Assembly: GCA_021324685.1 (NCBI GenBank)
Contig: JAJPIQ010000009.1
Span: 62,001-126,000 of the forward strand
Length of the DNA: 64,000 nucleotides
Direction of reading: 5' to 3'
Origin: Bacteroidota bacterium
GTDB lineage: Bacteria; Bacteroidota; Ignavibacteria; Palsa-1295
Made by a program: the position numbers and the translations under genes. Position 1 is the first letter of the stretch; every line of letters begins with the position of its first letter. The notes beneath the pieces were generated by a model that was given only the letters and a program-made list of their open reading frames with translations, did no database searches and had not been told where the DNA came from. Positions 1 through 64,000 of this stretch are shown in pieces.

Positions 1-1317
1 GACACCGATTGGTTCATGGGAAAATCTTCGAAAGATATTTACGACGAATCGAAAGAATATCTCGATCACTGGATCGATGAGACCGTCCGCAATGGACAGG
101 AAGAGTGGGATTCGCCGCGCTATGGATATTACTACATCACGCCGCTTGCGCTGCTTGCCGAATACACCAAAGACAAGCGGATGAAGCACCGCTTCGAGAT
201 GATGCTCGAATATGAGCTTGCTTCGTATGCGGCGGATTATTTGAATGGTTCCTATTGCGGCGCGCACTCCCGCGTAAGCGATGAATGCGCGATCGATCCG
301 CATGCTGCGGAGATCGAGACCTACGGTAACTATTTCTTCGACGAATCGGGCGGTGCTGCCCGACTCGATACCCTGTCCGCCAAATGCCCCGATATTGCAT
401 TTGCTGCGATGACTTCGTTCCAATGCCCGAAGATCATTCGGAATATTGCTAACGACCGCGATTCTGCTTACGAACAATTCTCTCTCAAGCGTGGCAGGCA
501 AATGCTGCGGTATCTCGATAAGTGGAGCAGCACTGATTCCAGTTACGATTCAGAGTATCATGCTCCGGTCTATAAGTACGATTACATGACGAAGGATTAC
601 TGCTTAGGCTCGATGCAGGGTGGGATCATCCAGCCGATACAGCAGCAATCGTGGTCGCTCGTCTTCAATTCGGATAAGCACCACAATATCATTACGGGAC
701 TCAATCCTTATGTGAGCGCAACGGAGCTCGGAATGTTCTTCCCCGAATATCCGAGCTTCCAGTTAGAGAAGATCTCCGGAACGAAAGCCAGCTACACCAG
801 CGAAAATAAATGGGAAGGCGGTTCGCCGTATGAGCATATTTACCAAGATAAGAATGTGCTCGTGGCGTTGTATGATTTGCCGGATAGCGAGAAGTATCGG
901 CATGTGGATTTGCTCGTTCCATGTCCCCCTTTTAGATCAGCCTTCATTAGACAGGGCAAGAACCCGGGGCAATTGTGGCTAAACTTTTCCTTGGATTCAC
1001 TTCACGTCTATATTTATCCTCTAGACTCGTTCGAGTGGTTGCGGGATACAACAGGTGTGAGACTGCGAACGTTGGTCGGCTTCGTTGTCTATTGCGATCC
1101 TCCAGACTCAGTGATTCGAGCCATTGATTCAGAGCACTGGTACTTTGAGGATGACGCGCTCGTCTCAAATCGCACTCAAACAACGATTCCAATGGGTGAA
1201 ACGAAACCGAAAAGAAATGATTGGCTCTTCCATTCCCCCTTCCTCGAATCGAAAAAAGGGAGCGGAATTCTGACCATGCACTGCAAAGGCGAAACGCGGG
1301 TACTGGATTTCAATTAG
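1..1317 (+). CDS. Unknown large protein, 5'-truncated by the window edge
   Basis: The frame is open from base 1 to the TAG at 1315-1317. The first ATG is at 16, but the residues before it (DTDWF) are in frame, so the real start is probably upstream. The visible part is at least 433 residues, rich in aromatic and acidic residues, with no membrane segment. The first third is alpha-helical in character (repeated YLDHW, LLAEYTKD and MMLEYELASYAADYL stretches). The rest is Gly/Ser/Tyr-rich and looks like beta structure. This layout resembles alpha/alpha-toroid polysaccharide-active or heparinase-like proteins, but I recognise no diagnostic motif, so no function is given. It converges on the OppC-like gene with about 26 bases between the stop codons. 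Confidence 0.7.
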   Translation, partial: DTDWFMGKSSKDIYDESKEYLDHWIDETVRNGQEEWDSPRYGYYYITPLALLAEYTKDKRMKHRFEMMLEYELASYAADYLNGSYCGAHSRVSDECAIDPHAAEIETYGNYFFDESGGAARLDTLSAKCPDIAFAAMTSFQCPKIIRNIANDRDSAYEQFSLKRGRQMLRYLDKWSSTDSSYDSEYHAPVYKYDYMTKDYCLGSMQGGIIQPIQQQSWSLVFNSDKHHNIITGLNPYVSATELGMFFPEYPSFQLEKISGTKASYTSENKWEGGSPYEHIYQDKNVLVALYDLPDSEKYRHVDLLVPCPPFRSAFIRQGKNPGQLWLNFSLDSLHVYIYPLDSFEWLRDTTGVRLRTLVGFVVYCDPPDSVIRAIDSEHWYFEDDALVSNRTQTTIPMGETKPKRNDWLFHSPFLESKKGSGILTMHCKGETRVLDFN

Positions 1318-1343
1318 GGACAAGCTAAAGCATGTCCCACCCC

Positions 1344-2534
1344 TTACCGTTTTAGCTTCGGATCGAAGGCATCGCGCAAACCGTCGCCGAAAAGATTGAA
1401 TGCGAAGACGGCGAGCATAATGGCGAGCGCAGGGAAGAGCGTGAGGCCCCAGTTGGAGCCGGCGGCAATGAAGCCGTAGCCATCGTGGATCATTTGTCCC
1501 CACGTGGAAGTCGGAGGCTGCACGCCAAGTCCAAGGAACGAAAGCGACGCTTCGTAAATGATGGCATTGGCAAAGCCTGCAGTGGCAATTACAATGATCG
1601 GCCCCAACGAATTGGGAAGAATATGGCGGAAGATCGTCCGCATGTTTTTAAGGCCGAGCGCCTTCGTGGCTTCGACGTACTCGGTCTCACGGAGCGCGAA
1701 GAATTGCCCGCGGACGATACGCGCCATATCGACCCATTCTGTAATCCCGATGGCTACGATCGTCTGCCACATTCCAAGTCCGAGGGCAATTGAAAATGCA
1801 ATGATAAGGAGCAGCGACGGGATCGACCAGACCACATTCGTAAACCACATAATGCCGTCGTCCACCCAACCGCGATAAAATCCGGCAATGGAGCCAAGCA
1901 GCACTCCGATCACCAGACTGCAAAGTTCTGCGAAAAATGCGACCGTAAGCGAAACGCGAGCGCCATACATCAGGCGCGAAAGCACATCGCGGCCGTAGCG
2001 ATCGGTCCCGAAATAGTAGATCGGTGTCTTGTGCCAGTCCGATTCTCGGTTTCCGGCAAGCAGGGAAAGTGCAATGGATTTATCACGACCGTCGTCGGTC
2101 GTATAGATCACCCGGTTGTTTTGAATACGGTACTCCCCAATCGGTATCGGAATGGTCTGCGACAGATCGACTTGGCTTTTCGTAAGCAGAACGTTCCCAT
2201 GAAATCCGATCGGTTCGGTCGAGTACTCGAGGACCTGCATGTCAGGATCGAACGGTGCAAGTTCGCTCGCAAACACTGCGACGATAATAAGGATGAGCGT
2301 AATGACGAGGCCGGCCATGGCGAGCCGGTTACGCTTAAGGCGCCGCCAGGAATAATACCAAAGGGAATGCGGTGTTGCTTGTAAAACCAGTTCGTTCTCG
2401 GCCCGGCGGCGATCCGTCTCTTCCTTTGTGAGACGTGGTGGAACGGAAGCACGCGCTAAAAGCTCCTCGCGGACTTCTTCCACGGCTGCCGGCTCGTTCC
2501 CGATCATCATGCTGTCCCTCGTTTCTTCCTGCAT
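1344..2534 (-). CDS. Peptide/nickel-type ABC transporter permease, OppC/DppC family
   Basis: This inner-membrane permease subunit (396 aa) belongs to a binding-protein-dependent importer of the oligopeptide/dipeptide/nickel class. A cytoplasmic N-terminus of about 75 residues leads into a first membrane helix (AMAGLVITLILIIVAVFA). A long periplasmic insert of roughly 80 residues follows. The typical OppC motif FGTDRYGRDVLSRL comes next, and then the permease core with the EAA-like loop (EATKALGLKNMRTIFRHILPN). The start lies 3 bases after the stop of the OppB-like gene, so the two are co-transcribed. No substrate-binding protein or ATPase (OppA, D, F) lies nearby; they must be encoded elsewhere. 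The substrate cannot be told from sequence. Confidence 0.9.
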   Translation of the reverse strand: MQEETRDSMMIGNEPAAVEEVREELLARASVPPRLTKEETDRRRAENELVLQATPHSLWYYSWRRLKRNRLAMAGLVITLILIIVAVFASELAPFDPDMQVLEYSTEPIGFHGNVLLTKSQVDLSQTIPIPIGEYRIQNNRVIYTTDDGRDKSIALSLLAGNRESDWHKTPIYYFGTDRYGRDVLSRLMYGARVSLTVAFFAELCSLVIGVLLGSIAGFYRGWVDDGIMWFTNVVWSIPSLLLIIAFSIALGLGMWQTIVAIGITEWVDMARIVRGQFFALRETEYVEATKALGLKNMRTIFRHILPNSLGPIIVIATAGFANAIIYEASLSFLGLGVQPPTSTWGQMIHDGYGFIAAGSNWGLTLFPALAIMLAVFAFNLFGDGLRDAFDPKLKR

Positions 2535-2537
2535 CCG

Positions 2538-3473
2538 CTATCCTAATTTGACTCGCGGATCGAGCCGCGCATAAATAAGATCGACAATAAAGTTAACAAC
2601 GACGAAGATCAGTGCCGAAAAGATGACCGTTCCCTGGATCAGCGGAAAATCGCTGCGACTGATCGCATCCACCGCCTGCAGACCGATCCCCGGCCAGTCG
2701 AAAATATATTCGATAAAATACGTACCGACCAGCAGCCCTGCCAGCCACGCGCTAACGGTCGTGACCACAGGATTGAGTGCATTCCGGAGCGCGTGTTTGT
2801 ATACAATCGATTTCCATGGCGCACCTTTCGCCTTTGCAGTGCGGACGTAATCGCTCGACATCACTTCGAGCATGCTCGAGCGAGTGACACGCGCGATAAT
2901 TGAGACAGGCCGAAAGGCGAGCACGAGCATCGGCAGGACGAGATATTCTAAATGCAGTTCTCCGCCTTCCCACATGTATCCCGAGACCGGCAGCCAATCG
3001 AGCCAGGACCCAAATACGAGCATGGCAAGGAGGCCCATAACGAACGCCGGAACGGAAATTCCGACCAATGCGACGAGCATCGATGCATTATCGAACAAAC
3101 TATAGGAACGAATCGCACTAAGGACACCAATACCGACGCCAACGATCGAAGCAATGATCATCGAACTGATGGCGAGCGTGGCGGTCGCACCGAAGCGTTC
3201 CCAGATACTTTCCAGCACCGGACGGTTGGAGGTAAACGAACGACCGAGATCGCCATGCGCGACATCGCCCAGGAACCGCACATACCGTTGCCATGCCGGA
3301 AGGTCGAGGCCGAGTTCGTGCCGGATCGCCTGCTGCGTCGCAAGATCGGCACGCTGGCCCTGCATCATTCGGGCAGGGTCCGGCAGGAGATTCATGATAA
3401 AGAATACGACCGTGACCACGCCGAAAATGACGAGAACGGAATAGATAAGGCGGCGGATGCTAAATGCTAACAT
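2538..3473 (-). CDS. Peptide/nickel-type ABC transporter permease, OppB/DppB family
   Basis: The protein has 311 aa, normal for OppB/DppB. It opens with the standard N-terminal helix (IRRLIYSVLVIFGVVTVVFFIMNLLPDPA), and the family motif for the first periplasmic loop (ATQQAIRHELGLDLPAWQRY) follows. Later come the permease loop with RVTRSSMLEVMSSDYVRTAKAKG and the C-terminal FDWPGIGLQAVDAI segment typical of OppB. It forms a heterodimeric channel with the OppC-like product directly downstream (3-base gap). The YbjQ gene lies 25 bases upstream on the same strand and may be in the same transcript. The rest of the transporter is not in this window. Confidence 0.92.
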   Translation of the reverse strand: MLAFSIRRLIYSVLVIFGVVTVVFFIMNLLPDPARMMQGQRADLATQQAIRHELGLDLPAWQRYVRFLGDVAHGDLGRSFTSNRPVLESIWERFGATATLAISSMIIASIVGVGIGVLSAIRSYSLFDNASMLVALVGISVPAFVMGLLAMLVFGSWLDWLPVSGYMWEGGELHLEYLVLPMLVLAFRPVSIIARVTRSSMLEVMSSDYVRTAKAKGAPWKSIVYKHALRNALNPVVTTVSAWLAGLLVGTYFIEYIFDWPGIGLQAVDAISRSDFPLIQGTVIFSALIFVVVNFIVDLIYARLDPRVKLG

Positions 3474-3498
3474 TGGCTACGGTGCAACAGGGTGCGCG

Positions 3499-3822
3499 TC
3501 ATTCGAGTTTTACTGCCGTTCCGTAGCACAGTACTTCCGTTACGCCGCCCATGATCTCGGTTGCATCATAGCGAACGCCGATTACGCCATCGGCGCCGAG
3601 TTGCTCGGCGTGAGAGACCATTAGTTCGTACGCATCCTCTCGTGCTTTCTCGCAGAGTTGGGTATAGATCGAAATGTTGCCTCCGAAAATGGTTTGGAAA
3701 CTCGCGGCGAAGGAGCCGACGATCGAGCGCGAGCGAACAATAATGCCACGTACGATTCCTAAATGTTTTGTGACATGGCGGCCGGCAATGTCGAAGGTCG
3801 TAGTGATATTCGAATGGTCCAT
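3499..3822 (-). CDS. YbjQ-family (UPF0145) protein
   Basis: This small soluble protein (107 aa) matches the YbjQ/UPF0145 family: an N-terminal strand region (TTTFDIAGRHVTKHLGIVRGIIVRS), a central helix (CEKAREDAYELMVSHAEQLGADGVIGVRYDAT) and a C-terminal GTAVKLE strand. Family members assemble into ring-like oligomers and are often labelled putative heavy-metal-binding proteins, but their role is unsettled. It lies upstream of the OppB/OppC-like genes on the same strand. It is divergent from the cobalamin riboswitch operon, with no gene between. Confidence 0.85.
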   Translation of the reverse strand: MDHSNITTTFDIAGRHVTKHLGIVRGIIVRSRSIVGSFAASFQTIFGGNISIYTQLCEKAREDAYELMVSHAEQLGADGVIGVRYDATEIMGGVTEVLCYGTAVKLE

Positions 3823-3928
3823 AACGTGTAAGGTCCTTTCTTAGGAAAGATGATATCCAATATAAGTCATGAAAAATTGCCCCCGATGAATTGAAGTCGA
3901 GAAGGGGAATGTGTCGTATATTTGCGGC

Positions 3929-4206
3929 CTGTTTGTGGTGCCCGCGGCGGGACGAGCCATCGTCTTCAGCGGGTGAAAAGGGAATCTCGTGAGGAGCATG
4001 ATCGATCGTCGATCGATCTGGGCCAATTCGAGAGCTGCCCCGCAACTGTAACTCCATAGCGTAATAAAACCCGCATAAAGTCCACTGGTGCCTTCGGCAC
4101 CGGGAAGGCAGGGAGTTATGATTTTGAAGGATGAAATTCATCATCCCTCATTCATAATTGCCCAGCGCATGAGCTGTCATGCACGGAGAAGCCAGGAGAC
4201 CTGCCA
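3929..4206 (+). ncRNA. Cobalamin (B12) riboswitch aptamer
   Basis: The conserved landmarks of a cobalamin riboswitch appear in order on the plus strand. There is the GGTGAAAAGGGAATCTCGTG segment near 3972-3991, the core GCTGCCCCGCAACTGTA at 4034-4050, the CCACTGG...GGGAAGGC segment near 4083-4110, and the B12 box AAGCCAGGAGACCTGCC at 4188-4204. The stretch between about 4112 and 4187 is longer than in a minimal aptamer. The element precedes a TonB-dependent receptor, a BtuG-like lipoprotein and a DUF6580 membrane protein, the expected B12 uptake targets. Aptamer boundaries are approximate. Confidence 0.93.
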
Positions 4207-4300
4207 CAAGGATCGTTTCATCATGCCTTCGAGGGAGAGGCAGGAGTTACTGTCGAATGTCGCGCAAACCGTAGTTTGCGATCGCCGATCGATTTTTTAG

Positions 4301-4357
4301 ACTCCTATACTCGTCCGGATGAGCGATCATCCATCGAAGACAGTATAGGAGTTTTTT
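4301..4357 (+). promoter_or_regulatory. Riboswitch expression platform: hairpin hiding the ribosome binding site
   Basis: An 11-bp perfect inverted repeat, ACTCCTATACT (4301-4311) with AGTATAGGAGT (4342-4352), is followed at once by a T run (4352-4357). The 3' arm contains AGGAG (4347-4351), the only good Shine-Dalgarno sequence before the TTG start at 4356. The hairpin would therefore both look like an intrinsic terminator and mask the ribosome binding site. A second small hairpin (CGCAAAC at 4263-4269 with GTTTGCG at 4274-4280) lies just upstream and is followed by a T6 run at 4293-4298. It could be an alternative terminator or anti-terminator arm. Confidence 0.7.
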
Positions 4358-6308
4358 GTTACGCCATTATTCATTCGCTGCGCTTCTTTTCCTGGCATTC
4401 TGCTATGCATCGGCGCGCGCCCAAACGGAAGATTCACTAAAGCACCTTCCGGCCAGGACCGTAGAGGTTTCCGCGCAGCGTCCCAGCGATTTGCCGGTGC
4501 TCGATGCTCGCGAAGTCGAAATAAAATCGACCGGAAAACTTATGGAACTGACCGGATCGCCGGTCGCATCGGATGCGCTTCGTGCCCTGTCGTCTTCGCT
4601 CGATGTTCGGCGCTACGGCCCGCTTGGGAGCATCGCAGTTCCCAGCTTTCGAGGCCTGCCACCCGAATACACCATTGTCTATCGTGATGGTATTCGCCTT
4701 ACGAACGAACAGATTGGCGAAACCGATGTAGGACAGCTCGCCCTGAACGGAATTTCGGAAGTGGAACTTATTCCGGCTTCCAGTGCCGTCCTCCTCGGCG
4801 GGGATGCCGCGGGAACAGCGATCAATTTCGTTAGCCGTTTTAACGATACGACCGTGCTACGGCTTGCAACCGAACAAACGGCGTATTCGCATGCCTCCGT
4901 TTTCGAGCCGAGCGATTACATGTTCGATATTTCGGAGCAGCCGTTCTCTGGGTTATCGCTGGTCGCGGGCGGCTCGCTCGAGGAAGGCAATGGACGCTTC
5001 CCATTCCTGGATACTTCGACGAACCAATATCTACTTCGTCAAAATAATGACGTGCTGCTTCGGAATGCTTATCTGAATGGAGCATGGGTGATCGATACGT
5101 CGCTACTGGCTCGCATAACATCGAATTATTTCTATGCGGACCGGGGGGTCGCTTCGACCATCGATGCACGACAAACGGACGAGCAGTCCCTGGTCGCACT
5201 TCGTCTCGAAAAATCGTGGGACAAGATGAGCGGCGCTGCGACGGTATCGTACCAGTCCCAAGACGAGATCTATCGTGATCCTTCGATTCCGGTCGCGGAT
5301 TCAGGGCTTGCACGAATGTTCTCGCTCCATCTTCGTACCATTGTGCCGATCGCGAGTGGGACAAGTCTTTATGCAGGTAGTGACGTCATTCACACGGAGC
5401 TTACGGGGAATACCAACGCGCTTGCTTCGAATATTTCGATTGTCGACCGGAATCAGGTCGCAGGATACTCGGCGATAAAACTCGAGCCGGTTTCGCATTG
5501 GACGGCAGCGGCGGCGCTCCGCCTCGAAGGGTTTTCCGATCTTGCAGGCCCGCAGCTCCTTCCACAGTTTACATTGGAATACGAACCGATCGAGGAGTTC
5601 TATGCCAGCGCTGCATTTAGCCGGTCGTTCCATGCTCCAACGCTGAACGATCTCTATTGGAAAGGCGCCGGCAATCCCAATCTTCATCCAGAGCATATCT
5701 CGACGGCTCAACTTCAGGTGGAGTACCGCCCTTTGTTCGAGCGAAGCCATATCGAGCTTGGCGCAACGGCTTTTTATTCATCGATATCCGACGAAATTCT
5801 CTGGACACCGGTGAGCGCAACACTCTACCGTCCATTCAATATCGATCGCGTTCGAACGAGTGGGATCGAATTCCATGGTGCTCTGCGCACGAAGGTTTCG
5901 GAGAGCGTCCAGATCGATCTCGAAGGAAGTTACACCCTGCTCGATGCGCGCGATATCACTCCTTCGACGGCGGATTCCGGCCACGAACTGCCGTATTCGT
6001 CTCCGACTCGCTCGCTATTTATTGCGAGCGTCGAATTTCAGGATCTTGGTAGTCTTTCGCTTGTAGCTCGTTATCGCGGCCACGAATTTTCAACACTCGA
6101 TAACGATATCGAGAACTATTATTACTACCTTCAGCCGGCAACGACCTACGACCTTACCATCGCTTCGCGCGAATTTCCTTTGGGACAAATCTCTGCTCGT
6201 TGCGCTCTCACGATCCTCAATCTTTCCGATCTGCAATACCAGGAAGTCCTCGGATATCCGCTTCCCGGACGTACCTTCACATTTTCCATTCAATGTAATT
6301 ATCACTAA
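4356..6308 (+). CDS. TonB-dependent outer-membrane receptor, probable cobalamin transporter (BtuB-like)
   Basis: This 650-aa protein has a Sec signal peptide (hydrophobic core FAALLFLAFCYASARA, cut before or after Gln at about 22). A plug domain with a VPSFRGLPPEYTIVYRDGIRL stretch follows, and then a long beta-barrel ending in an aromatic-rich strand (RTFTFSIQCNYH). Such receptors import a bound ligand across the outer membrane using TonB/ExbBD energy. The substrate call rests on the cobalamin riboswitch directly upstream and the BtuG-like lipoprotein directly downstream (5-base gap). The start is TTG, chosen because AGGAG lies 4 bases upstream and because it places the signal peptide correctly; no upstream in-frame ATG exists. 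Confidence 0.87.
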   Translation: MLRHYSFAALLFLAFCYASARAQTEDSLKHLPARTVEVSAQRPSDLPVLDAREVEIKSTGKLMELTGSPVASDALRALSSSLDVRRYGPLGSIAVPSFRGLPPEYTIVYRDGIRLTNEQIGETDVGQLALNGISEVELIPASSAVLLGGDAAGTAINFVSRFNDTTVLRLATEQTAYSHASVFEPSDYMFDISEQPFSGLSLVAGGSLEEGNGRFPFLDTSTNQYLLRQNNDVLLRNAYLNGAWVIDTSLLARITSNYFYADRGVASTIDARQTDEQSLVALRLEKSWDKMSGAATVSYQSQDEIYRDPSIPVADSGLARMFSLHLRTIVPIASGTSLYAGSDVIHTELTGNTNALASNISIVDRNQVAGYSAIKLEPVSHWTAAAALRLEGFSDLAGPQLLPQFTLEYEPIEEFYASAAFSRSFHAPTLNDLYWKGAGNPNLHPEHISTAQLQVEYRPLFERSHIELGATAFYSSISDEILWTPVSATLYRPFNIDRVRTSGIEFHGALRTKVSESVQIDLEGSYTLLDARDITPSTADSGHELPYSSPTRSLFIASVEFQDLGSLSLVARYRGHEFSTLDNDIENYYYYLQPATTYDLTIASREFPLGQISARCALTILNLSDLQYQEVLGYPLPGRTFTFSIQCNYH

Positions 6309-6313
6309 CAGTC

Positions 6314-7408
6314 ATGATCATCTTTCGCAAATCTATCGCTCGATTCACCCTGCTTTGTGCCTTCGCGGTAGCTTCGGCACTGACCTCGTGCGAATCGAAT
6401 ACAAGCGTTCACACGACAGTCGATACCACCGTTGTCAACGCCGGAGATCGCGCGCTCTTTATCGTTTCGGAAGGTAGCGGAGCAAACGGCTCCCTCGACG
6501 CCGATCTATTTCGAACGAGTCCGGTACGCGATACCGCCGTGGACTCTAATATTCTTCATGGCGGATTGTTCGATAACGATATTCATATTCTTGGGGACCG
6601 CGCCTATATCTTGGAGAATGGCGGCCAGGATAAGAACGGAGTTCCCAAACATGCATCGATCGACATGGTCAATGCCGATTCGTTGACCAAGATTGGCACT
6701 GTTATACTTCCGCCGGAGGCGGCCAATAAGATGGCACAAATAAGTTCTACGCAGTTCCTTGTTACACAACGGAATGCTCGCTTTGCTCTGATCTTCGACG
6801 GTTCCACAGCGAGTATTACCGATTCGATTTCGGTTGGCCCAAATGCAGCGGAAGTTGGAGTGCTGGGAGGGAAGGCATTCGTTACGATCAGTCCCTATGG
6901 ACAACCCGGGACGATCGAAAGCATCGATCTGGGTACTCATCAAACGATACGATCGCAAACGATCGGTTCGGGCCCGGAATCGCTTGTCATCGATTCGGTG
7001 CACAACCAAATCATTGTGGGATGTACTGGCGATTACGCTACTATTCCCCCCGCTATTTATTTCCTCGATCCTGCGACGCTTGCCATTAAAGATTCACTCA
7101 CGGATCCATCGTTTTTTACTGTCGGTGCACTCTCTTCGATTGTGCTGGGGGACCGGCTCTATGCGATCCTCGGCTCCAATGTTCTACCGATCGACCTGGG
7201 GACCCATGCCATGGAAACTCCATTGCTCGCGAGTGCAAAAGGATACTATAAAGGGATTTATGACTCGCGAACGAATCAACTCTATTTAGGTTATGCCGGA
7301 GATTTTTCGAGCCCGGGTAGCGTCGATGTGTATAATGCTTCCACGGGGACGCTCAAATGGTCCCGTTCTGCCGGAATCGCTCCCGGTCATTTCGCGTTTT
7401 ACCACTAA
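6314..7408 (+). CDS. BtuG-like beta-propeller surface lipoprotein (YncE/DUF5074-type)
   Basis: This 364-aa lipoprotein has a signal peptide ending in the lipobox LTSC (Cys about 26). A Thr-rich linker and a series of propeller blades follow, with repeated units of the type DRAYILENGGQDK, GGKAFVTISPYGQPGTIESIDL, HNQIIVGCTGDYA, LYAILGSNVLPIDL and NQLYLGYAGDFSSPGSVDVYNASTG. It lies between a BtuB-like receptor and a DUF6580 protein under a B12 riboswitch. In Bacteroides the equivalent neighbour, BtuG, is a seven-bladed propeller that captures B12 at the surface and caps BtuB. I infer the same role here. The fold is supported by sequence; B12 binding is not directly visible. Confidence 0.8.
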   Translation: MIIFRKSIARFTLLCAFAVASALTSCESNTSVHTTVDTTVVNAGDRALFIVSEGSGANGSLDADLFRTSPVRDTAVDSNILHGGLFDNDIHILGDRAYILENGGQDKNGVPKHASIDMVNADSLTKIGTVILPPEAANKMAQISSTQFLVTQRNARFALIFDGSTASITDSISVGPNAAEVGVLGGKAFVTISPYGQPGTIESIDLGTHQTIRSQTIGSGPESLVIDSVHNQIIVGCTGDYATIPPAIYFLDPATLAIKDSLTDPSFFTVGALSSIVLGDRLYAILGSNVLPIDLGTHAMETPLLASAKGYYKGIYDSRTNQLYLGYAGDFSSPGSVDVYNASTGTLKWSRSAGIAPGHFAFYH

Positions 7409-7422
7409 TTCTTTCTATTGTT

Positions 7423-7968
7423 ATGACACAGAACAAAAATCAGGTCATTCTTGCCACCACACTTGTCATCGTGGCGATCGTTTCACGTTTACTTTTCAAT
7501 GCTGTCCACATTTATGGCTTCGATGCGGTGATCGCTGCCGGATTTTTTGCCGGAGCGTATTTCTCGAGCAAGAAGATCGGCATCATCGTGCCTCTGCTCG
7601 CAATGTTCGCGACCGATCTTTTCCTCGGCATCTACGACTGGAAGCTGATGCTGTTCGTCGATGGGTCTATGGTGCTGGCAGTCGCACTGGGACAGTTTTA
7701 TAGAATTCGTCCTTCGCTCCTTCGATGGACCGGCGTTGTGCTTGGAAGCACGACGATGTTTTTCCTTGTGACGAACGGTGCGGTGTGGCTATTCGGAGAG
7801 GGAACATTTTATCCGCATTCCTGGGCCGGCCTCGTTGACTGCTATACGATGGGACTACCGTTCTTTCGCGATCGGTTGATCGGTACGTTCGGATGGAGTG
7901 CGGTACTCTTCGCGAGCTATGAAGCACTTCGCTATCGCCTGCCCCAAGCTGCCGGTGCCCAGAATTAG
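7423..7968 (+). CDS. DUF6580-type integral membrane protein, possible ECF S-component-like transporter
   Basis: This 181-aa protein has about five hydrophobic helices. Recognisable segments are VILATTLVIVAIVSRLLFN, FDAVIAAGFFAGAYFSSKKIGIIVPLLAMFATDLFLGIYDW and a C-terminal FFRDRLIGTFGWSAVLFASYEAL. The GAYF..KK..IIVPLLAMFATDLFLG pattern is typical of the DUF6580 family, whose size and topology resemble vitamin-binding S components of ECF transporters. It is the third gene of the riboswitch operon, starting 14 bases after the BtuG-like gene, and a terminator follows its stop. A role in moving cobalamin or a precursor over the inner membrane is inferred from context only. The ATG at 7423 was chosen over an upstream in-frame GTG at 7357, which would overlap the preceding gene. 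Confidence 0.78.
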   Translation: MTQNKNQVILATTLVIVAIVSRLLFNAVHIYGFDAVIAAGFFAGAYFSSKKIGIIVPLLAMFATDLFLGIYDWKLMLFVDGSMVLAVALGQFYRIRPSLLRWTGVVLGSTTMFFLVTNGAVWLFGEGTFYPHSWAGLVDCYTMGLPFFRDRLIGTFGWSAVLFASYEALRYRLPQAAGAQN

Positions 7969-7990
7969 TATGATTTTTAACACGATTTCA

Positions 7991-8024
7991 AAGGCTCTCA
8001 CAATCTGTGAGGGCCTTCTTTTTA
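7991..8024 (+). terminator. Intrinsic terminator of the B12 uptake operon
   Basis: A 12-bp stem, AAGGCTCTCACA (7991-8002) with TGTGAGGGCCTT (8006-8017), has one G-T wobble and a 3-base loop. A CTTTTTA tail follows. It lies 22 bases after the DUF6580 stop codon and closes the riboswitch operon. Confidence 0.9.
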
Positions 8025-8034
8025 TTACGTCGAA

Positions 8035-8724
8035 TTGAAAACCGCATTATCCTGGTCCAGTGGCAAGGACAGCGCCTGGGCGCTGCATGTTCTGCGCTCG
8101 CAGGGTGTGGAAGTGAGTGCGTTAGTAACAACCGTAAACTCCACGCACGATCGAGTGGCAATGCACGCCGTGCGACGCTCGCTGTTAGAAGTACAGGCGC
8201 AAATGGCCGGGGTACCGCTCATGGTCGTCAACCTTCCATGGCCATGCCCCAATGAAGTGTATGAGATCAGAATGGATGCTGCCATTCGGAAGCTTATTGC
8301 CGAGGACTTCACGCAAATCGCTTTTGGTGATCTTTTCCTTCGCGATATTCGCGAATACCGTGAAAAGCAGTTGGCGGGACTTTCCATAAAACCGGTCTTT
8401 CCGCTCTGGAATATTCCAACTTCGGATTTAGCGCGCGAGATGATTGCGGGGGGCCTCAAATCACAGATCACATGCGTCGATCCCGGAAAACTCGAACGGC
8501 GATTTGCCGGGCATGCGTGGGATGCTGCGTTCATTGATGAATTGCCGAAGGCCGTCGATCCCTGCGGTGAGAATGGAGAGTTTCATACGTTCGCATTTGC
8601 AGGCCCGATGTTTTCCATGCCGATCGACATCGTTGTAGGAGAAATTCTCGAGCGTGATGGATTTATATTCGCCGATATTTTACCGGCTTTATCGGCAACG
8701 AAAATAGCAGATGCCTTAGTTTAA
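8035..8724 (+). CDS. Dph6-related ATP pyrophosphatase (adenosine nucleotide alpha-hydrolase fold)
   Basis: The protein has 229 aa. The N-terminal PP-loop SSGKDSAWAL (about residues 8-17) and the C-terminal GENGEFHTFAFAGPMF motif are the two hallmarks of the diphthine-ammonia ligase (Dph6/MJ0570) group. In eukaryotes and archaea Dph6 amidates diphthine on EF-2. Bacteria lack diphthamide, so bacterial members probably adenylate a carboxylate for another amidation, substrate unknown. The start is TTG, because the PP-loop begins only seven codons later and no ATG is available. It begins just 11 bases after the upstream terminator tail, leaving almost no room for a leader. The carA start is 8 bases downstream of the stop, so the two are co-transcribed. 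Confidence 0.82.
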   Translation: MKTALSWSSGKDSAWALHVLRSQGVEVSALVTTVNSTHDRVAMHAVRRSLLEVQAQMAGVPLMVVNLPWPCPNEVYEIRMDAAIRKLIAEDFTQIAFGDLFLRDIREYREKQLAGLSIKPVFPLWNIPTSDLAREMIAGGLKSQITCVDPGKLERRFAGHAWDAAFIDELPKAVDPCGENGEFHTFAFAGPMFSMPIDIVVGEILERDGFIFADILPALSATKIADALV

Positions 8725-8732
8725 GAGCCTGA

Positions 8733-9881
8733 ATGGAAGTGATCTCAAACGGAATCTCGGTATCGCGAAATGGAAGCCTTTCGGAACGTGCATTAGCTCG
8801 GCTGGTGCTCGAAAACGGCGCGGTGTTTTCGGGTCGCGCCTTCGGCGCACTGGATGTACAAAGAAAGACCGGGGAAGTTGTTTTCACGACCAGCATTACC
8901 GGCTATCAGGAAATTTTAACCGACCCCTCCTATGCCGGCCAGATCGTCACAATGACGAATCCCCTTATGGGTAATTATGGCGCGAACGAGGACGACCTGG
9001 AAAGCCGGCATCCATTCGTGAGCGGGTTCGTCGTGCGCGAAGCCTCCCATCGATATTCCAACTGGCGCGCGGAAGAGAGCTTAGAATCGTTTCTGGCACG
9101 GAGCGGTGTGCTTGCTATCGAGCAGATCGATACCCGGCGTCTGGTGCGCATGCTCCGTAGCGAAGGTGCAATGCGTGGCGTGCTTTCGACCGAGGGGATG
9201 TCCGATGCCGAACTCGTCGATATTGCCCGTCAGAGCCCGAATATGGCGGGCCTCGACCTTACCAAGAACGTCACGGCCGAAGCAACCTATGACATGGGTG
9301 AGCGATCTCAGAAAAAGCCGCATGTGGTCGTGATCGATTATGGTATCAAGCAAAATATTCTGAGAAAACTGGTCGATCATGGAGCATGCCTGACCGTTAT
9401 GCCATCGACCACGACGCTCGACGAAATTCTGGAACGGAAACCGGATGGAATCTTTCTTTCGAACGGGCCGGGTGATCCGGACGCAGTGAAAGATACGATC
9501 GCGATGCTAAAGCACCTGATCAAAAAAGAGGAGCATCCGATTTTTGGCATCTGCCTCGGGCATCAACTTCTTTCGCTCGCACTCGGCGGAAATACGTATA
9601 AACTGAAATTCGGTCACCGCGGCGCAAATCATCCTGTAAAGAACCTTGTCTCAGAAAAGATCGAGATTACGTCGCAGAACCATGGCTTCGCCGTCGATTG
9701 GAAAACGATGCCGAAGGATTGCGAACTCACACATTTAAATCTCAACGACCACACAGTAGAAGGTTTTTGCCACAAAAAATTGCCCATCTTTGCCGTACAG
9801 TATCACCCAGAAGCTTCGCCCGGCCCCCATGAAAGCGATTATCTTTTTTCGCAGTTCATGGAAAGCATGCGAAAGAATTGA
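8733..9881 (+). CDS. carA: Carbamoyl-phosphate synthase small (glutaminase) subunit
   Basis: CarA (382 aa, normal length) hydrolyses glutamine and passes ammonia to CarB to make carbamoyl phosphate for pyrimidines and arginine. The N-terminal domain shows the conserved GRAFG and the FTTSITGYQEILTDPSYAGQ region. The C-terminal class I amidotransferase has the nucleophile in FGICLGHQ (Cys274) and the His-Glu pair in QYHPEASPGP (His358, Glu360). The catalytic triad is complete. carB is not in this window. The gene follows the Dph6-like gene by 8 bases and is followed 83 bases later by lon. Confidence 0.97.
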   Translation: MEVISNGISVSRNGSLSERALARLVLENGAVFSGRAFGALDVQRKTGEVVFTTSITGYQEILTDPSYAGQIVTMTNPLMGNYGANEDDLESRHPFVSGFVVREASHRYSNWRAEESLESFLARSGVLAIEQIDTRRLVRMLRSEGAMRGVLSTEGMSDAELVDIARQSPNMAGLDLTKNVTAEATYDMGERSQKKPHVVVIDYGIKQNILRKLVDHGACLTVMPSTTTLDEILERKPDGIFLSNGPGDPDAVKDTIAMLKHLIKKEEHPIFGICLGHQLLSLALGGNTYKLKFGHRGANHPVKNLVSEKIEITSQNHGFAVDWKTMPKDCELTHLNLNDHTVEGFCHKKLPIFAVQYHPEASPGPHESDYLFSQFMESMRKN

Positions 9882-9964
9882 TTTGTAGCACCGGGCTGAA
9901 ATTTTGTTGTGTATGCAAGACCCGGTGAAGATTCTCCCTCTTTTGGTGTTTCGGCGGGATATTA

Positions 9965-12718
9965 ATGGCAAAATCGAAAACTCCAAAAGAAAAACAGGCC
10001 ACGGACGAAGGCCAGAGCAAACTTAAGGCACGTCCGGGGTCCAAGGCCACGGTAACGACCGAACCGCAGGAACGCATCGTTCCGTCTGAATCGAATGAGG
10101 CACTCCGCGAGATACCGGAGTGGGTCCCCGTCCTTGCGCTTCGGGACGTTGTCATTTATCCATACATGATTTTCCCCGTTCTGGTAGGGCGAGAGTCATC
10201 GCTTGGTTCGGTCACCGCAGCGATTGGGCGTGAAAGATATCTCTTTCTCGTCGCTCAGCGCGATGCCTCTCAGGAAGAACCCAAAACGGACGATCTTTAC
10301 AATTTTGGGACACTCGCGAAAGTGGTCCGCATTGTTCGGTTGCCGAATGGCCTCATGAAAGTCCTTGTCGATGGATTGGAGCAGGCGGTAGCTTCCGAAT
10401 TCGGCCTGTCCGACGGACACATTGAAGCGAAGCTTACCCTACTGAGGCCTCACGAACTTCCTCCACCGGAACTTGAGGCCCTGACGCGCCATGCGAGCGA
10501 TCTTTTTCGGCAATACGTCCGGCAGTCGCGGCAGGTGCCCCAGGAAGTGCTGATGGCCTTCGATAATATTGCCGACCCGCGCAGACGTCTCTTTTATATG
10601 GCGGCACACCTGACGAAGGACCTTGCCAGCAAGCAGCATATTCTCGAGATCACCGATCTTCGCGATCAATATCTTCATCTTACCGGATTGCTCGTTGCGG
10701 AACTCGATATTTTAAAGATCGAGCAGGAGATCGATGAAAAAGTCCAGCAGTCCGTGCAAAAGTCGCAGCGGAAATATTTCCTGAGCGAGCAGATACGCGT
10801 ACTCCAGCAGGAATTAGGGGAAGATTTAGACGAACAACACCCTGAGTTCGGGAAGTTGATCGAACAACTCAACGCTGCCGGACTTCCGAAACAAGCGCGC
10901 ACGAAAGCGGACGAGGAACTTGAACGGCTCAAAAAGCAGCCGCCCATGTCGCCGGAGGGAACGGTTATTCGGTCCTACCTGGAATGGCTGACCCAAGTTC
11001 CCTGGAAAAAAAGAACGAAGGACCACCTGAATATCGAACATGTTCGCACCGTGCTCGAACGCGATCATTATGGTCTCGAGAAACCGAAGGAACGAATTTT
11101 AGAGCATATTGCCGTCCTGAATTTGGTCGATAAAATGCGCGGTCAGATCCTGTGCCTCGTCGGGCCGCCGGGCGTGGGGAAGACCTCGCTCGCGCGTTCG
11201 ATCGCGAGCGCGCTCGGCCGAGAATTCGTCCGCATTTCGCTGGGCGGCGTACGCGACGAAGCGGAGATCCGAGGTCATCGCCGCACCTACATTGGTTCTA
11301 TGCCGGGAAAGATCATTCAATCCATGAAGCGTGCAGGGGTGACGAACCCGCTGATGTTGCTGGACGAGGTCGATAAGATGTCCATGGACTTTCGTGGCGA
11401 TCCGAGTTCTGCTCTGCTCGAGGTCCTGGACCCCGAACAAAATCATTCTTTTACCGATCATTACCTCGAAGTCGATTATGACTTGAGCAACGTCTTTTTC
11501 GTAACGACGGCGAACGTGCGCTATAACATTCCGCTGCCGCTTGCAGACCGAATGGAGATCATCGAGTTGCCCGGATATCTCGAGCATGAGAAGCTCGAGA
11601 TCGCAAAGCAGCATATTGTTCCTGGCCAGCTCCGCGCCCATGGGCTGCCCGAGGGCAGCCTCACCTTCGAGGACGAAGCGATCCTCCGCATCATTCGGCA
11701 ATATACCGAAGAAGCCGGCGTGCGCGATCTGGTGCGCCAAATCGCGCGTGTCTGCAGAAAGGTCGCTCGCACGATCGTCATGAAGGCGTACGAGAACCTT
11801 CCTGCGGAGCCGAAGGCTGCGACGAACGGGGAAGCGCGGGAACTTTCAAAGACCGTCCAGGTGACCGCACATGGACTTCTTAAAGTGGACGAACCGCAGG
11901 ATGGAAAGGAAATTGAGGACGCGGGCGAAGACCGTCCAAAAGAACCGCTCCCAATCCCGCCCGGATTTCATGTCACCGTCACGCCGGCTTCGCTCGAAAC
12001 ATATTTGGGCGTTGCAAAATTTTTTCTTTCAAAAAATGAGCTGACACCGAAAGTCGGCGCCGTGATGGGCCTCGCGTGGACGAGTACGGGCGGCGATGTC
12101 CTTCCGGTCGAGACCGTGCTCGTCGATGGGTCCGAGCGGCTCACACTTACCGGGCAGTTAGGCGATGTAATGAAAGAGTCTGCTCAGGCGGCACTCACCT
12201 TCATTCGTTCGCGCTATCGCGAGCTAAAAGTTCCGCGAGATTTTACGAAGAATAAAGAAGTGCACGTCCACTTGCCGGAAGGCGCAATCCCGAAGGACGG
12301 CCCCAGCGCAGGTATTACACTTATGATGTCGATCATTTCCGCCGTGAATGGCAAGCCGATTCGAGGCGATCTGGCAATGACGGGAGAGATCACGCTGCGC
12401 GGCAATGTCCTTGCGATCGGCGGGCTTCAGGAAAAGCTCCTCGCGGCAAAACGGGTGGGAATTAAAGCTGTTATTATTCCGGAAGAGAACCGTCCTTCGC
12501 TTGCGGAAATACCCGATGCGGTAAAAGAGGGACTGAATATCATTCCTGTGAGTACCGTCGATCAGGCGGTTCCCATTGTATTCGATCTTACCACGCCCGC
12601 TACAGCGCTCAAAGCGGCTCCGCCTTCAGCACGCAAGGAACCCGCACGAAACGTCAACAGGAAAAAGGCAAAAAAACCTGTCCCCTCCAAAGGAGCCAAA
12701 CGCAAGAAAAGAAAGTAG
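9965..12718 (+). CDS. lon: ATP-dependent Lon protease with extended tails
   Basis: The 917-aa protein has an N-terminal substrate-binding LON domain (from about residue 55, PVLALRDVVIYPYMIFPVLVGRE), a coiled region, an AAA+ module and a Ser-Lys protease domain. The AAA+ module carries Walker A GPPGVGKT at 400-407 and Walker B LMLLDEVDK. In the protease domain Ser781 lies in PKDGPSAG and Lys824 in GGLQEKLL, 43 residues apart as in E. coli Lon. It degrades damaged and regulatory proteins in the cytoplasm. It is longer than the usual 780-820 residues. The extra length is a charged N-terminal leader of about 45 residues, a roughly 45-residue acidic/Pro insert between the ATPase and protease domains, and a Lys/Arg-rich tail of about 35 residues. 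Confidence 0.97.
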   Translation: MAKSKTPKEKQATDEGQSKLKARPGSKATVTTEPQERIVPSESNEALREIPEWVPVLALRDVVIYPYMIFPVLVGRESSLGSVTAAIGRERYLFLVAQRDASQEEPKTDDLYNFGTLAKVVRIVRLPNGLMKVLVDGLEQAVASEFGLSDGHIEAKLTLLRPHELPPPELEALTRHASDLFRQYVRQSRQVPQEVLMAFDNIADPRRRLFYMAAHLTKDLASKQHILEITDLRDQYLHLTGLLVAELDILKIEQEIDEKVQQSVQKSQRKYFLSEQIRVLQQELGEDLDEQHPEFGKLIEQLNAAGLPKQARTKADEELERLKKQPPMSPEGTVIRSYLEWLTQVPWKKRTKDHLNIEHVRTVLERDHYGLEKPKERILEHIAVLNLVDKMRGQILCLVGPPGVGKTSLARSIASALGREFVRISLGGVRDEAEIRGHRRTYIGSMPGKIIQSMKRAGVTNPLMLLDEVDKMSMDFRGDPSSALLEVLDPEQNHSFTDHYLEVDYDLSNVFFVTTANVRYNIPLPLADRMEIIELPGYLEHEKLEIAKQHIVPGQLRAHGLPEGSLTFEDEAILRIIRQYTEEAGVRDLVRQIARVCRKVARTIVMKAYENLPAEPKAATNGEARELSKTVQVTAHGLLKVDEPQDGKEIEDAGEDRPKEPLPIPPGFHVTVTPASLETYLGVAKFFLSKNELTPKVGAVMGLAWTSTGGDVLPVETVLVDGSERLTLTGQLGDVMKESAQAALTFIRSRYRELKVPRDFTKNKEVHVHLPEGAIPKDGPSAGITLMMSIISAVNGKPIRGDLAMTGEITLRGNVLAIGGLQEKLLAAKRVGIKAVIIPEENRPSLAEIPDAVKEGLNIIPVSTVDQAVPIVFDLTTPATALKAAPPSARKEPARNVNRKKAKKPVPSKGAKRKKRK

Positions 12719-12801
12719 GCGTTAGTCGCTCGTCAGCGATTTGCTGACATTCATGGACGGACCGCATCAGTTTGGATGCTTTGCACCGTACGATAGAATT
12801 A

Positions 12802-13092
12802 TCACTTGCCGGGAGGGTTTGGCGCGGGTGGATTTTCGGTTTTCGTCTCTGTTTTCGTTTCGGTCTTTTTCTCAGTTTTCTTTTCGGGTTCTTTTCCCCC
12901 GGTCGATTTTTTCGAATAATCGGTGACGTACCAGCCCTCGCCTTTATAAATAACGCCTGCTCCTCCGGAGACAAGGCGCTCGAGCCCCTCTTTTCCACAA
13001 TGGGGGCACTTTGTTAACGGCGCATCGCTCATCCGCTGAAATGCATCTGTTAATTCGTGGCAAAACTTGCATTTGTATTCGTAGGTCGGCAT
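12802..13092 (-). CDS. FmdB-type zinc-ribbon protein with charged tail
   Basis: This 96-aa protein opens with the FmdB signature MPTYEYKC..C (Cys8, Cys11) and a second CPHC pair (Cys29, Cys32), forming a single zinc ribbon. A GAGVIYKGEGWYVTDY segment follows, shared by many members. The last 30 or so residues are a low-complexity Lys/Glu/Thr and Pro tail. FmdB-like proteins are small putative regulators of unknown target. It follows the PorZ-like gene on the same strand, separated by about 67 bases that hold three short repeats. Confidence 0.85.
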   Translation of the reverse strand: MPTYEYKCKFCHELTDAFQRMSDAPLTKCPHCGKEGLERLVSGGAGVIYKGEGWYVTDYSKKSTGGKEPEKKTEKKTETKTETKTENPPAPNPPGK

Positions 13093-13096
13093 TTTT

Positions 13097-13152
13097 CAGT
13101 TCGAATTCGGGATTTGTTTTTCAGTTCGAATTCGAGTCTTAGTTCGAATTCG
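13097..13152. repeat. Three copies of a 12-13 base palindromic repeat
   Basis: The string AGTTCGAATTCG occurs three times: 13098-13109, 13123-13134 and 13141-13152. It fills most of the gap between the PorZ-like gene and the FmdB-type gene. The core TTCGAA and the overlapping GAATTC are palindromic. A partial fourth copy, TAGTTCGATGG, begins inside the PorZ-like stop region (about 13161). Spacing is 25 and 18 bases. No T run is present, so it is not a classical terminator. Function is unknown; it may simply be slipped-strand duplication. Confidence 0.6.
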
Positions 13153-13159
13153 GGGTTTA

Positions 13160-15445
13160 TTAGTTCGATGGTTTCCGAACTATAACCACTTTTGCTTCGC
13201 CATTTTCTCCCGATTGCGGCGAACTGGCGCTAACTAAATACATTCCACTGGGCACCTGACGTCCAAGCGCGTCGCGGCCGTTCCACGTGACGGTCGAACC
13301 GAGTTGTTGGCCGTTAATGGTCGCTATTAGCCGGCCCGAAAGCGAAAAAATCTGGACCGTAGAACCAGCCACCAGTCCATCGATATAGACCGTTGGGCTC
13401 TCTTCAGCGGTCTGGACCACGGGATTTGGATAGACTCGAATTCCGCTATAATCCGGCTTTCCCTGTTTAAAGATCGTGCTAAAACGCGAAATTCCGGAGG
13501 CGGTTGCAGCATAAGCTTCTCCGCGATTCGGGTCGATTGCAATGGAAGTAATTTTATCGTCCACCAATGGTGAATTTTCCTTCGTGAATCGAGCAATACT
13601 ATCGGAACCGTCTGGCGAGACCACGAAAATGCCATTATCGGTCCCAATCCATTTATTTCCCACGCCATCGACAGTCATTGCCCGAACGACCTGTCCGGCC
13701 AAAAACGGAACGGATCGGATCGAGAACTGGGGATTATCGCTTTGCAGGATCGCATCGGGATTCGAGATGATTTCGACTCCACCTTCGGTGCCGCACCAAA
13801 TTCCATCGTCCTGATCGGTGAGGATAGCATTGACGATTTGAGTTCCCTCCACTGGAGTTCCCAGAGATCCACCGGAACCGCCGGGGATTTCCCCAAATCC
13901 GCCGTCGGAGGCGCGGACCCAGTAGACACCGGCAACAATCGATTGCTCCTCGGTTCCCACCCAATAATTGCCGTTGAAATCTTGAGTAACGCATCCCCAC
14001 GATTTAGCAGAGGGAGGCCCGAGCGTATAATTGATGAAATTCTGAGCGTCACTCGAGACCGATAGACCCTTCCCATTTCCAGCCCACGAGGTTACAACAA
14101 AATTCTTGTTCTGGTCCAGAATCATCCCGCTCGTGACACAGTAGGTGCCTGTAAAACTTGGGATTTGTGGAGAGGAAATATTAGTCCAGACAGGTGAAGA
14201 GGATTCAAGCCCTGCGACTTTATAAACACCGACTCCATACGTACTAAGCCAGACAAGATCTCGTGTAGAGTCATACAAGACTTTCAGGTATCTCGTATAT
14301 GGAACGGCTCCAACACCGCTTTCGAAGTCCTGCCAGGCATCGCTGGACGGCTGGAATGTTCCAAACCCGGCTTCCTGATTTGTAACGTATAGTTCATCGT
14401 TCGCCGTTGCGAAGTCGAGATAATAAACGGAGTTGGAAACCGGCCCGGAGGGAAAAATATTGGTTTGGAAAGAATCGAGCACAACATAGGCGACTCCCGC
14501 CGATGTTGTGCCTGCGATAATTTGTGCTCTGGGTGTCCACGTGATTGCGGAAATCTCACTCGGAACTTCCGATGAAATCGGTTCTTGATTAAAACTCAAA
14601 AGATCGCCGGAGGTAAAGACAGTCCCCGTCGCTGTCAGTAAGTAAAGCGAGTCTGATGTTGCCACCATTCGCTCGATGTCGATCGGGTTTGGCAAGGGGA
14701 TCGCGACAAGCGAAGAACGGTCTGCGGAGATCGAGAACAACCCATTTTGTGCTCCCACAAGGATCGTTCCTTTAAAGCGCGCCAGTGCGCGAACCGCGCC
14801 AGCGGTGTCACGGATAAGGTCCCAATTATGCCCGTTTTGAAGGTCGGACGTGAGCGGCGCGAAAACAACGCCTTCCCGCATCGCTCCATAAATGAACGAT
14901 CCATCGTCGATCGCCTGGCGTACGCTGTCCTCGAACGGAAGTCCTGCGATGCTTCGGACCGTAGCTCCGAAAACGCCCTGTTGTGGAAGATAGATAGAAA
15001 TGCCGTATCCCGTGGCAAGATAAATTTTATCTCCGGATATTGTGATTGCGTGAATCGTCTTATCGGGATCGCTCGCTGTTTGAATGTCCGCCCCCAGTTG
15101 CTGGACCGAATCTGTCGCAGCATGATAGACGTCGAAACCGCCGGTTGAACCGCCGAAATAAACGTTTCCATTGCGATCCGCCGCAACGGCGGTAAGATCG
15201 TTTTCAAAAAGGCCGTTCGTCGTTCGAAGGGCAACAAGTTGCGGTTGTCGTACTCGGAGATCTGCTTCGAAGGCTCCGCCGCCCGTAGCTACCCAGACGT
15301 GTGCGGAATCAGAACTGACGGCAACGTCGGTGACCGATCGCATCGAGGTATACGTTCGCCATTCTCCTGGCTTGAGCGACTGAGAAGATCCAATCGCCGC
15401 AGGCAGAATTGCAACGAAAGTCAAAAAAAGCGTTCGAAATCGCAT
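13160..15445 (-). CDS. PorZ-like beta-propeller protein with T9SS C-terminal sorting domain
   Basis: The protein has 761 aa with a signal peptide (FRTLFLTFVAILPAAIGSSQ). The mature N-terminus (PGEWRTYTSMRSVTDVAVSSD, then LVALRTTNGLFENDLTAV) matches the way PorZ and other two-component-regulator-type propellers begin. Propeller blades with GNVYFGG, DKIYLATGYGISIY, GLFSISADRSSLV and NKWIGTDNGIFVVS repeats continue to about residue 670. The last 85 residues are a type A T9SS sorting domain (VYPNPV..., then WNGRDALGRQVPSGMYLV). In Porphyromonas PorZ is a surface component of the attachment complex that finishes T9SS cargo. This could be that or another secreted propeller. Its ATG overlaps the ribH stop codon (TAATG). 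Confidence 0.78.
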   Translation of the reverse strand: MRFRTLFLTFVAILPAAIGSSQSLKPGEWRTYTSMRSVTDVAVSSDSAHVWVATGGGAFEADLRVRQPQLVALRTTNGLFENDLTAVAADRNGNVYFGGSTGGFDVYHAATDSVQQLGADIQTASDPDKTIHAITISGDKIYLATGYGISIYLPQQGVFGATVRSIAGLPFEDSVRQAIDDGSFIYGAMREGVVFAPLTSDLQNGHNWDLIRDTAGAVRALARFKGTILVGAQNGLFSISADRSSLVAIPLPNPIDIERMVATSDSLYLLTATGTVFTSGDLLSFNQEPISSEVPSEISAITWTPRAQIIAGTTSAGVAYVVLDSFQTNIFPSGPVSNSVYYLDFATANDELYVTNQEAGFGTFQPSSDAWQDFESGVGAVPYTRYLKVLYDSTRDLVWLSTYGVGVYKVAGLESSSPVWTNISSPQIPSFTGTYCVTSGMILDQNKNFVVTSWAGNGKGLSVSSDAQNFINYTLGPPSAKSWGCVTQDFNGNYWVGTEEQSIVAGVYWVRASDGGFGEIPGGSGGSLGTPVEGTQIVNAILTDQDDGIWCGTEGGVEIISNPDAILQSDNPQFSIRSVPFLAGQVVRAMTVDGVGNKWIGTDNGIFVVSPDGSDSIARFTKENSPLVDDKITSIAIDPNRGEAYAATASGISRFSTIFKQGKPDYSGIRVYPNPVVQTAEESPTVYIDGLVAGSTVQIFSLSGRLIATINGQQLGSTVTWNGRDALGRQVPSGMYLVSASSPQSGENGEAKVVIVRKPSN

Positions 15446-15927
15446 TAGAGAATATCGCGTGAAAGAGAACGTAGGAGGTTGGCTGTTTCGACGGCCGTGA
15501 GTGCGGCCTGGCTACCGGCATTCCCTTCATCGATACCGGAGCGTTCCTTCGCCTGATCGAGATCATAAACCGTCAGAATGCCACAAGCAACCGGGATTCG
15601 GTATTCGGCAGAAACGGCCGCGATGCCGTCCAGCGCGAGGCGGCTTACGTGATCGAAATGGGCTGTTTCGCCTTTGATCACGCACCCAATCGCAATAATG
15701 GCATCCATGGCATTCTCGGCGAGTTCAGCCGTGGCGACTGGAATTTCGAGGGCGCCGGGAACCTCCAAAATTGTGACCCGATCGAAGTCAGCAGAGCAGG
15801 CGACAAGCGCACGAACAGCGCCATCGAGCAGCGCATCCGTGATTTCGCGGTTCCAGCGGCTGACTACGATTCCGATACGCAGCTCAGAACCATCGAGACT
15901 TCCGGTTATTCGTTTGATCGATGACAA
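15445..15927 (-). CDS. ribH: 6,7-dimethyl-8-ribityllumazine synthase
   Basis: RibH (160 aa, typical) condenses the ribitylamino-uracil with dihydroxybutanone phosphate in the penultimate step of riboflavin synthesis. The conserved segments are present: RIGIVVSRWN near the N-terminus, EVPGALEIPVA, AIGCVIKGETAHFDHV with the catalytic His region, and the GNAGSQAALTAVE C-terminal segment. It assembles as a hollow capsid or pentamer in the cytoplasm. It lies 2 bases after the stop of the FtsE-like ATPase gene and overlaps the PorZ-like gene, so it sits in a mixed minus-strand operon with no other riboflavin genes nearby. Confidence 0.96.
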   Translation of the reverse strand: MSSIKRITGSLDGSELRIGIVVSRWNREITDALLDGAVRALVACSADFDRVTILEVPGALEIPVATAELAENAMDAIIAIGCVIKGETAHFDHVSRLALDGIAAVSAEYRIPVACGILTVYDLDQAKERSGIDEGNAGSQAALTAVETANLLRSLSRDIL

Positions 15928-15929
15928 AT

Positions 15930-16652
15930 TTAATCTAAGACGTTAACTGACATTCTAACGGGGAGGCTCGAATTTGTTTCGGTCCATTTTGAATGCCCCA
16001 AATCGAGTAAGGAACAGATACGTGCTCCCGGAAATGACGATGCAAACCGTTCATCGGCCGTACCGAGTAATATCGTCATCCCTCGAAGATTTTCCTGTTT
16101 GAGGATGCTAACGATGTCCCGCATTCCTTCAGCATTAAGATGGGCCGCCGGCTCGTCGGCCAGCAGGATGAGCGGTTCCCGAACCACAGCGCGAGCGATC
16201 GCAAGGCGCTCGCGTTCGCTCATGGAAAGAAGGGCAGGATATTGGTCTTGAACCTCCTGTAAATGAAATCGCTCAAGGATTGCGTGAACTTGTTTTTTTC
16301 GCCGAGCCGAATTTACGCCATCGAGTTCCAGGGGGAGTTCGATCTCTTCGAAAACGCTTCGGTCCTTCAGCAAAGGTTCATTTTGAGGGACAAATCCAAT
16401 CGACCGGCGATAAGCAGTCCATTCTTTTCGCGAAAAATGAAGAATGTTTTTTCCATTCACGATCACCTCGCCATGATCCGGATTCATAGTTCCTGTCAAT
16501 ATCTGGAACAACGTGCTTTTCCCGGACCCTCCAGGCCCCCAAAGCAAAACGAGCTCGCCTTTCTGTATCGAAAGTGAAAAATTATCGAATAGGAGGTCGC
16601 TCTCCGAGGATTTGAGCGTAACACCAAAGAGCGTTATAAGGTCTGACATCAA
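15930..16652 (-). CDS. FtsE/LolD-like ABC ATPase with degenerate catalytic motifs
   Basis: This 240-aa ATP-binding subunit most resembles FtsE and LolD. Walker A GPGGSGKST (39-47), the Q-loop in GFVPQN (Gln90) and Walker B LILLADEP are intact. The signature motif, normally LSGGE, reads LSMSE (142-146). The D-loop reads HLN instead of NLD. The switch His is missing (GTAD at 197-200). ATP binding is therefore likely, but efficient hydrolysis is doubtful. No FtsX-like or other permease is adjacent. It overlaps yraN by 4 bases. FtsE in cell division is the nearest label, not a firm identity. Confidence 0.8.
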   Translation of the reverse strand: MMSDLITLFGVTLKSSESDLLFDNFSLSIQKGELVLLWGPGGSGKSTLFQILTGTMNPDHGEVIVNGKNILHFSRKEWTAYRRSIGFVPQNEPLLKDRSVFEEIELPLELDGVNSARRKKQVHAILERFHLQEVQDQYPALLSMSERERLAIARAVVREPLILLADEPAAHLNAEGMRDIVSILKQENLRGMTILLGTADERFASSFPGARICSLLDLGHSKWTETNSSLPVRMSVNVLD

Positions 16653-17056
16653 TAAAAGGCGTTTTTATGATGACGAATATCGACGCTTCGGCCAAAAATA
16701 TCGACCGCAATCACATCGAACCGGCACACGGCTTCGGAAATTGCGTTAACATAATAATACATTTTTGCGACGCGTTTGAGTTGTGCCTGTTTTCGGCGGT
16801 CAATGGACGCTTCCGGCTCGCCATGGCTGTAGTCCTGGCGGGCCTTCACTTCGACAAACACCAAACAGTCATCATCATAGGCAACAATATCGATCTCGCC
16901 GACGTGGCCATACCTGAAATTCCGTTTTACGATCCGGTAACCAAGCGACGCAATATGTTTTGCGGCGTGTTCTTCGCCAAGTTTCGCCAGGTCCTTACTG
17001 CTAAGACGCCCCTGAGTTCGTGGAGCGATTTGTGATGGTTCCGAATCGAAGGACAT
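16649..17056 (-). CDS. YraN/UPF0102 nuclease-fold protein
   Basis: The protein has 135 aa. After a polar leader of about 20 residues come LGEEHAAKHIASLGYRIVKRNFRY and GEIDIVAYDDDCLVFVEVKAR, a PD-(D/E)xK-type core with Glu54, Asp56, Glu69 and Lys71. This is the UPF0102/YraN family, related to Holliday-junction resolvases and almost always found beside rnhB, as here. It starts 4 bases downstream of the rnhB stop and its own end overlaps the FtsE-like start. Its biological substrate is not established. Confidence 0.92.
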   Translation of the reverse strand: MSFDSEPSQIAPRTQGRLSSKDLAKLGEEHAAKHIASLGYRIVKRNFRYGHVGEIDIVAYDDDCLVFVEVKARQDYSHGEPEASIDRRKQAQLKRVAKMYYYVNAISEAVCRFDVIAVDIFGRSVDIRHHKNAFY

Positions 17057-17060
17057 ATAG

Positions 17061-17810
17061 TTATTCCACGATCTTCTCGAAGGTCAGCTCTTCCTGGAAA
17101 CGGTCCGGGCGGAAACTTCGGCGATGGATCGGAGAAGGTCCAAATTCCTTGAGGGCCCGCAAATGTTCCGGGACGCTATAGCCTTTGTTCGATTTGAAAT
17201 TGTATTGCGGATAGCGTTCGTGCTGCTCCACCATAATGCGGTCCCGCGTGACTTTGGCGAGGACCGACGCTGCGGCGATGAGCGGAGATTTTGCGTCGCC
17301 ATCGATTACCGTTTGATACTCGTAGGGGAGCGAGGTCCTGAAATAGTTACCATCGACGAGGAGTAACTCCGGGAGCATATTCTCCGCCTGCAGTTTTTGC
17401 GCCGCCTGATCGACCGCGATGGTCATCGCCTTCATCGTTGCCTGCAGGATATTCAGGCGATCGATCTCATCGTGATCGACAATGCCGATGCCCCAGCCGC
17501 GGGCATGTTTCAGGATCAGGGAGAAAAACCGTTCGCGTTCTTCTTCGAAGAGCTGTTTGGAATCGTTCAGGTCCCGCAGCGATTTTGGGAACTTGCGGCA
17601 TTTATCGTAATCGAAGAAGACCGCCGCTGCGACGACTGGCCCCGCCAGCGGCCCGCGACCGGCTTCATCGACGCCCATAATCGCATAGATTCCTTTCTTC
17701 CAATGCGCGCGTTCGGTTTTCCAGGAAAGCGGTTTTCGACCGCGTTTTGCAGGCGGCTGTTCCAGGGCGGCCGGATTATCGTTCAGGACGATTGGAGTAT
17801 CTTCGGTCAT
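17061..17810 (-). CDS. rnhB: Ribonuclease HII
   Basis: RNase HII (249 aa) removes ribonucleotides from DNA-RNA hybrids in the cytoplasm. The core begins at about residue 42 with GVDEAGRGPLAGPVVAAAV, carrying catalytic Asp48 and Glu49. LLLVDGNYF and ASVLAKVTRDRIM supply the remaining acidic residues. A 40-residue Pro/Lys-rich N-terminal extension precedes it, longer than in E. coli. The gene follows the Omp85-like gene by 11 bases and precedes yraN by 4, so all three are co-transcribed. Confidence 0.96.
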   Translation of the reverse strand: MTEDTPIVLNDNPAALEQPPAKRGRKPLSWKTERAHWKKGIYAIMGVDEAGRGPLAGPVVAAAVFFDYDKCRKFPKSLRDLNDSKQLFEEERERFFSLILKHARGWGIGIVDHDEIDRLNILQATMKAMTIAVDQAAQKLQAENMLPELLLVDGNYFRTSLPYEYQTVIDGDAKSPLIAAASVLAKVTRDRIMVEQHERYPQYNFKSNKGYSVPEHLRALKEFGPSPIHRRSFRPDRFQEELTFEKIVE

Positions 17811-17821
17811 CGTGGTCGCGC

Positions 17822-19633
17822 CTAAAATTGTTTCACTAATCCGAATGCAAAGGTGGCCTGTGTAATCGGTTCTCCGCGGGCGAGTCCGATGGAGACCGCG
17901 ATAATCCCGAGCGGGCTTTCGACTTGCGCCCCTAAGCCGTAACTCATAGGATAGAATGGCTGTTCCTCCACGGTATTGGCTGTTGCGTCTTTCTTAAGAT
18001 AACCGGCATCGAAGAAAACGTCGAAATAAGAAAACTGTGAGATCATCGAGCGGAGTTCGAAATTCGCGTAGGCGTAACGCGAAGCAATCAGCGTTTCATC
18101 GCGGTAACCGCGAATCGTGAAAATACCGCCAATCCGAAACAGGTCGCTGGCGTCCAGCGGGCCGCCATAGGACGTAATACTTCGTGCATGAAGGCCGATC
18201 ATCCCAACCAGTTTTTTTGTAAAGAGTGTGTGAAATCCGCTTGCGTCGAGAGAAAGCGTTCGAAGGCCGATCGAAGTCGGGCTTGCGGAGTCTAAAAATT
18301 CGGCCGGACCGTAGATGTCCTTAATTCCATAACTCGCACCGAGCAGCCCGAGGACCCCGTCGGTCGGTGCAATGGAATTGTCCCGCGTGTCGATGTTGGC
18401 GCTGAGACCGGTGGTAACGGTTCGGCTGTCATAGGCGGAAAAAGGCATTTGCGGCTGGTCGCTCGGAATGACCCGCTCATACGAAAGATTTCCAATCATG
18501 CGAAGATCTTGCGTCAGCCCGAGCGAAAGATCGCCCGTAGCGGCGGTCTCGGTAAACGAACTGTCCTGCTGCCGTTGAGAGAATCCGGCCGCAAAATTCA
18601 GCGGATACCCGAACAGCCACGGTTCCAGATAATGGATTTCGAGTGTTTGTGTCTGGACCGTCGTCCGGTCGTAATGCAGCGTCGCATTCCGCCCGGTCCC
18701 CGAGATATTACGCAAGCTGAGGTCGATAAGCCCGCTCAGATATCCGGATTCCGATGAATTTTGTGGTGGATTATATCCTAAGACTCCGTCGATGGCGCTC
18801 GTGCTCGCTTCCTTGACACGGAGCAGGATGAGCACGGTGGAATCTTTTTCCAAATAGAGTTCTGGTTCCGAAACCGATTCGAAGAAACCGAGCCGTTCGA
18901 CACGGGCGCGGGCAGCCGAAAGCGCTTCTGCATTATAAAACATCCCGGACTGCAGCGCTAACTCGCGTAAAATGACATTAGGGTTTGTCGCCTCGTTTCC
19001 AGCAATCACCACTTTCCCGATTTTGGCACGGGGTCCTTCCCAGAGTTGAAGATTGATCGCGAGCAGGCCATGATCTTGAGAATCGACGTGGGGAGTGATC
19101 GACTCAATCGAGATCTTCGCTAAGGGATACCCGTGTTCCTCATACAGTGCGAGTATGCCATCGATGTCCCTGGCGAGCGTTTGCTCGTTTAAGATGGTTC
19201 CAGGGCGCGTTACCATTCGGCCCAGAAGTTCCGGTTCGGCAAATTGAGACATGCCCCGAATCTCGATATTCGCGATTTTAAATTGTTCCCCTTCAGAAAT
19301 AAAGAACGTCAATCGATATCCCTGGGCCGAATCGGTCGGGATCGTGAGTGCGATCTGGAATGAGTCGATCCGTGCATATAAATACCCCTCGGAGGTATAG
19401 GTATTTTGAATGTCCTGTGTTCCACGTTCTACCGCCAATAAGAGTTCTGAACGATTGGCGATATCGCGTTTAAAAATACTTTGATCGTCGGTGGATAGCG
19501 CATCGAGCAAACGCTCGCTGGCAAGATGGACGTTGCCGTGAAAGGCGACGTTCGTGATAGGGAATGCTTTTAAGGCCTGGGCCGATGCATCCAGAACGAA
19601 AAGAACGATCCATACTCTTAGCGCGGGGCGCAT
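17822..19633 (-). CDS. Omp85-family outer-membrane protein (BamA/TamA-like)
   Basis: The 603-aa protein has a signal peptide (VWIVLFVLDASAQALKAFP). About three POTRA-like domains follow, recognisable by ITNVAFHGNVHL, FKIANIEIRGMSQF and AKIGKVVIAGNEATNPNVILRELALQSGMFY. Then comes a 16-strand-type barrel with the diagnostic IRGYR motif of the substrate loop and a C-terminal Phe. Such proteins insert or secrete outer-membrane proteins. With only about three POTRAs and this length it is closer to TamA-like or accessory Omp85 proteins than to the essential BamA. It heads the run rnhB-yraN-ATPase-ribH on the minus strand. Confidence 0.87.
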   Translation of the reverse strand: MRPALRVWIVLFVLDASAQALKAFPITNVAFHGNVHLASERLLDALSTDDQSIFKRDIANRSELLLAVERGTQDIQNTYTSEGYLYARIDSFQIALTIPTDSAQGYRLTFFISEGEQFKIANIEIRGMSQFAEPELLGRMVTRPGTILNEQTLARDIDGILALYEEHGYPLAKISIESITPHVDSQDHGLLAINLQLWEGPRAKIGKVVIAGNEATNPNVILRELALQSGMFYNAEALSAARARVERLGFFESVSEPELYLEKDSTVLILLRVKEASTSAIDGVLGYNPPQNSSESGYLSGLIDLSLRNISGTGRNATLHYDRTTVQTQTLEIHYLEPWLFGYPLNFAAGFSQRQQDSSFTETAATGDLSLGLTQDLRMIGNLSYERVIPSDQPQMPFSAYDSRTVTTGLSANIDTRDNSIAPTDGVLGLLGASYGIKDIYGPAEFLDSASPTSIGLRTLSLDASGFHTLFTKKLVGMIGLHARSITSYGGPLDASDLFRIGGIFTIRGYRDETLIASRYAYANFELRSMISQFSYFDVFFDAGYLKKDATANTVEEQPFYPMSYGLGAQVESPLGIIAVSIGLARGEPITQATFAFGLVKQF

Positions 19634-19671
19634 GACACTCTAAAATGCGAACGTCGCAAAGAATGGCTCCC

Positions 19672-21405
19672 TCATTCAGAGAATGTTGCCGTGGGGTGCA
19701 TGGCGCTGTATTTTTTACCTTCGATGTCCGCCTTGTCCGAGAAACGCCCCCAAATGGGGATGCTTAGTTCCTCTGGAATACCTCGTCCGAGCTTTCGATA
19801 TACTTCCCGGAGATGCATTCGGTAGAGTTCGTCGAATAAGTCCTTTTGAAGACTGAAATGTTCGTCCCCGTACCACCAACACCAATCGCTGCCTTCGGCG
19901 ATCATCAGTTCTTTATGTGCCGCTTCGATGCGTTTCAAAACCGCCTCTCGATCGTGGCCGGAAAGCGCCATGGCCTGCGTCCGTTCTTGCTCCAGTGCCA
20001 CGGTCGCCTGATATAAATAATCCCACGCCAGATTATCTTCGGAATGACCGATCCATATATGGAAATTAGCGTCGATCCAGGAACCAGCTTTGACCTGCGG
20101 CAAGAGAGGGAGTTTTTTGAGTTCGCTCGGTCCTAATGCTTCGCTAAACGTTACCGGGCGAATTTCCGGTGTGTGAGTGAGAAGATGGTATAGCTGATCC
20201 AAAAAATAAAATCCATTATGCTCGTAATATTCCCAGCAATTCTCCCCGTCCAAAATAACAGAAATGCACGCGTGCTCCAAAATGGCTTCGCCGTAGGAGT
20301 CGATCAATCCGGAACGAATCTGAAGTACATTATTTACAAAATGTTGCACCGCTTCTTCGGCATTCCAGGAAGAATATCGAAAGCCGATATCGTCCGACAG
20401 ACCGTGATCGCGGAAAAACACGGCCAATTCGCCCTCCGGTGTTTCTATTCGCCATGGAAAAAAGCGAGCGTATTCGGGATCGATGATACGATCGCCACAG
20501 GGCGCTTTTCTTCCTTCGAGCGATTGTGCCAGGACCGATTCATCGGAAGCGGTCCACCGGATGCCATTTTTTCGAATTAGCGAAAGGGCCTCGTTCGAAA
20601 TACTTCCCTCGCTGGGCCACATCCCGCTCGGGGGATTCTCAAATATGGACTCGAAAAACTGTATCCCTTTTTCCAATTGGACCTCTGCTTCTGTGGGCGC
20701 AGCGATGTGGTTTGTAGGTAGCGTGATAGCGGGCATTGCCTCGCGGGCCGATTCCGAATCGATAAGGAGAGGAAGAATGGGATGATAATACGGCGTAGTG
20801 GTGAGCTCAATTTGTCCGCGCTCCCACAGCTCCTTGTGCAGGGAGACGATTTTGGAAACGTTCTCGCGCTGTGCTTTGGCGAGCGCTTTTTTTTCCGCTT
20901 CCGTAAACCCTCGGTCCTTTGCGATGAGCGATTTAAAAGGTTCTCGACCGCGCGCTATTTCCCCGGTCCATGCCAAAGAATAATGAACGGCCAGATCGCG
21001 ATACTCTTGTTCAGTGAACCGGCGTTCGCGTCCCGGACCTTTTTGCAACTCGAATAATTCCCGATACCGAACGGAGCGTTCGATCATCCGTTCGGGATGC
21101 GCATGAAAAAAGGAGTCCAGCATCAGTTCTTTTTCGGGCGCCGTCAATGATTCCGCCGGTTTCGACATGAGTTCGACGGTCGGATCGAATACTTCTCCGG
21201 AAAGATATTCTTCCAGTTGTTGAAGCAGAGAGGGAACAAGATTGATCGTTCCGCGCATCGCCGGATGCCGCTCGAAATGTTGAGCCATCTCGAGATAATC
21301 TTTGGTCGCATGCAGCCATGCCCAGGGCATCAGGAATTGATTTCCTGCCCGATAATATGGCTGGTGCTGGTGCCAGAGAATGGCGAGTTTGATGGGAGTT
21401 GGCAT
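19672..21405 (-). CDS. Glycoside hydrolase family 57 protein (alpha-amylase/amylopullulanase type)
   Basis: This 577-aa protein has no signal peptide, so it is probably cytoplasmic and acts on glycogen or maltodextrin. GH57 motifs are visible: WHQHQPYY (residues 11-18) for substrate binding; GMWPSEGS with the likely nucleophile Glu266; and VILDGENCWEYYEHNG with the likely acid/base Asp386. The ATG at 21405 was chosen because the family starts right before the strand LAILWHQHQPYY. A longer reading would overlap the EF-G-like gene out of frame. It begins about 95 bases downstream of the EF-G-like gene. Exact specificity (amylase, pullulanase, branching) cannot be told. Confidence 0.9.
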   Translation of the reverse strand: MPTPIKLAILWHQHQPYYRAGNQFLMPWAWLHATKDYLEMAQHFERHPAMRGTINLVPSLLQQLEEYLSGEVFDPTVELMSKPAESLTAPEKELMLDSFFHAHPERMIERSVRYRELFELQKGPGRERRFTEQEYRDLAVHYSLAWTGEIARGREPFKSLIAKDRGFTEAEKKALAKAQRENVSKIVSLHKELWERGQIELTTTPYYHPILPLLIDSESAREAMPAITLPTNHIAAPTEAEVQLEKGIQFFESIFENPPSGMWPSEGSISNEALSLIRKNGIRWTASDESVLAQSLEGRKAPCGDRIIDPEYARFFPWRIETPEGELAVFFRDHGLSDDIGFRYSSWNAEEAVQHFVNNVLQIRSGLIDSYGEAILEHACISVILDGENCWEYYEHNGFYFLDQLYHLLTHTPEIRPVTFSEALGPSELKKLPLLPQVKAGSWIDANFHIWIGHSEDNLAWDYLYQATVALEQERTQAMALSGHDREAVLKRIEAAHKELMIAEGSDWCWWYGDEHFSLQKDLFDELYRMHLREVYRKLGRGIPEELSIPIWGRFSDKADIEGKKYSAMHPTATFSE

Positions 21406-21499
21406 GACGTCGCCAGAGAAAATTTCGTGCAGTTTTACGGGCGGAGCGATATGAAATCCGCACTCAGGGAGCAGATCGCTCCCTGAGTTGTGATTACAA

Positions 21500-23581
21500 T
21501 CATTCGACTTCCGCGACTTTATGCTTAGCGGATTCCGCGACGACCTTGTCTGCAAATTCCCGCGGCGCTTCCTCGTAATGGCTGAACGATTGTTTATGGG
21601 AAGCGCGACCCTGTGTGAGTGAGCGGAGACGTGTGGAATAATGATAAAGTTCCGCAAGTGGCACTTGCGCGCGAATGACCTCTAAACCATTTTTGGAGTC
21701 CATGCCCATGATCTTCCCCCGCCGAGAAGAAATATCGCCCATCACGTCGCCCATGTGTTCGCCGGGTACGGCGATCTCAACATCGAACACCGGCTCCAAA
21801 AGCACGGGCTTGGCCGAAAGGAAAGCCTCTTTAAAAGCCATTTTACCGGCCGTCTTAAAAGCATTTTCGTTCGAGTCGACCGGATGCTCCTTGCCATCGT
21901 AGAGCGTCACCGCAAGATCGACCACCGGATAGCCTGCCAGCGGCCCGTGCGAAAGGAATTCGTGAATCCCTTTATCGACCGCGGGGATATGTTTATTCGA
22001 AACTACGCCCCCGACGATCGCGTCGATAAATTCATAGCCCTCGCCGCGCCGCTTCGGTTGAAGCTTGATGGCGACTTCTCCAAACTGACCGGCACCGCCC
22101 GACTGCTTTTTATGGCGATATCGGGTATCGGCCGACGATTTGATCGTTTCGCGGAACGGAATACGGGGTTCGATGACCTCGACATCGACCTTGAATCGTT
22201 CCTTCAGACGCTTGATTGCAATATCTAAATGAAGTTCTCCTTGTCCTTCTATCAGGGTCTGATGGAGTTCGGGGTCCTGGCGAACGAGGAACGTTGGGTC
22301 TTCTTCATGCAGCGAATGAAGTCCGATTGCCATTTTCTCCTCATCGCCTTTATTCTTGGCAATGACCGCGCTCGTAATCACGGGGGCAGGGAACTCGATC
22401 GGATGCAGAACGACCGGAAAGGTTCGTGAGGAGAGGGTATTGTTGGTATGCGTGTCTTTCAGTTTTACGGCCGCCGCAATGTCGCCGCAGGCGACCGATG
22501 CGACCTCTTTTCTGTTTTTGCCGTTCATCACGAATAGCTGAGCGATGCGCTCGGTCTTTCCGTTTGCCTCGTTCACCAGGTCCATACCGGAATGGAGTTC
22601 ACCGTGGAAGACGCGGAAAAAGGAGAGATCGCCTAAGTGCGGCTCACTCACGGTTTTAAAGATAAAGACGGTCGTCGCATCTTTGGGAGCGGTGTTCAGG
22701 CTTACTTCCTGTTTGTTCGATGGATTAATTCCCTTTACATCGGCCAGATGGTCTTCGGGGGCCGGAGCGTTCGTCACTAAAAATTCCAATATGCGTTTCG
22801 GGCCGATATTCTTTTCTGCGGAGGCGCATAAGACCGGGAACAGCTTCCGGTGAGCGAGGGACTCATGAATACCGCCGGAAAAATGGGATTCTTCGAGCTG
22901 GCCGTCATTCGCGAAATACTCTTCCATGAGGTTATCGTCGCTTTCCGCGACAATTTCGACGAGCTGGCGGTGCAATTCATCGGCTTTCGCTCGCGAGGCC
23001 TCGGGAATTTCTTCTTCTGTATAGTTCCCGTCGCTCGAAAAGCGGAGCAGCTTCATTTTCATCACATCGACGATCGCGTTAAAGCCATCGCCGGGATTAA
23101 CAGGGAACTGGACCACGGCCACCTCGTGGCCAAATTGAGTTTTCAGGTCCTCCACTGTTCGATCGAAGTCGGCTTCGACGTGGTCGAGCTTATTTGCAAT
23201 AAAGACGATTGAATTCTGGTCGTGCTCGCAAAATTCCCATACCTGCACGGTCCCTGATTCCACGCCGTGCTGTGCATCGATAAGAATGAGTGCGGTATCG
23301 GCGACATGCAGAGCGGCGCGCACTTCGCCGGTAAAATCGGCATATCCCGGAGCATCGAGAATGTTAAGCTTGATATTCTGGGACGTGAGCGAGACAAGGG
23401 AAGTATTGATGGAGTGCTTTCGAAAAGCTTCGTCAGGGTGGTAATCGGAGATGGTATTCGATTCCTGGATCGTGCCGCGGCGGGTCGTGGCCCCCGCGGC
23501 GAAAGCAATGCCCTCGGTTAATGTTGTTTTCCCGGCGCCGGCATGTCCGGCAAGGGCAAGGTTACGAATTTGCGTACTCAT
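21500..23581 (-). CDS. EF-G-like translational GTPase, paralogue (EF-G-II type)
   Basis: This 693-aa GTPase has the full five-domain length of elongation factor G. G1 is GHAGAGKT (12-19), G3 reads DAPGYADF instead of the canonical DTPGHVDF, and G4 is NKLD. The EF-G-like domain IV with GGVVSNKHIPAVDKG and the C-terminal domain V (MDSKNGLEVIRAQVPLAELYHYSTRLRSLTQG) follow. The Tyr replacing the usual catalytic His in G3 and other changes place it with EF-G paralogues rather than the main EF-G. It is not next to rpsL, rpsG or tuf. The ATG at 23581 was preferred to TTG at 23590 because AAGGAA lies at suitable spacing. Confidence 0.9.
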   Translation of the reverse strand: MSTQIRNLALAGHAGAGKTTLTEGIAFAAGATTRRGTIQESNTISDYHPDEAFRKHSINTSLVSLTSQNIKLNILDAPGYADFTGEVRAALHVADTALILIDAQHGVESGTVQVWEFCEHDQNSIVFIANKLDHVEADFDRTVEDLKTQFGHEVAVVQFPVNPGDGFNAIVDVMKMKLLRFSSDGNYTEEEIPEASRAKADELHRQLVEIVAESDDNLMEEYFANDGQLEESHFSGGIHESLAHRKLFPVLCASAEKNIGPKRILEFLVTNAPAPEDHLADVKGINPSNKQEVSLNTAPKDATTVFIFKTVSEPHLGDLSFFRVFHGELHSGMDLVNEANGKTERIAQLFVMNGKNRKEVASVACGDIAAAVKLKDTHTNNTLSSRTFPVVLHPIEFPAPVITSAVIAKNKGDEEKMAIGLHSLHEEDPTFLVRQDPELHQTLIEGQGELHLDIAIKRLKERFKVDVEVIEPRIPFRETIKSSADTRYRHKKQSGGAGQFGEVAIKLQPKRRGEGYEFIDAIVGGVVSNKHIPAVDKGIHEFLSHGPLAGYPVVDLAVTLYDGKEHPVDSNENAFKTAGKMAFKEAFLSAKPVLLEPVFDVEIAVPGEHMGDVMGDISSRRGKIMGMDSKNGLEVIRAQVPLAELYHYSTRLRSLTQGRASHKQSFSHYEEAPREFADKVVAESAKHKVAEVE

Positions 23582-23725
23582 GGCCCACAATTCCTTTCGT
23601 TAAAAATTAGGAAATAATAGAGTAATAAAGAACCCTCCCAGAGCCTGTTCCGGTTCGACTTGATACGCTGGAATTCGAAAGGTCTTCGCTCGAATTTTCG
23701 AAAAATCCGAGGGGGACAACCTAAT
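23582..23725. other. Intergenic leader upstream of the EF-G-like gene
   Basis: This region lies between the EF-G-like start and the terminator of the next minus-strand gene. It is A/T-richer than its surroundings near 23600-23630 and should carry the promoter of the EF-G-like gene. I see an AAAGGAA ribosome-binding sequence close to the start but no clear promoter boxes, RNA element or small gene. Confidence 0.4.
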
Positions 23726-23757
23726 AAAAAAATCGACCCTTTTTCAGGAGTCGATTA
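23726..23757 (-). terminator. Intrinsic terminator overlapping a stop codon
   Basis: On the minus strand AATCGACTCCTG...GGGTCGATT forms a 7-bp outer stem with an inner CCT/AGG pairing (23731-23756). A run of seven T follows (complement of 23726-23732). The stop codon of the preceding small exported protein lies inside the first arm. It ends the minus-strand transcript that includes that protein. Confidence 0.8.
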
Positions 23758-24195
23758 ATGGAACATCTCTTTGATCATGCCCCAGGTACGACGGACTCCG
23801 CTCGAGGGACGGGTAACACTGACCGTCTGGGAGTAGCTGATGTCACCACTCGAAAGATTGTAACGGATCCGGTATTTGTAGGCATCGGAGAGCGGTTGTG
23901 CGCCACCCGATTGTCCGGCCAGGGGCGCCGAACTTACATGCGAATCGTGAAATTTGTAATAGCTGTAATTACCAGTCGGCATGACAGTGCCGACGTCCTG
24001 AAAATCGTTTGTGCTTCGAATATCGGAGCGTTCGATGGCATAGCTCGTAATGCCGGTCTCGATTTCTGAATGCCATTCAATCGTAATTCCATCGCCATCG
24101 GGACGAGCGGTAAAGGAGTCGATTCCACCGGCATAATCGAAACCGAGCGTCGTAAGGAACGCCGCCCCAAAAAGGAAAAAGAGAAACCGCTTCAT
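23755..24195 (-). CDS. Small exported protein, fibronectin type III-like
   Basis: The protein has 146 aa. A short signal peptide (KRFLFFLFGAAFLTTLGFDYAGG) is followed by one beta-sandwich-like domain. The pattern ITIEWHSEIETGITSYAIERSD ... YKFHDSHV ... YKYRIRYNLSSGDISYSQTVSVTR is typical of the fibronectin-III-like units found before T9SS sorting tails, where a value is compared with an interlocutor such as IERS. Here the sorting tail is absent; the protein ends after a short basic segment. The ATG at 24195 was chosen over one four codons upstream because it directly precedes the basic n-region. Function is unknown. Confidence 0.72.
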   Translation of the reverse strand: MKRFLFFLFGAAFLTTLGFDYAGGIDSFTARPDGDGITIEWHSEIETGITSYAIERSDIRSTNDFQDVGTVMPTGNYSYYKFHDSHVSSAPLAGQSGGAQPLSDAYKYRIRYNLSSGDISYSQTVSVTRPSSGVRRTWGMIKEMFH

Positions 24196-24305
24196 GTAGA
24201 TTGGCAAATATACAACAAATTTGACGCTAATCTCCGGATTTTATAATCTAACCCCTGTATTTTCAGAAAGATTAAGGTAAAAATTAATGCAGCACCGGTC
24301 TCGCA

Positions 24306-26015
24306 TCAGCGCTTGATGCGCTCGCCACCTTCCTCGCAGGTGAAGATCCACGCGGCAAGACGGCCTTCGTTGAGCGATTGGAAATCGTCCCAATACGCAG
24401 GTGAGCGGTCCGGCTCGGAGCCGGTGACGTTTCCATGCCGTTCAGCTTCTTCTCGAATTTTCGATAGCCGCTGCTGCCAAACGTGCATATTTTCGGGTCG
24501 CAAATCCACCCACCCTTCGCGGGCCCAGGCATCGCGTTTGTCGTGGTCGAGTTCGACGGTCGCGTCAGAGTTCCGTTGCCAGCGTTGGGCAGGAATTTTT
24601 ATCTGCTTGCCTCGAACAAGTTTTTTGCCATCGCCAAGAAGAATTGGAATTCCAATAGAAACAATATTGCTCCTGAGCCGTGCATCTTCGCGAAGGATCG
24701 TTTCGGCTTTTTTTGATAACGCTTCCGTGCTGTGTTCGAGGACCCCGCTAAAATTTTTTGCGGCGCGGCGAAGAAGGTGAGCTTCGAAGAGTAGCTTGGC
24801 AAGCCGCGGGGGCCCCAGCATTTCGAAAGCGATACTGGAAGTGCCGGTTTCTTCTTCGAGCGCGGTCATCATCCGAAGCGCGGATTCCCGAAGATATCCG
24901 GCCCGGTAAGAAGGGCCCATCGTCGAGGCATCGAGGGCAGCAACGATATCTTTTCCGGTACTGGCTCCGACGAGTTCCCGAAAAACGTTTTCCGCAATTT
25001 CTTCCGGTGTCACCATTTCCATCTGGCCCAGGGCGCTAATAGTTTCGAACTCGCCCTTGGAAAAAATCCCATTTTCACCGGTGTCGATAAAGACCGATTC
25101 CAGCACGCCGCTCGTTGCGGCCGACTCGGACCTTAAAAGTTCCAGTCGGGACCCCAGCGGTTCCGCGTCGTCAAGCGAGATTTGTTCGAGTTCGATCGCT
25201 TTGCCGCTTTTTTTGATCGGACCATACTTTATTTCTTTCCATGCGATCGTTGCGGTCGGTTTAATTTCTTTTACGATCTGGGCCATGCGGGGCGTTCGGG
25301 CCATTAGAAACAGGAGCAGTGAATGCGCGCCCGCCAGTGAGGATTTTGCCAGAAGCATTCGAGACGGACGTTCTTCCGAATGGGTAAAAGGAATATTGAG
25401 GCCCATTCCGCCGGTGCCGCTGGTACCGACCTTAACATAGGCTCGAACGTCGAAATCGACGAGCGCCTTGTGCAAGATCTGGACATGCCGAATAAGCTGC
25501 GGTATATAAAGGCTTGCGAGCAGTCGTTCCACCAATTCCATGGAATCGACCGCACCCGATGCGATCGAAGAGCGGACGCGCTGGCCCATGCTAAAGAGGT
25601 CCTGATAGGCAAAGGCGGTCGAGGTATTGATACAATCGATAATGGCGTCCGGACGAGCCCATTCGATCGCATTATAAAGAGTATTGGAATGGACAACGTC
25701 CTCGGTCAGATCGCCCAAAGTATCTTCAATAAGGCGGTTCCTCGTTTCCGTGTCCTGAAGCAGCGATTCTCGAGAGGCATCTTTCCATCCCTCTCGCACA
25801 AAAAGATTGCCCCAAAACGGCTCGAAAGTCGTTTCGGCGTGTGGATACAATTTCTCGAAATAACGGGCGGCAGAATCGGCTTCCGCTTGGCCCAAGGAAG
25901 TAATGACGATGTGGGAAGGCCGTTCATCTTCAGAGTGCATCAGCCGTTTAATAACGGCCTGACCGACCAATCCGAACCCACCTAAAACGAGGACCCGCTT
26001 TCCTTTTATATCCAT
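24306..26015 (-). CDS. Unknown protein with N-terminal NAD(P)-binding Rossmann domain
   Basis: The 569-aa cytoplasmic protein begins with KRVLVLGGFGLVGQAVIKRL, the Gly-rich turn of a short-chain dehydrogenase/epimerase-type Rossmann fold. ARPDAIIDCINTSTAFAYQDL and KVGTSGTGGMGLNIPFTH follow, which could be the rest of the nucleotide and substrate pocket. The second half is helical and basic and shows no motif I know. It is much longer than typical SDR enzymes (250-350 aa). Neighbours are small exported proteins and give no clue. An oxidoreductase or epimerase role is likely; the substrate is unknown. Confidence 0.75.
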   Translation of the reverse strand: MDIKGKRVLVLGGFGLVGQAVIKRLMHSEDERPSHIVITSLGQAEADSAARYFEKLYPHAETTFEPFWGNLFVREGWKDASRESLLQDTETRNRLIEDTLGDLTEDVVHSNTLYNAIEWARPDAIIDCINTSTAFAYQDLFSMGQRVRSSIASGAVDSMELVERLLASLYIPQLIRHVQILHKALVDFDVRAYVKVGTSGTGGMGLNIPFTHSEERPSRMLLAKSSLAGAHSLLLFLMARTPRMAQIVKEIKPTATIAWKEIKYGPIKKSGKAIELEQISLDDAEPLGSRLELLRSESAATSGVLESVFIDTGENGIFSKGEFETISALGQMEMVTPEEIAENVFRELVGASTGKDIVAALDASTMGPSYRAGYLRESALRMMTALEEETGTSSIAFEMLGPPRLAKLLFEAHLLRRAAKNFSGVLEHSTEALSKKAETILREDARLRSNIVSIGIPILLGDGKKLVRGKQIKIPAQRWQRNSDATVELDHDKRDAWAREGWVDLRPENMHVWQQRLSKIREEAERHGNVTGSEPDRSPAYWDDFQSLNEGRLAAWIFTCEEGGERIKR

Positions 26016-26051
26016 GTGCCGCCTAAACAGCGGCGCATTCGATACGATTCG

Positions 26052-26708
26052 CTATTTCGGAGAGTACTGCGTAAGCGAATCGAGACTGCCCGGTACTCCC
26101 GGAGACCCGTCCGTCCGATCGATGGCAATAAGCCCCAGTGTTGGAATGAAGGAATAATGCTCAATCGTCGAATCGTCAGTGACTCCATTATCGACCGTGT
26201 ACTGTTTGACGGTCACGCTGTCCGTCGAGTAAGGGTTTCCGGAGACGCCAGGCACGGTGAACTTTCCGCCGCTACCGTTTCCCATGGCGACGGAATTGAT
26301 TTTCAGGCCGCTGCCTTGGTCGGATGAAGTGTTCACTGCTGTGCGGGAAGCAAAAGGCAGCGTGCTCCATGCGCCGTTATTCCATGTCGGCGACCAGAGA
26401 GAGACATCTCCATTGCTTTCGAAAGATTCGTACGAGGTATCGACCTGACCATTCGAATGAAGTCCAATCAGCATTATTACTTTTGAATCCGATAAATGCT
26501 GTTTTGATGAAGCCGCAACCGTATAGGTGGTGGGATCGAGAAAACCACCGCCTGAATTTGTATAGAGGCTGAACGTGCTTCCGTTTGTCGGTATGCTGCT
26601 GAGGGAAGTATTATTATTATTACCAGGACCTGAGGTGCTGCTGCAACCCTGAATGAATGCAAAGAAAGAAGCAAGTAACACTTGAGCGGAAATTCGTAAG
26701 ATTTTCAT
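26052..26708 (-). CDS. Hypothetical lipoprotein
   Basis: The protein has 218 aa. The signal peptide (LLASFFAFIQGC) ends in a lipobox with Cys at about 22. A Ser/Asn/Gly-rich linker with four consecutive Asn follows, and then a compact Ser/Thr/Gly-rich beta domain (SSLSSIPTNGSTFSLYTN at its start, LIAIDRTDGSPGVPGSLDSL at its end). I recognise no family. It starts 112 bases from the divergent LptF/G gene. It is probably anchored in the outer membrane. Confidence 0.65.
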   Translation of the reverse strand: MKILRISAQVLLASFFAFIQGCSSTSGPGNNNNTSLSSIPTNGSTFSLYTNSGGGFLDPTTYTVAASSKQHLSDSKVIMLIGLHSNGQVDTSYESFESNGDVSLWSPTWNNGAWSTLPFASRTAVNTSSDQGSGLKINSVAMGNGSGGKFTVPGVSGNPYSTDSVTVKQYTVDNGVTDDSTIEHYSFIPTLGLIAIDRTDGSPGVPGSLDSLTQYSPK

Positions 26709-26820
26709 GGGAAGTGAAAGGAAAACGTGGGCGATTTACTTACCAGTCAGAAACCGTTCATTTTCCGAATAAATTTCAGCTTCAGGAAGCTTTTGAGTCT
26801 CGCATTGTTTCCATTCCAGA

Positions 26821-28239
26821 ATGACCAGTAAAACCCTTTCAGCCCCGTATCGGTGGTGGAAAATCTCGGCCCACGTCTGGGATTACATCGTTCGGGAAAC
26901 AATGGCGCCATTTCTTATGGCGCTTTCGGTCATTATGTTTGTCTTCCTGCTGCAGTTCCTTATGCGGTTTATCGACCGGATTGTCGGTCGCGGACTGAGC
27001 TTGTGGACGATCGTTGAACTGATTGTTTTCAATCTCGCCTGGATGGTGGTGTTGGCCGTTCCCATGGCAGTTCTGGTAGCCGGCGTCATGGCGTTTGGCT
27101 CGATGGCGGCCGCCAATGAACTTACGGCCATGAAGGCCGCGGGCGTAAGTTTGGGTAGAATGCTTTTTCCCGTACTCGTCTTGTCTGCCTTGATCGCTGT
27201 ATTCGACCTTCAATTCAATAATATTATCTTGCCCGATGCGAATCATCGTGCGAAAGACCTTATGACCGATATCAATCGGAAAAAGCCTTCGCTCATCATT
27301 GAACCGGGGACCTTCACGACCGAAGATGAAATTCCCGGATATTCGATTTTGGCGCGGAAGACGAATCCCATGACAAGCGATCTTGCGGATGTTACGATTT
27401 ACGATCACGCCCAGCCCGGGATGTCGCGTGTCATGACGGCGAAAACCGGTCACGTGGCCTTTACGCCAGATTTTCGAAATATTATCTTGACGCTGCACGA
27501 CGGCGAGATGCACGAAGTCCTTGCCCAACAGCCGACCGACTATCGCCGAGGTCATTTCGGGACCTATATCGTAGAAGTTCCAGCCACCGGTTACGATTTT
27601 ATGCACGAAGGAGAGTCCGAACGTAGCGGGCGCGAACTTTCGGCGGATGACCTGATGAAAAAAGTTCACGCCGACGAGGCGGCACGTTCAAGGGAAGTTC
27701 AATTGCTGCGCCAGCACCTGATCGCTTTTGCGTCGGAACTGACTTCGCTTTCGGCGAAGACAACGCCCTCCATGCCGGCGAAAACGAGTATCGGAACTCG
27801 AATGCGCACCATTTTCACTCCTCTGCAGCTTAACTTACAGAACGACCAAAACACCATTGAAACGACACAGGAAGATTTAGATAATTACCTGGTGGAGACC
27901 CATAAAAAATATGCAATTCCAGCTTCCTGTATTATTTTTGCTCTTATTGGGGTCCCCCTCGGCGCGCTCGCAAAACGAAGCGGCGTCGGAGCCGGAACCG
28001 GGCTTTCCATTGGCTTTTTCGTACTCTATTGGGTCTTTTTGATTGGCGGTGAAAAATTGGCGGATCGGGGAGTGATCACGCCGTTTTGGGGAATGTGGGG
28101 CGGCGATTTAATTTTATTTATCGTTGGAATTGCTTTAACGTGGCGCGCTGCTGTCGAACGCCCGACAAAAATTGCAAAAACGATCAAGGAATTCTGGAGT
28201 GCAACGTTCGCTCGCAAAAAGGAACTAAAAACTGCTTAA
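26821..28239 (+). CDS. LptF/LptG-family permease of the lipopolysaccharide exporter
   Basis: The 472-aa inner-membrane protein (YjgP/YjgQ fold) works with LptB to extract lipopolysaccharide and pass it to LptC. Three N-terminal helices carry LDYIVRETMAPFLMALSVIMFVFLLQF and MAAANELTAMKAAGVSLGRML, the family hallmark. A periplasmic beta-jellyroll region (residues about 150-260) follows, and then three C-terminal helices with GVPLGALAKRSGVGAGTGLSIGFFVLYW. Between jellyroll and C-terminal helices it has an extra helical, probably coiled stretch of about 90 residues, which makes it longer than E. coli LptF/G (about 360 aa). F versus G cannot be decided. Confidence 0.9.
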   Translation: MTSKTLSAPYRWWKISAHVWDYIVRETMAPFLMALSVIMFVFLLQFLMRFIDRIVGRGLSLWTIVELIVFNLAWMVVLAVPMAVLVAGVMAFGSMAAANELTAMKAAGVSLGRMLFPVLVLSALIAVFDLQFNNIILPDANHRAKDLMTDINRKKPSLIIEPGTFTTEDEIPGYSILARKTNPMTSDLADVTIYDHAQPGMSRVMTAKTGHVAFTPDFRNIILTLHDGEMHEVLAQQPTDYRRGHFGTYIVEVPATGYDFMHEGESERSGRELSADDLMKKVHADEAARSREVQLLRQHLIAFASELTSLSAKTTPSMPAKTSIGTRMRTIFTPLQLNLQNDQNTIETTQEDLDNYLVETHKKYAIPASCIIFALIGVPLGALAKRSGVGAGTGLSIGFFVLYWVFLIGGEKLADRGVITPFWGMWGGDLILFIVGIALTWRAAVERPTKIAKTIKEFWSATFARKKELKTA

Positions 28240-28476
28240 TCAGGCATTCCACTCTTCGAATCCTGGAGAAAGAGATGTTCCGTCGAGTCGAATGTACTGT
28301 ATAAAACGGCCATCGCTTGATAAAATTTGCCTTGCAGAATTCGCGAAGTCATCGTCAACGCTAATGATGAGAAATTCTCCGGATTTTGAAAGCGCCGGAG
28401 GAATCGCTTTCGCTCTCAGCGCTTCCATTCCTGCATACGCATCGGGTAACGAATTCAGTTGGGCAATGATTGTCAT
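28240..28476 (-). CDS. Small hypothetical protein
   Basis: This 78-aa acidic, soluble protein contains LNSLPDAYAGMEALRAK and SGEFLIISVDDDFANSARQILSSDGRF. The latter has a strand-helix pattern that could be a small alpha/beta domain. A strong GAGGAG ribosome binding site lies 5 bases before the ATG, which supports it as a real gene. Its stop codon abuts the stop of the convergent LptF/G gene with no spare bases. I recognise no family. Confidence 0.6.
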   Translation of the reverse strand: MTIIAQLNSLPDAYAGMEALRAKAIPPALSKSGEFLIISVDDDFANSARQILSSDGRFIQYIRLDGTSLSPGFEEWNA

Positions 28477-28523
28477 GTCGCTCCTCTTTTCTATTGCATA
28501 GCGACCTTGGTGTCATTGCCATG

Positions 28524-29738
28524 CTATCCGGGTTGGACCACTACAGAATTATCCGATTTTATGCCAAGGAGTTTAGCGACGTTTGAATAAAACGTGAAAA
28601 ACCGCTTTCCAGGTTTGGGTGCGGAAAGAAATGGAGCTTCCACTAATTTAAAAATAATCGCAACGAGTGGAATCGAAATTATTAAGACCGCTCCGCGCAG
28701 AACGAACTGCTCCAATGGGCTATGGATCGTTCTGATCCATGGGTTTGCAAACCATGAAAACTGCATGTGAAAAAGATAGAGGGAATAGCTGATCGTACCT
28801 ATCCAAACCAGCCAACGGTAAGGCATTTTGGCTGCTTTTTCAGCTTTTCGGGGTACAATCGCTGCGGCGATCAAGAAAGCAAAGCCGAGTCCGAACGCAA
28901 GGTCCGTCAGGCTCCAGAGTCGTTCATCGAGCGTAGTTAAAATGCCTGCAAATAACACTATCGCAGCGAAACCCGAAAGAGATAACCGAGAAGATCTCCG
29001 ATTCCTGCCACTCACAAACCATTCTGCGAGCCACGCTCCAAAAAGCCATTCCGGCATTCTTGCGAATAGAAAACCCATTGGCGCATAGGGGCCCGTAGCA
29101 GCGACGCTAATGAGTTGGTAATGAAAGTTGGTCAGTACCACGTATCGCCAGAGGATCGAAAAGAGAGAAAGGGAAAGGACCGACTTCGTTAATCCAATTT
29201 TCCGAAAGGCATAAAGAAAAAGCGGATAGGCGAGGTAGAGCTGAAATTCAAGCGCCAGAGACCAATAGACATGAACGATGCCATAGAAATACCGGTCAAA
29301 ATAACCGTGCAGGAGCGTCAGATGTGCGAAGAGGTCACCAACGGTTGGAGCGGTGCCGATGAGGTCCGTTCCATGAGAGGTAATCAGCAGTAAAAAAAAT
29401 GTCCCAACGACAGAAACGGCATATGCAGGATAAAGCCTCCAAAGACGTCTAAGGTAAAAATTGCGCCATTCGAATGAATACTCCCCAAACTCCTGCTTTT
29501 TCCTAGCAAACGGGAGGTGAATGCAAAACCCGCTTAAGACGAGGAAAAGGCCAACACCCAAATATCCCCACCGTAACGGAGAAACGGCAAAACTGAGCAG
29601 GCTGGCCTTATGAGTCCACGGTACGACGCCAATCGATGGAAAAGGATAAACACCATAATGACCCCAGATATGGTATCCGGCGACCATCAGCGCCGCGATG
29701 CCACGCAAGGCATCGATAGAATCGAGACGGTTTTTCAA
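28524..29738 (-). CDS. Acyltransferase-3 family membrane protein (OafA/YrhL type)
   Basis: The 404-aa integral inner-membrane protein starts with DALRGIAALMVAGYHIWGHYG, the family motif containing the conserved Arg and His. About ten hydrophobic helices follow, with LGVGLFLVLSGFCIHLPFARK and YSLYLFHMQFSWF near the N- and C-terminal ends. These enzymes move acetyl or other acyl groups from the cytoplasm to sugars of O-antigen, exopolysaccharide or peptidoglycan. The acceptor is unknown. It lies alone between two small genes of the same strand. Confidence 0.9.
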   Translation of the reverse strand: MKNRLDSIDALRGIAALMVAGYHIWGHYGVYPFPSIGVVPWTHKASLLSFAVSPLRWGYLGVGLFLVLSGFCIHLPFARKKQEFGEYSFEWRNFYLRRLWRLYPAYAVSVVGTFFLLLITSHGTDLIGTAPTVGDLFAHLTLLHGYFDRYFYGIVHVYWSLALEFQLYLAYPLFLYAFRKIGLTKSVLSLSLFSILWRYVVLTNFHYQLISVAATGPYAPMGFLFARMPEWLFGAWLAEWFVSGRNRRSSRLSLSGFAAIVLFAGILTTLDERLWSLTDLAFGLGFAFLIAAAIVPRKAEKAAKMPYRWLVWIGTISYSLYLFHMQFSWFANPWIRTIHSPLEQFVLRGAVLIISIPLVAIIFKLVEAPFLSAPKPGKRFFTFYSNVAKLLGIKSDNSVVVQPG

Positions 29739-29818
29739 GTACGAATCGCGAATTTCAAATTACGAATAAGAAAGAAATGTAGTCAACAAATTCCCCTTTA
29801 TTCGTCATTTTTTAGTCG

Positions 29819-30109
29819 CTATTCGCGGTTATGCTTCTCTTCTTTGAATTTCCCAACAATGCCCTGCAATTTCTGCACGACTTCGCTTCGCTTTAAGCCT
29901 GCTTTGGCCTGAAATACGGTCATTTTATATTGTGGGCGATGGCCGCCGGGTGAGGTAGCGCCGACGAAATGGTCCGAGTGTTTCCAGCCCGTTTCCCGCA
30001 GCGACTCCTGGATAAGGGAAACCTGCAACCGGCTGAGCGGAGTCGCGATTTTAATGTCCGGTTCTTCCGTGCCAGGTACTAACTCTTTCTCTTTAGACTG
30101 CATCCTCAT
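29819..30109 (-). CDS. Small hypothetical basic protein
   Basis: This 96-aa protein is rich in Lys, Glu and Gln. It has an amphipathic stretch RLQVSLIQESLRETGWKHSDHFVG, then SPGGHRPQYKMTVFQAKAGLKRSEVVQKLQGIVGKF and a charged tail. No membrane segment or known motif is visible. The start is uncertain: ATG codons exist at 30109 and 30103, and a TTG at 30199 would add 30 residues. No option has a good ribosome binding site. I place the start at 30109. The gene could be wrongly called, though its composition looks coding. Confidence 0.45.
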   Translation of the reverse strand: MRMQSKEKELVPGTEEPDIKIATPLSRLQVSLIQESLRETGWKHSDHFVGATSPGGHRPQYKMTVFQAKAGLKRSEVVQKLQGIVGKFKEEKHNRE

Positions 30110-30283
30110 AGGATTTTGGGATAGTGAATGAATTTTAGGAGCCGGATAACTCCGTTTACAGATCAAAAAGTTGCCGAATTCAAATAGCTTGAAATCCAAC
30201 TAGGACGCGATTACTTTGCTTAAAGAAAAATATCTTGGGAATTCGGTCCATATGACAGCATAAGGATATTTAATGGGACTTTG

Positions 30284-30356
30284 CGCACCTGGAGGGACTC
30301 GAACCCCCAACCCTCGGTTCCGAAGACCGGTACTCTATCCGTTGAGCTACAGGTGC
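30284..30356 (-). tRNA. tRNA-Arg (anticodon UCG)
   Basis: Read on the minus strand from 30356, the sequence starts GCACCTGTAGCTCAACGGATAG and ends GGGTTCGAGTCCCTCCAGGTGC plus a G discriminator. The acceptor arms GCACCTG and CAGGTGC pair. The D-arm, a 7-base anticodon loop CTTCGGA (anticodon TCG) and the T-loop TTCGAGT are all in place. UCG reads CGA codons, giving arginine. The outermost anticodon-stem pair looks like C-A. The CCA end is not encoded. Confidence 0.95.
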
Positions 30357-30825
30357 AGAAAAATGCTTCGAAGGCGATATGTCTTGCCTTGCTCGAATAA
30401 CAAGAAGCGAAGCGAAATGTTTTCCGATACTCAGGTTAGGGAGAATCTTGCGCATTTCGCTGCGCATTCCCGAACGAGCAAGACTGCATTGTGCAATGGT
30501 TCAAAATCCTTGTAGTCTTCGAATATTCTGGCGGTATCCGAACAAATTTAGGAACAGAGTTCGAGCGAATCGTTCGAGTGCTGCGAGGAGCGTCCTAACA
30601 GACGAATAGTAAAGTGGCACGCGTCAGCACAGTCGAGCAGCGAAAAAAGCACGTGACGGATCTCTACAAAACGGTCGCTTTCGAGGCCGCGCGTTCGCAT
30701 TCCGTCGCGCACGAGCCGGCAATATCGATCACTTCATCGAAAAACAGATGAGGCATAAGTCATTTTTTTGGATCGAACTTCTGCTTTCAAATCGAACGCC
30801 GAACAACCCACACTGCCTGAGCAAT
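30357..30825. other. Non-coding region of about 470 bases upstream of the tRNA
   Basis: No open frame here has coding character. The region contains a nested inverted repeat: CTTGCTCG (30388-30395) with CGAGCAAG (30475-30482) outside, and AGCGAAATG (30411-30419) with CATTTCGCT (30453-30461) inside. This could fold into one long imperfect stem of about 95 bases. No T run follows. It may be a structured RNA or a remnant; I cannot assign it. The tRNA promoter should also lie here. Confidence 0.4.
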
Positions 30826-30853
30826 AAAAAAACGGCCGAACTACCGGCCGTTT
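30826..30853 (-). terminator. Intrinsic terminator after the phosphoesterase genes
   Basis: A 9-bp perfect stem, AAACGGCCG (30830-30838) with CGGCCGTTT (30845-30853), has a 6-base loop. On the minus strand it is followed by seven T (complement of 30826-30832). It lies 26 bases after the stop of the first phosphoesterase gene and ends the minus-strand transcript coming from about 37.4 kb. Confidence 0.9.
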
Positions 30854-30878
30854 CTCCTTTCGCGAATGATCGCCGGAA

Positions 30879-31985
30879 CTAATTTTTCCATGTAATATCG
30901 GCGGAATCTCGAAGTGTTGTGGGGAATGCCGCAGCAGGCGAGGGTCCGAGATAATTCGTTCCATACTCTCGCGCATATGCTTTCTCGATCACTTTTCCGC
31001 TCTTCATTACCTGAACAAGAGTGAATCCAAAGTTGCGATCGTTCCCGACCGGGTTTTCAAGCGGGCTTCCGCCATTGCCGGCAATGATCATCCATGTTTT
31101 GCCACCCGGCTCCAGCCGTCGGTAAATGTGATCGTGCGCCGAAAGCATCGCTTCGACCTCATACTGCTGGAGTTCGGACCACAATGCGCTCTGAGAAGCC
31201 GGAATACTGCTGGTTGTCCCGTTATCGTCGTAGGCCGGTTTATGGTCGAGCACGAAAATGTGTTTGATGCCTGTCGTGGCCCGGGCCTGGGCGAGGTCCT
31301 CAGCAACCCAGTGCACAGCAACGGTCGAACCGGCACCCATCGGATCGGAATTGAGAAGGACGAAATGCGAGTCCCTAAAATTAAAGGAATAGCTGAGTCG
31401 GGTTTGATCGGTCGGAAGCGCGTCCGCTCCACCGGCGGTCGGGCCGTTGGAACCGATAACATACGGCGCCATGACTTCCAGCCATTTTTGCTCGATGGCG
31501 ACCGTGCCGGTGCCATCGTTCGTCTCATGGTTGCCAGGGACGACGACGAGGCGAATACCGGAACTGGCGATCGGCGAAGTCTCATAGTGCGCGCGCCATC
31601 CACGGAGCTCCGTTCCCAGCAGCGAGGTGTCTGTTGTTTTCCCGAGGACGAGATCGCCCACCAAGAACATGTAATCGGGTCGCGGCGAAAGCTGCATCAT
31701 GTCGGTAAACGTGCGGTCCAGTTGTGCGAGATTCGCGGTGCTCGGGTTCCCATTCAGATCGAGGTCGGAATTGTCCACTCGATTGCATCCCATCACGCAA
31801 AAAGAGTAGAGCACGCTATCGGGCACGGATGTTACCGTTGTATCCGGAGAGCGATGTGTCGTATCGGGCGGGGTGCCGCTGCTTACGCCATGACTGCACC
31901 CAAAGAGAAAGGCGCTCGTCGCAGCAATAAGAACCGTGACCGCGAGAACAGGCCACCATATTCGAAAAGGGGTCGAAAAATGCAT
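30879..31985 (-). CDS. Calcineurin-like metallophosphoesterase lipoprotein (copy 1)
   Basis: The 368-aa exported enzyme starts at 31985. The signal (WWPVLAVTVLIAATSAFLFGC) ends in a lipobox, followed by an Asp/Thr/Pro-rich linker. The phosphoesterase core shows FLVGDLVLG, VVPGNHETNDG, LDHKPAYDD and SAHDHIYRR, matching the GD, GNHE, H and GHxH motifs of the dinuclear metal site. The usual first DxH motif is replaced by a CVMGCNRVD segment, as in purple-acid-phosphatase-like relatives. It probably hydrolyses phosphate mono- or diesters outside the inner membrane. A close paralogue ends 4 bases upstream; both follow a beta-helix lipoprotein and a TonB receptor. Confidence 0.87.
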   Translation of the reverse strand: MHFSTPFRIWWPVLAVTVLIAATSAFLFGCSHGVSSGTPPDTTHRSPDTTVTSVPDSVLYSFCVMGCNRVDNSDLDLNGNPSTANLAQLDRTFTDMMQLSPRPDYMFLVGDLVLGKTTDTSLLGTELRGWRAHYETSPIASSGIRLVVVPGNHETNDGTGTVAIEQKWLEVMAPYVIGSNGPTAGGADALPTDQTRLSYSFNFRDSHFVLLNSDPMGAGSTVAVHWVAEDLAQARATTGIKHIFVLDHKPAYDDNGTTSSIPASQSALWSELQQYEVEAMLSAHDHIYRRLEPGGKTWMIIAGNGGSPLENPVGNDRNFGFTLVQVMKSGKVIEKAYAREYGTNYLGPSPAAAFPTTLRDSADITWKN

Positions 31986-31989
31986 TTGC

Positions 31990-33027
31990 TTAGTCCTTCC
32001 ATGTAATATCCGCAGAATCGCGGACGGCGGTTGGATTTTGTGAGGGAGAATCTTCCGCGGCATATCCTGCAGCGGGAACGTTATGTCCGTAACTTTTCAC
32101 GATGACACGGCCACTCTTCATGACGGTCACGACGACAAATCCAAAGTATTGCTGCTCCGGAGGGAGGTCCTTTTCAAGCGGTGTTCCGCCGTTGCCTGCA
32201 ATGATCATCCACGTCCCATGGTGGTGTGGCTGAAACCGTGCATATTCGTGTACGTGTGCACCGATCATTGCTTCGGCATGAGCGGCTTCCATCGCGGCCC
32301 AGAAATCCGTGCGAATTCCACCGGCCATACTCATACTACCATCCGAATTGAAGGCCGGTTTGTGGCCGATCGCGAAAATATGTTTCGCTCCATTTTGACG
32401 CGCTTTCGCGATGTCCTGTTCGATCCAGTGAACGGGAACGTGCGAGTCCTGTCCATCCGGATCGGTATTCATCACGATAAAATGGCTGTCATGATAATCG
32501 AAAGAATAGGTGAGTTGACTCTGGTCTGTCGCGAGCGTATCCGCGCCGCCCTGGTGCGGTCCGTCATTCCCACTGATCAACGGCTGCATGACATCGAGCC
32601 ACTCGTGCTCGTTTTCAGGCGAAGAGAACTTTTTGTCGCCATTGTCAATATCGGTCTCGTGATTGCCAGGGATGGCGACAATCTTAATTCCTGCTTTCGC
32701 CGTGGGCGATGCCTCGGCACGGTCGCGCCAGAGCTCGAGTGCATGTCGCAGTTTCACGGTATCGTGCTCATAGCCGAAAATTTCATCGCCATCGAAAAAG
32801 AGGAATGCCGGCTTTGGATTCAGCTCTGCGACTTCTGAAAACAGCCGGTCGAATTGCGCAATGTTAATTCCCGCCGGATTCGTCGTGGAATTTGTATCCG
32901 ATTTGTCCATCCGGCAGTCGCCTGCGACGACAAAGGAGTAGGCGACTTCGTCCTGTTTTTTTGCACAGGCGCCGATCGTCATCGCAACGGCGAGTACGGC
33001 GAAAAGTTTAAATGTGAATTGCTTCAT
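31990..33027 (-). CDS. Calcineurin-like metallophosphoesterase lipoprotein (copy 2)
   Basis: The 345-aa paralogue of the next gene downstream has a signal peptide with lipobox (LAVAMTIGAC). The core motifs are FVVAGDCRMD, FFDGDEIFGYEHD, AIPGNHETDIDNGD, AIGHKPAFN and GAHVHEY. Both copies share the sequence WxxIxGNGGTPL/SPLE after the metal site, and both end in YxxxxPxxNPTAVRDSADITWKx-like tails, showing recent duplication. The C-terminal ADSADITWK-type ending is nearly identical between copies. The start at 33027 was chosen because it begins the signal peptide. It is probably an extracytoplasmic phosphatase or phosphodiesterase. Confidence 0.87.
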   Translation of the reverse strand: MKQFTFKLFAVLAVAMTIGACAKKQDEVAYSFVVAGDCRMDKSDTNSTTNPAGINIAQFDRLFSEVAELNPKPAFLFFDGDEIFGYEHDTVKLRHALELWRDRAEASPTAKAGIKIVAIPGNHETDIDNGDKKFSSPENEHEWLDVMQPLISGNDGPHQGGADTLATDQSQLTYSFDYHDSHFIVMNTDPDGQDSHVPVHWIEQDIAKARQNGAKHIFAIGHKPAFNSDGSMSMAGGIRTDFWAAMEAAHAEAMIGAHVHEYARFQPHHHGTWMIIAGNGGTPLEKDLPPEQQYFGFVVVTVMKSGRVIVKSYGHNVPAAGYAAEDSPSQNPTAVRDSADITWKD

Positions 33028-33041
33028 AACGTCCATATAGG

Positions 33042-33081
33042 CGAATGCCGAGTGCGAAAGATTCTTTGCACTCGGCATTCG
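33042..33081. repeat. 14-bp perfect inverted repeat between lipoprotein genes
   Basis: CGAATGCCGAGTGC (33042-33055) pairs perfectly with GCACTCGGCATTCG (33068-33081). The 12-base centre can add a further AAAG/CTTT pairing. No T run follows on the minus strand. The hairpin lies between the beta-helix lipoprotein stop and the phosphoesterase start of the same transcript. It is more likely an mRNA processing or stability element, or an attenuator, than a full terminator. Confidence 0.75.
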
Positions 33082-33095
33082 TTGAAAAAGAAAGG

Positions 33096-34598
33096 TTACT
33101 GCTGGTTTCCGGAACCGTCCTGTTGGTAAGCACCGTAGTCTTTACCGAGGCCGAGTGTTGTATAGTCGGCGCCATAAGGATTGGAAGCGCTTTTAACGGA
33201 AGTGACCGCATTCATTGGGACCTGAATTGTCTGTCCTGAATTGGTCTTAACCGTTCCGGTGTACGCGTGTCCGACGGCCGGCGAGCTGGGCTGCAAATGG
33301 AAATCGCTCTTGAAGCTGGTCGTCACATCGACGAAGCGCTGATTCCCTTTCTCGTCCATCGACCGCATCAGATTGAAAGCCGGATAGGAGAGCTGGTCCG
33401 AAAATGCCATCGGGAATTTATTATAGTAGGTGACCGGGAACTGGTCCGGATTGTATCCGACAAACATCGGATTATTCTGGCCAGCAGTTCCATGCACATC
33501 GCCTGTTTTCCAGACCTGAATGCCCCCATCGCTCGGCGAATTGAAGTGGGCGACGACGCTATCTTCCGAGCCATAATAATATTGATAGCCGTATGCGGTG
33601 TTTGCCGTATCGGCTAAATTTGCGCCGCCGGTCAGGAGCCGGAACCCGGTACGGCAATTGACGATCATGTTATTGTATTCGGTTCCACGTGCTCCGGCCT
33701 CGATGTCCGTTGAACCGGCACGTCCGGATTTGGTGCATCGCCAGCCACCCGTCACGATCGTATTATTATAGATGTTGACATTGCATTCCGGATTCGAACC
33801 GCCGGTATTCGCGAGTTTCGGGCCATTGGTTGCAATGCCAATAAAAACGTTATACGCAATATCGCCGACCGTCCCAGACTTCATATTGAAATCGCCGCTG
33901 GTCGGTGCTGCACATTCGACCACATTGCGGAAAATGCTGATTTTACCGCTGGAAACGCGGAGCGGATCGTCCGTCGAACCGGTAATCCACGAATCTTCCA
34001 TAATGAAGTTCGCATTGGGGTTTTGGAACCAGACAGCATAGCGTGTTCCACCGTTACCGACGATCGGATCGTTCGTTCCTGAAGAGCCGCCTGCGAATTC
34101 GATGTGCGTCCATTTAAGAATAAGGTCCCCGGAACCCCCATTGGTGACGCCGGCGGTTGTTGGTCCAGCGCATTCGATGCCACCCCAGAGCGCGTTCGAA
34201 CTTGTGTTCGTGAGGTCCGCGTATTTACGAAGGTTTTTCGGAACCGTAAGGTAGATCGGATCGCCTTGCTGACCGTCACAGATCAGCGTTCCAAAGACCT
34301 GGAATTCCGGCGAACCGACAGCGCTCGTGGTTCCCGTATTGAGTACGATGACGTGTACACCGTGCTGAATGATGAGTGTATCGCCAGCGGGAATAATGAT
34401 CGTACTGTCCATATAGTACGTGCTGTCCGCCAGCATAACGCCGCTGATGCCCTGATAGCCGCCGACGGTGTCCTTCGTGATCGCATGGGCTGGAGGAGTC
34501 CATGCATTGGAGACCGAGGTCGAGCTTTTGCACGCGGCCAGCGACAGCGCAAAGGCCAGAGCCGCGACAGAGTAGAGAATCGAGGATCGAAGTTTCAT
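33096..34598 (-). CDS. Right-handed parallel beta-helix lipoprotein
   Basis: The 500-aa protein starts at 34598 (KLRSSILYSVAALAFALSLAAC, lipobox LAAC). After a Ser/Thr linker come regularly spaced strands typical of a parallel beta-helix: YMDSTIIIPAGDTLIIQHGVHVIV, GTLICDG, WGGIECAGPTT, TRYAVWFQNPNANFIMEDSWITG, ISIFRNVVECA and VNIYNNTIVTGG. The fold is shared by pectate-lyase-like and many surface-binding proteins. No catalytic motif is evident. It lies between the TonB receptor and the phosphoesterases on the same strand, so it may bind the ligand handed to the receptor. Confidence 0.82.
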   Translation of the reverse strand: MKLRSSILYSVAALAFALSLAACKSSTSVSNAWTPPAHAITKDTVGGYQGISGVMLADSTYYMDSTIIIPAGDTLIIQHGVHVIVLNTGTTSAVGSPEFQVFGTLICDGQQGDPIYLTVPKNLRKYADLTNTSSNALWGGIECAGPTTAGVTNGGSGDLILKWTHIEFAGGSSGTNDPIVGNGGTRYAVWFQNPNANFIMEDSWITGSTDDPLRVSSGKISIFRNVVECAAPTSGDFNMKSGTVGDIAYNVFIGIATNGPKLANTGGSNPECNVNIYNNTIVTGGWRCTKSGRAGSTDIEAGARGTEYNNMIVNCRTGFRLLTGGANLADTANTAYGYQYYYGSEDSVVAHFNSPSDGGIQVWKTGDVHGTAGQNNPMFVGYNPDQFPVTYYNKFPMAFSDQLSYPAFNLMRSMDEKGNQRFVDVTTSFKSDFHLQPSSPAVGHAYTGTVKTNSGQTIQVPMNAVTSVKSASNPYGADYTTLGLGKDYGAYQQDGSGNQQ

Positions 34599-34667
34599 GG
34601 TCAATAGTAGAGTTAAGTGAAACATGGTAGCCGAAATGGAACTTTGCGTTCCTCTGAGGCCGAATGA

Positions 34668-37439
34668 TTACATCTTGAATCGAACGCCCAGGAAGTAGGT
34701 CCGATCATAGAGCTCTTTTCGTATAAGGATGTCCTGTCCATTTACCTGATTGGCGATCGGCTGTTGATAATCCGAATTTTCGTACGGTTCGTGAAGTACT
34801 TCTTCGCGCGGTGTGTTGAGCAGGTTCGTCACTTTCAGGTAGAGCGAAAGGTTACCCCAGAGACGCTGCTCTCCGGAAAGGTCGAACTGAAGAAAGGGTT
34901 TTTGCCAAACGTCGTTATTGAGGTACGTCGAAACCGCCACGATCGCATTGCCCGTATAGACGGCGCTGATCTGTGCATCCGTCCCGGTTTCGAAATTCTT
35001 GTAGAGCAGGGAGAGGTTACCGATATGATCGGCCTGCCCTTCGAGTGGTCGCGTTTGCGAGACCGTGTCGAAAACGACGCCCGTGCCATTGACATAATGC
35101 GTCTGAACTTTGGCCGAGGTGATCGCCGATTTCGTATACGTATAATTTCCGGAGATCCCGAAGTTCGAAAAGAATTTTCTGAAATCGATCTCGAATCCGT
35201 AGTTTGTCGCGTCGCCTAAATTTTGTGGCTGATAGATCGAGTTAACTTGAATGTCTTCGATCACCCATTCGATGGGATCATGCAGCCGTTTATAAAAAGC
35301 ACCCACCAACAATTGATCGAGCGCTCCCGGGAAATATTCCCACCGCAGGTCCAGGTTGTCAATTTGCGTTCGCTGAAGACTGTCGTTGCTGACTTCGGTA
35401 TAATCGTCGCCGGGAACGCCAAGGCTGGGAATGACTTCGTAAAACGTCGGGCGGCTGATCGACTTGAAATAGGAGGCTCGCCAATTCTGATTTTCGGTCG
35501 GAGAATACTTCAGGCTTAGTGAAGGAAGAAGATCGACATAGGTGATATCGCCGGTCTTTCCCGGAAGGGAAGCGGGCTCGGAACTGGTCCAGCCAAAATC
35601 GGTCTGTTCCATACGAGCGCCACCGAGAACGATGAGGTTTCCAATGGGAAACTTCGCTTGCAGGAAGGCCGCGGTTACATTTTCGTGGCCGTTATAGTCC
35701 AATGGATTGGCGGCGGTGCCGAACGGCGTATAGACCGAAAACGTATCGAGCGAAATGTTCCCATTGTAATATTGCTGGCCGTTCTGGACGCGCAACTCGT
35801 ATTCATCGTAATTCGCATTGCGCGTTTTGTTGCGGAACATTCCGCCATAAGTAAGTTCCGCGGTCGTTCCGAGCACGTCTTCGATCGATCTTAAATTGAG
35901 ATAGACGCTCTTGTCCTCATCGGTGCTGCTTTCCCAATACCGTTTGCTGTCATCGACGCGATAGGGCTGGATGTTTGGCGGGTTCGACGTGTAGTTGACG
36001 CCGCCGAGCAAGGATAGATGTGCTTCGTCGGGATCGTTTAAGGTCGCGCGTGAATAGGCGATGTGCCAGTCGGCCGAAAGATCTTTTCCGAGAAGAGCAT
36101 TATTGCCGCTTAGGGTGACGTTCGCAATCCCCTGCGTCTGGTTCTCCGTACGAATGGTCCAATCGACTTCGGGGTTCAGCGGCCAAGAACCTTTTTCGTT
36201 TACGGTGTCGTACATGTTACGCTCCTCTTGTTTGTTCAGGCTCGCATACATGCCGAAGATTTGGAACGTATTGTTCTCATCGGCGCGATAGTCGATATTC
36301 GTCATCGCTCCCCAGCGCCTCTGGAACGTACTGTAGGTTCGGTTCTCGAATTCCGTGAGCGAAGGGGTTCCGGCGATCTGATTGATGTCCGACTGGAAAA
36401 AGAGGGTATTGGCGCCGCGGTACGTGTTCTGGAAGCTACCGGAAAGGATCAAGCCGAGCTTTTGATCGTCTCCAAAGCGATTGCCATACGTGGCCGAAAA
36501 ATTAGCGGCGGGACTGACGCTAATGGCACGAGGGTCCCATGTGCTGGCTGGGAAATCGGCCATCGTCGCTTCATACGAAGTTCCTCGCGCAATCCGTGGC
36601 GATTCGGCATTATCGGGGGTGAAAGTATAAAACTTTTGTCCTGTACCGAAAATATCGTTGTATCCACTTCCGGCTTCCATCGAAAGCACCTCATGATCGG
36701 GGGCCTGCTTCATCACCAGGTTCATGACGCCGCCGGTTGCATCGCCTTCCATCGAAGGGGTCAGCGTTTTTGAGACTTCAAGCCGGTCGAGCAAACTCGA
36801 TGGGAATATATCGAGCGGGACGTATTGATTGACATTGTCCGGACTGGGAATTTTAATTCCATTGACGGTCGTATAATTATACCGTTTGTCCATTCCCCGA
36901 ATGATGGCATATTGCGCATCGCCGGTGGCGGCCGTGCGCGTCATGGTGACGCCCGAAAGGCGTTGCGATGCATCGGCGACCGAAATATCGGGCGAAATTT
37001 CGATGGTCCGAGCCGATATCGCATTGATCACATTCTCCGACGTCCGCATACGCTCGAGCGTACTTACGTCACTACCATGTTCGGTTTTACCGGTGACGGT
37101 TACTTCGTGTCCACCCGACATGGTGAACTGTCTGAGCGCAATATTCAGAGTGTCCCATGCATCTTCGGATGCCACCTCGACGGAAATTGTAGTATCGCGG
37201 TAGCCGGGATAGGAGATCGAGAGCGAATAGTTACCCGGCGCGAGATCCGAAATTTTATAACTGCCGTCTAAGCCCGAGACGGCACCCATATGCTTCCCGA
37301 CCACGGCAATCCGGACTCCAGGAAGCGGCGAATTATTGACTTCGTCGGTCACGGTTCCGATAATAGAGGCCGCGTGTGCAAAAACCGGAATAGCAACGAA
37401 CAAAGAGCAGACGGCAAGTCTGAAAAAACGAACGATCAT
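34668..37439 (-). CDS. TonB-dependent receptor with N-terminal carboxypeptidase-regulatory-like domain
   Basis: The 923-aa outer-membrane receptor has a signal peptide (IVRFFRLAVCSLFVAIPVFAHA). A CarboxypepD-reg-like beta-sandwich (IIGTVTDEVNNSPLPGVRIAVVG..., about 25-110) follows. The plug domain contains RLSGVTMTRTAATGDAQYAIIRGMDKRYNYTTVNGIKIPSPD, followed by a large barrel ending in RTYFLGVRFKM. This form resembles TonB receptors found in phosphate- and sugar-starvation loci. The substrate is not visible. It begins the minus-strand unit that continues through the beta-helix lipoprotein and both phosphoesterases. The start at 37439 was taken at the signal-peptide Met. Confidence 0.9.
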   Translation of the reverse strand: MIVRFFRLAVCSLFVAIPVFAHAASIIGTVTDEVNNSPLPGVRIAVVGKHMGAVSGLDGSYKISDLAPGNYSLSISYPGYRDTTISVEVASEDAWDTLNIALRQFTMSGGHEVTVTGKTEHGSDVSTLERMRTSENVINAISARTIEISPDISVADASQRLSGVTMTRTAATGDAQYAIIRGMDKRYNYTTVNGIKIPSPDNVNQYVPLDIFPSSLLDRLEVSKTLTPSMEGDATGGVMNLVMKQAPDHEVLSMEAGSGYNDIFGTGQKFYTFTPDNAESPRIARGTSYEATMADFPASTWDPRAISVSPAANFSATYGNRFGDDQKLGLILSGSFQNTYRGANTLFFQSDINQIAGTPSLTEFENRTYSTFQRRWGAMTNIDYRADENNTFQIFGMYASLNKQEERNMYDTVNEKGSWPLNPEVDWTIRTENQTQGIANVTLSGNNALLGKDLSADWHIAYSRATLNDPDEAHLSLLGGVNYTSNPPNIQPYRVDDSKRYWESSTDEDKSVYLNLRSIEDVLGTTAELTYGGMFRNKTRNANYDEYELRVQNGQQYYNGNISLDTFSVYTPFGTAANPLDYNGHENVTAAFLQAKFPIGNLIVLGGARMEQTDFGWTSSEPASLPGKTGDITYVDLLPSLSLKYSPTENQNWRASYFKSISRPTFYEVIPSLGVPGDDYTEVSNDSLQRTQIDNLDLRWEYFPGALDQLLVGAFYKRLHDPIEWVIEDIQVNSIYQPQNLGDATNYGFEIDFRKFFSNFGISGNYTYTKSAITSAKVQTHYVNGTGVVFDTVSQTRPLEGQADHIGNLSLLYKNFETGTDAQISAVYTGNAIVAVSTYLNNDVWQKPFLQFDLSGEQRLWGNLSLYLKVTNLLNTPREEVLHEPYENSDYQQPIANQVNGQDILIRKELYDRTYFLGVRFKM

Positions 37440-37744
37440 CGAAGCGAGTACGAAATAGAAAAGAGGCGTTGAGGAATCAGCACCGAACTGCCACCAACTT
37501 CTCGGCAAAATTATCGCTTCGAAATTTTTAAATGATTACAAGCGTGTAACCTCTATGTTAAAAAACTATTATGGTGCGCGTGTCGAGTAAATTGGATGAA
37601 CCGCCTATTTAAAGTTCCGTAGCGGCGTTCCATTCTCGCGATACAGGGCATAACAATTCGAATACTGCAACATAACCTCGCAGTAATATCCCGGTAATGT
37701 TCGAATGATAGTTTTGTGACGAAACTCTTTTTCACATTTGACTC
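37440..37744. promoter_or_regulatory. Divergent control region between the TonB receptor and the T9SS repeat protein
   Basis: These 305 non-coding bases sit between divergent genes. Toward the plus-strand gene are GCAGTAA (37680-37686) and CCGGTAA (37691-37697), direct repeats with 11-bp period. TTTTG at 37712-37715/6 and ATTTG at 37736-37740 are spaced like a Bacteroidota -33/-7 promoter, though the -7 box is a weak match to TAnnTTTG. Toward the TonB gene are TGTAA (37545-37549) and TGTTA (37556-37560), again 11 bp apart. Response-regulator boxes of the Pho type have this period. Recognition by PhoB is only a suggestion. Confidence 0.45.
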
Positions 37745-40255
37745 ATGAGACATCGGATACTACTTTGTTTTCTTGCATTTGCAGGTTTTGCTACCAGCGC
37801 TCAGGCACAATCGACCCTGATCCATTATTGGAACTTTAATAATTTGACGGGGACCTATAAAAATCCCAATATCCCGAAGTTCGATGCGGATTATTCGATC
37901 CTCGATACGAGCAAAGCGTATCTTCAATATTATTTGAAGCCCGGGGTGTCGAGCAATTATGCCGGATATATCGATGGATACACCCCCACACCGAATAATG
38001 AGAACATTGATGCGGATACTTTGAACGCGCGCAATGGATCCATGCCCGGAGTTGCGCTCCGTGTACGAAATCCAGTGGATTCGAGCGAATTGCGTTGGCA
38101 TATCCCAACGACGGGCTATAGCGGCATCGTTATTAAATATGCCCTCGAATCCTCCAGCCTGACCAGTGGCGATTCAACACAGCATTTTTCTTACAGTCCC
38201 GATGGTGGAACGACGTGGGAAACGACGAACATCACGGTCAATGGGCAAACGGCCGATACCCTCAACACCACCGCGGTCTCCTACTATGGTGATACGAACT
38301 GGGGGCTGGTGACCATCACATTAGGAAGTGATGCCAACAACAACGCAAACCTGATTTTCCGAATCTTTGCGACCGGTAATGCCAGCAAGACCAGTGGCAA
38401 TCTCCGATACGATAATGTTACCGTGGAGGGCGTCCCTACCTCTCAACCGCTGGCACTCATTCATTACTGGAACTTCAACGGCTTGACCGGGACCTATAAA
38501 GTTCCAAACGTTCCGAAGTTCGATGCGGATTTTTCAATCCTCGATACGAGCAAAGCATATTTACAGTATTATCTGTTGCCGAATACATCGAGCAATTACG
38601 GCGGATATATCGATGGATACACTCCCACCCTCAATAGCGAGAATATCGACGCCGATACTTTAAATGCGCGAATTGGGGCCACGCCAGGCGAGGCGCTTCG
38701 CGTTCGAAATCCAGTCGATTCGGTCGAACTTCGCTGGCATATTCCGACGACCGGATACACCGGCATCGTGATTAAGTACGCCCTCGAATCCTCCAGCCTC
38801 ACCAATGGCGATTCAACGCAGCATTTTTCTTATAGTCCGGATGGGGGAACGACCTGGAAGACGACGAACATCACGGTCAATGGTCAAACGACCGATACAC
38901 TGAACACCACGGCTGCCGCTTATTACGGCGATACGAACTGGGGCCTGGTCACGATTACATTAGGGAGCGATGCCGACAACAACGCCAACCTGATTTTCAG
39001 AATTGTGGCAACGGGCAATGCCAGTAAGACGAGTGGCAATCTTCGATACGATAATGTTACGGTCGAAGGAATGGGGGCCTCCGTTCAGCCGCCGGCTTTT
39101 ATAACCATGACAGCTCCAGCGATCGGAACATTATTAGAAGCCGGGCGACAAACAACGATTTCTTTCACGACTTCCGGGACGGTGGGCGAAGTTCGAAAAA
39201 TCCAATTTTCGCCCGACGGGGGCACAACCTGGCAGGACGTGACGTCGGAGACCGGCGCGACGACGTATCAATGGACGGTACCGAACACCCCGACGACCAT
39301 GGGGGAAATTCGCGTGGTCGATTCCGCTAACGTTATGGGAACTTCAAAACAGTTTACCATCGTCGCACCGGGCACCGGTCTTATCGTTCACTATTGGAAT
39401 TTTAACTGGTGGACCAGCGCCTCGTATCACAATCCTGGAATTCCTGCTATTCCATCCGATTATTCCGGAAATCTAAACCACATCGGCTCGATTCAATATG
39501 TTTTGGATGCAAGCAATAAGTCCTATCTTGGTTATCTGGACAATGTTCCCGGCGACACGGTGAACGCTCGCTTCGGTTCTATCGCAGGAAGCGGTATGCG
39601 CGTTCGCAATCCAACCGACAGCATGGAACTACGTTGGATCATTCCGACAAAAGGTTATCAGGGAATTAGCATCACCTACGCACTGCAATCTTCCAGTCTT
39701 ACCGGTCCGCAGGTGCAAAAATTCGATTATAGCACGGATGGCGGAGTAACGTGGACAACGTCAGGATTGACCGTGAATGGATCCGCTCAGGATACACTCG
39801 ATGTAACACAAAGTCAATACCAGCAGGCCACGGCGTTCGCGCCAGTAACGATCGGATTCAGTGGTCAAACCTCTGTTAACAATAATCCAAACCTTATTTT
39901 CCGGATGAAGTTTGGCGATACGGCTACGGACGGAACCAGTGGAAACAATCGCATCGATAATTTCGCGGTCGTCGCTACCGCGCTCGACGGAGTAACGAGC
40001 ACGATGCAACCCGTGGAGCAGTGGAATGTCGCTCCAAATCCCACGACCGATATGATCGGTTTTAAGAATCCATTTAGTTCACCGGTAACTCTCTCGGTCT
40101 CCGATATGCTCGGCCGTGAAGTGTTACGAATGAATCCGACCGATTCCAAAGAATTACAATTGAATGTCTCTTCGCTTAGCCCAGGTTCGTACTATCTGGT
40201 TGTAAAAGATAGTCAGACCGGTGCAGAGCAGGGAACGAGCTTTATCAAGAAATAG
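37745..40255 (+). CDS. Secreted repeat protein with T9SS sorting tail (three LIHYWNFN units)
   Basis: The 836-aa protein has a signal peptide (RILLCFLAFAGFATSAQA). Three units of about 213 residues each open with LIHYWNFN and end in NLRYDNVTVEG-like sequences (units from residues 25, 238 and about 545). Each unit contains LRVRNPVDS.ELRWHIPTTGY and FSYSPDGGTTW, looking like a jellyroll or lectin-type sandwich. Between units 2 and 3 is one Ig-like domain (ITMTAPAIGTLLEAGRQTTISFTTSG...). The last 80 residues are a type A T9SS sorting domain (WNVAPNPTTDMIGF..., ASLSPGSYYLVV-like). It is probably a surface binding protein. The catalytic function, if any, is not visible. Confidence 0.87.
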   Translation: MRHRILLCFLAFAGFATSAQAQSTLIHYWNFNNLTGTYKNPNIPKFDADYSILDTSKAYLQYYLKPGVSSNYAGYIDGYTPTPNNENIDADTLNARNGSMPGVALRVRNPVDSSELRWHIPTTGYSGIVIKYALESSSLTSGDSTQHFSYSPDGGTTWETTNITVNGQTADTLNTTAVSYYGDTNWGLVTITLGSDANNNANLIFRIFATGNASKTSGNLRYDNVTVEGVPTSQPLALIHYWNFNGLTGTYKVPNVPKFDADFSILDTSKAYLQYYLLPNTSSNYGGYIDGYTPTLNSENIDADTLNARIGATPGEALRVRNPVDSVELRWHIPTTGYTGIVIKYALESSSLTNGDSTQHFSYSPDGGTTWKTTNITVNGQTTDTLNTTAAAYYGDTNWGLVTITLGSDADNNANLIFRIVATGNASKTSGNLRYDNVTVEGMGASVQPPAFITMTAPAIGTLLEAGRQTTISFTTSGTVGEVRKIQFSPDGGTTWQDVTSETGATTYQWTVPNTPTTMGEIRVVDSANVMGTSKQFTIVAPGTGLIVHYWNFNWWTSASYHNPGIPAIPSDYSGNLNHIGSIQYVLDASNKSYLGYLDNVPGDTVNARFGSIAGSGMRVRNPTDSMELRWIIPTKGYQGISITYALQSSSLTGPQVQKFDYSTDGGVTWTTSGLTVNGSAQDTLDVTQSQYQQATAFAPVTIGFSGQTSVNNNPNLIFRMKFGDTATDGTSGNNRIDNFAVVATALDGVTSTMQPVEQWNVAPNPTTDMIGFKNPFSSPVTLSVSDMLGREVLRMNPTDSKELQLNVSSLSPGSYYLVVKDSQTGAEQGTSFIKK
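37817..39094 (+). repeat. Two tandem 639-bp coding repeats
   Basis: Unit 1 begins at 37817 and unit 2 at 38456, exactly 639 bp (213 codons) apart. They align along their whole length with high nucleotide identity, including synonymous sites, for example in the GGGACCTATAAA and GATACGAACTGGGG stretches. This indicates recent duplication or gene conversion. The third unit of the same gene, from about 39379, is diverged. Confidence 0.85.
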
Positions 40256-40277
40256 CCAAGCTGCACTGCGGTTCCAA

Positions 40278-40324
40278 AAGCAGTCCGGTTTCGACTCTGT
40301 CGGCCGGGCTGCTTCTCATTTATA
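40278..40324 (+). terminator. Probable terminator between the two T9SS repeat genes
   Basis: An 11-bp stem, AAGCAGTCCGG (40278-40288) with CCGGGCTGCTT (40304-40314), has one G-T pair and a 15-base loop. It is followed by TCTCATTTAT. The T tract is imperfect, so some read-through into the next repeat gene is possible. Confidence 0.65.
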
Positions 40325-40340
40325 ATCCGTGCATAAAACC

Positions 40341-40399
40341 CCGGTAATTTCCCGGTAACAGTAAGTCAGTATTTTTGACGGAACCTCTATTCTTATTTG
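40341..40399 (+). promoter_or_regulatory. Candidate operator and promoter of the second T9SS repeat gene
   Basis: CCGGTAA occurs twice, at 40341-40347 and 40352-40358, an exact direct repeat with 11-bp period. A TTTTTG block (about 40372-40377) and an ATTTG block (about 40395-40399) follow. The arrangement, spacing and much of the sequence match the region upstream of the first repeat gene (37680-37740), so the two genes probably share a regulator. The start codon at 40412 lies about a dozen bases after the last block, implying a very short leader. Confidence 0.5.
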
Positions 40400-40411
40400 A
40401 CTTTATACCCC

Positions 40412-43400
40412 ATGTCCAAACGTTTCAAAAGGTTTTGCACCATTGCGTTCCTATTACTTTTTAGCTGTTCGCTGAAGGCGCAAACGACACTGCTCCATTA
40501 CTGGAGTTTCAATAAGATCACGTCTAAAGCAACGATCCCGGCTCCCGCAATCCGTGCGGATTATTCGTACCTCGATACGAATAGGGCGGTCGTCCAGTAC
40601 GATACAATTCCGGGCACTCCGAAAGCCTATGTTGACAGTATCAATACGAACAGCAAAAGCAATGGTGCGTATGACAATGTTGCCGGCGATACGTTGAACG
40701 CACGACAGGGATTTATAGCGAGTAATGCACTCCGCCTTCGAAATCCAAGCTGGAGTTCCGAACTCCGGATTTATATTCCGACGACCTTTTACAGCAATCC
40801 GATCGTAAAATATGCCCTGCAGTCATCGAGTACAACAAGCGGGCAGCATTACCAGATATTCGCATATAGTATCGATAGCGGAAAGACGTGGAAAACAAAC
40901 GGCATGACCGTCAACGGCGTTGCGACCGACACGCTCGATTGCACGCAGAGCCCGTATCAGCAGGCGACTTCGTTCGGTCTCGTCACGATCGGTTTTGTTG
41001 GGGACACGAACGTCAATAACAATCCGAAATTCGTATTTCGAATTCGCTGGGCGGGACAGGCGAGTACGTTTAGCGGCAATAACCGTTTCGATAATCTTTC
41101 GGTCGAAGCCGGGCCGGTCCCTCGAACGATCGTGCTGCAAACGCCACATTTTGGCGACACCCTGATCAGTGGGCAGCGTGATACAGTGACGTTTACAACG
41201 ACAGGAAAAATTTCCCAAAAAACTTCAGTCTTTTATTCGCTCGATTCGGGAATGACCTGGAATGCACTCGGCACCGATACGGTCACCGGTTTTTTTACGT
41301 GGATGATCCCCCCGGTCGTCAATCCGGTCCCGTTTGCCATGCTCGCCGTTGTCGATTCTTCAGGTGTCAAAGGGTATAGCCGAACATTCGTGATCTTACC
41401 GCAAAAATATTATCCGCCGGACCCGAGCCTTATTTACTACTGGCATTTTAACGGTCTGGCTGGAGTGTTTCAATATCCGAATGTTCGCTCGATCGTTCCC
41501 GATTTTTCGGCTGCCCCGAACGCATCGATGGTCTATGCACTCTCGTCCGGAAGTTCGATCTCGCAGGCCGGCCAATTTCAGGACGCGACCGGAACGACAT
41601 TGAATACACAAATGAACTATGTGGCCGGCCGGTCGCTCGAACTCGACAATCCGACCAACGCGATTGAATTACGGATGTATATTCCGACGGTCAATCGAAA
41701 AAATATTGCGGTCCACTTTGCGCTCCAAACGTCGAACGGCTATCAGGGACCGCTCGAGGCACTCTACGATTATAGTATCGATAGTGGCCGTACGTGGAAA
41801 ACGGCAAGTCATAAATTCGACTCGATCGCCAAAGCGCCGTTTACCAATGGCGGATGGGGATATATAAGCGTCGACCTTTCTTCCGACCTCTATGCAAGTG
41901 ACAACTCCCATCTTGTGTTCCGCATTCGCTTTAGCGGCAATAATGGCGGTTCGACCGGTCTTGTGCGACTCGATAATGTGACCGTAACCGGAGAGGTCGG
42001 ACAGGTAACGATTCCGGGATCGATTACCTTGCTCCATTATTGGAATTTTAACAAACTACTCGCCGTATACCACAATCCTGGCATTCCCTCGCTCAAAGCC
42101 GATTATTCACTGTTGGATACGAATGCGGCGCATATTGACTATACGCTTGAGCCCGGGACCTCGAACACGTACCTCGGTTATATCGACAATGTTGCCGGCG
42201 ACACCACGAATGCGCGCAACGCCGACGCAGGCGGTCAGGCGCTCCGCGTTCGAAATCCGAGTGACAGTATGGAACTTCGGATGGCGATTCCGACGACGGG
42301 GTATAAGAAGATCGTGCTCAAATATGCGCTCGAATCTTCGAGCATTACGAGCGGTCAACTCGCCGAACACTTCGATTACAGTCCCGATGGCGGCACAACA
42401 TGGAGTAGCGCCGGCTTAGTCGTGAACGGCGAGGACGTCGATACGCTCGATGTGACGCAGACTCAATTTCAGGGAACGAGCTGGGGGCTTGTGACCGTCG
42501 CGTTCAGCGATCCAAGCACCAGCAATAACCCGCATCTCGTATTTCGAATTAAGTTTTCTGGTAATACTTCCAAGACCAGCGGCAACAATCGTTTCGACAA
42601 CGTGACGGTGGAAGGGTTCCCCGGAGTCGATTACGCCGCAAGCCCCCTCATTCACTACTGGCACTTCGATTCGCTCAACACGGCTTATCATAATCCCGGC
42701 ATTCCGAATTTACCCGCCGACTTTTCCGTACTGACGTCCGGTAATCCACGCATTGTGTATACGCTTGAGCCGGGAACGTCCACGACGTATGGAGGCTATA
42801 TCGACAACGTTGCCGGGGATACCCTGAACGAACGATTGGGAGCAATTGCGGGCCAGGCGCTCCGCGTCCGAAATCCAAGCGACAGTATGGAACTTCGTTT
42901 CGTCATTCCGACGACCGGCTATCACGACATTGCATTTTCGTATGCGCTGGAATCGTCGAGCACGACCAGCGGCCAGCTTGTGGAACACTTCGATTATAGC
43001 CCCGATGGCGGTACGACCTGGAAATCGACCGCACTGAGCGTCAACGGTTCCAATGTCGATACGCTCGATGTCACACAACTGCAGTTCCAGGGCACGAGCT
43101 GGGGCCTGGTCTCCATTGGGTTTGGAGATGATACGACGGTCAATAACAATTCCAACCTTATCTTCCGAATAAAGTTCTCAGGCAATACTTCGAAAACAAG
43201 CGGCAACAACCGCTTCGACAACATTGCCGTGGAAGGCACTCCGTTAGGCGTTGAGCAAAAACCGGTCCCTGCGGCCATTGTGGTGTCATCGCCACATGCG
43301 GGTGATACGCTCTTTAGCGGATCTCAAGTCACGATTTCCTATAGCACTGCCGGCCCGGTTGAATCGGCTCGGAGCATCGATTACTCGGTCGACGGGGGGC

Positions 43401-44095
43401 AAACATGGACGCTTATTGCTTCCAATGTAACATCGACGAATTTTATGTGGAGCGTACCCGCAAAAGGTTCTACCGCTGCGTACGTTCGCGTCCGCGATGC
43501 CAATGGAGTTGTGGGGCTAAGCAGCAAATTCGTCATTCTCGTGACCGGTCACATTGAACGTGTTTACCTTCTCGATCCTACTCCCACCGTCGCAGAGCAT
43601 ACCGAAATCTTTTGGTCAGGCGGAGGCTATTTAGGATCGACGGTCGATATCGACGCGAGCTTCGATGGAAAACAAACCTGGACTCCGATCGTCCATGGCT
43701 ATGCCTTCGGGACTGGTTCGTCCTACCCATGGACCCTTCCTTCGACGCCGGACACGGGTGTTGTCATTCGTGTAAAATTTGCAGAAGGCACAACGGCCTA
43801 CTCTGCACCGTTCAATATTTCGCTCCCGCTTGCAAGCGTTTCTGTGGGATCGGAAGCCGGACGTGCAACACTCTGGCCGAATCCTGCGACGAACACGATC
43901 TCGATTGAAAATCCAGCCAACGTTACTTGCGATGTCACAATCGTAGATGCTTCCGGCAGGGAAGTATTGCAAGTTCCGAATCTGTCGGGCGTGGTCTTTT
44001 CAGTCGATATTTCTTCGCTCGCACGCGGTGCCTATCATTTCTTCGTGCGCGATCGAAATTCCGTTTCAAGCGGCACCTTCGTTGTCATTCGTTAA
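40412..44095 (+). CDS. Giant secreted repeat protein with T9SS sorting tail (four units)
   Basis: The 1227-aa protein has a signal peptide (FCTIAFLLLFSCSLKA). Four units related to those of the preceding gene start at residues 27, 340, 540 and 746 (LLHYWSFN, LIYYWHFN, LLHYWNFN, LIHYWHFD). Units 1-2 are separated by an Ig-like domain (IVLQTPHFGDTLISGQRDTVTFTTTG). Two more Ig-like domains occupy about 960-1150, and a T9SS tail (LWPNPATNTISIENP..., ISSLARGAYHFFVRD) ends it. The domains look like carbohydrate- or ligand-binding sandwiches. ATG at 40412 was chosen because it begins the signal peptide; an in-frame TTG lies five codons upstream. Confidence 0.87.
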   Translation: MSKRFKRFCTIAFLLLFSCSLKAQTTLLHYWSFNKITSKATIPAPAIRADYSYLDTNRAVVQYDTIPGTPKAYVDSINTNSKSNGAYDNVAGDTLNARQGFIASNALRLRNPSWSSELRIYIPTTFYSNPIVKYALQSSSTTSGQHYQIFAYSIDSGKTWKTNGMTVNGVATDTLDCTQSPYQQATSFGLVTIGFVGDTNVNNNPKFVFRIRWAGQASTFSGNNRFDNLSVEAGPVPRTIVLQTPHFGDTLISGQRDTVTFTTTGKISQKTSVFYSLDSGMTWNALGTDTVTGFFTWMIPPVVNPVPFAMLAVVDSSGVKGYSRTFVILPQKYYPPDPSLIYYWHFNGLAGVFQYPNVRSIVPDFSAAPNASMVYALSSGSSISQAGQFQDATGTTLNTQMNYVAGRSLELDNPTNAIELRMYIPTVNRKNIAVHFALQTSNGYQGPLEALYDYSIDSGRTWKTASHKFDSIAKAPFTNGGWGYISVDLSSDLYASDNSHLVFRIRFSGNNGGSTGLVRLDNVTVTGEVGQVTIPGSITLLHYWNFNKLLAVYHNPGIPSLKADYSLLDTNAAHIDYTLEPGTSNTYLGYIDNVAGDTTNARNADAGGQALRVRNPSDSMELRMAIPTTGYKKIVLKYALESSSITSGQLAEHFDYSPDGGTTWSSAGLVVNGEDVDTLDVTQTQFQGTSWGLVTVAFSDPSTSNNPHLVFRIKFSGNTSKTSGNNRFDNVTVEGFPGVDYAASPLIHYWHFDSLNTAYHNPGIPNLPADFSVLTSGNPRIVYTLEPGTSTTYGGYIDNVAGDTLNERLGAIAGQALRVRNPSDSMELRFVIPTTGYHDIAFSYALESSSTTSGQLVEHFDYSPDGGTTWKSTALSVNGSNVDTLDVTQLQFQGTSWGLVSIGFGDDTTVNNNSNLIFRIKFSGNTSKTSGNNRFDNIAVEGTPLGVEQKPVPAAIVVSSPHAGDTLFSGSQVTISYSTAGPVESARSIDYSVDGGQTWTLIASNVTSTNFMWSVPAKGSTAAYVRVRDANGVVGLSSKFVILVTGHIERVYLLDPTPTVAEHTEIFWSGGGYLGSTVDIDASFDGKQTWTPIVHGYAFGTGSSYPWTLPSTPDTGVVIRVKFAEGTTAYSAPFNISLPLASVSVGSEAGRATLWPNPATNTISIENPANVTCDVTIVDASGREVLQVPNLSGVVFSVDISSLARGAYHFFVRDRNSVSSGTFVVIR

Positions 44096-44144
44096 AAATA
44101 CGGTTGCCAAAAACGTCGCGCTTCAAGGGATTCCGATTTACAGA

Positions 44145-45128
44145 ATGAAAAAAGTGCTTTTTTTATTTCTTGCGATCGGGCTCTCCCTTGTCGCGTGCAG
44201 TAAAAAATCGCCTACTTCTCCATCGCTTCCAGATACGACTGGGAATAATACGACGAAGCCGGGCGATACAGTGGCCTACGCGCAATGGTCGACGATCGCG
44301 TATGACACCAATACATTTTCGTTGGGAGTGCAGGTCGGAAAAATTACAGACCCATCGATGATGTATGCCTCCGGTATCGCCGCAAGCCGCGCTTATCCCG
44401 GGATGTTCTGGATCGAAAACGATAAGGATGGTAACAGCAAACAAATTTTTCTTGTCGATTCAACCGGGGCAAAGCGTGCCGTGTTCTCCGTTTCGGGTGC
44501 AACCAATCGCGATTGGACCGATATGACGATCGGACCGGGACCGATTTCGGGACAGTCGTATTTATATATTGCGGACATCGGCGATAGCAAAGCGAACCAC
44601 TCGTCGTCGTTTATTTATCGGTTCCCTGAGCCCGCGATGCCGCTTGGTCCTGCCGTTCTCGTTGGCACCACGGCTGCTGCGGAAATCATCGCGTATAAAT
44701 ATCCGGATGGGCCGCGCGATGCCGAAACGCTCCTCATCGATCCCGTATCAAGCGACCTTTATATTGTGGACAAAAATACGCGTTCGAATCTTTATTGCCT
44801 CCCGTATCCTCAAAGCACGGACACGACCATCCTTGCCAAAAAATTGATTCAAAGTATGCCGATTCCCGATGGTCCTCTTCGCTCCGGCGGCATTTCACCT
44901 GCGAGAAACGAGATCCTAATAAAGAGTTATACTTCAATCTATCTTTGGAAAATGTCCTCCACGGAATCGGTCCTCGATGCTCTGCTATCGACCCCCGTTA
45001 CGATTCCAATCACTCCGGAAATACAAGGAGAAGCGTTATCTTATACACCGGACGGTTCGGCCTTCTGGACGACGAGTAAGTTCTCGAGCTTTAATTATGC
45101 CGATTTGGACCGGTACGTTCGGAAATAG
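44145..45128 (+). CDS. Beta-propeller lipoprotein of the phytase-like esterase type
   Basis: The 327-aa protein has a signal peptide with lipobox (FLAIGLSLVAC), a Pro/Thr-rich linker and propeller blades. Blade patterns include YLYIADIGDSKANHSSSFIYRFPEP, RDAETLLIDPVSSDLYIVDKN and GGISPARNEILIKSY. The DAETLL-DP-DLYIV pattern occurs in extracellular proteins labelled phytase-like or esterase-like propellers. Phosphate-ester binding or hydrolysis would fit the phosphoesterase genes nearby, but no catalytic residues are confirmed. It starts 49 bases after the giant T9SS gene. The ATG at 44145 was chosen because it begins the signal; the frame extends upstream into that gene. Confidence 0.72.
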   Translation: MKKVLFLFLAIGLSLVACSKKSPTSPSLPDTTGNNTTKPGDTVAYAQWSTIAYDTNTFSLGVQVGKITDPSMMYASGIAASRAYPGMFWIENDKDGNSKQIFLVDSTGAKRAVFSVSGATNRDWTDMTIGPGPISGQSYLYIADIGDSKANHSSSFIYRFPEPAMPLGPAVLVGTTAAAEIIAYKYPDGPRDAETLLIDPVSSDLYIVDKNTRSNLYCLPYPQSTDTTILAKKLIQSMPIPDGPLRSGGISPARNEILIKSYTSIYLWKMSSTESVLDALLSTPVTIPITPEIQGEALSYTPDGSAFWTTSKFSSFNYADLDRYVRK

Positions 45129-45243
45129 GAAAGTTTTTTGCCGGTCGTAATTTTTCCGTTATATCGTATTCGCTCTGAATTCGATTTTTTAACGATTCTA
45201 TTCGATTTTTCGGTATGGCACTCGGCTCGCAGAGAAATAGGAT

Positions 45244-46155
45244 ATGAAAATACTCATTGCCTACGATGGCTCGCCGTTTTCGAAATATGCGATTGACGAT
45301 CTCGCCTATGCAGGACTGCCGCAGCAGGGAGTTCATGCGACGGTTCTCTCCATTGGAGATGTAAGAAGCCCGAGTGGAGTAAATTTGGAACCAGCCCTTT
45401 CGATCGCCTCGTATGCTATCGATACGGTTCAGGAAACGATCCGCTATGCACGCGAAGCGGCGGAGCAGGACGCCGAGGAGGGCGCAAAGGCCGTTCGAGC
45501 GCTGTTTCCTTCATGGGAGATTGAGCCGTGCGCTCGAGCCTACTCACCCGCATCGACCATCCTGGAGATCGCGGACGCCTGGAAGCCCGATCTTATCGTC
45601 ATGGGCTCGCATGGGCGCGGCGCGCTCGGAAGGATGTTCTTAGGGAGTGTATCGCTCCGTGTGGCCAGTGAGGCGAAATCTTCGGTACGGATCGCCCGGA
45701 AGCCGGAGCATCTCGATCCGATTCCCACCTTATTACTTGCCTTCGATGGTTCACGCGGCGCTCGGGAGACCGTCCATCGAATGATTCACAGAACGTGGCC
45801 AAGTGAGGCCCGGCTGCACATTGTGACCGTGATCAATATCAGCATTATTGCCGCCCCGGAATACATCTGGCTTGTGGGCAGCGATATAGGTGCCTATCAG
45901 GAGATGCGGGATTCCGAGATCGAACGAGCGCTTTCAGGACTCGAAAAAGAAATGAAAAAGTATTTTCGTGAAGTAACGACGGCGATGCCTGTCGGGATTG
46001 CCGGCCACGAAATTATAGAAGAAGCCAAGCGCGTAAATCCGAGATCGATTTTTATTGGTTCTCGTGGACTTTCGCGCTTCGAGCGTCTGCTGATCGGAAG
46101 CGTTGCTCATAATGTGGCGGCGCATGCCGAACAAACGGTCGAGATCGTGCGCTGA
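45244..46155 (+). CDS. Tandem-domain universal stress protein
   Basis: The 303-aa protein has two UspA domains. The first runs from IAYDGSPFSKYAIDDL to the ATP-binding loop GSHGRGALGRMFLGSVS; the second from LLAFDGSRGARETVHRM to GSRGLSRFERLLIGSVAHNVAAHA. Both keep the G-2x-G-9x-G-(S/T) nucleotide pattern. UspA proteins bind ATP or AMP and help survival in starvation or stress; the target is unknown. It stands alone, convergent with the UbiA operon, and has a short hairpin terminator. Confidence 0.92.
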   Translation: MKILIAYDGSPFSKYAIDDLAYAGLPQQGVHATVLSIGDVRSPSGVNLEPALSIASYAIDTVQETIRYAREAAEQDAEEGAKAVRALFPSWEIEPCARAYSPASTILEIADAWKPDLIVMGSHGRGALGRMFLGSVSLRVASEAKSSVRIARKPEHLDPIPTLLLAFDGSRGARETVHRMIHRTWPSEARLHIVTVINISIIAAPEYIWLVGSDIGAYQEMRDSEIERALSGLEKEMKKYFREVTTAMPVGIAGHEIIEEAKRVNPRSIFIGSRGLSRFERLLIGSVAHNVAAHAEQTVEIVR

Positions 46156-46161
46156 CCACAC

Positions 46162-46180
46162 ACTCTTTTCAGAGTTTTTT
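46162..46180 (+). terminator. Small terminator after the universal stress gene
   Basis: ACTCT (46162-46166) pairs with AGAGT (46171-46175) across a TTTC loop, followed by six T. The stem is short, so efficiency may be low. It lies 6 bases after the stop codon, in the 29-base gap to the convergent UbiA gene. Confidence 0.6.
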
Positions 46181-46184
46181 CACT

Positions 46185-47141
46185 TCAAAGCACCCTAAAA
46201 AATCGCAGGGCGTAAGGAAGCAATCCCAGGACGGCGTACGTCGAAAAGATCCAAACCCCCGAAAGCGACTCGAAGCGCTGAGCGATTTTCGGTTCCAAAG
46301 TCCGGGTAAATGTAATTCCGCGTATGAGCGCAAGACCGAACGGGATGGCAAGGAGTGCGAAAGCTTCCCATGGGAACCCAATAGCGCTCGCCGCGAGGAC
46401 CGCAAGAACATAGCTTCCCATCATTAGTATAAGCCAGGTTATCGTCGCACGTCTCGATCCCCAAAGCGCGGAATACGTTTCTACGCCTTCCTCTTCCGTT
46501 TGTGGAGATCGCGTTTTGCGGCCGATTTCGAGGACCATTCCATTCAGGTAGGAGACCGCAAGAAAGATGAGGAGACCGTGCGATGCGCTTGCTCGTTCGT
46601 TCAACCAGTCGAGGCCGGTCGTATAAAGATCGGCGACCGGCATAATCATCATGTGCGAGAGCATATAGGCGATCGGGTGGCGGCGGAGCCATGCTCGAAC
46701 GAAAAATTCTTTCGACATCAGCGCGAAGTACACGAGTGCGGCTCCGAGCGCCGGGAGCAGGCGCGGAAGCAGGAACGCATTGAGCGCCAGAATGACGAGC
46801 ACGAGTATCGCCGCGATCCAGCCGAGTTCCTTGAGTGTTACAAGCCCACGGGGCACGGCACGGTACGGCCGATAGCGGGCATCGTCCTCGGCATCTTTGA
46901 ACTCATCGGCGATGCGGAGTAAGAGAAAGAATGTAACGACCGTCACGACGCCGACCGCAAAGCTTCCGAGAGGAATGAATCCAGGCGCCTGGCGTAACGA
47001 GCGCGAAAAAGAGACCGAAGCAAAAGCGAAGATCGCCAGCAGTGGAGCGTTCTGGACGAACGGGAATCGTTCCGATTGGTAGATCGTGAGTCGGCGCCAC
47101 AGCGGTCGTTGGTTCTCTGCCGGGATCGCGTCGCTACGCAT
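46185..47141 (-). CDS. UbiA-superfamily prenyltransferase (last gene of the seven-gene operon)
   Basis: The 318-aa integral membrane enzyme would attach a polyprenyl chain to an acceptor. The first Asp-rich motif is RIADEFKDAEDDARYRPYRAVPRGLV. The second is degenerate, EIGRKTRSPQTEEEGVETYSALWG, as in a subgroup of UbiA proteins of unknown acceptor. About eight helices are predicted by eye (ALGAALVYFALM, LLIFLAVSYLNGMVL, WLILMMGSYVLAVLAASAIGF). The start at 47141 overlaps the stop of the HMG-CoA-reductase-like gene by 8 bases (ATGCGTAG), which fixes it. The acceptor could be the product of the upstream enzymes rather than a quinone, since no quinone genes are near. Confidence 0.85.
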   Translation of the reverse strand: MRSDAIPAENQRPLWRRLTIYQSERFPFVQNAPLLAIFAFASVSFSRSLRQAPGFIPLGSFAVGVVTVVTFFLLLRIADEFKDAEDDARYRPYRAVPRGLVTLKELGWIAAILVLVILALNAFLLPRLLPALGAALVYFALMSKEFFVRAWLRRHPIAYMLSHMMIMPVADLYTTGLDWLNERASASHGLLIFLAVSYLNGMVLEIGRKTRSPQTEEEGVETYSALWGSRRATITWLILMMGSYVLAVLAASAIGFPWEAFALLAIPFGLALIRGITFTRTLEPKIAQRFESLSGVWIFSTYAVLGLLPYALRFFRVL

Positions 47142-48447
47142 GGGCCGGGATCGCTTCGGGATTCGGGGACCGGCGACGCCCGAAGATGGAATGCGCCTTG
47201 CTGAATTCGTCACTTGCAATGGCCGCAACAATCGAGATTTCGCCACCCAGGAGCGCGGCCGCGACAATCTCGGCGAATTTCCGAGCCGTTCCAGGACCGG
47301 CGCAGTGCATGATCTCGAGACATTCACGCTGCGTGGGGAGGCCCGTGCCTCCACCGATCGTGCCCACAATCAGGTTAGGGAGTGTCGCGCTCGCATATAA
47401 CTCTCCCGATGGGGTAACATCGAATCGTGTCGTTCCGACGCACGCTTCGGCAACGCACGCGATGTCCTGCCCGCAGGCTGCAAAAATCGCAGCGATCCCG
47501 TTGGCATAGTGCCCGTTGACGCCGATGGCACCACTTTGCAAGCTATTCACGATCGAGGTCTTCCAATAGGCCATGATGTCTTCGGGCGTTGTATGGAGAT
47601 CCGAAGCGACCAGCGCTCGAGGAATGATCACTTCTGTCGTAACTTTTTTTCCACGCACGGACGAGAAAGACTGTGCGGTGGCTTTTTTGTCTCCGGAAAG
47701 GTTTCCCTCGACGTACCATTTGACGGGTTGGATCGGCGTGTGCTCGATGAAGTAATGGCAAATCGCTTCTGTGCAGATCGTCGACATGTTCTGACCGGAA
47801 GCATCGCCGGTCGAAAAGTCGAAGAGGAATGTTATTTGGTTTCCATCGATATTCGGACGCATTTCTTCGAGCGCGCCATGGGACGTATGCTCGCGGACGA
47901 CCTGTTTGAGCGTTTCAAACTGCTTGAGAGCCCAAATGAGAAAAGCTCCTGTTTCCGCGAACGTACGAAACCGAAAGGTCGGGGTCCGCTGGACCATTTC
48001 GAGCAGGCAGACACTGGTCGCGCCGCCGGCTTTTGACATCACCGTCGCGCCACGATGGTACGAGGCAACGAGGGCGCCTTCCGTCGTCGCCAGCGGCACG
48101 AGGAAGTCGCCTTTGGCTGCTGTACCATTGACGCGCAGAGGACCAATGATCCCCGTCGGGATCTGGGTCATTCCTATAAAGTTCTCGATGTTCCCTTTGA
48201 GCGATTCCGGCTGGAAGCCTTCGGGGATGGGCATGAGCGATTTCGGCGATACGCCGGAAAGCCGTTCGATATACGCTGCGCGTTCCAATCGCGAGGCTTC
48301 GCCCCAGCTTCGAATTGCCGGTATCGGATCGGGAAGCGGTGTGGTATCCGTCGAGACTGGCGAGATTCGCTCGACAAGCGATTCGAGGCTCGCCTCCTGA
48401 AGAAGCTTTTCAATGCTTTGTACAGCGGCGGTCCGGGCAATACTCAT
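47134..48447 (-). CDS. HMG-CoA-reductase-family enzyme, class I-like active site
   Basis: The 437-aa soluble protein has the HMG-CoA reductase core: ENFIGMTQIPTGIIGPLRVNG, then PLATTEGALVASYHRG with catalytic Glu123, GDASGQNM in the NADPH site, SGDKKAT with Lys254, ACGQD with Asp328, and EFSKAHSIFGR with His419. All four catalytic residues of class I enzymes are present. The normal reaction reduces HMG-CoA to mevalonate, consuming two NADPH. No other mevalonate gene is here, and the operon context suggests it may reduce a different acyl-CoA, or feed dedicated isoprenoid supply. It overlaps the upstream ligase gene by 4 bases and UbiA by 8. Confidence 0.9.
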   Translation of the reverse strand: MSIARTAAVQSIEKLLQEASLESLVERISPVSTDTTPLPDPIPAIRSWGEASRLERAAYIERLSGVSPKSLMPIPEGFQPESLKGNIENFIGMTQIPTGIIGPLRVNGTAAKGDFLVPLATTEGALVASYHRGATVMSKAGGATSVCLLEMVQRTPTFRFRTFAETGAFLIWALKQFETLKQVVREHTSHGALEEMRPNIDGNQITFLFDFSTGDASGQNMSTICTEAICHYFIEHTPIQPVKWYVEGNLSGDKKATAQSFSSVRGKKVTTEVIIPRALVASDLHTTPEDIMAYWKTSIVNSLQSGAIGVNGHYANGIAAIFAACGQDIACVAEACVGTTRFDVTPSGELYASATLPNLIVGTIGGGTGLPTQRECLEIMHCAGPGTARKFAEIVAAALLGGEISIVAAIASDEFSKAHSIFGRRRSPNPEAIPAHA

Positions 48448-49934
48448 GGAGACTTCAATAACATGGTTCGGAGTAACGCATAATCGATCTTCGCGCCATG
48501 CCGGGGGTCGAGTGGGATCGTTTTCACAAGGCGCACTTCCTCACAAAAGGGAAGCAGGCTTTGAACGGCGCGGGTGTCTTCTTCGTGCCATGGACCGACC
48601 GGTTGAATAGCCGCAATGATCGCGTGGCCTGTTTGCATGATCGTTCCCACTTTTACGGACGGGATCGAGAGCAATTGCTGTTCGGCCGGCGCTACGTAAT
48701 GCCAGGACGTCCCATCATAAATCCGTTCTGCGGCACGGCCGACCAAACGCAGATCCCCGGTGCGATCGAAATATCCTGCATCGCCCGTACGGTGCCATAT
48801 TCCCTGGGGCGTCACGATCTTGTTTCTCCGAAATGCGGCATTGCCGCGGAAATAGGTCGTGAGAACATGCGGGCCTCGGACACAGATTTCTCCAATCGTT
48901 CCATCCGGAAGTGTAAGAGATTCGAATTCCGTTCCATCGATCGGACGCTCGAGGATCTCGATCATGCGCAGTTCAACTTCGTGAACCGGGGTGCCGGCGA
49001 GCAAGCCATGGGTGTTGCGGTCCTGCCGGAGCCGATCGGCATCGACCACGGCGATCGGTTCCGCTTCGGTGCTTCCGTACACGGCGAGAATGTTGGCCGA
49101 TGGGAACGAAGCAGCGATTCGATCGAGCGTTCCCGGAAAAATGGCTGCGCCGCCGACATGGATTCGATTCAATGTTATTTTGCTCGCATAGGGCTCGAGT
49201 TCTCGGAAAAAGGCTGGCGAGGCCGTGCAACTGGTCACACCGTATTTAACGGCCATTTCAGCAATGGCCTGAAAATCGGTATGCGCAAATCCACGACGAT
49301 CGAGCGTGGGGATGATGGTCGTGTTCCCGAGCGCTAGTTGATGAATGGCAAAGATCGGCAGCACCGTGAGCGCCACATCGCGATCGTCCACCGGTAGTGT
49401 TTTAGCAAGGACCTGGTGTTGGCGAAGCAGAAACTCGTGGTTTCGCAGTGCAGCCTTGGGCTCACCGGTACTGCCGGTTGTAAACGTAATAAGAGCCGGA
49501 TGGTCGGTGGGAACCTCTGCGCGAGTGAGTTTGATGTGCCGCAATGGTTTCGGCACGAACAGTTTTATCGGAATTCGACGTATCACCGGGGAGAAAAGTC
49601 GCAGGAGATGGGCTTTTGGAATTCCGATCATCGCCCGGGCATCGGCAAGATTTGCAGATTGGACGATTCGTTTCGTGCCCGCCCACGCATCGATAAATAC
49701 CGCGATGGCTCCGATATAAAGCAGAGCACTCATCACACGATAAAGGTCTCGCGACATGGGAACAAACACGAGCACTCGGTCGCCTTTGCGAATCCCAGAA
49801 CGATCGAGGCGCGCCGCCGTCTCGACCACCTCTCTCGCAAAATCGCTGAATGTTACGCTCCCGTGCGCGTCCGCAATTGCGATGCGATCTCCAAATCGTT
49901 CTGCGTTCTTAAGAAGAAGATCGGTTACGTTCAC
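48444..49934 (-). CDS. OleC-like acyl-adenylate-forming ligase
   Basis: This 496-aa member of the ANL superfamily has the P-loop FTTGSTGEPK at 151-160, the A5 motif YGSTEAEP, and GDAGYFDRTGDLRLVGR. The VLPIFAIHQLALGNTTIIP region and the C-terminal DPRHGAKIDYALLR resemble OleC, the beta-lactone synthetase of long-chain olefin synthesis, more than ordinary acyl-CoA ligases. OleA, OleB and OleD are absent. It probably activates a fatty or hydroxy acid, but whether it makes an acyl-CoA, an ester or a beta-lactone is open. It overlaps the GNAT gene by 4 bases (ATGA). Confidence 0.83.
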   Translation of the reverse strand: MNVTDLLLKNAERFGDRIAIADAHGSVTFSDFAREVVETAARLDRSGIRKGDRVLVFVPMSRDLYRVMSALLYIGAIAVFIDAWAGTKRIVQSANLADARAMIGIPKAHLLRLFSPVIRRIPIKLFVPKPLRHIKLTRAEVPTDHPALITFTTGSTGEPKAALRNHEFLLRQHQVLAKTLPVDDRDVALTVLPIFAIHQLALGNTTIIPTLDRRGFAHTDFQAIAEMAVKYGVTSCTASPAFFRELEPYASKITLNRIHVGGAAIFPGTLDRIAASFPSANILAVYGSTEAEPIAVVDADRLRQDRNTHGLLAGTPVHEVELRMIEILERPIDGTEFESLTLPDGTIGEICVRGPHVLTTYFRGNAAFRRNKIVTPQGIWHRTGDAGYFDRTGDLRLVGRAAERIYDGTSWHYVAPAEQQLLSIPSVKVGTIMQTGHAIIAAIQPVGPWHEEDTRAVQSLLPFCEEVRLVKTIPLDPRHGAKIDYALLRTMLLKSP

Positions 49935-50845
49935 AATGAGCGTCGGTAAAGGTGATACTGGCGAACGATATGGCCGCCGATTCGAGGTAGTGCAGAGGCA
50001 TTATTTTCACGATACAGTGCAAGGATCGCGGAGTCATAACCTTTTTCAAGTGCCGCCGAAGCAGCGCCGGAGACTAACGCTCTAAAAATGCGCTGGCCGC
50101 GATATTCCGGGAGGACACACGTGGTCTTAAAAATAACGGTTTTGTGTGCTCGGTCCATTCCGTTAGGAACCGAAAATAGAAAACCCGCGGGAATACCATC
50201 TACTTCTGCAAACAGAACAAGCTCGGGATCGAGCACACGATCGATACCCATATATAGACCGCGGAAGTCCTGCAACGATATATCAGAGTAGTAAGGATTT
50301 CCGGCAAATCCGAGCACCGACATTCTATAGATGTTCTCTATTTCTTCATTGAACAGCGTACGGTCGAGTGTTCGGAGTGAAATTGGCGGCGTATTCGATA
50401 CAAGCGACGTGAGAGGGACAAGGCGGGAATAATATCGTTCCACCGATTCGAATCCGGCATTCTCGAATTGCGTAGGATACCAGGGCTTGTTCTGGATATC
50501 CATAAAAAATTGCGGAAGGCCATTGCCGAATCTATAAGCATGCCATGTGGTGCCGTTTATTGGACCCAGAACATCCGTGCAGCCTCGATCTTTTAGATTT
50601 TGCAGTGCTCGCGCGAGAAGAATTCGAGAAGCATCCGGATCGTCCGTACACTCATACCATCCGATCAAACCTTCCTTAAAAGCCGGATTGATAAGCGTCG
50701 CGGCCCGGCCGATCGTTGTTCCATTTTGCGAAAGTAAATGCAGCGCTGGAGCATGCCGGGGATCGGGCCAGGAGCTCGCCGGTGCTACAGCGTGCCAGCG
50801 TTCGTCGCGCGCATCAGAAAGCTCGAAAGTCTCGACGTTATACAT
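49931..50845 (-). CDS. GNAT-fold N-acyltransferase-like protein
   Basis: The 304-aa protein has a C-terminal GNAT acetyltransferase core: LVLFAEVDGIPAGFLFSVPN, then the acyl-CoA-binding loop VLPEYRGQRIFRALVSGAASAALEKG, and YDSAILALYRENNASAL. The N-terminal half (WHAVAPASSWPDPRHAP, GWYECTDDPDASRILLARAL, GPINGTTWHAYRF) is typical of the large two-lobed GNAT proteins found in secondary-metabolite clusters. It could acylate an amine. The ATG at 50845 is preferred to TTG at 50872 because it overlaps the upstream gene's stop by 8 bases (ATGTATAA). It is co-translated with both neighbours. Confidence 0.82.
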   Translation of the reverse strand: MYNVETFELSDARDERWHAVAPASSWPDPRHAPALHLLSQNGTTIGRAATLINPAFKEGLIGWYECTDDPDASRILLARALQNLKDRGCTDVLGPINGTTWHAYRFGNGLPQFFMDIQNKPWYPTQFENAGFESVERYYSRLVPLTSLVSNTPPISLRTLDRTLFNEEIENIYRMSVLGFAGNPYYSDISLQDFRGLYMGIDRVLDPELVLFAEVDGIPAGFLFSVPNGMDRAHKTVIFKTTCVLPEYRGQRIFRALVSGAASAALEKGYDSAILALYRENNASALPRIGGHIVRQYHLYRRSL

Positions 50846-51722
50846 GCTTACCGGAAAATTCGAGGCGCACAATCCGCGTCACGGATGGCAAGGAGGATAT
50901 CGCGGCGAGCGCGATGAGCGCAAAGAGAATTGGATTTGCGTGTGCTGAAATGGCAATTGCAAGGAGCATTATGACGGCAAAAACCCTGATATCGAGTTTA
51001 CGCCAACTCGCAATAAACGTTAAAAGGATCGAGAGAGCAGCAAGGAGACCGTGCAGCGTAATGGAAGCGTTCGTTTGGGGCGTCGCGAGTCCGATGCCCA
51101 GAGCGACCGTCGATACCGGAAGTAACAAATTATCGAGTCCATTCACACTTACCGCTTCGATGAGCATGAGAAACGATGCAAGCAGGAAAATTTCGGAGTA
51201 TCCAAGGGGGACGTGCATCCCAAGGCATACGGCGATTGTCACTGCGGCGATAACCATAGAGCCCGGAAAACTTTTTCGTTCGGCGGCCACGCGATAGTGG
51301 GAGGTTCCGAATCGCTGGCCAAGGATGGCCGCGAGCGAATCGCCATAAGCAAGTACACAAATGGCCGGAACATACGTCCATCGAACACCGGTCCACGCGA
51401 CGTAGCAGAACGTCGCATAGATTCCGATCGGCAAAAACAGTTCTCCCAGGGAAGCGCGGCCAACCTGTTGCAGGGATCGAAGGGGAGCGAATAGCTTTGC
51501 CATCAACAAAGCAGTGGTGAAGACCACGCCCAGCACGAGCACCGACCAATGCGTCGTATAAATCCCGAAGAACGGAAGTGCAATACTTGCCGAAAGTATA
51601 TGAATCAGCTTACGTGTGGTCTCGATGCGGGCTCCTCGGCGGGAAACAAATTCAGCGAGCACGATCACACCGACGAGCGCGATCGTTGCCAGAGCAACAT
51701 TTTGCCAATCGCGAGGAGTCAT
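50838..51722 (-). CDS. Phytol/dolichol-kinase-like membrane protein (VTE5/SEC59 superfamily)
   Basis: The 294-aa inner-membrane protein has about eight hydrophobic helices. RKLIHILSASIALPFFGI near residue 37 and YGDSLAAILGQRFGTSHYRVAAERKSFPGSMVIAAVT near residue 125 are the two hallmarks of the CTP-dependent polyprenol/phytol kinase and phosphatidate cytidylyltransferase group. It would phosphorylate a lipid alcohol or activate a phospholipid. In plants VTE5 and VTE6 kinases regenerate phytyl diphosphate for a UbiA-type prenyltransferase, and a UbiA gene is in this operon. The start overlaps the preceding gene's stop by 4 bases. Confidence 0.83.
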   Translation of the reverse strand: MTPRDWQNVALATIALVGVIVLAEFVSRRGARIETTRKLIHILSASIALPFFGIYTTHWSVLVLGVVFTTALLMAKLFAPLRSLQQVGRASLGELFLPIGIYATFCYVAWTGVRWTYVPAICVLAYGDSLAAILGQRFGTSHYRVAAERKSFPGSMVIAAVTIAVCLGMHVPLGYSEIFLLASFLMLIEAVSVNGLDNLLLPVSTVALGIGLATPQTNASITLHGLLAALSILLTFIASWRKLDIRVFAVIMLLAIAISAHANPILFALIALAAISSLPSVTRIVRLEFSGKHV

Positions 51723-52825
51723 GATGTCCGGCGGTCGAGATGAAACGATGTGTAAAAAAATGCAAAATCTCGTTTATGGAGCATTGCCGAGCGTTCCACA
51801 TCTCGAACTATCTCGCTGGATGCAACAGAGGCCAGACTCCGTGGGACAAGCAAGTTCCAGTAGGCGAAGCGGGCGCTGGGTTTCGATCCCTTTACGAGTT
51901 GTTCGGCGCACGATTGAAAAACCTGGGGACTCATGTACTCGAAAATATCCGAAAGATTGAACGCATCGAACGGCCCATGCAATCGAAGGGCGTCATCCGT
52001 TGTGCCGCGAACGATCGTAAGACGATCCAGCCGCTTGCGAATTCGCGAGAGAACCTGCGGCTGAAGATAATGTGGTAAGCAATCCGTGAAGTTCCCGGTC
52101 AGAATATACCGTAAGTATGGATTTGCACGGGGGTCAAGTTCCGTGAGTGCATATTTCCCGCGTTCCAAAAGGAATGTTCCGACATCGGTCTTGACATACC
52201 GGAAGAATTCCGGGTCGCGGCCGGCGCGACCCATCACCCGCCGTCCAAAGAACAGACGAAAGATCAGGCGCCATCTGCGGTTATCCCAAACACGGGCATA
52301 AAATGCGCGCCGGTCTTCGATCGTTTTTTGCGAAAGCAGGGATTCGATCGCGTTCCTGGAGTGCATCAGAGGCAGTATGCTGCGGCGAAAAAGATTAAAG
52401 TATGATTCAAACTTACCGGTGTGAATTACACCGCGTGCAATGGCCTCGCCATGTCGGTCCCAATAGGCGCGGGCGTCCTGACTTAGCCTGCCCCGTAGGT
52501 TTCGATAGGTTTTTGCGCGAGCTGTCGATGGTCCGATACCAAGAAACGCGAGCAGTTCCGAATCATCCAGCATACCGATCGCTGCGGCTCGAAGTTCGAC
52601 AAGCGCGAGTTGGACCGAACTCACATCCACCGCAACGACCTCTTCCACATCCGACGCGAGCAGCGAGAATGAATTATCGCCCGCAGACGCAATGGAAAGG
52701 CACCGGTCGCCAGATTTCAGTTCCAAAGCGTCGGCGAGCACCGTCGCATCTTCCCAGCAGTTCGCGTAGCGAATAAGATCGAAGGATGCCCGACGTTCGA
52801 TCGAACCGGCGTCGAAAGGTCTCAT
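51719..52825 (-). CDS. BtaA-like (DUF3419) S-adenosylmethionine 3-amino-3-carboxypropyl transferase
   Basis: The 368-aa protein shows the family start YANCWEDATVLADALELKSGDRCLSIASAGDNSFSLLASDVEEVVAVD, which is the SAM-binding Rossmann turn of DUF3419/BtaA. AFNLSDIFEYMSPQVF further down is another family hallmark. BtaA moves the 3-amino-3-carboxypropyl group of SAM onto diacylglycerol, making diacylglyceryl-homoserine, the precursor of betaine lipids. BtaB, the N-methyltransferase that completes DGTS, is absent. The lipid acceptor here may not be diacylglycerol. Both ends overlap their neighbours by 4 bases (ATGA). Confidence 0.88.
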   Translation of the reverse strand: MRPFDAGSIERRASFDLIRYANCWEDATVLADALELKSGDRCLSIASAGDNSFSLLASDVEEVVAVDVSSVQLALVELRAAAIGMLDDSELLAFLGIGPSTARAKTYRNLRGRLSQDARAYWDRHGEAIARGVIHTGKFESYFNLFRRSILPLMHSRNAIESLLSQKTIEDRRAFYARVWDNRRWRLIFRLFFGRRVMGRAGRDPEFFRYVKTDVGTFLLERGKYALTELDPRANPYLRYILTGNFTDCLPHYLQPQVLSRIRKRLDRLTIVRGTTDDALRLHGPFDAFNLSDIFEYMSPQVFQSCAEQLVKGSKPSARFAYWNLLVPRSLASVASSEIVRDVERSAMLHKRDFAFFYTSFHLDRRTS

Positions 52826-55407
52826 GAGTCCTCACATTTACGTACGGTGCCCGCGCGGCCATCGATTTCGATCGGCTCGCCATCGTGCAACAGGTTCATC
52901 AATCCTGGAATGCCGACCACACATGGTATTCCGAGTTCCCGCGCGACGATGGCTGAATGCGATAACAGGCTGCCGCGTTCGACGGCAATTCCACGGACAA
53001 GCGAGAACAGGGGAGCCCATCCGGGATCGGTGCGCTCCGCGATCATAATCGTTCCTCGAAGATCGCCGGGCGATTTTGGATTACGAACGAGTCGCGCAAT
53101 TCCGCGCACGGACCCCGCCGAACAACCCAGCCCGGCAAGGATATCGCCGGCTGGTTCGGTCGTAGCCATCGATTTAAATTCATTCCCGAATGAAGCGATT
53201 CCATACGTTTCGAACCGGTCGGGGACGTGTTCCAGCGCGTACAGGGCGAACGCTGATTTCCGACTGTTCACGAGAGATCGAAGATCGATGGTTACCGCCG
53301 TTCCCTCGATAAACGAAAAAACTTCTTCTTTGGTAAGAAAAAAGATATCGCGCGCTTCGTCTAAGATTCCTTCCCGAGCGAATTCGAGACCAATGGAAAG
53401 AAAAATGTTACGCACGACGGCAAAGGCTCGCGTTCGTTCGAACCGCAGATTTTCCCGGCCTTTCACGCGCTCCCGTGCGACGCGAAGCACATATCGATAG
53501 AGACGGCGACGAAAAAAGGAGCGCTTGAGCGCTGCGCGCATTTTTGCTTCCGCCGTTACGCGAATATCGGATTTGTTAGATCGTGGTTGTTCCCGCAGTG
53601 TGCCTTGAATGATCTCGCCAAGCAGGGCCGGTTCTTCCGAGGGGGTAATGGTTTCGAGCTTCAATTCCTCCATCCAGCGGTTCCCAAATCGCTGAAGATA
53701 CATTGTGAGCAGTGGCAGGACCGTTTCCTCTTGATGAAGACGGGCGACGATCTCGCTCGGAGCAAGTGTATCGAGCTCGTCGGCCAGCCCATCGACCCGT
53801 CGGATGGCCTCCGCAAGCCCCGCCATTCGCTTGCCCGGTTCGGCAGAAATAAGACCGCCTTCGCCCGAAAGTAGATCGTTCTCGAGGCCCGGCTCACTCG
53901 AAATCCACTTCTTCGTCAGCGCTTTGAGCAGGCCGTAAAAGATCATGACGAAGAAATCGTTGACGATCGGCGTCGTCCAGTTCCGAAGCAAGCCGTGCTC
54001 GAGTGCGCGGTAATGTCCCGCCAGTTCGTGCGACGAGTCCGCCGTCATATCGCGTGATTCGTATGGCGCCAGCATCGCATCGAGCTGTGTGTGGAACCGT
54101 TCCAAATCGCGTGCAATCCCGCGATAGCGGCGTAGAAGATCGAAAATGAGCCTCGGCATTCTTGCCAGCGAACGCGCCCGACTTTTTGGCGGCGCAGGGG
54201 TCGCAAGGCGTTCTTTGACGCCCATCATTTGCTCCATGAAGCCAGCGTTTACATTGTAAAACGGCAACATTGCAACGACGCCATGCCAACTTAAAAGATT
54301 ATAGTAGATTCGGCCCTTAAAGTAGCCCAGCATTCGAAACGTCTCGGGTTGGTTTGCGATATCGCGTTCGTGGACTCCCATAACACGCACGAATTGCCGG
54401 TACACTTCACTATAGACATCCCTGACGAAGGAGAACGTAAGCGGAAGCGTGATGCCTGGAAAACTTTCGGTAATATTCGAGTTGTCGAAGACCGTGCGGG
54501 TCTGCGTCATGTCCGGTAAATGTTCCAGGCCGGTGATCGGTCGTGCCTGGAGCAAATAGCATTGACCGGTTGCATCGATGGCCCATTCGATATCCTGAGG
54601 CGATCCGATCGTTCGCGAAATTGCGCGTGTTGCCGAAGAAATAGAAATGACCTGGGCATCGCTCAGCGACGAGGTATTCCGTAGTTCGGTACGAACATTT
54701 TCGGTCCTGGTACCGCCGTTCGGTGCCGCGCGTATCGCATAAACTTTCTCCACAATACGCGCCTCGATAATCCCGGAGACCTCCGTATACGTATCGGCAT
54801 CGAGTTCGCCACTCACTAACCCTTCGCCGAGACCGTATACCGACGAAATCGTTACCGCTTTTCGGTTCCCGTTCACCGGATCGATCGCGAAACTCACCCC
54901 GGCAATTTCAGCGTCGATCATGCACTGAACGATGACGGCAACGGCATCCGGTTCAGCGCGATGACGGCGAGCATATTCCAATGCCCGATCGGAAAATCCA
55001 GAAATCCATACTTCGCGGATCGCTTCCCAGAGGAGATCGCGAGTGACGAAGAGCCTCGACTCGAGTTGTCCGGCAAAGGAAGCGTGTGCGCCGTCCTCGC
55101 TCACGGCCGAAGAGCGGACCGCGACACTGTTCGTTTCTAATCGTTCGAACTCCCGTTCGACTTCTTCTCGAAGAGCACCGGGGATCGAAATCGAACGTAT
55201 GATGGATGCACATTCGCTCGGCGATTTTCCGACAAGCTTGTCCGTCATGACCGTTCGAAAGGCATCTGTCGTAATCGCGAACCAGGGCGGCACCCTCCAG
55301 TCCGTCTTCGAAGAAACAAGGCATTCCAGTCGTGCGAGGCCAACGCCCTTGCCGCCGATTTGCGAACTCGACGGGATGTTCTGGTGATTAGGACGAAAAA
55401 GGAACAT
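52822..55407 (-). CDS. PEP-synthase-related dikinase with rifampicin-phosphotransferase layout
   Basis: The 861-aa protein begins with the ATP-grasp domain of PEP synthase: GGKGVGLARLE, AVRSSAVSEDGAHASFAGQLES, VIVQCMIDAEIAGVSFAIDPVNGN and GLGEGLVSGELDADTY. A central helical, probably substrate-binding region (about 290-770) starts FDNSNITESFPGITLPLTFSF. The C-terminal swivelling domain carries the phosphohistidine, His817, in GSLLSHSAIVARELGIPCVVG. The PEP/pyruvate barrel of true PEP synthase is missing, so it should move a phosphate from ATP via His to another small molecule, leaving AMP and phosphate, as rifampicin phosphotransferase does. It is the first gene of the operon. Confidence 0.85.
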   Translation of the reverse strand: MFLFRPNHQNIPSSSQIGGKGVGLARLECLVSSKTDWRVPPWFAITTDAFRTVMTDKLVGKSPSECASIIRSISIPGALREEVEREFERLETNSVAVRSSAVSEDGAHASFAGQLESRLFVTRDLLWEAIREVWISGFSDRALEYARRHRAEPDAVAVIVQCMIDAEIAGVSFAIDPVNGNRKAVTISSVYGLGEGLVSGELDADTYTEVSGIIEARIVEKVYAIRAAPNGGTRTENVRTELRNTSSLSDAQVISISSATRAISRTIGSPQDIEWAIDATGQCYLLQARPITGLEHLPDMTQTRTVFDNSNITESFPGITLPLTFSFVRDVYSEVYRQFVRVMGVHERDIANQPETFRMLGYFKGRIYYNLLSWHGVVAMLPFYNVNAGFMEQMMGVKERLATPAPPKSRARSLARMPRLIFDLLRRYRGIARDLERFHTQLDAMLAPYESRDMTADSSHELAGHYRALEHGLLRNWTTPIVNDFFVMIFYGLLKALTKKWISSEPGLENDLLSGEGGLISAEPGKRMAGLAEAIRRVDGLADELDTLAPSEIVARLHQEETVLPLLTMYLQRFGNRWMEELKLETITPSEEPALLGEIIQGTLREQPRSNKSDIRVTAEAKMRAALKRSFFRRRLYRYVLRVARERVKGRENLRFERTRAFAVVRNIFLSIGLEFAREGILDEARDIFFLTKEEVFSFIEGTAVTIDLRSLVNSRKSAFALYALEHVPDRFETYGIASFGNEFKSMATTEPAGDILAGLGCSAGSVRGIARLVRNPKSPGDLRGTIMIAERTDPGWAPLFSLVRGIAVERGSLLSHSAIVARELGIPCVVGIPGLMNLLHDGEPIEIDGRAGTVRKCEDS

Positions 55408-55496
55408 GGCGATGGGGGAGGCAGCTTTTTGGTCTCAGGAGTCAGCCCAGAATTTTGAGTTGAAATTCGTCGAGAGGAGGTAATAAACGAGGGAAC

Positions 55497-58400
55497 TTAT
55501 ACGGCACCCACAGGATGAAATATTTTTTGGAACTGCGCTCGAATGGGTTCCGGCAGGTTTTCTTCCGACCCTGCCGCCTGCACTAATTCCTCCGCGATCG
55601 GAACAGCGCTTTCAGGTTTCGATTCCTCCAACAACACCTCTATCAGTTCGGACGCAACCGTAAGCGTATCGTTATGAGTGAGGCCGCGGACTTTCTTTCG
55701 CACTGCGAAGGCATGCAATAAAAGTGTTTCCGCTTCGGCCAGCCTGCCAACGGTGTGAAGAAGGATACTATATTGGAATTCGGCGCGAGAGGTATCTTCA
55801 TGTTCCGGCCCGATCGTCGCGCGGCGGATCGAAAGTGCCGATCGGTAGGCTTGCTCGGCCTCGTCATATTTCTCCTCCCGGCGCAAGGTATTAGCGAGAT
55901 TGTTGTACATGGTCGCCGTCACAGGGTGGTTCTCACCGAGCGATCGGCGTATGATATCAAGGGCCCTCCGGTTGAGCGGCTCTGCTCGATCGTAAGCTTG
56001 CTGCCAGTAGAGGGAACTTGCGTAGGTATTGAGACTTTCCGCCGTCATCGGGTGCTCGGGGCCGCACGCGACCTCGATAATGGAAAGACTTTGTTGCAAC
56101 AGCGGATCGGCCTGTTGCCACCGCTGGTTTTGTGAATGCAGGGCGGCGTAATTCTGGAGGAGGATCGCGAGATCGGGATGACGGGGGCCCAGTCGCTGCT
56201 CGATAATATGGACGGCACGCGCAAACAGCGTTTCCGCTTCGGAATAGTTTTCGCCGTACAACGAAGTTCCCGACTGTGAAGTCGGAGAAATGTGTAGCCG
56301 GATGAAATTTGCCAATTCGTTGAGATAATAACCGGCTTCCAGGCTGTCGGGCCCCAGCGATGCCTCGATACTGGCCAGCACTTTACGGTGCAGTGTTTCG
56401 GCTTCGGCATAATTACCCTGCATGCTCAGGATATCGGCCAGCCAGCGCATTTCATTCTGTGTCGAAGAATGATTTTTACCGAAATGCCGCGATGCGGCTT
56501 CGAGGTTCGTTCGTGAAATGCGTTCTGCCTCCACGTATTTGGCCCGTTCTTTCAGTAACCGAGCATATTCGTTCCTAACGTTGATGTGTGAGAGGCTTGT
56601 GATGAGCGCGGGGTCGTTCGCCCGGGCATTCTCATCGTCTAACAGGATAAGAGCTTTCTTGAGCGTTACTTCGGCATTGACGAGATCGCTCCGGTCCAAA
56701 TACGCTTTCCCGAGTTCCAGGCAAATTTCAATTTCGTGTTTACGCAGTTCGGGGGTTTGCTCTTGCAAATGTTCACAAAGCTCGAGCGCTCGCCTGCCGT
56801 TCGCTACGGCGCCCTCATGCCAGCCTGCATTGCGAAAGAAAAGGGAAAGCCGATATCGCAGCTCGCGTTCGAGGGTGCTCTCATAAAATTCCTTGCTTTG
56901 GTTGGCAATGGCCTCTTCGTATTTGCGCACAACGTCCAATGTCCATCCCGTTGCCGTACCAGCGGACGATTTATTATGGTCACGGGCATTTTGCTCTGCT
57001 TGCTGTTCGAGCGCCAGCCAGTATCCAAGCAGTTCGTAGGAGTGGGAACCTTCGGCAAGATACGGTAAGAGCTTCAGATCGAGGAGGGAGTTCTCTAATT
57101 CCGGCCAGCGCGAAGCTTCCTTCCACAGCCAGGGAAGCGAGATGGCCTTCATCGCAGTGGGTTCGGAACGTTCGAAGTAGTCAGCAAGGGAGGTCCAGGC
57201 AGAATGTTTTGCCTCCGGCGACGTAAGGTATCGGTGTTCAACACCGATCCGCAGATGGTCATGGAAAAAGCTCAGGCGGCCATGGAGGCGAACCAAATGA
57301 TAATCGAACGCGTGTAAAAGTTGGGAGAGCGATGCGCGATCCAGTTCGGTCGATCCCAAGATCTCGGATTCGGAAAGGCCATGCGGCGAGGCCCAGATCC
57401 TGGATAAGAACGTTCGCACATGGTCTTCCCCGTAATCGCCTTCCAACCGCACCAAAATCCGGCTGAAGAGTTCCGGGATGTCTTTCGACGAAAGGTATTG
57501 TCCAATGAGGTCATCGAGGTCTTCATGTTTCCCCTGGAGCCGCAGTTCTTCGAGCAGGGTGCGCAGGAAAAGTGGGTTCGACGTTTTGTCGTCGAGCACG
57601 ATCCGTTGTTCCTGCGTTCGGTCCAGCTTCTTTTGATAGCTCGCGAGAAATGTTCGAAGGACCTCTTCGCGCTCCCGGACGGAGATCGGATTTACAGGAA
57701 GTTCCCGCCAGGGCGTGCCTCCCGTTCGACTTCGAGCCCGAAGCCGTTCGAGCGCGTCACCCGGCGTGGAAGAAATAACCCATTTAAGGTTCTGGGACGT
57801 ATATTCCGGAAGCCAGCGCAAAAAGCGGCCTTCGGTGTTAAATTGATTGATCGCATCGATGACGATGACGATCGTCTCTTCCGAGACCCGCGCGAGCCAC
57901 GAGGGGAATGCCTGGGTGAGCTCGGTCGAAGATTTTGGGACCGGCTCTTCGGAGTGAGTGCGTTCACGAATTTCTTCGATCACTCGACGCATGAGCGTGT
58001 CCGGATCGGTACTCGTCGGTGTTACACCGACGAAGTGCTCGATGACGAATGGCTCGCGAGCGCCGGTAGCGTGGGATCGTCTTCGAAGAGAATCAGCCCA
58101 ATAGGCGAGGAGTGAACTTTTGCCCGCCCCGGAATTTCCGGTCAATACTAAAATCGGTTCCGGACGTTCCAGGTGCTCGTCCAGCGTTTGGAGCAATGCC
58201 AGATTCGGCACGTAACCTTTTTTGCGCGATTGCGCGAAGGCGGCATGCCCGGCGCGCTCCTCATCGATCCACGACGTGCTGCCGGTCTTTGGCCAGAATT
58301 GTTCGATGAGGCGCGATAGATCGCGCTCCAGCATCATTCCGAGCTCGTGGGCAGATTCGTAGGTCGGGACGGTCCCGACCAGGGCCGATACCTTTGCCTT

Positions 58401-58865
58401 GAGTTCCGTAACACGCGGGTCTGTTGTTTCGCGCGGAGTTCGAAAATAAATGAGCGGTGGTACACTGCCGAGACCTTCGTTCAGGAATCCGTATAAGAAT
58501 TCCATTTCGGTAGCACTCTTGCCCGACGCGAGCGCGTCCGCGATCCACGGGTACGCATCGGCGAGTTCCGGATTTTTGCGTAGTTCATCGGGAGGGGGAA
58601 CCCAACCATAGCGATCGCCAAGCATGCCGACGAAAAACGGACGGCATTTGTCAATTTCCTCAAAACAGGTCCCTAAAATACGACCTTGTTCGGCATCCTC
58701 ATCGGTCAGTCCCCAGCGCAGATCGATTTCCGTAAATTCGATACCGCGCTCACGGCATTGGGCACGCAGTTTAGGAAATATTTTCTTGGCCAGATAATCG
58801 CGCTCGCCAAGAAAATCCACAAAGGTGGACGACAGGAACAAGCGAAGTTCATTCGAGGACGCCAT
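55497..58865 (-). CDS. DUF4062-NTPase-TPR protein (NPHP3-like, STAND class)
   Basis: The 1122-aa cytoplasmic protein has three parts. Residues 1-100 are a DUF4062 domain (LRLFLSSTFVDFLGERDYL, then FTEIDLRWGLTDEDAEQGRIL, CRPFFVGMLGDRYGWVP), a TIR-like fold. Residues about 215-600 are a NACHT-type STAND NTPase with P-loop GNSGAGKS (243-250), Walker B IVIVIDAIN (332-340) and a following WVISSTPGDAL. From about 650 to 1100 there are about ten 42-residue TPRs of kinesin-light-chain type (EAETLHRKVLASIEASLGPDS and similar). The same order occurs in eukaryotic nephrocystin-3. It may sense a signal through the TPRs and act through the N-terminal domain. An antiphage role is possible but unproved. Confidence 0.88.
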   Translation of the reverse strand: MASSNELRLFLSSTFVDFLGERDYLAKKIFPKLRAQCRERGIEFTEIDLRWGLTDEDAEQGRILGTCFEEIDKCRPFFVGMLGDRYGWVPPPDELRKNPELADAYPWIADALASGKSATEMEFLYGFLNEGLGSVPPLIYFRTPRETTDPRVTELKAKVSALVGTVPTYESAHELGMMLERDLSRLIEQFWPKTGSTSWIDEERAGHAAFAQSRKKGYVPNLALLQTLDEHLERPEPILVLTGNSGAGKSSLLAYWADSLRRRSHATGAREPFVIEHFVGVTPTSTDPDTLMRRVIEEIRERTHSEEPVPKSSTELTQAFPSWLARVSEETIVIVIDAINQFNTEGRFLRWLPEYTSQNLKWVISSTPGDALERLRARSRTGGTPWRELPVNPISVREREEVLRTFLASYQKKLDRTQEQRIVLDDKTSNPLFLRTLLEELRLQGKHEDLDDLIGQYLSSKDIPELFSRILVRLEGDYGEDHVRTFLSRIWASPHGLSESEILGSTELDRASLSQLLHAFDYHLVRLHGRLSFFHDHLRIGVEHRYLTSPEAKHSAWTSLADYFERSEPTAMKAISLPWLWKEASRWPELENSLLDLKLLPYLAEGSHSYELLGYWLALEQQAEQNARDHNKSSAGTATGWTLDVVRKYEEAIANQSKEFYESTLERELRYRLSLFFRNAGWHEGAVANGRRALELCEHLQEQTPELRKHEIEICLELGKAYLDRSDLVNAEVTLKKALILLDDENARANDPALITSLSHINVRNEYARLLKERAKYVEAERISRTNLEAASRHFGKNHSSTQNEMRWLADILSMQGNYAEAETLHRKVLASIEASLGPDSLEAGYYLNELANFIRLHISPTSQSGTSLYGENYSEAETLFARAVHIIEQRLGPRHPDLAILLQNYAALHSQNQRWQQADPLLQQSLSIIEVACGPEHPMTAESLNTYASSLYWQQAYDRAEPLNRRALDIIRRSLGENHPVTATMYNNLANTLRREEKYDEAEQAYRSALSIRRATIGPEHEDTSRAEFQYSILLHTVGRLAEAETLLLHAFAVRKKVRGLTHNDTLTVASELIEVLLEESKPESAVPIAEELVQAAGSEENLPEPIRAQFQKIFHPVGAV

Positions 58866-58934
58866 GTCTACTCTCTCTCATGTCTATGAGGTCGAACTAC
58901 GTTCCATTGCGAACCCGTTTGGCACCGCTTTCCT

Positions 58935-58974
58935 AAAAACAAACAATGGGAAGCGGATCGTCCGCTTCCCATTG
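58935..58974 (-). terminator. Intrinsic terminator of the giant surface-protein gene
   Basis: A perfect 14-bp stem, CAATGGGAAGCGGA (58944-58957) with TCCGCTTCCCATTG (58961-58974), has a TCG loop. On the minus strand it is followed by TTTGTTTTTAGG (complement of 58932-58943). It lies 77 bases after the stop of the surface protein. Confidence 0.88.
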
Positions 58975-59051
58975 CGTGAGTTCATTTCTTCCCCGACTAA
59001 CTCTTCGAGCCCGACTAACTCTTCGAGTAGAAGGAAGGAGAGGGTGGTAAC

Positions 59052-62000
59052 TTAGTGACACTCTCCTATAACGATCCACAAATCCTCCGAAGAGGAAAAT
59101 ACCATCGTGTAGCCGCTTGGAGCGCTCGTTGAACCCGGCGAGAGCGTCAACGATGAATTCGCGTAGCCACCCTGGACGATATAGTAACCATTACCGTCCA
59201 GCGTCATCGATCCGCTGCTACTGACATAGCGCACGGTCACGATACGGCCATTTGTAGGCGAGGCCGGCATCTTTACCGTGCTGGTATTATCTTCTAAAAC
59301 GATGTAATCGTTGTTCTGAACGGTATAATTCTGGTCCACATCGACGATACTGCCGTTTGTCATGGCAGAAACGAACGTGTTACCATTATTATCGATGCGA
59401 GTATTACCGTTGGTTTGGAGCGAACCGCCCGTCGTATTAATATTACCAGTGGCAACCACTTTTCCACTTGCGCTTATGGCATTACCGCTTCCGCTGGCAC
59501 TGGCGTGAATTGCATCGCCATTCACGGACGAAACATTCAGTCCGACTCCATTGCCGCTATTGACATTGGCATCAATCGCATCGCCGGAGTTTGCATTTGC
59601 GGAGATCACACCTCCGGTCCCTGTATTGGTAGCAAAAATGGCGAAGCCGTCGCCGGAATTGCCGGCTGCAAACGCATTGCCGCTTCCGGAAGCACCGGCT
59701 TGTAAGCCTGTCCCACTCGCACCCGTATTTTCGACGTCGAAAACGATACCGTTCGTGGTGGAAGTCGCGTTGCCGGTCCCATTCAATTGCAGGTCATTCG
59801 CTATAACGCTAGTGAAGGTACCGGTATTCGGAGTCGTGCTGCCGATCGTCCCCGGCGCTTCCCAGGTATGGCCCTCCAATTCGTTGGCATTCGAGACGGT
59901 CGCATTATCGACGTAATGCTTTGTCGCGGCGTCCTGCGCGTTGGCCGGGTCAGTGACGTTATTAATCGGGTGCGAAAGCATGTCAAGACCACCGTTTGCT
60001 TGCAAGATTCCCCAGAATTTGGCGAAGTTGCCATTGATCTGAGCCATGAGCGCGCCCGACGAGAAGAACTTGAAGCCGGCATAAGCCGAAAGCCATGCTG
60101 TCGGCGAGGAATTCCAGCTATCGTTATAGAAACCCATACTGTAATGGCCAATGGTCTTCCCGTCGTAAGTGAACTGATCGGTATTGTTTGCCGATCCAAT
60201 ACTCTGATTGAAGGGCATCGAAATATTTCCGCTCGATGCGTCCAACGAGCCTCCCGTGACCAAACCGCTCGCGGTTACGGTACTTAACGAGGCGCCTCCC
60301 GAGATATTAATATTCCAGGCGCTTCCGACGATCTGTGTCGTGCCCGTAGGATTTCCAATGGACGTATTTCCGGTTCCACCGCCCAGGTTCGTCGGCTGAT
60401 TGCTCGATTGATTGATATTGACGGCGCCACTGGCGGTCAGCGTGGTGAAGGTCGCACTATTCGCCGTTGTGGAACCGATTGTTCCTGGAGCTTCCCATGT
60501 GTGACCTTCTAACTCGCTTGCGTTGGCGACCGTGGCATTGTCCACATAATGCTTTGTCGCGGCGTCCTGCGCGTTCGTCGGATTGGCGACGTTATTGATG
60601 GCGTGGTTCGCCATGCTCACGGCCGCATTCACGGTGGTCGGGCTATTCAGTGAGATCGAGCCGTTGGAACCCGTTCCGTTGCTCGATCCACCGGCAAGCA
60701 CCACATTGCCGCCGTTACCATTGTAGGTCTGGCCGCCATTCAGATAAATGTTTCCGCCGTTACCGCTGCCGCCAAAATTGTTTACCTGGCCGCCGGTCAG
60801 CGTCAGGTCGCCGCCATTGCCCATATTCGAATTGCCGCTCGAAATGTTGACGGCTCCGCCCGTTCCCGGGCCGCCAAAACCACTCGAGGTTCCGGCATAA
60901 ATATTCACCGATCCGGGAGGTCCGCCGCCAAGGATATCGCCCGTATAGATATACATTGAACCGCTGGGAAGATGACCCGATGGGCCGGTCCGAATGGTGA
61001 GGGAACCCGTGGGCCCGACCGACGGACCGCCATCTTGCGTATGGATGGTGAGCGGTGAGCCTAATGTCGTTTGAGTAATATTGGCTCCCTGATACCCGAG
61101 CGTCGTTCCATTATCGCTGAGCGAAGAATTCCCGACGGCATTCGCTCCAGTGAATTTTGCCATCGTGTTCGTCGTCCCGTTGACGGCGGTCGACGTCGTG
61201 GCGTCCACGTAATGTTTGGTCGCGGCATCCTGCGCATTGGTCGGGTCGGGAACATTGAAAATGCTGTTGTTCCGGACATCGATATTGCTACCGAAGTTTA
61301 CCGTTCCGCTGACAGCGCTTATGGTTGATGTGGAATTTAACGACACATACCCGAGATTGCTCAGATTGTGGTTGTTGAAATCGGTATTCCCGTCGATCGC
61401 GATCGTACCGCCGCCGCCATTATTAATGTGGCTGACGTTTGTCAGCGTGTGCCCGGTCATATCGACATCGCCATGGAGCGTTGTGCTGCCGCCAATCGCG
61501 ACCGAGCCATTGGTCGCGAGATTGCCCGTGGACTCATTGACGCTGAAATTGGTCCCGTAACTTAAAGTGGTGCCATCGTCCGTAAGCGCAGAGTTCCCGA
61601 CCGCATTCGAAGCGGTGAACTTTGCGATCGTATTCGTCGCTCCATTAACGGCAGTATTGACCGCATTCGTCGAAGTGATATCGACATAATGTTTCGTCGC
61701 TGCATCCTGCGCATTGGTCGGATCGGTGACGTTGTTGATCGGATGAGCGTTCATGTTGAGTGCCCCGGTCAGCGATGCACCGGCTGCGCTGATCGAACCG
61801 GAAGTATTGACATTCGTCACGCTTCCATTGCCGAGTTGCATGGTGTTGCTGGCGCTCACTACGGCATTCGCACCGATCGCGGTTGCATTCGTGAGGTTGG
61901 CGGAAGCGACATCGGCCTGATATCCAATGACCGTGTTATTATTGCCCGTGGTGTTCGTCTGGCCCGCGTTATAACCGATGAAGTTGTTACCGCCGCCGGT

Positions 62001-64000
62001 CGAAGTTTGCCAGCCGGCCTGGAATCCCATATACGTGTTACCATTGCCGGTTGAATTGTCGTATCCGGCACTGGATCCGGAAAACGTATTATAGGCACCC
62101 GTCGTATTCCATTGCCCGGCCGTCGCTCCGTAGAAGGAGTTGCTGAAGCCTGTCGTGTTCAGTTCACCGGCCTGACTGCCCATGATGGTATTAAATTGGC
62201 CGGAAGAATTTCGCGAGCCGGCCAGAAAACCTGTAAAAGTGTTGTAGTATCCAGTTGAATTTGCATTCCCGGCTGCATAGCCAAGGAATGTGTTCTCCGA
62301 GCCGGTCGTATTGAAGGTTCCGGCAGATTCACCCACGAATACATCGTGCGATCCAGGGTTGGTCGAAAGTACGGTGTTCCCGCCGATCTGATAGGAATGG
62401 GCGTTCACGGTGCCGCCTACCGTTCCATTACCGGAGATATTGAAATTCGCATTCGCTTGAGGCGATGTGCCATTATCGATGAACGTATTATTCGTGGCCG
62501 TCGCAATGCTTTGATCGACATAATTTTTCGTCGCGGCGTCCTGTGCGTTCGCGGGATCGCTCACATTGATGATCGGGTGGGAAGACATGTTCAGGGTGCC
62601 CGTCATCGTTGTGCCGGAAAGATTGGTGAAGGTGCCAGTCCCGCCAGAGATCGTGCCTGTCGTTGTAATGGTGCCGCTCTCGGCATCGAGCGAGGTGCCT
62701 GAGATCGCTCCGTCGCTCATGATAGACCATGTGCCGAGTGTGCTCAGAAGATTGGCACCGACCGCGAGAGTCCCACCGACCGTCGCATTGTTTGTAACGG
62801 TAGCAGAGTTCAGCGTTGCTGCGCCAGTCGTATGCAGCGTCCCGGTCGTGACGTCACCGGTATTCGTAACGCCGTTCGTCGACGTCGCACCAGCGACCGC
62901 AAGGGTTCCACCGACCGTCGCATTGTTTGTAACGGTAGCAGAGTTCAGCGTCGCTGCGCTGGTCGTATGCAGCGTGCCGGTCGTGATGTCGCCGGTATTG
63001 GTAACGCCATTCGTCGATGTCGCACCAGCGACGGCAAGGGTTCCACCGACCGTCTCATTGTTCGTGACCGAAGCCGAGTTCAGTGTCGCTGCGCCGGTCG
63101 TATGCAGCGTCCCGGTCGTGACGTCACCGGTATTCGTAACTCCGTTCGTCGACGTCGCACCAGCGACGGCAAGGGTTCCACCGACCGTCGCATTGTTCGT
63201 GACCGAAGCCGAGTTCAGCGTCGCCGCACCGGTCGTATGCAGCGTCCCGGTCGTGATGTCACCGGTATTGGTAACTCCGTTCGTCGTCGTCGCACCTGCG
63301 ACAGCGAGCGAGCCACCGACCGTCGCATTGTTCGTGACCGAAGCCGAATTTAACGTCGCCGCGCTGGTCGTATGCAGCGTCCCGGTCGTGACGTCACCGG
63401 TATTGGTAACGCCATTCGTCGACGTCGCACCAGCGACGGCAAAGGTTCCACCGACCGTCTCATTGTTCGTGACCGATGCCGAGTTCAGTGTCGCCGCACC
63501 GGTCGTATGCAGCGTCCCGGTCGTGATGTCACCGGTATTGGTAACTCCGTTCGTCGTCGTCGCACCAGCGACCGCAAGGGTTCCACCGACCGTCGCATTG
63601 TTCGTGACCGAAGCCGAGTTCAGCGTCGCTGCACTGGTTGTATGCAGTGTACCGGTCGTGACGTCGCCGGTATTGGTAACGCCATTCGTCGACGTCGCAC
63701 CTGCGACCGCAAGGGTTCCACCGACCGTCGCATTGTTCGTGACCGAAGCCGAGTTCAGCGTCGCTGCACCAGTAGTATGAAGCGTGCCGGTCGTGATGTC
63801 GCCGGTATTGGTAACGCCATGGGTCGTCGTTGCGCCTGCGACAGCGAGTGTTCCACCGACCGTCGCATTGTTTTCCATCGTTACGTTACCAACGAACACA
63901 CCAGTGCCGACGACCGAAAGATTTCCACCAATGGTGGCGTCACCACCCGTGGAACTCGAACCCATCGAAGCCGCACCGGTCAAATGCAGCGTGCCGGTTG
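59052..64000 (-). CDS. Giant repetitive surface/fibre protein, 5'-truncated by the window edge
   Basis: At least 1649 residues are visible; the frame stays open to base 64000, so the N-terminus and signal are missing. From N to C come: about eight 45-residue repeats (VTNNATVGGTLAVAGAT); five spaced copies of NVTDPTNAQDAATKHYVD, a motif found in tail-fibre and trimeric-adhesin-like proteins; a YadA-head-like stretch of short repeats (NTTGYYNTFTGFLAG type); Gly-rich and Asn-rich regions; and a short C-terminal globular domain (VRYVSSSGSMTLDGNGYYIVQGG..., ending IGECH). No T9SS tail, S74 chaperone or membrane anchor is visible. It is probably a beta-rich extracellular fibre. A phage origin is unsupported by neighbours. 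Confidence 0.82.
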   Translation of the reverse strand, partial: TGTLHLTGAASMGSSSTGGDATIGGNLSVVGTGVFVGNVTMENNATVGGTLAVAGATTTHGVTNTGDITTGTLHTTGAATLNSASVTNNATVGGTLAVAGATSTNGVTNTGDVTTGTLHTTSAATLNSASVTNNATVGGTLAVAGATTTNGVTNTGDITTGTLHTTGAATLNSASVTNNETVGGTFAVAGATSTNGVTNTGDVTTGTLHTTSAATLNSASVTNNATVGGSLAVAGATTTNGVTNTGDITTGTLHTTGAATLNSASVTNNATVGGTLAVAGATSTNGVTNTGDVTTGTLHTTGAATLNSASVTNNETVGGTLAVAGATSTNGVTNTGDITTGTLHTTSAATLNSATVTNNATVGGTLAVAGATSTNGVTNTGDVTTGTLHTTGAATLNSATVTNNATVGGTLAVGANLLSTLGTWSIMSDGAISGTSLDAESGTITTTGTISGGTGTFTNLSGTTMTGTLNMSSHPIINVSDPANAQDAATKNYVDQSIATATNNTFIDNGTSPQANANFNISGNGTVGGTVNAHSYQIGGNTVLSTNPGSHDVFVGESAGTFNTTGSENTFLGYAAGNANSTGYYNTFTGFLAGSRNSSGQFNTIMGSQAGELNTTGFSNSFYGATAGQWNTTGAYNTFSGSSAGYDNSTGNGNTYMGFQAGWQTSTGGGNNFIGYNAGQTNTTGNNNTVIGYQADVASANLTNATAIGANAVVSASNTMQLGNGSVTNVNTSGSISAAGASLTGALNMNAHPINNVTDPTNAQDAATKHYVDITSTNAVNTAVNGATNTIAKFTASNAVGNSALTDDGTTLSYGTNFSVNESTGNLATNGSVAIGGSTTLHGDVDMTGHTLTNVSHINNGGGGTIAIDGNTDFNNHNLSNLGYVSLNSTSTISAVSGTVNFGSNIDVRNNSIFNVPDPTNAQDAATKHYVDATTSTAVNGTTNTMAKFTGANAVGNSSLSDNGTTLGYQGANITQTTLGSPLTIHTQDGGPSVGPTGSLTIRTGPSGHLPSGSMYIYTGDILGGGPPGSVNIYAGTSSGFGGPGTGGAVNISSGNSNMGNGGDLTLTGGQVNNFGGSGNGGNIYLNGGQTYNGNGGNVVLAGGSSNGTGSNGSISLNSPTTVNAAVSMANHAINNVANPTNAQDAATKHYVDNATVANASELEGHTWEAPGTIGSTTANSATFTTLTASGAVNINQSSNQPTNLGGGTGNTSIGNPTGTTQIVGSAWNINISGGASLSTVTASGLVTGGSLDASSGNISMPFNQSIGSANNTDQFTYDGKTIGHYSMGFYNDSWNSSPTAWLSAYAGFKFFSSGALMAQINGNFAKFWGILQANGGLDMLSHPINNVTDPANAQDAATKHYVDNATVSNANELEGHTWEAPGTIGSTTPNTGTFTSVIANDLQLNGTGNATSTTNGIVFDVENTGASGTGLQAGASGSGNAFAAGNSGDGFAIFATNTGTGGVISANANSGDAIDANVNSGNGVGLNVSSVNGDAIHASASGSGNAISASGKVVATGNINTTGGSLQTNGNTRIDNNGNTFVSAMTNGSIVDVDQNYTVQNNDYIVLEDNTSTVKMPASPTNGRIVTVRYVSSSGSMTLDGNGYYIVQGGYANSSLTLSPGSTSAPSGYTMVFSSSEDLWIVIGECH
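62753..63880. repeat. Tandem array of 135-bp coding repeats
   Basis: The anchor CCACCGACCGTC recurs at 62773, 62908, 63043, 63178, 63313, 63448, 63583, 63718 and 63853, always exactly 135 bp apart. This gives about eight full 45-codon units plus partial edges within the surface protein. Units are over 90% alike. Variants at fixed positions (ATST/ATTT, TGD[V/I], TT[G/S]AAT, N[A/E]TVGG) shuffle independently, suggesting recombination among units. It is not CRISPR: there are no unique spacers and the array is coding. Confidence 0.93.

Follow-up and report, generated by a model that had tools for sequence, protein, structure and literature searches.

A divergent cluster of surface-protein genes in an uncultured lineage near the Ignavibacteria raises the question of what its products do together, and of what switches them on. 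The cluster lies on contig C19 of a 3.47-Mb genome, within a 64,000-nt stretch of DNA that we analysed as a whole and call the window. All seven open reading frames named in an earlier reading of this DNA (the original prediction), which took the locus to serve organophosphate scavenging, are present at the coordinates given below. The answer that we favor, and regard as likely, is a Pho-regulon locus for the use of organic phosphorus at the cell surface, a variant of the kind represented by PUSIII/PUSIV and ElpS/CC0171 (see below) that is extended by type IX secretion (T9SS) proteins. A literature search turned up no paper on a Pho box of this lineage, or on a phosphate-related role of the present genes within it.

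The minus-strand operon begins with a TonB-dependent receptor (TBDT; 34668–37439, true start probably the ORF-internal ATG at about 37439), in which CarboxypepD_reg, plug and barrel domains are all found by Pfam/NCBIfam (PF00593/PF07715/PF13620). Its likeness to TIGR01782 scores below the cut-off, and a sequence search of the PDB gave no homolog. Orthologs in five same-genus genomes are 56–72% identical, and the only named relative found, the metagenome-assembled “Ignavibacteriae bacterium palsa_1295”, is itself one of the same-genus genomes. The following gene (33096–34625, minus strand) encodes a 509-aa lipoprotein with a repeat pattern typical of a right-handed beta-helix. Of the beta-helix lipoprotein originally claimed, the lipobox and the sequence pattern stand; there is no Pfam match, and the single match of the family in the PDB by sequence is non-significant (E 0.13). 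The label “beta-helix” rests on this pattern and on context, and it is likewise by context that the protein resembles ElpS and the FI–FIII lipoproteins. Plasmid-borne relatives were sought, and none were found.

The last two genes of the operon encode metallophosphoesterase lipoproteins, at 31990–33078 and 30879–31985 (minus strand; the second probably starts at the ORF-internal ATG at about 31985). These are paralogs (45% identical), and both pass the curated PF00149 cut-off of 21.5 bits with modest scores of about 32 bits (32.3 and 32.7, respectively); the family profile of the first also matches purple acid phosphatase (E 1e-5). A lipobox cysteine is present in both, and indeed in all four small surface proteins of the locus (FLFGC, TIGAC, LAAC and LVAC). 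Among the metal ligands, GNHE and the later histidines are invariant, and the first aspartate is replaced by cysteine in the 30879–31985 protein, which has GCNR where GDCR is expected; the same cysteine occurs in its L014 ortholog. Because of this replacement and the modest PF00149 scores, phosphoesterase activity is not assured. Downstream of the operon lies a tRNA-Arg (TCG) gene (30283–30356, minus strand).

On the plus strand, two long repeat proteins (“giants”) each end in a T9SS type A sorting domain (TIGR04183, cut-off 23 bits), in agreement with the original description. Giant 1 (37745–40255, 836 aa; 36.7 bits) consists of three CBM/Reelin-like jelly-roll units of ∼200 aa, one Ig-like domain and the sorting domain, and giant 2 (40412–44095, ∼1,227 aa; 28.4 bits; true start probably the internal ATG at about 40412) has four such units and further Ig-like stretches before its sorting domain. 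The two are paralogous (52% over 528 aa), and both are built from copies of one unit. An AlphaFold2 model of this unit (pLDDT 86.7) gave mostly carbohydrate-binding modules as its best structural matches, and the list also contained Reelin and gingipain cleaved-adhesin domains; since the fold resembles that of a carbohydrate-binding module, binding is favored over catalysis, and no catalytic family was recognised in either giant. The host genome encodes SprA (TIGR04189, 546 bits), and the giants would, from their sorting domains, be exported as T9SS substrates.

The third plus-strand gene (44145–45128, probably starting at the internal ATG at about 44145) had been called a phytase-like propeller lipoprotein. 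It is a beta-propeller lipoprotein, and the phytase part of the label found no backing: there is no profile match to PF02333 (beta-propeller phytase) or to any other phytase family, a PDB search by sequence found no homolog, and the model (AlphaFold2, pLDDT 73.6) is closest to E. coli YjiK (3qqz; Z 21.2, rmsd 3.1 over 229 residues), with paraoxonase and others ranking below. Foldseek returned generic propellers, and phytase is absent among the 50 structures listed by the second structural aligner.

What ties the two strands together is their promoters. The original prediction had pointed to direct repeats with an 11-bp period, and these proved to be real and stronger than claimed, with 4–5 units of the form TAAY standing at an exact 11-bp period before each transcription unit. 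The TBDT-operon promoter (37506–37571, minus strand) has the units TAAT, TAAC, TTAC, TAAT and AAAT, followed by the -7 box TAATTTTG; that of giant 1 (37651–37716, plus strand) has TAAC, ATAC, TAAC, TAAT and TAAT, followed by TAGTTTTG; and that of giant 2 (40323–40377, plus strand) has TAAT, TAAA, TAAT and TAAC, followed by TATTTTTG. In all three, the last unit ends 10 bp before the TANNTTTG box, which we take to be the -7 element of Bacteroidota-type promoters. The propeller gene has no box of its own. Over 19 promoters, upstream units that had not been used for site finding match TAAY at 2.51 of 4 positions in the 11-bp phase, as compared with 0.92–1.61 in other phases and 1.34 ± 0.10 in shuffles (z = 11.6). 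The gapless five-unit register of the TBDT promoter is kept in six species, and the promoter is degenerate in G006. Tandem Repeats Finder saw no array, the units being too diverged for it. Two other descriptions of the repeat were set aside: the literal CCCGGTAA pair (≤2 mismatches) is found at the two giants only, whose promoters look most alike, so that it is uninformative as a general motif and only the TAAY period generalises; and an early pattern with N10 after GGTAA had the wrong spacing and was uninformative.

The decisive comparison is with the phosphate genes of the same genome, where PhoU, PstB, PhoB and PhoR were located along with three PstS-type proteins. Divergent from phoBR, the promoter of pstB-phoU contains TAAC-N7-TAAT-N7-TAAC, and this three-unit box is conserved in seven genomes (our own and six sister genomes); it has no -7 box at the standard spacing. 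An outer-membrane porin-like gene and pstS2 form an operon that directly follows pstSCA, and the array in front of it is followed by a -7 box at the standard distance. Thus the repeat occurs upstream of known Pho genes, where the original prediction had proposed to look for it, at both porin-pstS2 and pstB-phoU and in sister species as well as in our genome, and the match supports a Pho-regulon reading. The composite pattern TAAYN7TAAYN10TANNTTTG, at ≤1 mismatch, has five matches in 3.47 Mb. Three are perfect (giant 1, giant 2 and porin-pstS2), the TBDT operon has one mismatch, and the fifth site is unclear. As a control, the reversed pattern gave one match in our genome and a total of 40 across nine genomes, an average of about 4.4 each; one unclear site is therefore no more than chance would produce.

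The composite pattern was tuned partly on the sites in question, and we therefore added a less circular check, a matrix of box and -7 columns for which the porin promoters of four sister species were the sole source. It was run over 129 kb of our genome (∼258,000 positions), comprising the window and chosen phosphate- and receptor-gene regions rather than a random sample, and within this set the top four ranks are giant 1 (24.0), our own porin (23.8), giant 2 (22.4) and the TBDT operon (19.8); with permuted matrices, the first rank never exceeded 20.2 and the fourth never exceeded 15.6. As the locus and the genome's own phosphate-uptake genes have this promoter array in common, the scavenging of organic phosphorus under phosphate scarcity is very likely the function of these surface proteins.

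In relatives, motif sites lie at giant orthologs (G003, G004 and G005) and at TBDT promoters. G007 lacks the module, and there the motif precedes a metallophosphoesterase of the P0001/P0002 family; in G004 and G007 an esterase-like gene, PF04185-type as read by eye, also stands behind the motif. Some matches in relatives are at places without a clear Pho gene, and several that lie in convergent or antisense positions were left out of the supporting evidence.

The gene content of the module is also conserved. The receptor, beta-helix and phosphoesterase genes occur in constant order in five of six same-genus genomes, with one phosphoesterase only found in the module of G006; in the sister genome G001, no TBDT ortholog passed the threshold. 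The propeller and the giants lie near the module in four sister genomes, in varying orientation, and the propeller also adjoins the receptor/beta-helix pair in four other genomes. More widely, the beta-helix family is present in 15 genomes of a 296-genome sample of the phylum, and in 17 of 17 further loci (one being a second pair in our own genome) the receptor gene is directly upstream of the beta-helix gene. Neighbors were inspected in 12 of these loci. Among them are a PF02333 phytase, PF00149 phosphoesterases and propeller lipoproteins of the locus's own family, and further phytase-, metallophosphoesterase- and endonuclease/phosphatase-like genes were recognised by eye; in one genome a true PF02333 protein follows the pair. 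Some of the inspected loci, such as L216, have no evident phosphoesterase. The frequent company of phytase, metallophosphoesterases and propellers across the phylum gives the proposed organophosphate role a support independent of the promoters, and the phosphoester theme suggested for the locus is drawn from these neighbors together with the presumed regulator.

Two known systems come closest, and the locus would operate along their lines. In Flavobacterium johnsoniae, PUSIII and PUSIV comprise FI/FII lipoproteins of a pectin-lyase-like fold that are strongly induced by phosphate starvation and lie beside TBDTs and phoBR (PMC8115612). Our locus shares with them phosphoesterases and a TBDT beside a large lipoprotein (of polygalacturonase/pectin-lyase-like fold in the Flavobacterium case), and, like five sister genomes and each of the 17 further loci, it has a TBDT adjoining a beta-helix lipoprotein. 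It differs in that its operon carries two PF00149 lipoprotein genes and that CBM-like T9SS repeat proteins and a propeller of YjiK-like fold belong to it, and its host is of another class; moreover, induction by phosphate starvation was measured in PUSIII/PUSIV, whereas here a Pho-type promoter is read from the DNA. In Caulobacter crescentus, ElpS (CC0170) is produced upon phosphate starvation and has been linked to phosphatase activity, and its gene adjoins that of the TonB receptor CC0171, which is not phosphate-controlled (PMC2996285). Common to both is the outer-membrane lipoprotein gene next to a TonB-dependent receptor gene, but ElpS/CC0171 adjoins T2SS genes, and our locus instead has T9SS proteins and phosphoesterases. 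The likeness to ElpS and the FI–FIII lipoproteins is drawn from context.

SusCD/PusCD systems likewise bring together an outer-membrane receptor, surface lipoproteins and hydrolases. No SusD Pfam match was found among the scanned proteins of the locus and its flanks, so the locus is not of the SusCD/PusCD type; the position of SusD is taken by the beta-helix-type lipoprotein. We tentatively suggest, as a possibility that falls short of an even chance, that this lipoprotein is the TBDT's dedicated partner (a lid or substrate-binding subunit) and the counterpart of SusD in a widespread, SusD-free organic-phosphorus importer, extended here by phosphate-controlled, CBM-like T9SS proteins that keep phosphorus-bearing polymers at the cell surface. 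In our promoters, as in PhoB Pho boxes, 11-bp direct repeats immediately precede the core promoter, and both kinds occur at pst genes; ours differ in their TAAY units, of which up to five stand in tandem, and in the Bacteroidota-like TANNTTTG element. What the locus adds to the known kind is this array itself and the T9SS CBM-like repeat proteins under it. The result is a concrete predicted phosphate-control promoter for this uncultured lineage, with secreted T9SS repeat proteins placed under the predicted control, and the invariable receptor/beta-helix pairing, often by phosphoesterases, makes the function of the little-understood ElpS/FI–FIII kind of lipoprotein directly testable.

A working model can be put together from these parts. 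At low phosphate, a PhoB-like regulator (the product of phoBR, divergent from pstB-phoU) would bind the 11-bp TAAY arrays and recruit RNA polymerase to the -7 box at its fixed spacing, and would thereby induce three transcription units: the operon of receptor, beta-helix and phosphoesterase genes, then giant 1, and also giant 2, with which the propeller gene is probably transcribed. The secreted giants might then bind phosphorus-bearing polymers or surfaces through their tandem domains, the phosphoesterases and the propeller lipoprotein would set free phosphate or small phospho-compounds, and the TBDT, with its beta-helix partner, would carry the product across the outer membrane; free phosphate would be taken up by the co-regulated porin and PstS. 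The division of labor originally proposed, in which giants capture, esterases cut and the receptor imports, is plausible.

The part of this model most open to another reading is the giants, which could instead be phosphate-starvation-induced surface adhesins or matrix proteins that anchor cells to surfaces or particles and play no direct role in capturing phosphoesters. We give this partial alternative a substantial chance, somewhat under one half. The Reelin/CBM/gingipain-adhesin-like tandem units with no catalytic family and the separate promoters suit it, as does the finding that none of the 17 other loci has a homolog of the giants within about 9 kb of its receptor pair; against it can be set that in four sister genomes the giants are linked to the module, and that they share the promoter box, though both of these fit either role.

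Direct repeats of 11 bp are a general trait of OmpR/PhoB-type regulators, and another member of the OmpR family, responding to envelope or nutrient stress, might control the locus and also touch pst, with the receptor importing carbohydrate or a metal. The sub-threshold likeness of the TBDT to TIGR01782 and the carbohydrate-binding appearance of the giants point the same way. We consider it unlikely, given that sister species, too, have the repeat at pstB-phoU/phoBR and porin-pstS2, and that phosphoesterases recur beside the TBDT/beta-helix pair across the phylum. Less probable still is that the repeats were simply inherited through duplication of the giants, with a separately regulated TBDT operon in an ordinary surface polymer-uptake locus: the giants are indeed paralogs with the most similar promoters, both with CCCGGTAA, but the same array and spacing precede unrelated genes (porin-pstS2 and TBDT), and the TBDT array is kept in six species whose receptors are only 56–72% identical.

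Beside the Pho-regulon reading of the locus, a few further sites may be recorded. Elsewhere in the window, an operon-like run on the minus strand (46185–55407) contains HMG-CoA reductase, UbiA-like, AMP-binding, DUF3419 (PF11899) and PPDK-like genes and no high-scoring Pho-type site; the betaine-lipid enzyme BtaA belongs to the DUF3419 family. The second receptor/beta-helix pair of the genome (contig C76, L222, 5958–11085) is divergent from an acid-phosphatase-like PF00149 gene, and has weaker box-like sites on both sides. Two species (L090 and L088) have a copy of the motif lying across the 3′ end of another metallophosphoesterase-like gene, and past it there is only a gene of convergent orientation. 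Finally, five genomes (L188, L104, L108, L110 and L100) share a TAAY/TANNTTTG motif copy at one intergenic position; it points away from the direction in which the two flanking genes are read, and possibly marks an unannotated transcript.

Follow-up and report, generated by a model that had tools for sequence, protein, structure and literature searches.

Which product do seven genes make together when every junction between them overlaps? In the window, by which we mean the whole 64,000-nucleotide stretch analysed, positions 46185-55407 carry seven minus-strand genes whose junctions all overlap by 4 or 8 bp (Table 1). A sequence-only reading of this DNA had described the same layout, and the coordinates and junctions match the sequence, with the UbiA start set at ATG 47141 and the GNAT start at ATG 50845 in preference to the longer starts given by the ORF lister (47369 and 50872, respectively). 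The Pfam families in the operon are PPDK_N plus PEP-utilizers, DUF3419, GNAT, AMP-binding, HMG-CoA_red and UbiA; NCBI annotates such genes piecemeal as UbiA-family, PEP/pyruvate-binding, DUF3419, hypothetical, hypothetical and AMP-binding. No promoter- or terminator-like sites beyond chance level were found within the operon. Judged from their sequences, the seven genes look like a complete, undescribed membrane-lipid pathway whose head group would derive from the homoserine part of S-adenosylmethionine (SAM). The open-access literature searched yielded no description of the gene combination, of homoserinol lipids or of DUF3419 clusters, and to that extent the earlier label "undescribed" is borne out.

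Table 1 Genes of the operon, in minus-strand order, and the junctions between them.
Feature	Position	Strand	Length or overlap	Match, motif or junction sequence
PEP-synthase/rifampin-phosphotransferase-like dikinase	52822..55407	-	861 aa	PF01326 E 1.5e-62, PF00391 E 2.4e-22
BtaA-like (DUF3419) SAM-dependent 3-amino-3-carboxypropyltransferase	51719..52825	-	368 aa	PF11899 E 7.2e-65, nearly full length
VTE5/dolichol-kinase-like membrane kinase	50838..51722	-	294 aa	RKxxH, D..AA..G, K(S/T)..G, DN..P
Tandem GNAT N-acyltransferase	49931..50845	-	304 aa	PF00583 E 6.7e-7
OleC/FadD-like AMP-forming acid ligase, GTG start	48444..49934	-	496 aa	PF00501 E 3.9e-46
Class-I HMG-CoA-reductase (HMGR) homologue, full-length	47134..48447	-	437 aa	PF00368 E 2.4e-106
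UbiA-superfamily transferase	46185..47141	-	318 aa	RxxDExKDxxxD and ExxRK; PF01040 37.4 bits, cut-off 34.2
Dikinase/BtaA-like junction			4 bp	ATGA
BtaA-like/VTE5-like junction			4 bp	ATGA
VTE5-like/GNAT junction			8 bp	ATGTATAA
GNAT/OleC-like junction			4 bp	GTGA
OleC-like/HMGR junction			4 bp	ATGA
HMGR/UbiA junction			8 bp	ATGCGTAG

Scanning genomes for the BtaA-like protein yielded 80 loci, and neighbours were counted in the 68 longer ones. The same seven families were present in 46-68 of these 68 loci, the next most frequent neighbour in 9. The sequence-only reading had suggested looking for co-occurrence in distant phyla; indeed, the families recur together in more than 12 bacterial phyla, and in 35 loci apart from the window all seven share a strand, arranged either in one of three rotations of a common order or in a PVC order. 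These 35 loci come from Bacteroidota, Planctomycetota, Acidobacteriota, Gemmatimonadota, Deinococcota, Pseudomonadota and other groups, and a plasmid is among the sources. Gene distances between operon members were correlated (r 0.63-0.92), partly owing to shared organism history. Since the seven families recur together elsewhere and NTGA lies at the upstream stop in 171 of 325 same-strand junctions in relatives, the overlaps reflect more than chance. Recurrence in few orders over distant phyla therefore indicates one pathway, an earlier claim that the conserved content and the correlated distances strongly support, and a single lipid pathway that includes a BtaA step is very probable. The patchy distribution and a plasmid copy suggest transfer; a search of phage records led nowhere.

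The seven genes thus form one conserved, co-inherited module, whose catalytic residues are intact wherever checkable, and onto which we project chemistry from the enzyme families. We favour, at a probability of somewhat more than one third, a dedicated pathway for a membrane lipid with a reduced homoserine unit. The UbiA-type transferase and the dikinase would make or activate a lipid tail, perhaps a prenyl ether; the BtaA-like enzyme would place the aminocarboxypropyl group of SAM on a free hydroxyl of a lipid, and the GNAT would acylate the amine. The OleC-like ligase would then activate the carboxyl as acyl-AMP/CoA for a four-electron reduction by the HMGR homologue to a primary alcohol (homoserinol), which the VTE5-like kinase would phosphorylate to a phosphatidate- or ceramide-phosphate-like lipid. 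In some Bacteroidota, CdsA and a CDP-alcohol phosphotransferase would add a polar head; in favour of the scheme, Sphingobacterium and Fluviicola operons contain inserted CDP-lipid genes. The earlier interpretation is partly supported; it did not place the ligase and HMGR on the homoserine carboxyl or the kinase on the resulting alcohol, as our preferred reading does.

The BtaA-like gene is single-copy in the source genome. A fold search with the AlphaFold model of its product (pLDDT 93) retrieved weak matches to generic SAM methyltransferases alone, and a sequence search of the PDB gave no useful match. BtaA/BtaB synthesis of betaine (homoserine) lipids, with diacylglycerol as acceptor and DGTS as product, shares the DUF3419/BtaA-family enzyme, which is expected to attach the aminocarboxypropyl moiety of SAM at a hydroxyl of a lipid. 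One rival explanation is ordinary DGHS/DGTS formation by BtaA with six loosely related accessory genes. It gains from BtaA family membership and from sister operons of type C, where a PEMT-type methyltransferase is added, in some cases as a fusion with BtaA. However, no BtaB-type N-methyltransferase occurs among the seven genes or the recurrent neighbours, on which ground plain DGTS synthesis was rejected. Unlike BtaA/BtaB synthesis, the operon has six further co-conserved genes, carboxyl-activating and -reducing enzymes among them, and their similar frequencies and correlated distances mean that they are not loose accessories; we regard this explanation as very improbable.

Sister operons speak to the fate of the homoserine carboxyl. 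In them, BtaA and GNAT stand beside either a homologue of phosphatidylserine decarboxylase or a PLP-dependent decarboxylase of the ornithine/DAP type; a lipid kinase is also a recurrent member. Because BtaA is thus paired with decarboxylases, the carboxyl is a plausible target; the homoserine-type element of the sequence-only reading draws its support solely from these operons and from BtaA family membership. Microcin C biosynthesis, in which MccD and MccE carry out aminocarboxypropyl transfer and then decarboxylation on a nucleotide-peptide (PMC10491745), provides a precedent for this order and counts in favour of the homoserinol model, although BtaA and MccD are not homologous (PMC10491745). 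Type C, with its PLP decarboxylase, follows the same logic, whereas operons with ligase and HMGR (type A) would reduce the carboxyl instead of removing it.

The HMGR homologue (295 versus 441.8 bits for TIGR00533) retains catalytic E123, K254, D328 and H419 in all 51 relatives. The operon thus shares with the mevalonate pathway a full-length class-I enzyme with every catalytic residue, but nearly all carriers have the MEP pathway and lack HMG-CoA synthase: IspG is present in 17 of 20 carriers, and the synthase exceeds its family cut-off in 1 of 20. In the source genome, IspG is present, the only HMGR lies inside this operon and HMG-CoA synthase was not found. A mevalonate-pathway role was therefore rejected, and the homologue is placed outside mevalonate synthesis. 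A true HMG-CoA reductase could still convert HMG-CoA from leucine breakdown to mevalonate, which after activation or phosphorylation would become part of the product. The invariance of the catalytic residues and most HMG contacts fits this idea and counts against the homoserinol model, as do two carriers without any HMGR (Lentisphaerae WC36 and Phormidium tenue). The idea also gains from members of this HMGR subfamily that lie apart from the operon: an orphan gene in Vibrio and one case in another genome of the phylum, near an isopentenyl-isomerase-like gene. Given the missing synthase, the MEP pathway and a fusion kinase (below) of a family other than mevalonate kinase, we consider it improbable.

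Two features of the HMGR sequences proved uninformative about substrate or pathway. In the HMG pocket, all 51 type-A HMGRs carry Glu or Asp in place of Ser684; this Ser684-to-Glu change was rejected as an indication of a novel substrate, Glu also occurring in flavobacterial-type HMGRs outside the operon. A further 23 alignment columns separate type-A from flavobacterial-type enzymes. Most are also present in the orphan Vibrio HMGRs and thus mark the subfamily, not the pathway; the clade test, whose midpoint root lay inside the set, carried no information on this point.

Two genomes, a Thermincola MAG and one related to it, encode HMGR as a fusion with an EcKL/APH-type kinase (HNDFNTRN and DWE motifs); the fusion adjoins BtaA, a formyltransferase lies close by, and both genomes lack the UbiA. 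A fusion in this setting points to the HMGR product as the kinase substrate. In the window, the 294-aa protein is a VTE5/dolichol-kinase-like membrane kinase, probably CTP-dependent. The assignment is made solely from motifs, which counts against the homoserinol model: Pfam and PDB searches gave no match, and comparison with the CdsA profile gave a probability of 1.4%. Residues invariant in 26 relatives comprise RK..H, R, G, D128, G135, K150, E189 and DN, in line with the signature of the VTE5/dolichol kinase family.

VTE5-type kinases act on isoprenols, which favours another order of chemistry, in our judgement unlikely. Here a fatty or isoprenoid acid would be converted by the ligase and HMGR to a long-chain alcohol. 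Phosphorylation by the VTE5-like kinase and the dikinase would give its mono- and then diphosphate, and UbiA would transfer it in ether linkage onto an acceptor bearing the GNAT-acylated homoserine from BtaA; the homoserine carboxyl would stay untouched by HMGR and ligase. Consistent with this order, sister type B has an NAD_binding_4 gene (fatty-acyl/thioester reductase family) where type A has ligase and HMGR. Since type B has this thioester-reductase-like SDR alongside a decarboxylase, a fatty acid may be the substrate of its reductase and, by analogy, of the type A HMGR, a point against the homoserinol model. A ligase-UbiA fusion ORF (locus L051) and the closeness of UbiA to an ether-forming enzyme also fit. 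Against it, HMGR-kinase and BtaA persist without UbiA in the two Thermincola-type genomes, which better suits a head-group role, and we know of no precedent for a UbiA enzyme that uses a saturated alkyl diphosphate. Phytol salvage likewise joins a VTE5 kinase to a UbiA-superfamily prenyltransferase, but has no counterpart of the BtaA, GNAT, HMGR, ligase and Rph-like dikinase.

The UbiA residues R76, D79, K82, D83, D87, H163, R208, K209 and Y223 are conserved in 54/54 relatives. D79, D83 and D87 form the first Asp-rich motif of UbiA prenyltransferases; the second motif, DxxxD, is absent and ExxRK (with R208 and K209) stands in its place. Among solved structures, the profile matched digeranylgeranylglyceryl phosphate (DGGGP) synthase 6m31 best, a likeness to the archaeal ether-lipid pathway (DGGGP synthase and CDP-archaeol synthesis). 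Unlike that pathway, the operon has the ExxRK substitution and additional BtaA, HMGR, ligase and GNAT. The count of recurrent neighbours at BtaA-like loci showed no GGGP synthase. A prenyl tail, as proposed earlier, is possible in view of the DGGGP synthase match; the BtaA-HMGR-kinase part without UbiA in two genomes implies that such a tail is dispensable to the core.

The remaining enzymes resemble known families at some distance. The dikinase has the ATP-grasp, middle and C-terminal phosphohistidine domains of rifampin phosphotransferase and PEP synthase, with the catalytic histidine (H817) kept in at least 90% of 54 relatives. It falls under all NCBIfam cut-offs (top score 712.6/883 bits), reaching neither the curated Rph (302/999) nor PEP_synth (228/740) score; relatives with solved structures include 5fbs/5hv1, which are of the rifampin-phosphotransferase type. 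The GNAT model (AlphaFold pLDDT 86) retrieved the tandem GNATs MAB_4324, glucosamine N-acetyltransferase and mycothiol synthase in Foldseek. The ligase, with K482 conserved in relatives, scored 330/478 bits for PRK09274 and 187/900 bits for OleC. Olefin (OleABCD) synthesis differs in that the ligase misses the curated OleC score and OleA, OleB and OleD are absent from the recurrent neighbour families of BtaA-like loci.

The patchy distribution, the plasmid copy and an FtsX/ABC exporter pair adjoining sister types B and C would also suit a specialised metabolite released from the cell, whether siderophore, signal or antibiotic. Two of the seven proteins, however, are membrane enzymes of the lipid type, some operons include CDP-lipid genes, and the recurrent-neighbour count revealed no carrier protein, transporter or regulator common to type A operons; we hold a secreted product to be quite unlikely. 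Rather doubtful is the broader proposal that bacterial phospholipids include a widespread class, moving horizontally, in which N-acyl-homoserinol phosphate would replace or extend the glycerol-phosphate end. Its backbone would come from SAM, a re-used HMG-CoA reductase would form the alcohol and a CTP-type kinase would phosphorylate it, giving a sphingolipid-like product by an unrelated route. If the homoserinol reading is true, a membrane-lipid pathway has been overlooked that many uncultured phyla share with cyanobacteria, planctomycetes and cultured Bacteroidota, and HMG-CoA reductase in MEP-pathway organisms, otherwise misread as evidence of mevalonate metabolism, is explained. Culturable carriers include Sphingobacterium corticibacterium and Dyadobacter psychrotolerans.

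The sequence-only reading had singled out seven overlapping minus-strand genes in the window (G000:C19:62001-126000, within a 3.47-Mb assembly), and this arrangement was borne out. They encode a PEP-synthase/Rph-like dikinase, a BtaA-like (DUF3419) protein, a VTE5-like kinase, a GNAT, an OleC-like ligase, an HMG-CoA reductase (HMGR) homologue and a UbiA protein, and their junctions overlap by 4, 4, 8, 4, 4 and 8 bp. Promoter- and terminator-like sites within the operon were no more frequent than in shuffled sequences, and a convergent universal-stress gene lies downstream.

Coordinates of the operon, its neighbours and two plasmid loci
Feature	Positions	Direction	Remarks
Seven-gene operon	window 46185-55407	minus	
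UbiA gene, best start	window 47141		ATG
GNAT gene, best start	window 50845		ATG
DUF4062-STAND-TPR gene	window 55497-58865	same as operon	directly upstream, 89 bp gap; PADLOC match weak only (mad8, E 8.5e-5)
Long adhesin-like repetitive protein	window 59052-63983		1643 aa; near-identical NATVGGTLAVAGAT-type repeats
Different DUF3419 operon (Rhizobium plasmid pMK-2)	L166 1-5975		ketoacyl-ACP synthase III, oxidoreductase, MBL-fold protein, CoF-synthetase-like ligase, DUF3419, hypothetical
HMGR homologue (Alteromonas macleodii plasmid)	L169 1409-8170		few genes from AMP-binding ligase and thermostable-hemolysin-family protein

An alignment of BtaA-like proteins, run against the species genomes of GTDB, yielded 80 loci, many of them short contigs, which contained the VTE5-like kinase (66), dikinase (63), ligase (56), HMGR (53), GNAT (52) and UbiA (52). 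The co-occurrence search proposed in the earlier reading recovered all seven families together, on one strand, in 35 loci besides the window. When all sizeable ORFs from 68 stretches longer than 9 kb, the window among them, were clustered, each of the seven families occurred in 46-68 stretches and the next family in 9. Pairwise distances among the families are correlated (r 0.63-0.92, 21 pairs). This window-type operon (type A) is one conserved module, whose gene content and co-inheritance are directly observed.

The order HMGR-UbiA-dikinase-BtaA-VTE5-GNAT-ligase is found in 23 of the 35 loci; three others start with GNAT and one, like the window, with the dikinase, both being rotations of the same circular order, as if the operon had gone through a circle or tandem duplication. 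The three rotations recur across the window, L007, L058, L088, L098, L149 and other loci. Seven loci share a PVC order (HMGR-BtaA-VTE5-GNAT-ligase-UbiA-dikinase), and one has another.

Five Sphingobacterium species are among the isolates with the operon, as are Dyadobacter psychrotolerans and Pontiellaceae B1224. Lentisphaerae WC36 lacks one of the seven genes, and the set is also present on a Roseinatronobacter plasmid, its HMGR truncated at the record start. The closest relative of the window's operon is L087, from a genome of the same class (G052, deposited as a Chlorobiota MAG). Among 391 genomes of this class, the UbiA subfamily occurs in 9, BtaA in 18 and both in 7 (hypergeometric P 4e-9); the two remaining UbiA loci lie on short contigs, within operons of the same kinds. 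In the window's genus, a BtaA-like gene is missing from five of seven genomes, and a sixth contains a sister type. Absence of the operon from most near relatives suggests horizontal transfer.

All seven proteins scored below the cut-offs of the curated NCBIfam models, and conserved catalytic residues were observed directly. All 51 HMGR sequences have the catalytic Glu, Lys, Asp and His; the VTE5-like family keeps its RK..H, D..A...G, K and DN..P residues, and the dikinase the domain order of Rph with its His. In UbiA the first Asp motif is kept and the second replaced by ExxRK in 54/54 (Glu in 53); its profile best matches, among solved structures, DGGGP synthase (E 1.6e-6). Structure models show a tandem GNAT near glucosamine N-acetyltransferase and mycothiol synthase; the model of the BtaA-like protein is confident (pLDDT 93) but has weak matches to generic SAM methyltransferases only.

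The operon HMGR is probably not for mevalonate. It is the only HMGR in the window's genome, where IspG is present and HMG-CoA synthase is absent; among 20 carrier genomes, IspG exceeded the cut-off in 17 and HMG-CoA synthase in one, Pontiellaceae B1224, which has a second HMGR. An argument about substrate from Ser replaced by Glu at the HMG site did not survive its control, and Vibrio has members of the subfamily outside any such operon, so neither fixes the HMGR substrate. Orphan homologues (L167, on a Vibrio fluvialis plasmid, L168 and L147) keep most operon-HMGR signature residues; the other six genes are not nearby. Two genomes (97% identical), one of them a Thermincola MAG, carry HMGR fused to an EcKL/APH-type kinase with its catalytic motifs. 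The fusion adjoins BtaA, with a formyltransferase nearby and the ligase in one of the two; both genomes lack the UbiA. A kinase therefore probably acts on the alcohol that HMGR makes, and BtaA, HMGR and the kinase can function without UbiA.

Other variants include a ligase-UbiA fusion ORF (L051) and CdsA plus a CDP-alcohol phosphotransferase inserted in Sphingobacterium and Fluviicola operons. Two sister types also contain BtaA. Type B combines a thioester-reductase-like SDR, YegS lipid kinase, UbiA, dikinase, GNAT, a phosphatidylserine-decarboxylase homologue and BtaA, with an FtsX/ABC exporter in some; type C has YegS kinase, a PEMT-type methyltransferase (sometimes fused to BtaA), BtaA, GNAT, PLP decarboxylase, an aldolase-II-like protein and FtsX/ABC. 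Together, the fusions, insertions and sister operons suggest a lipid whose homoserine carboxyl would be reduced in type A and removed in types B and C, with phosphate added. Microcin C offers a precedent for taking the carboxyl away (PMC10491745). That the genes serve a single lipid pathway including an aminocarboxypropyl step is our main reading (probability about 0.85). The specific homoserinol-phosphate order of steps is much less certain, at below even odds, and only somewhat ahead of its main rival, in which ligase and HMGR would produce a long-chain alcohol; every substrate, the step order, the product and its location are predictions. No comparable gene combination is described in the open-access literature searched, and type A shares one gene with the pathways of known BtaA lipids; we therefore call the pathway categorically new and its product predicted.

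L163, a type-B-like locus lacking both BtaA and the phosphatidylserine-decarboxylase homologue, suggests that these two act as a pair. Type C occurs in the window's class (L009, L010, L027, L028, L030-L034), often with the PEMT-BtaA fusion.
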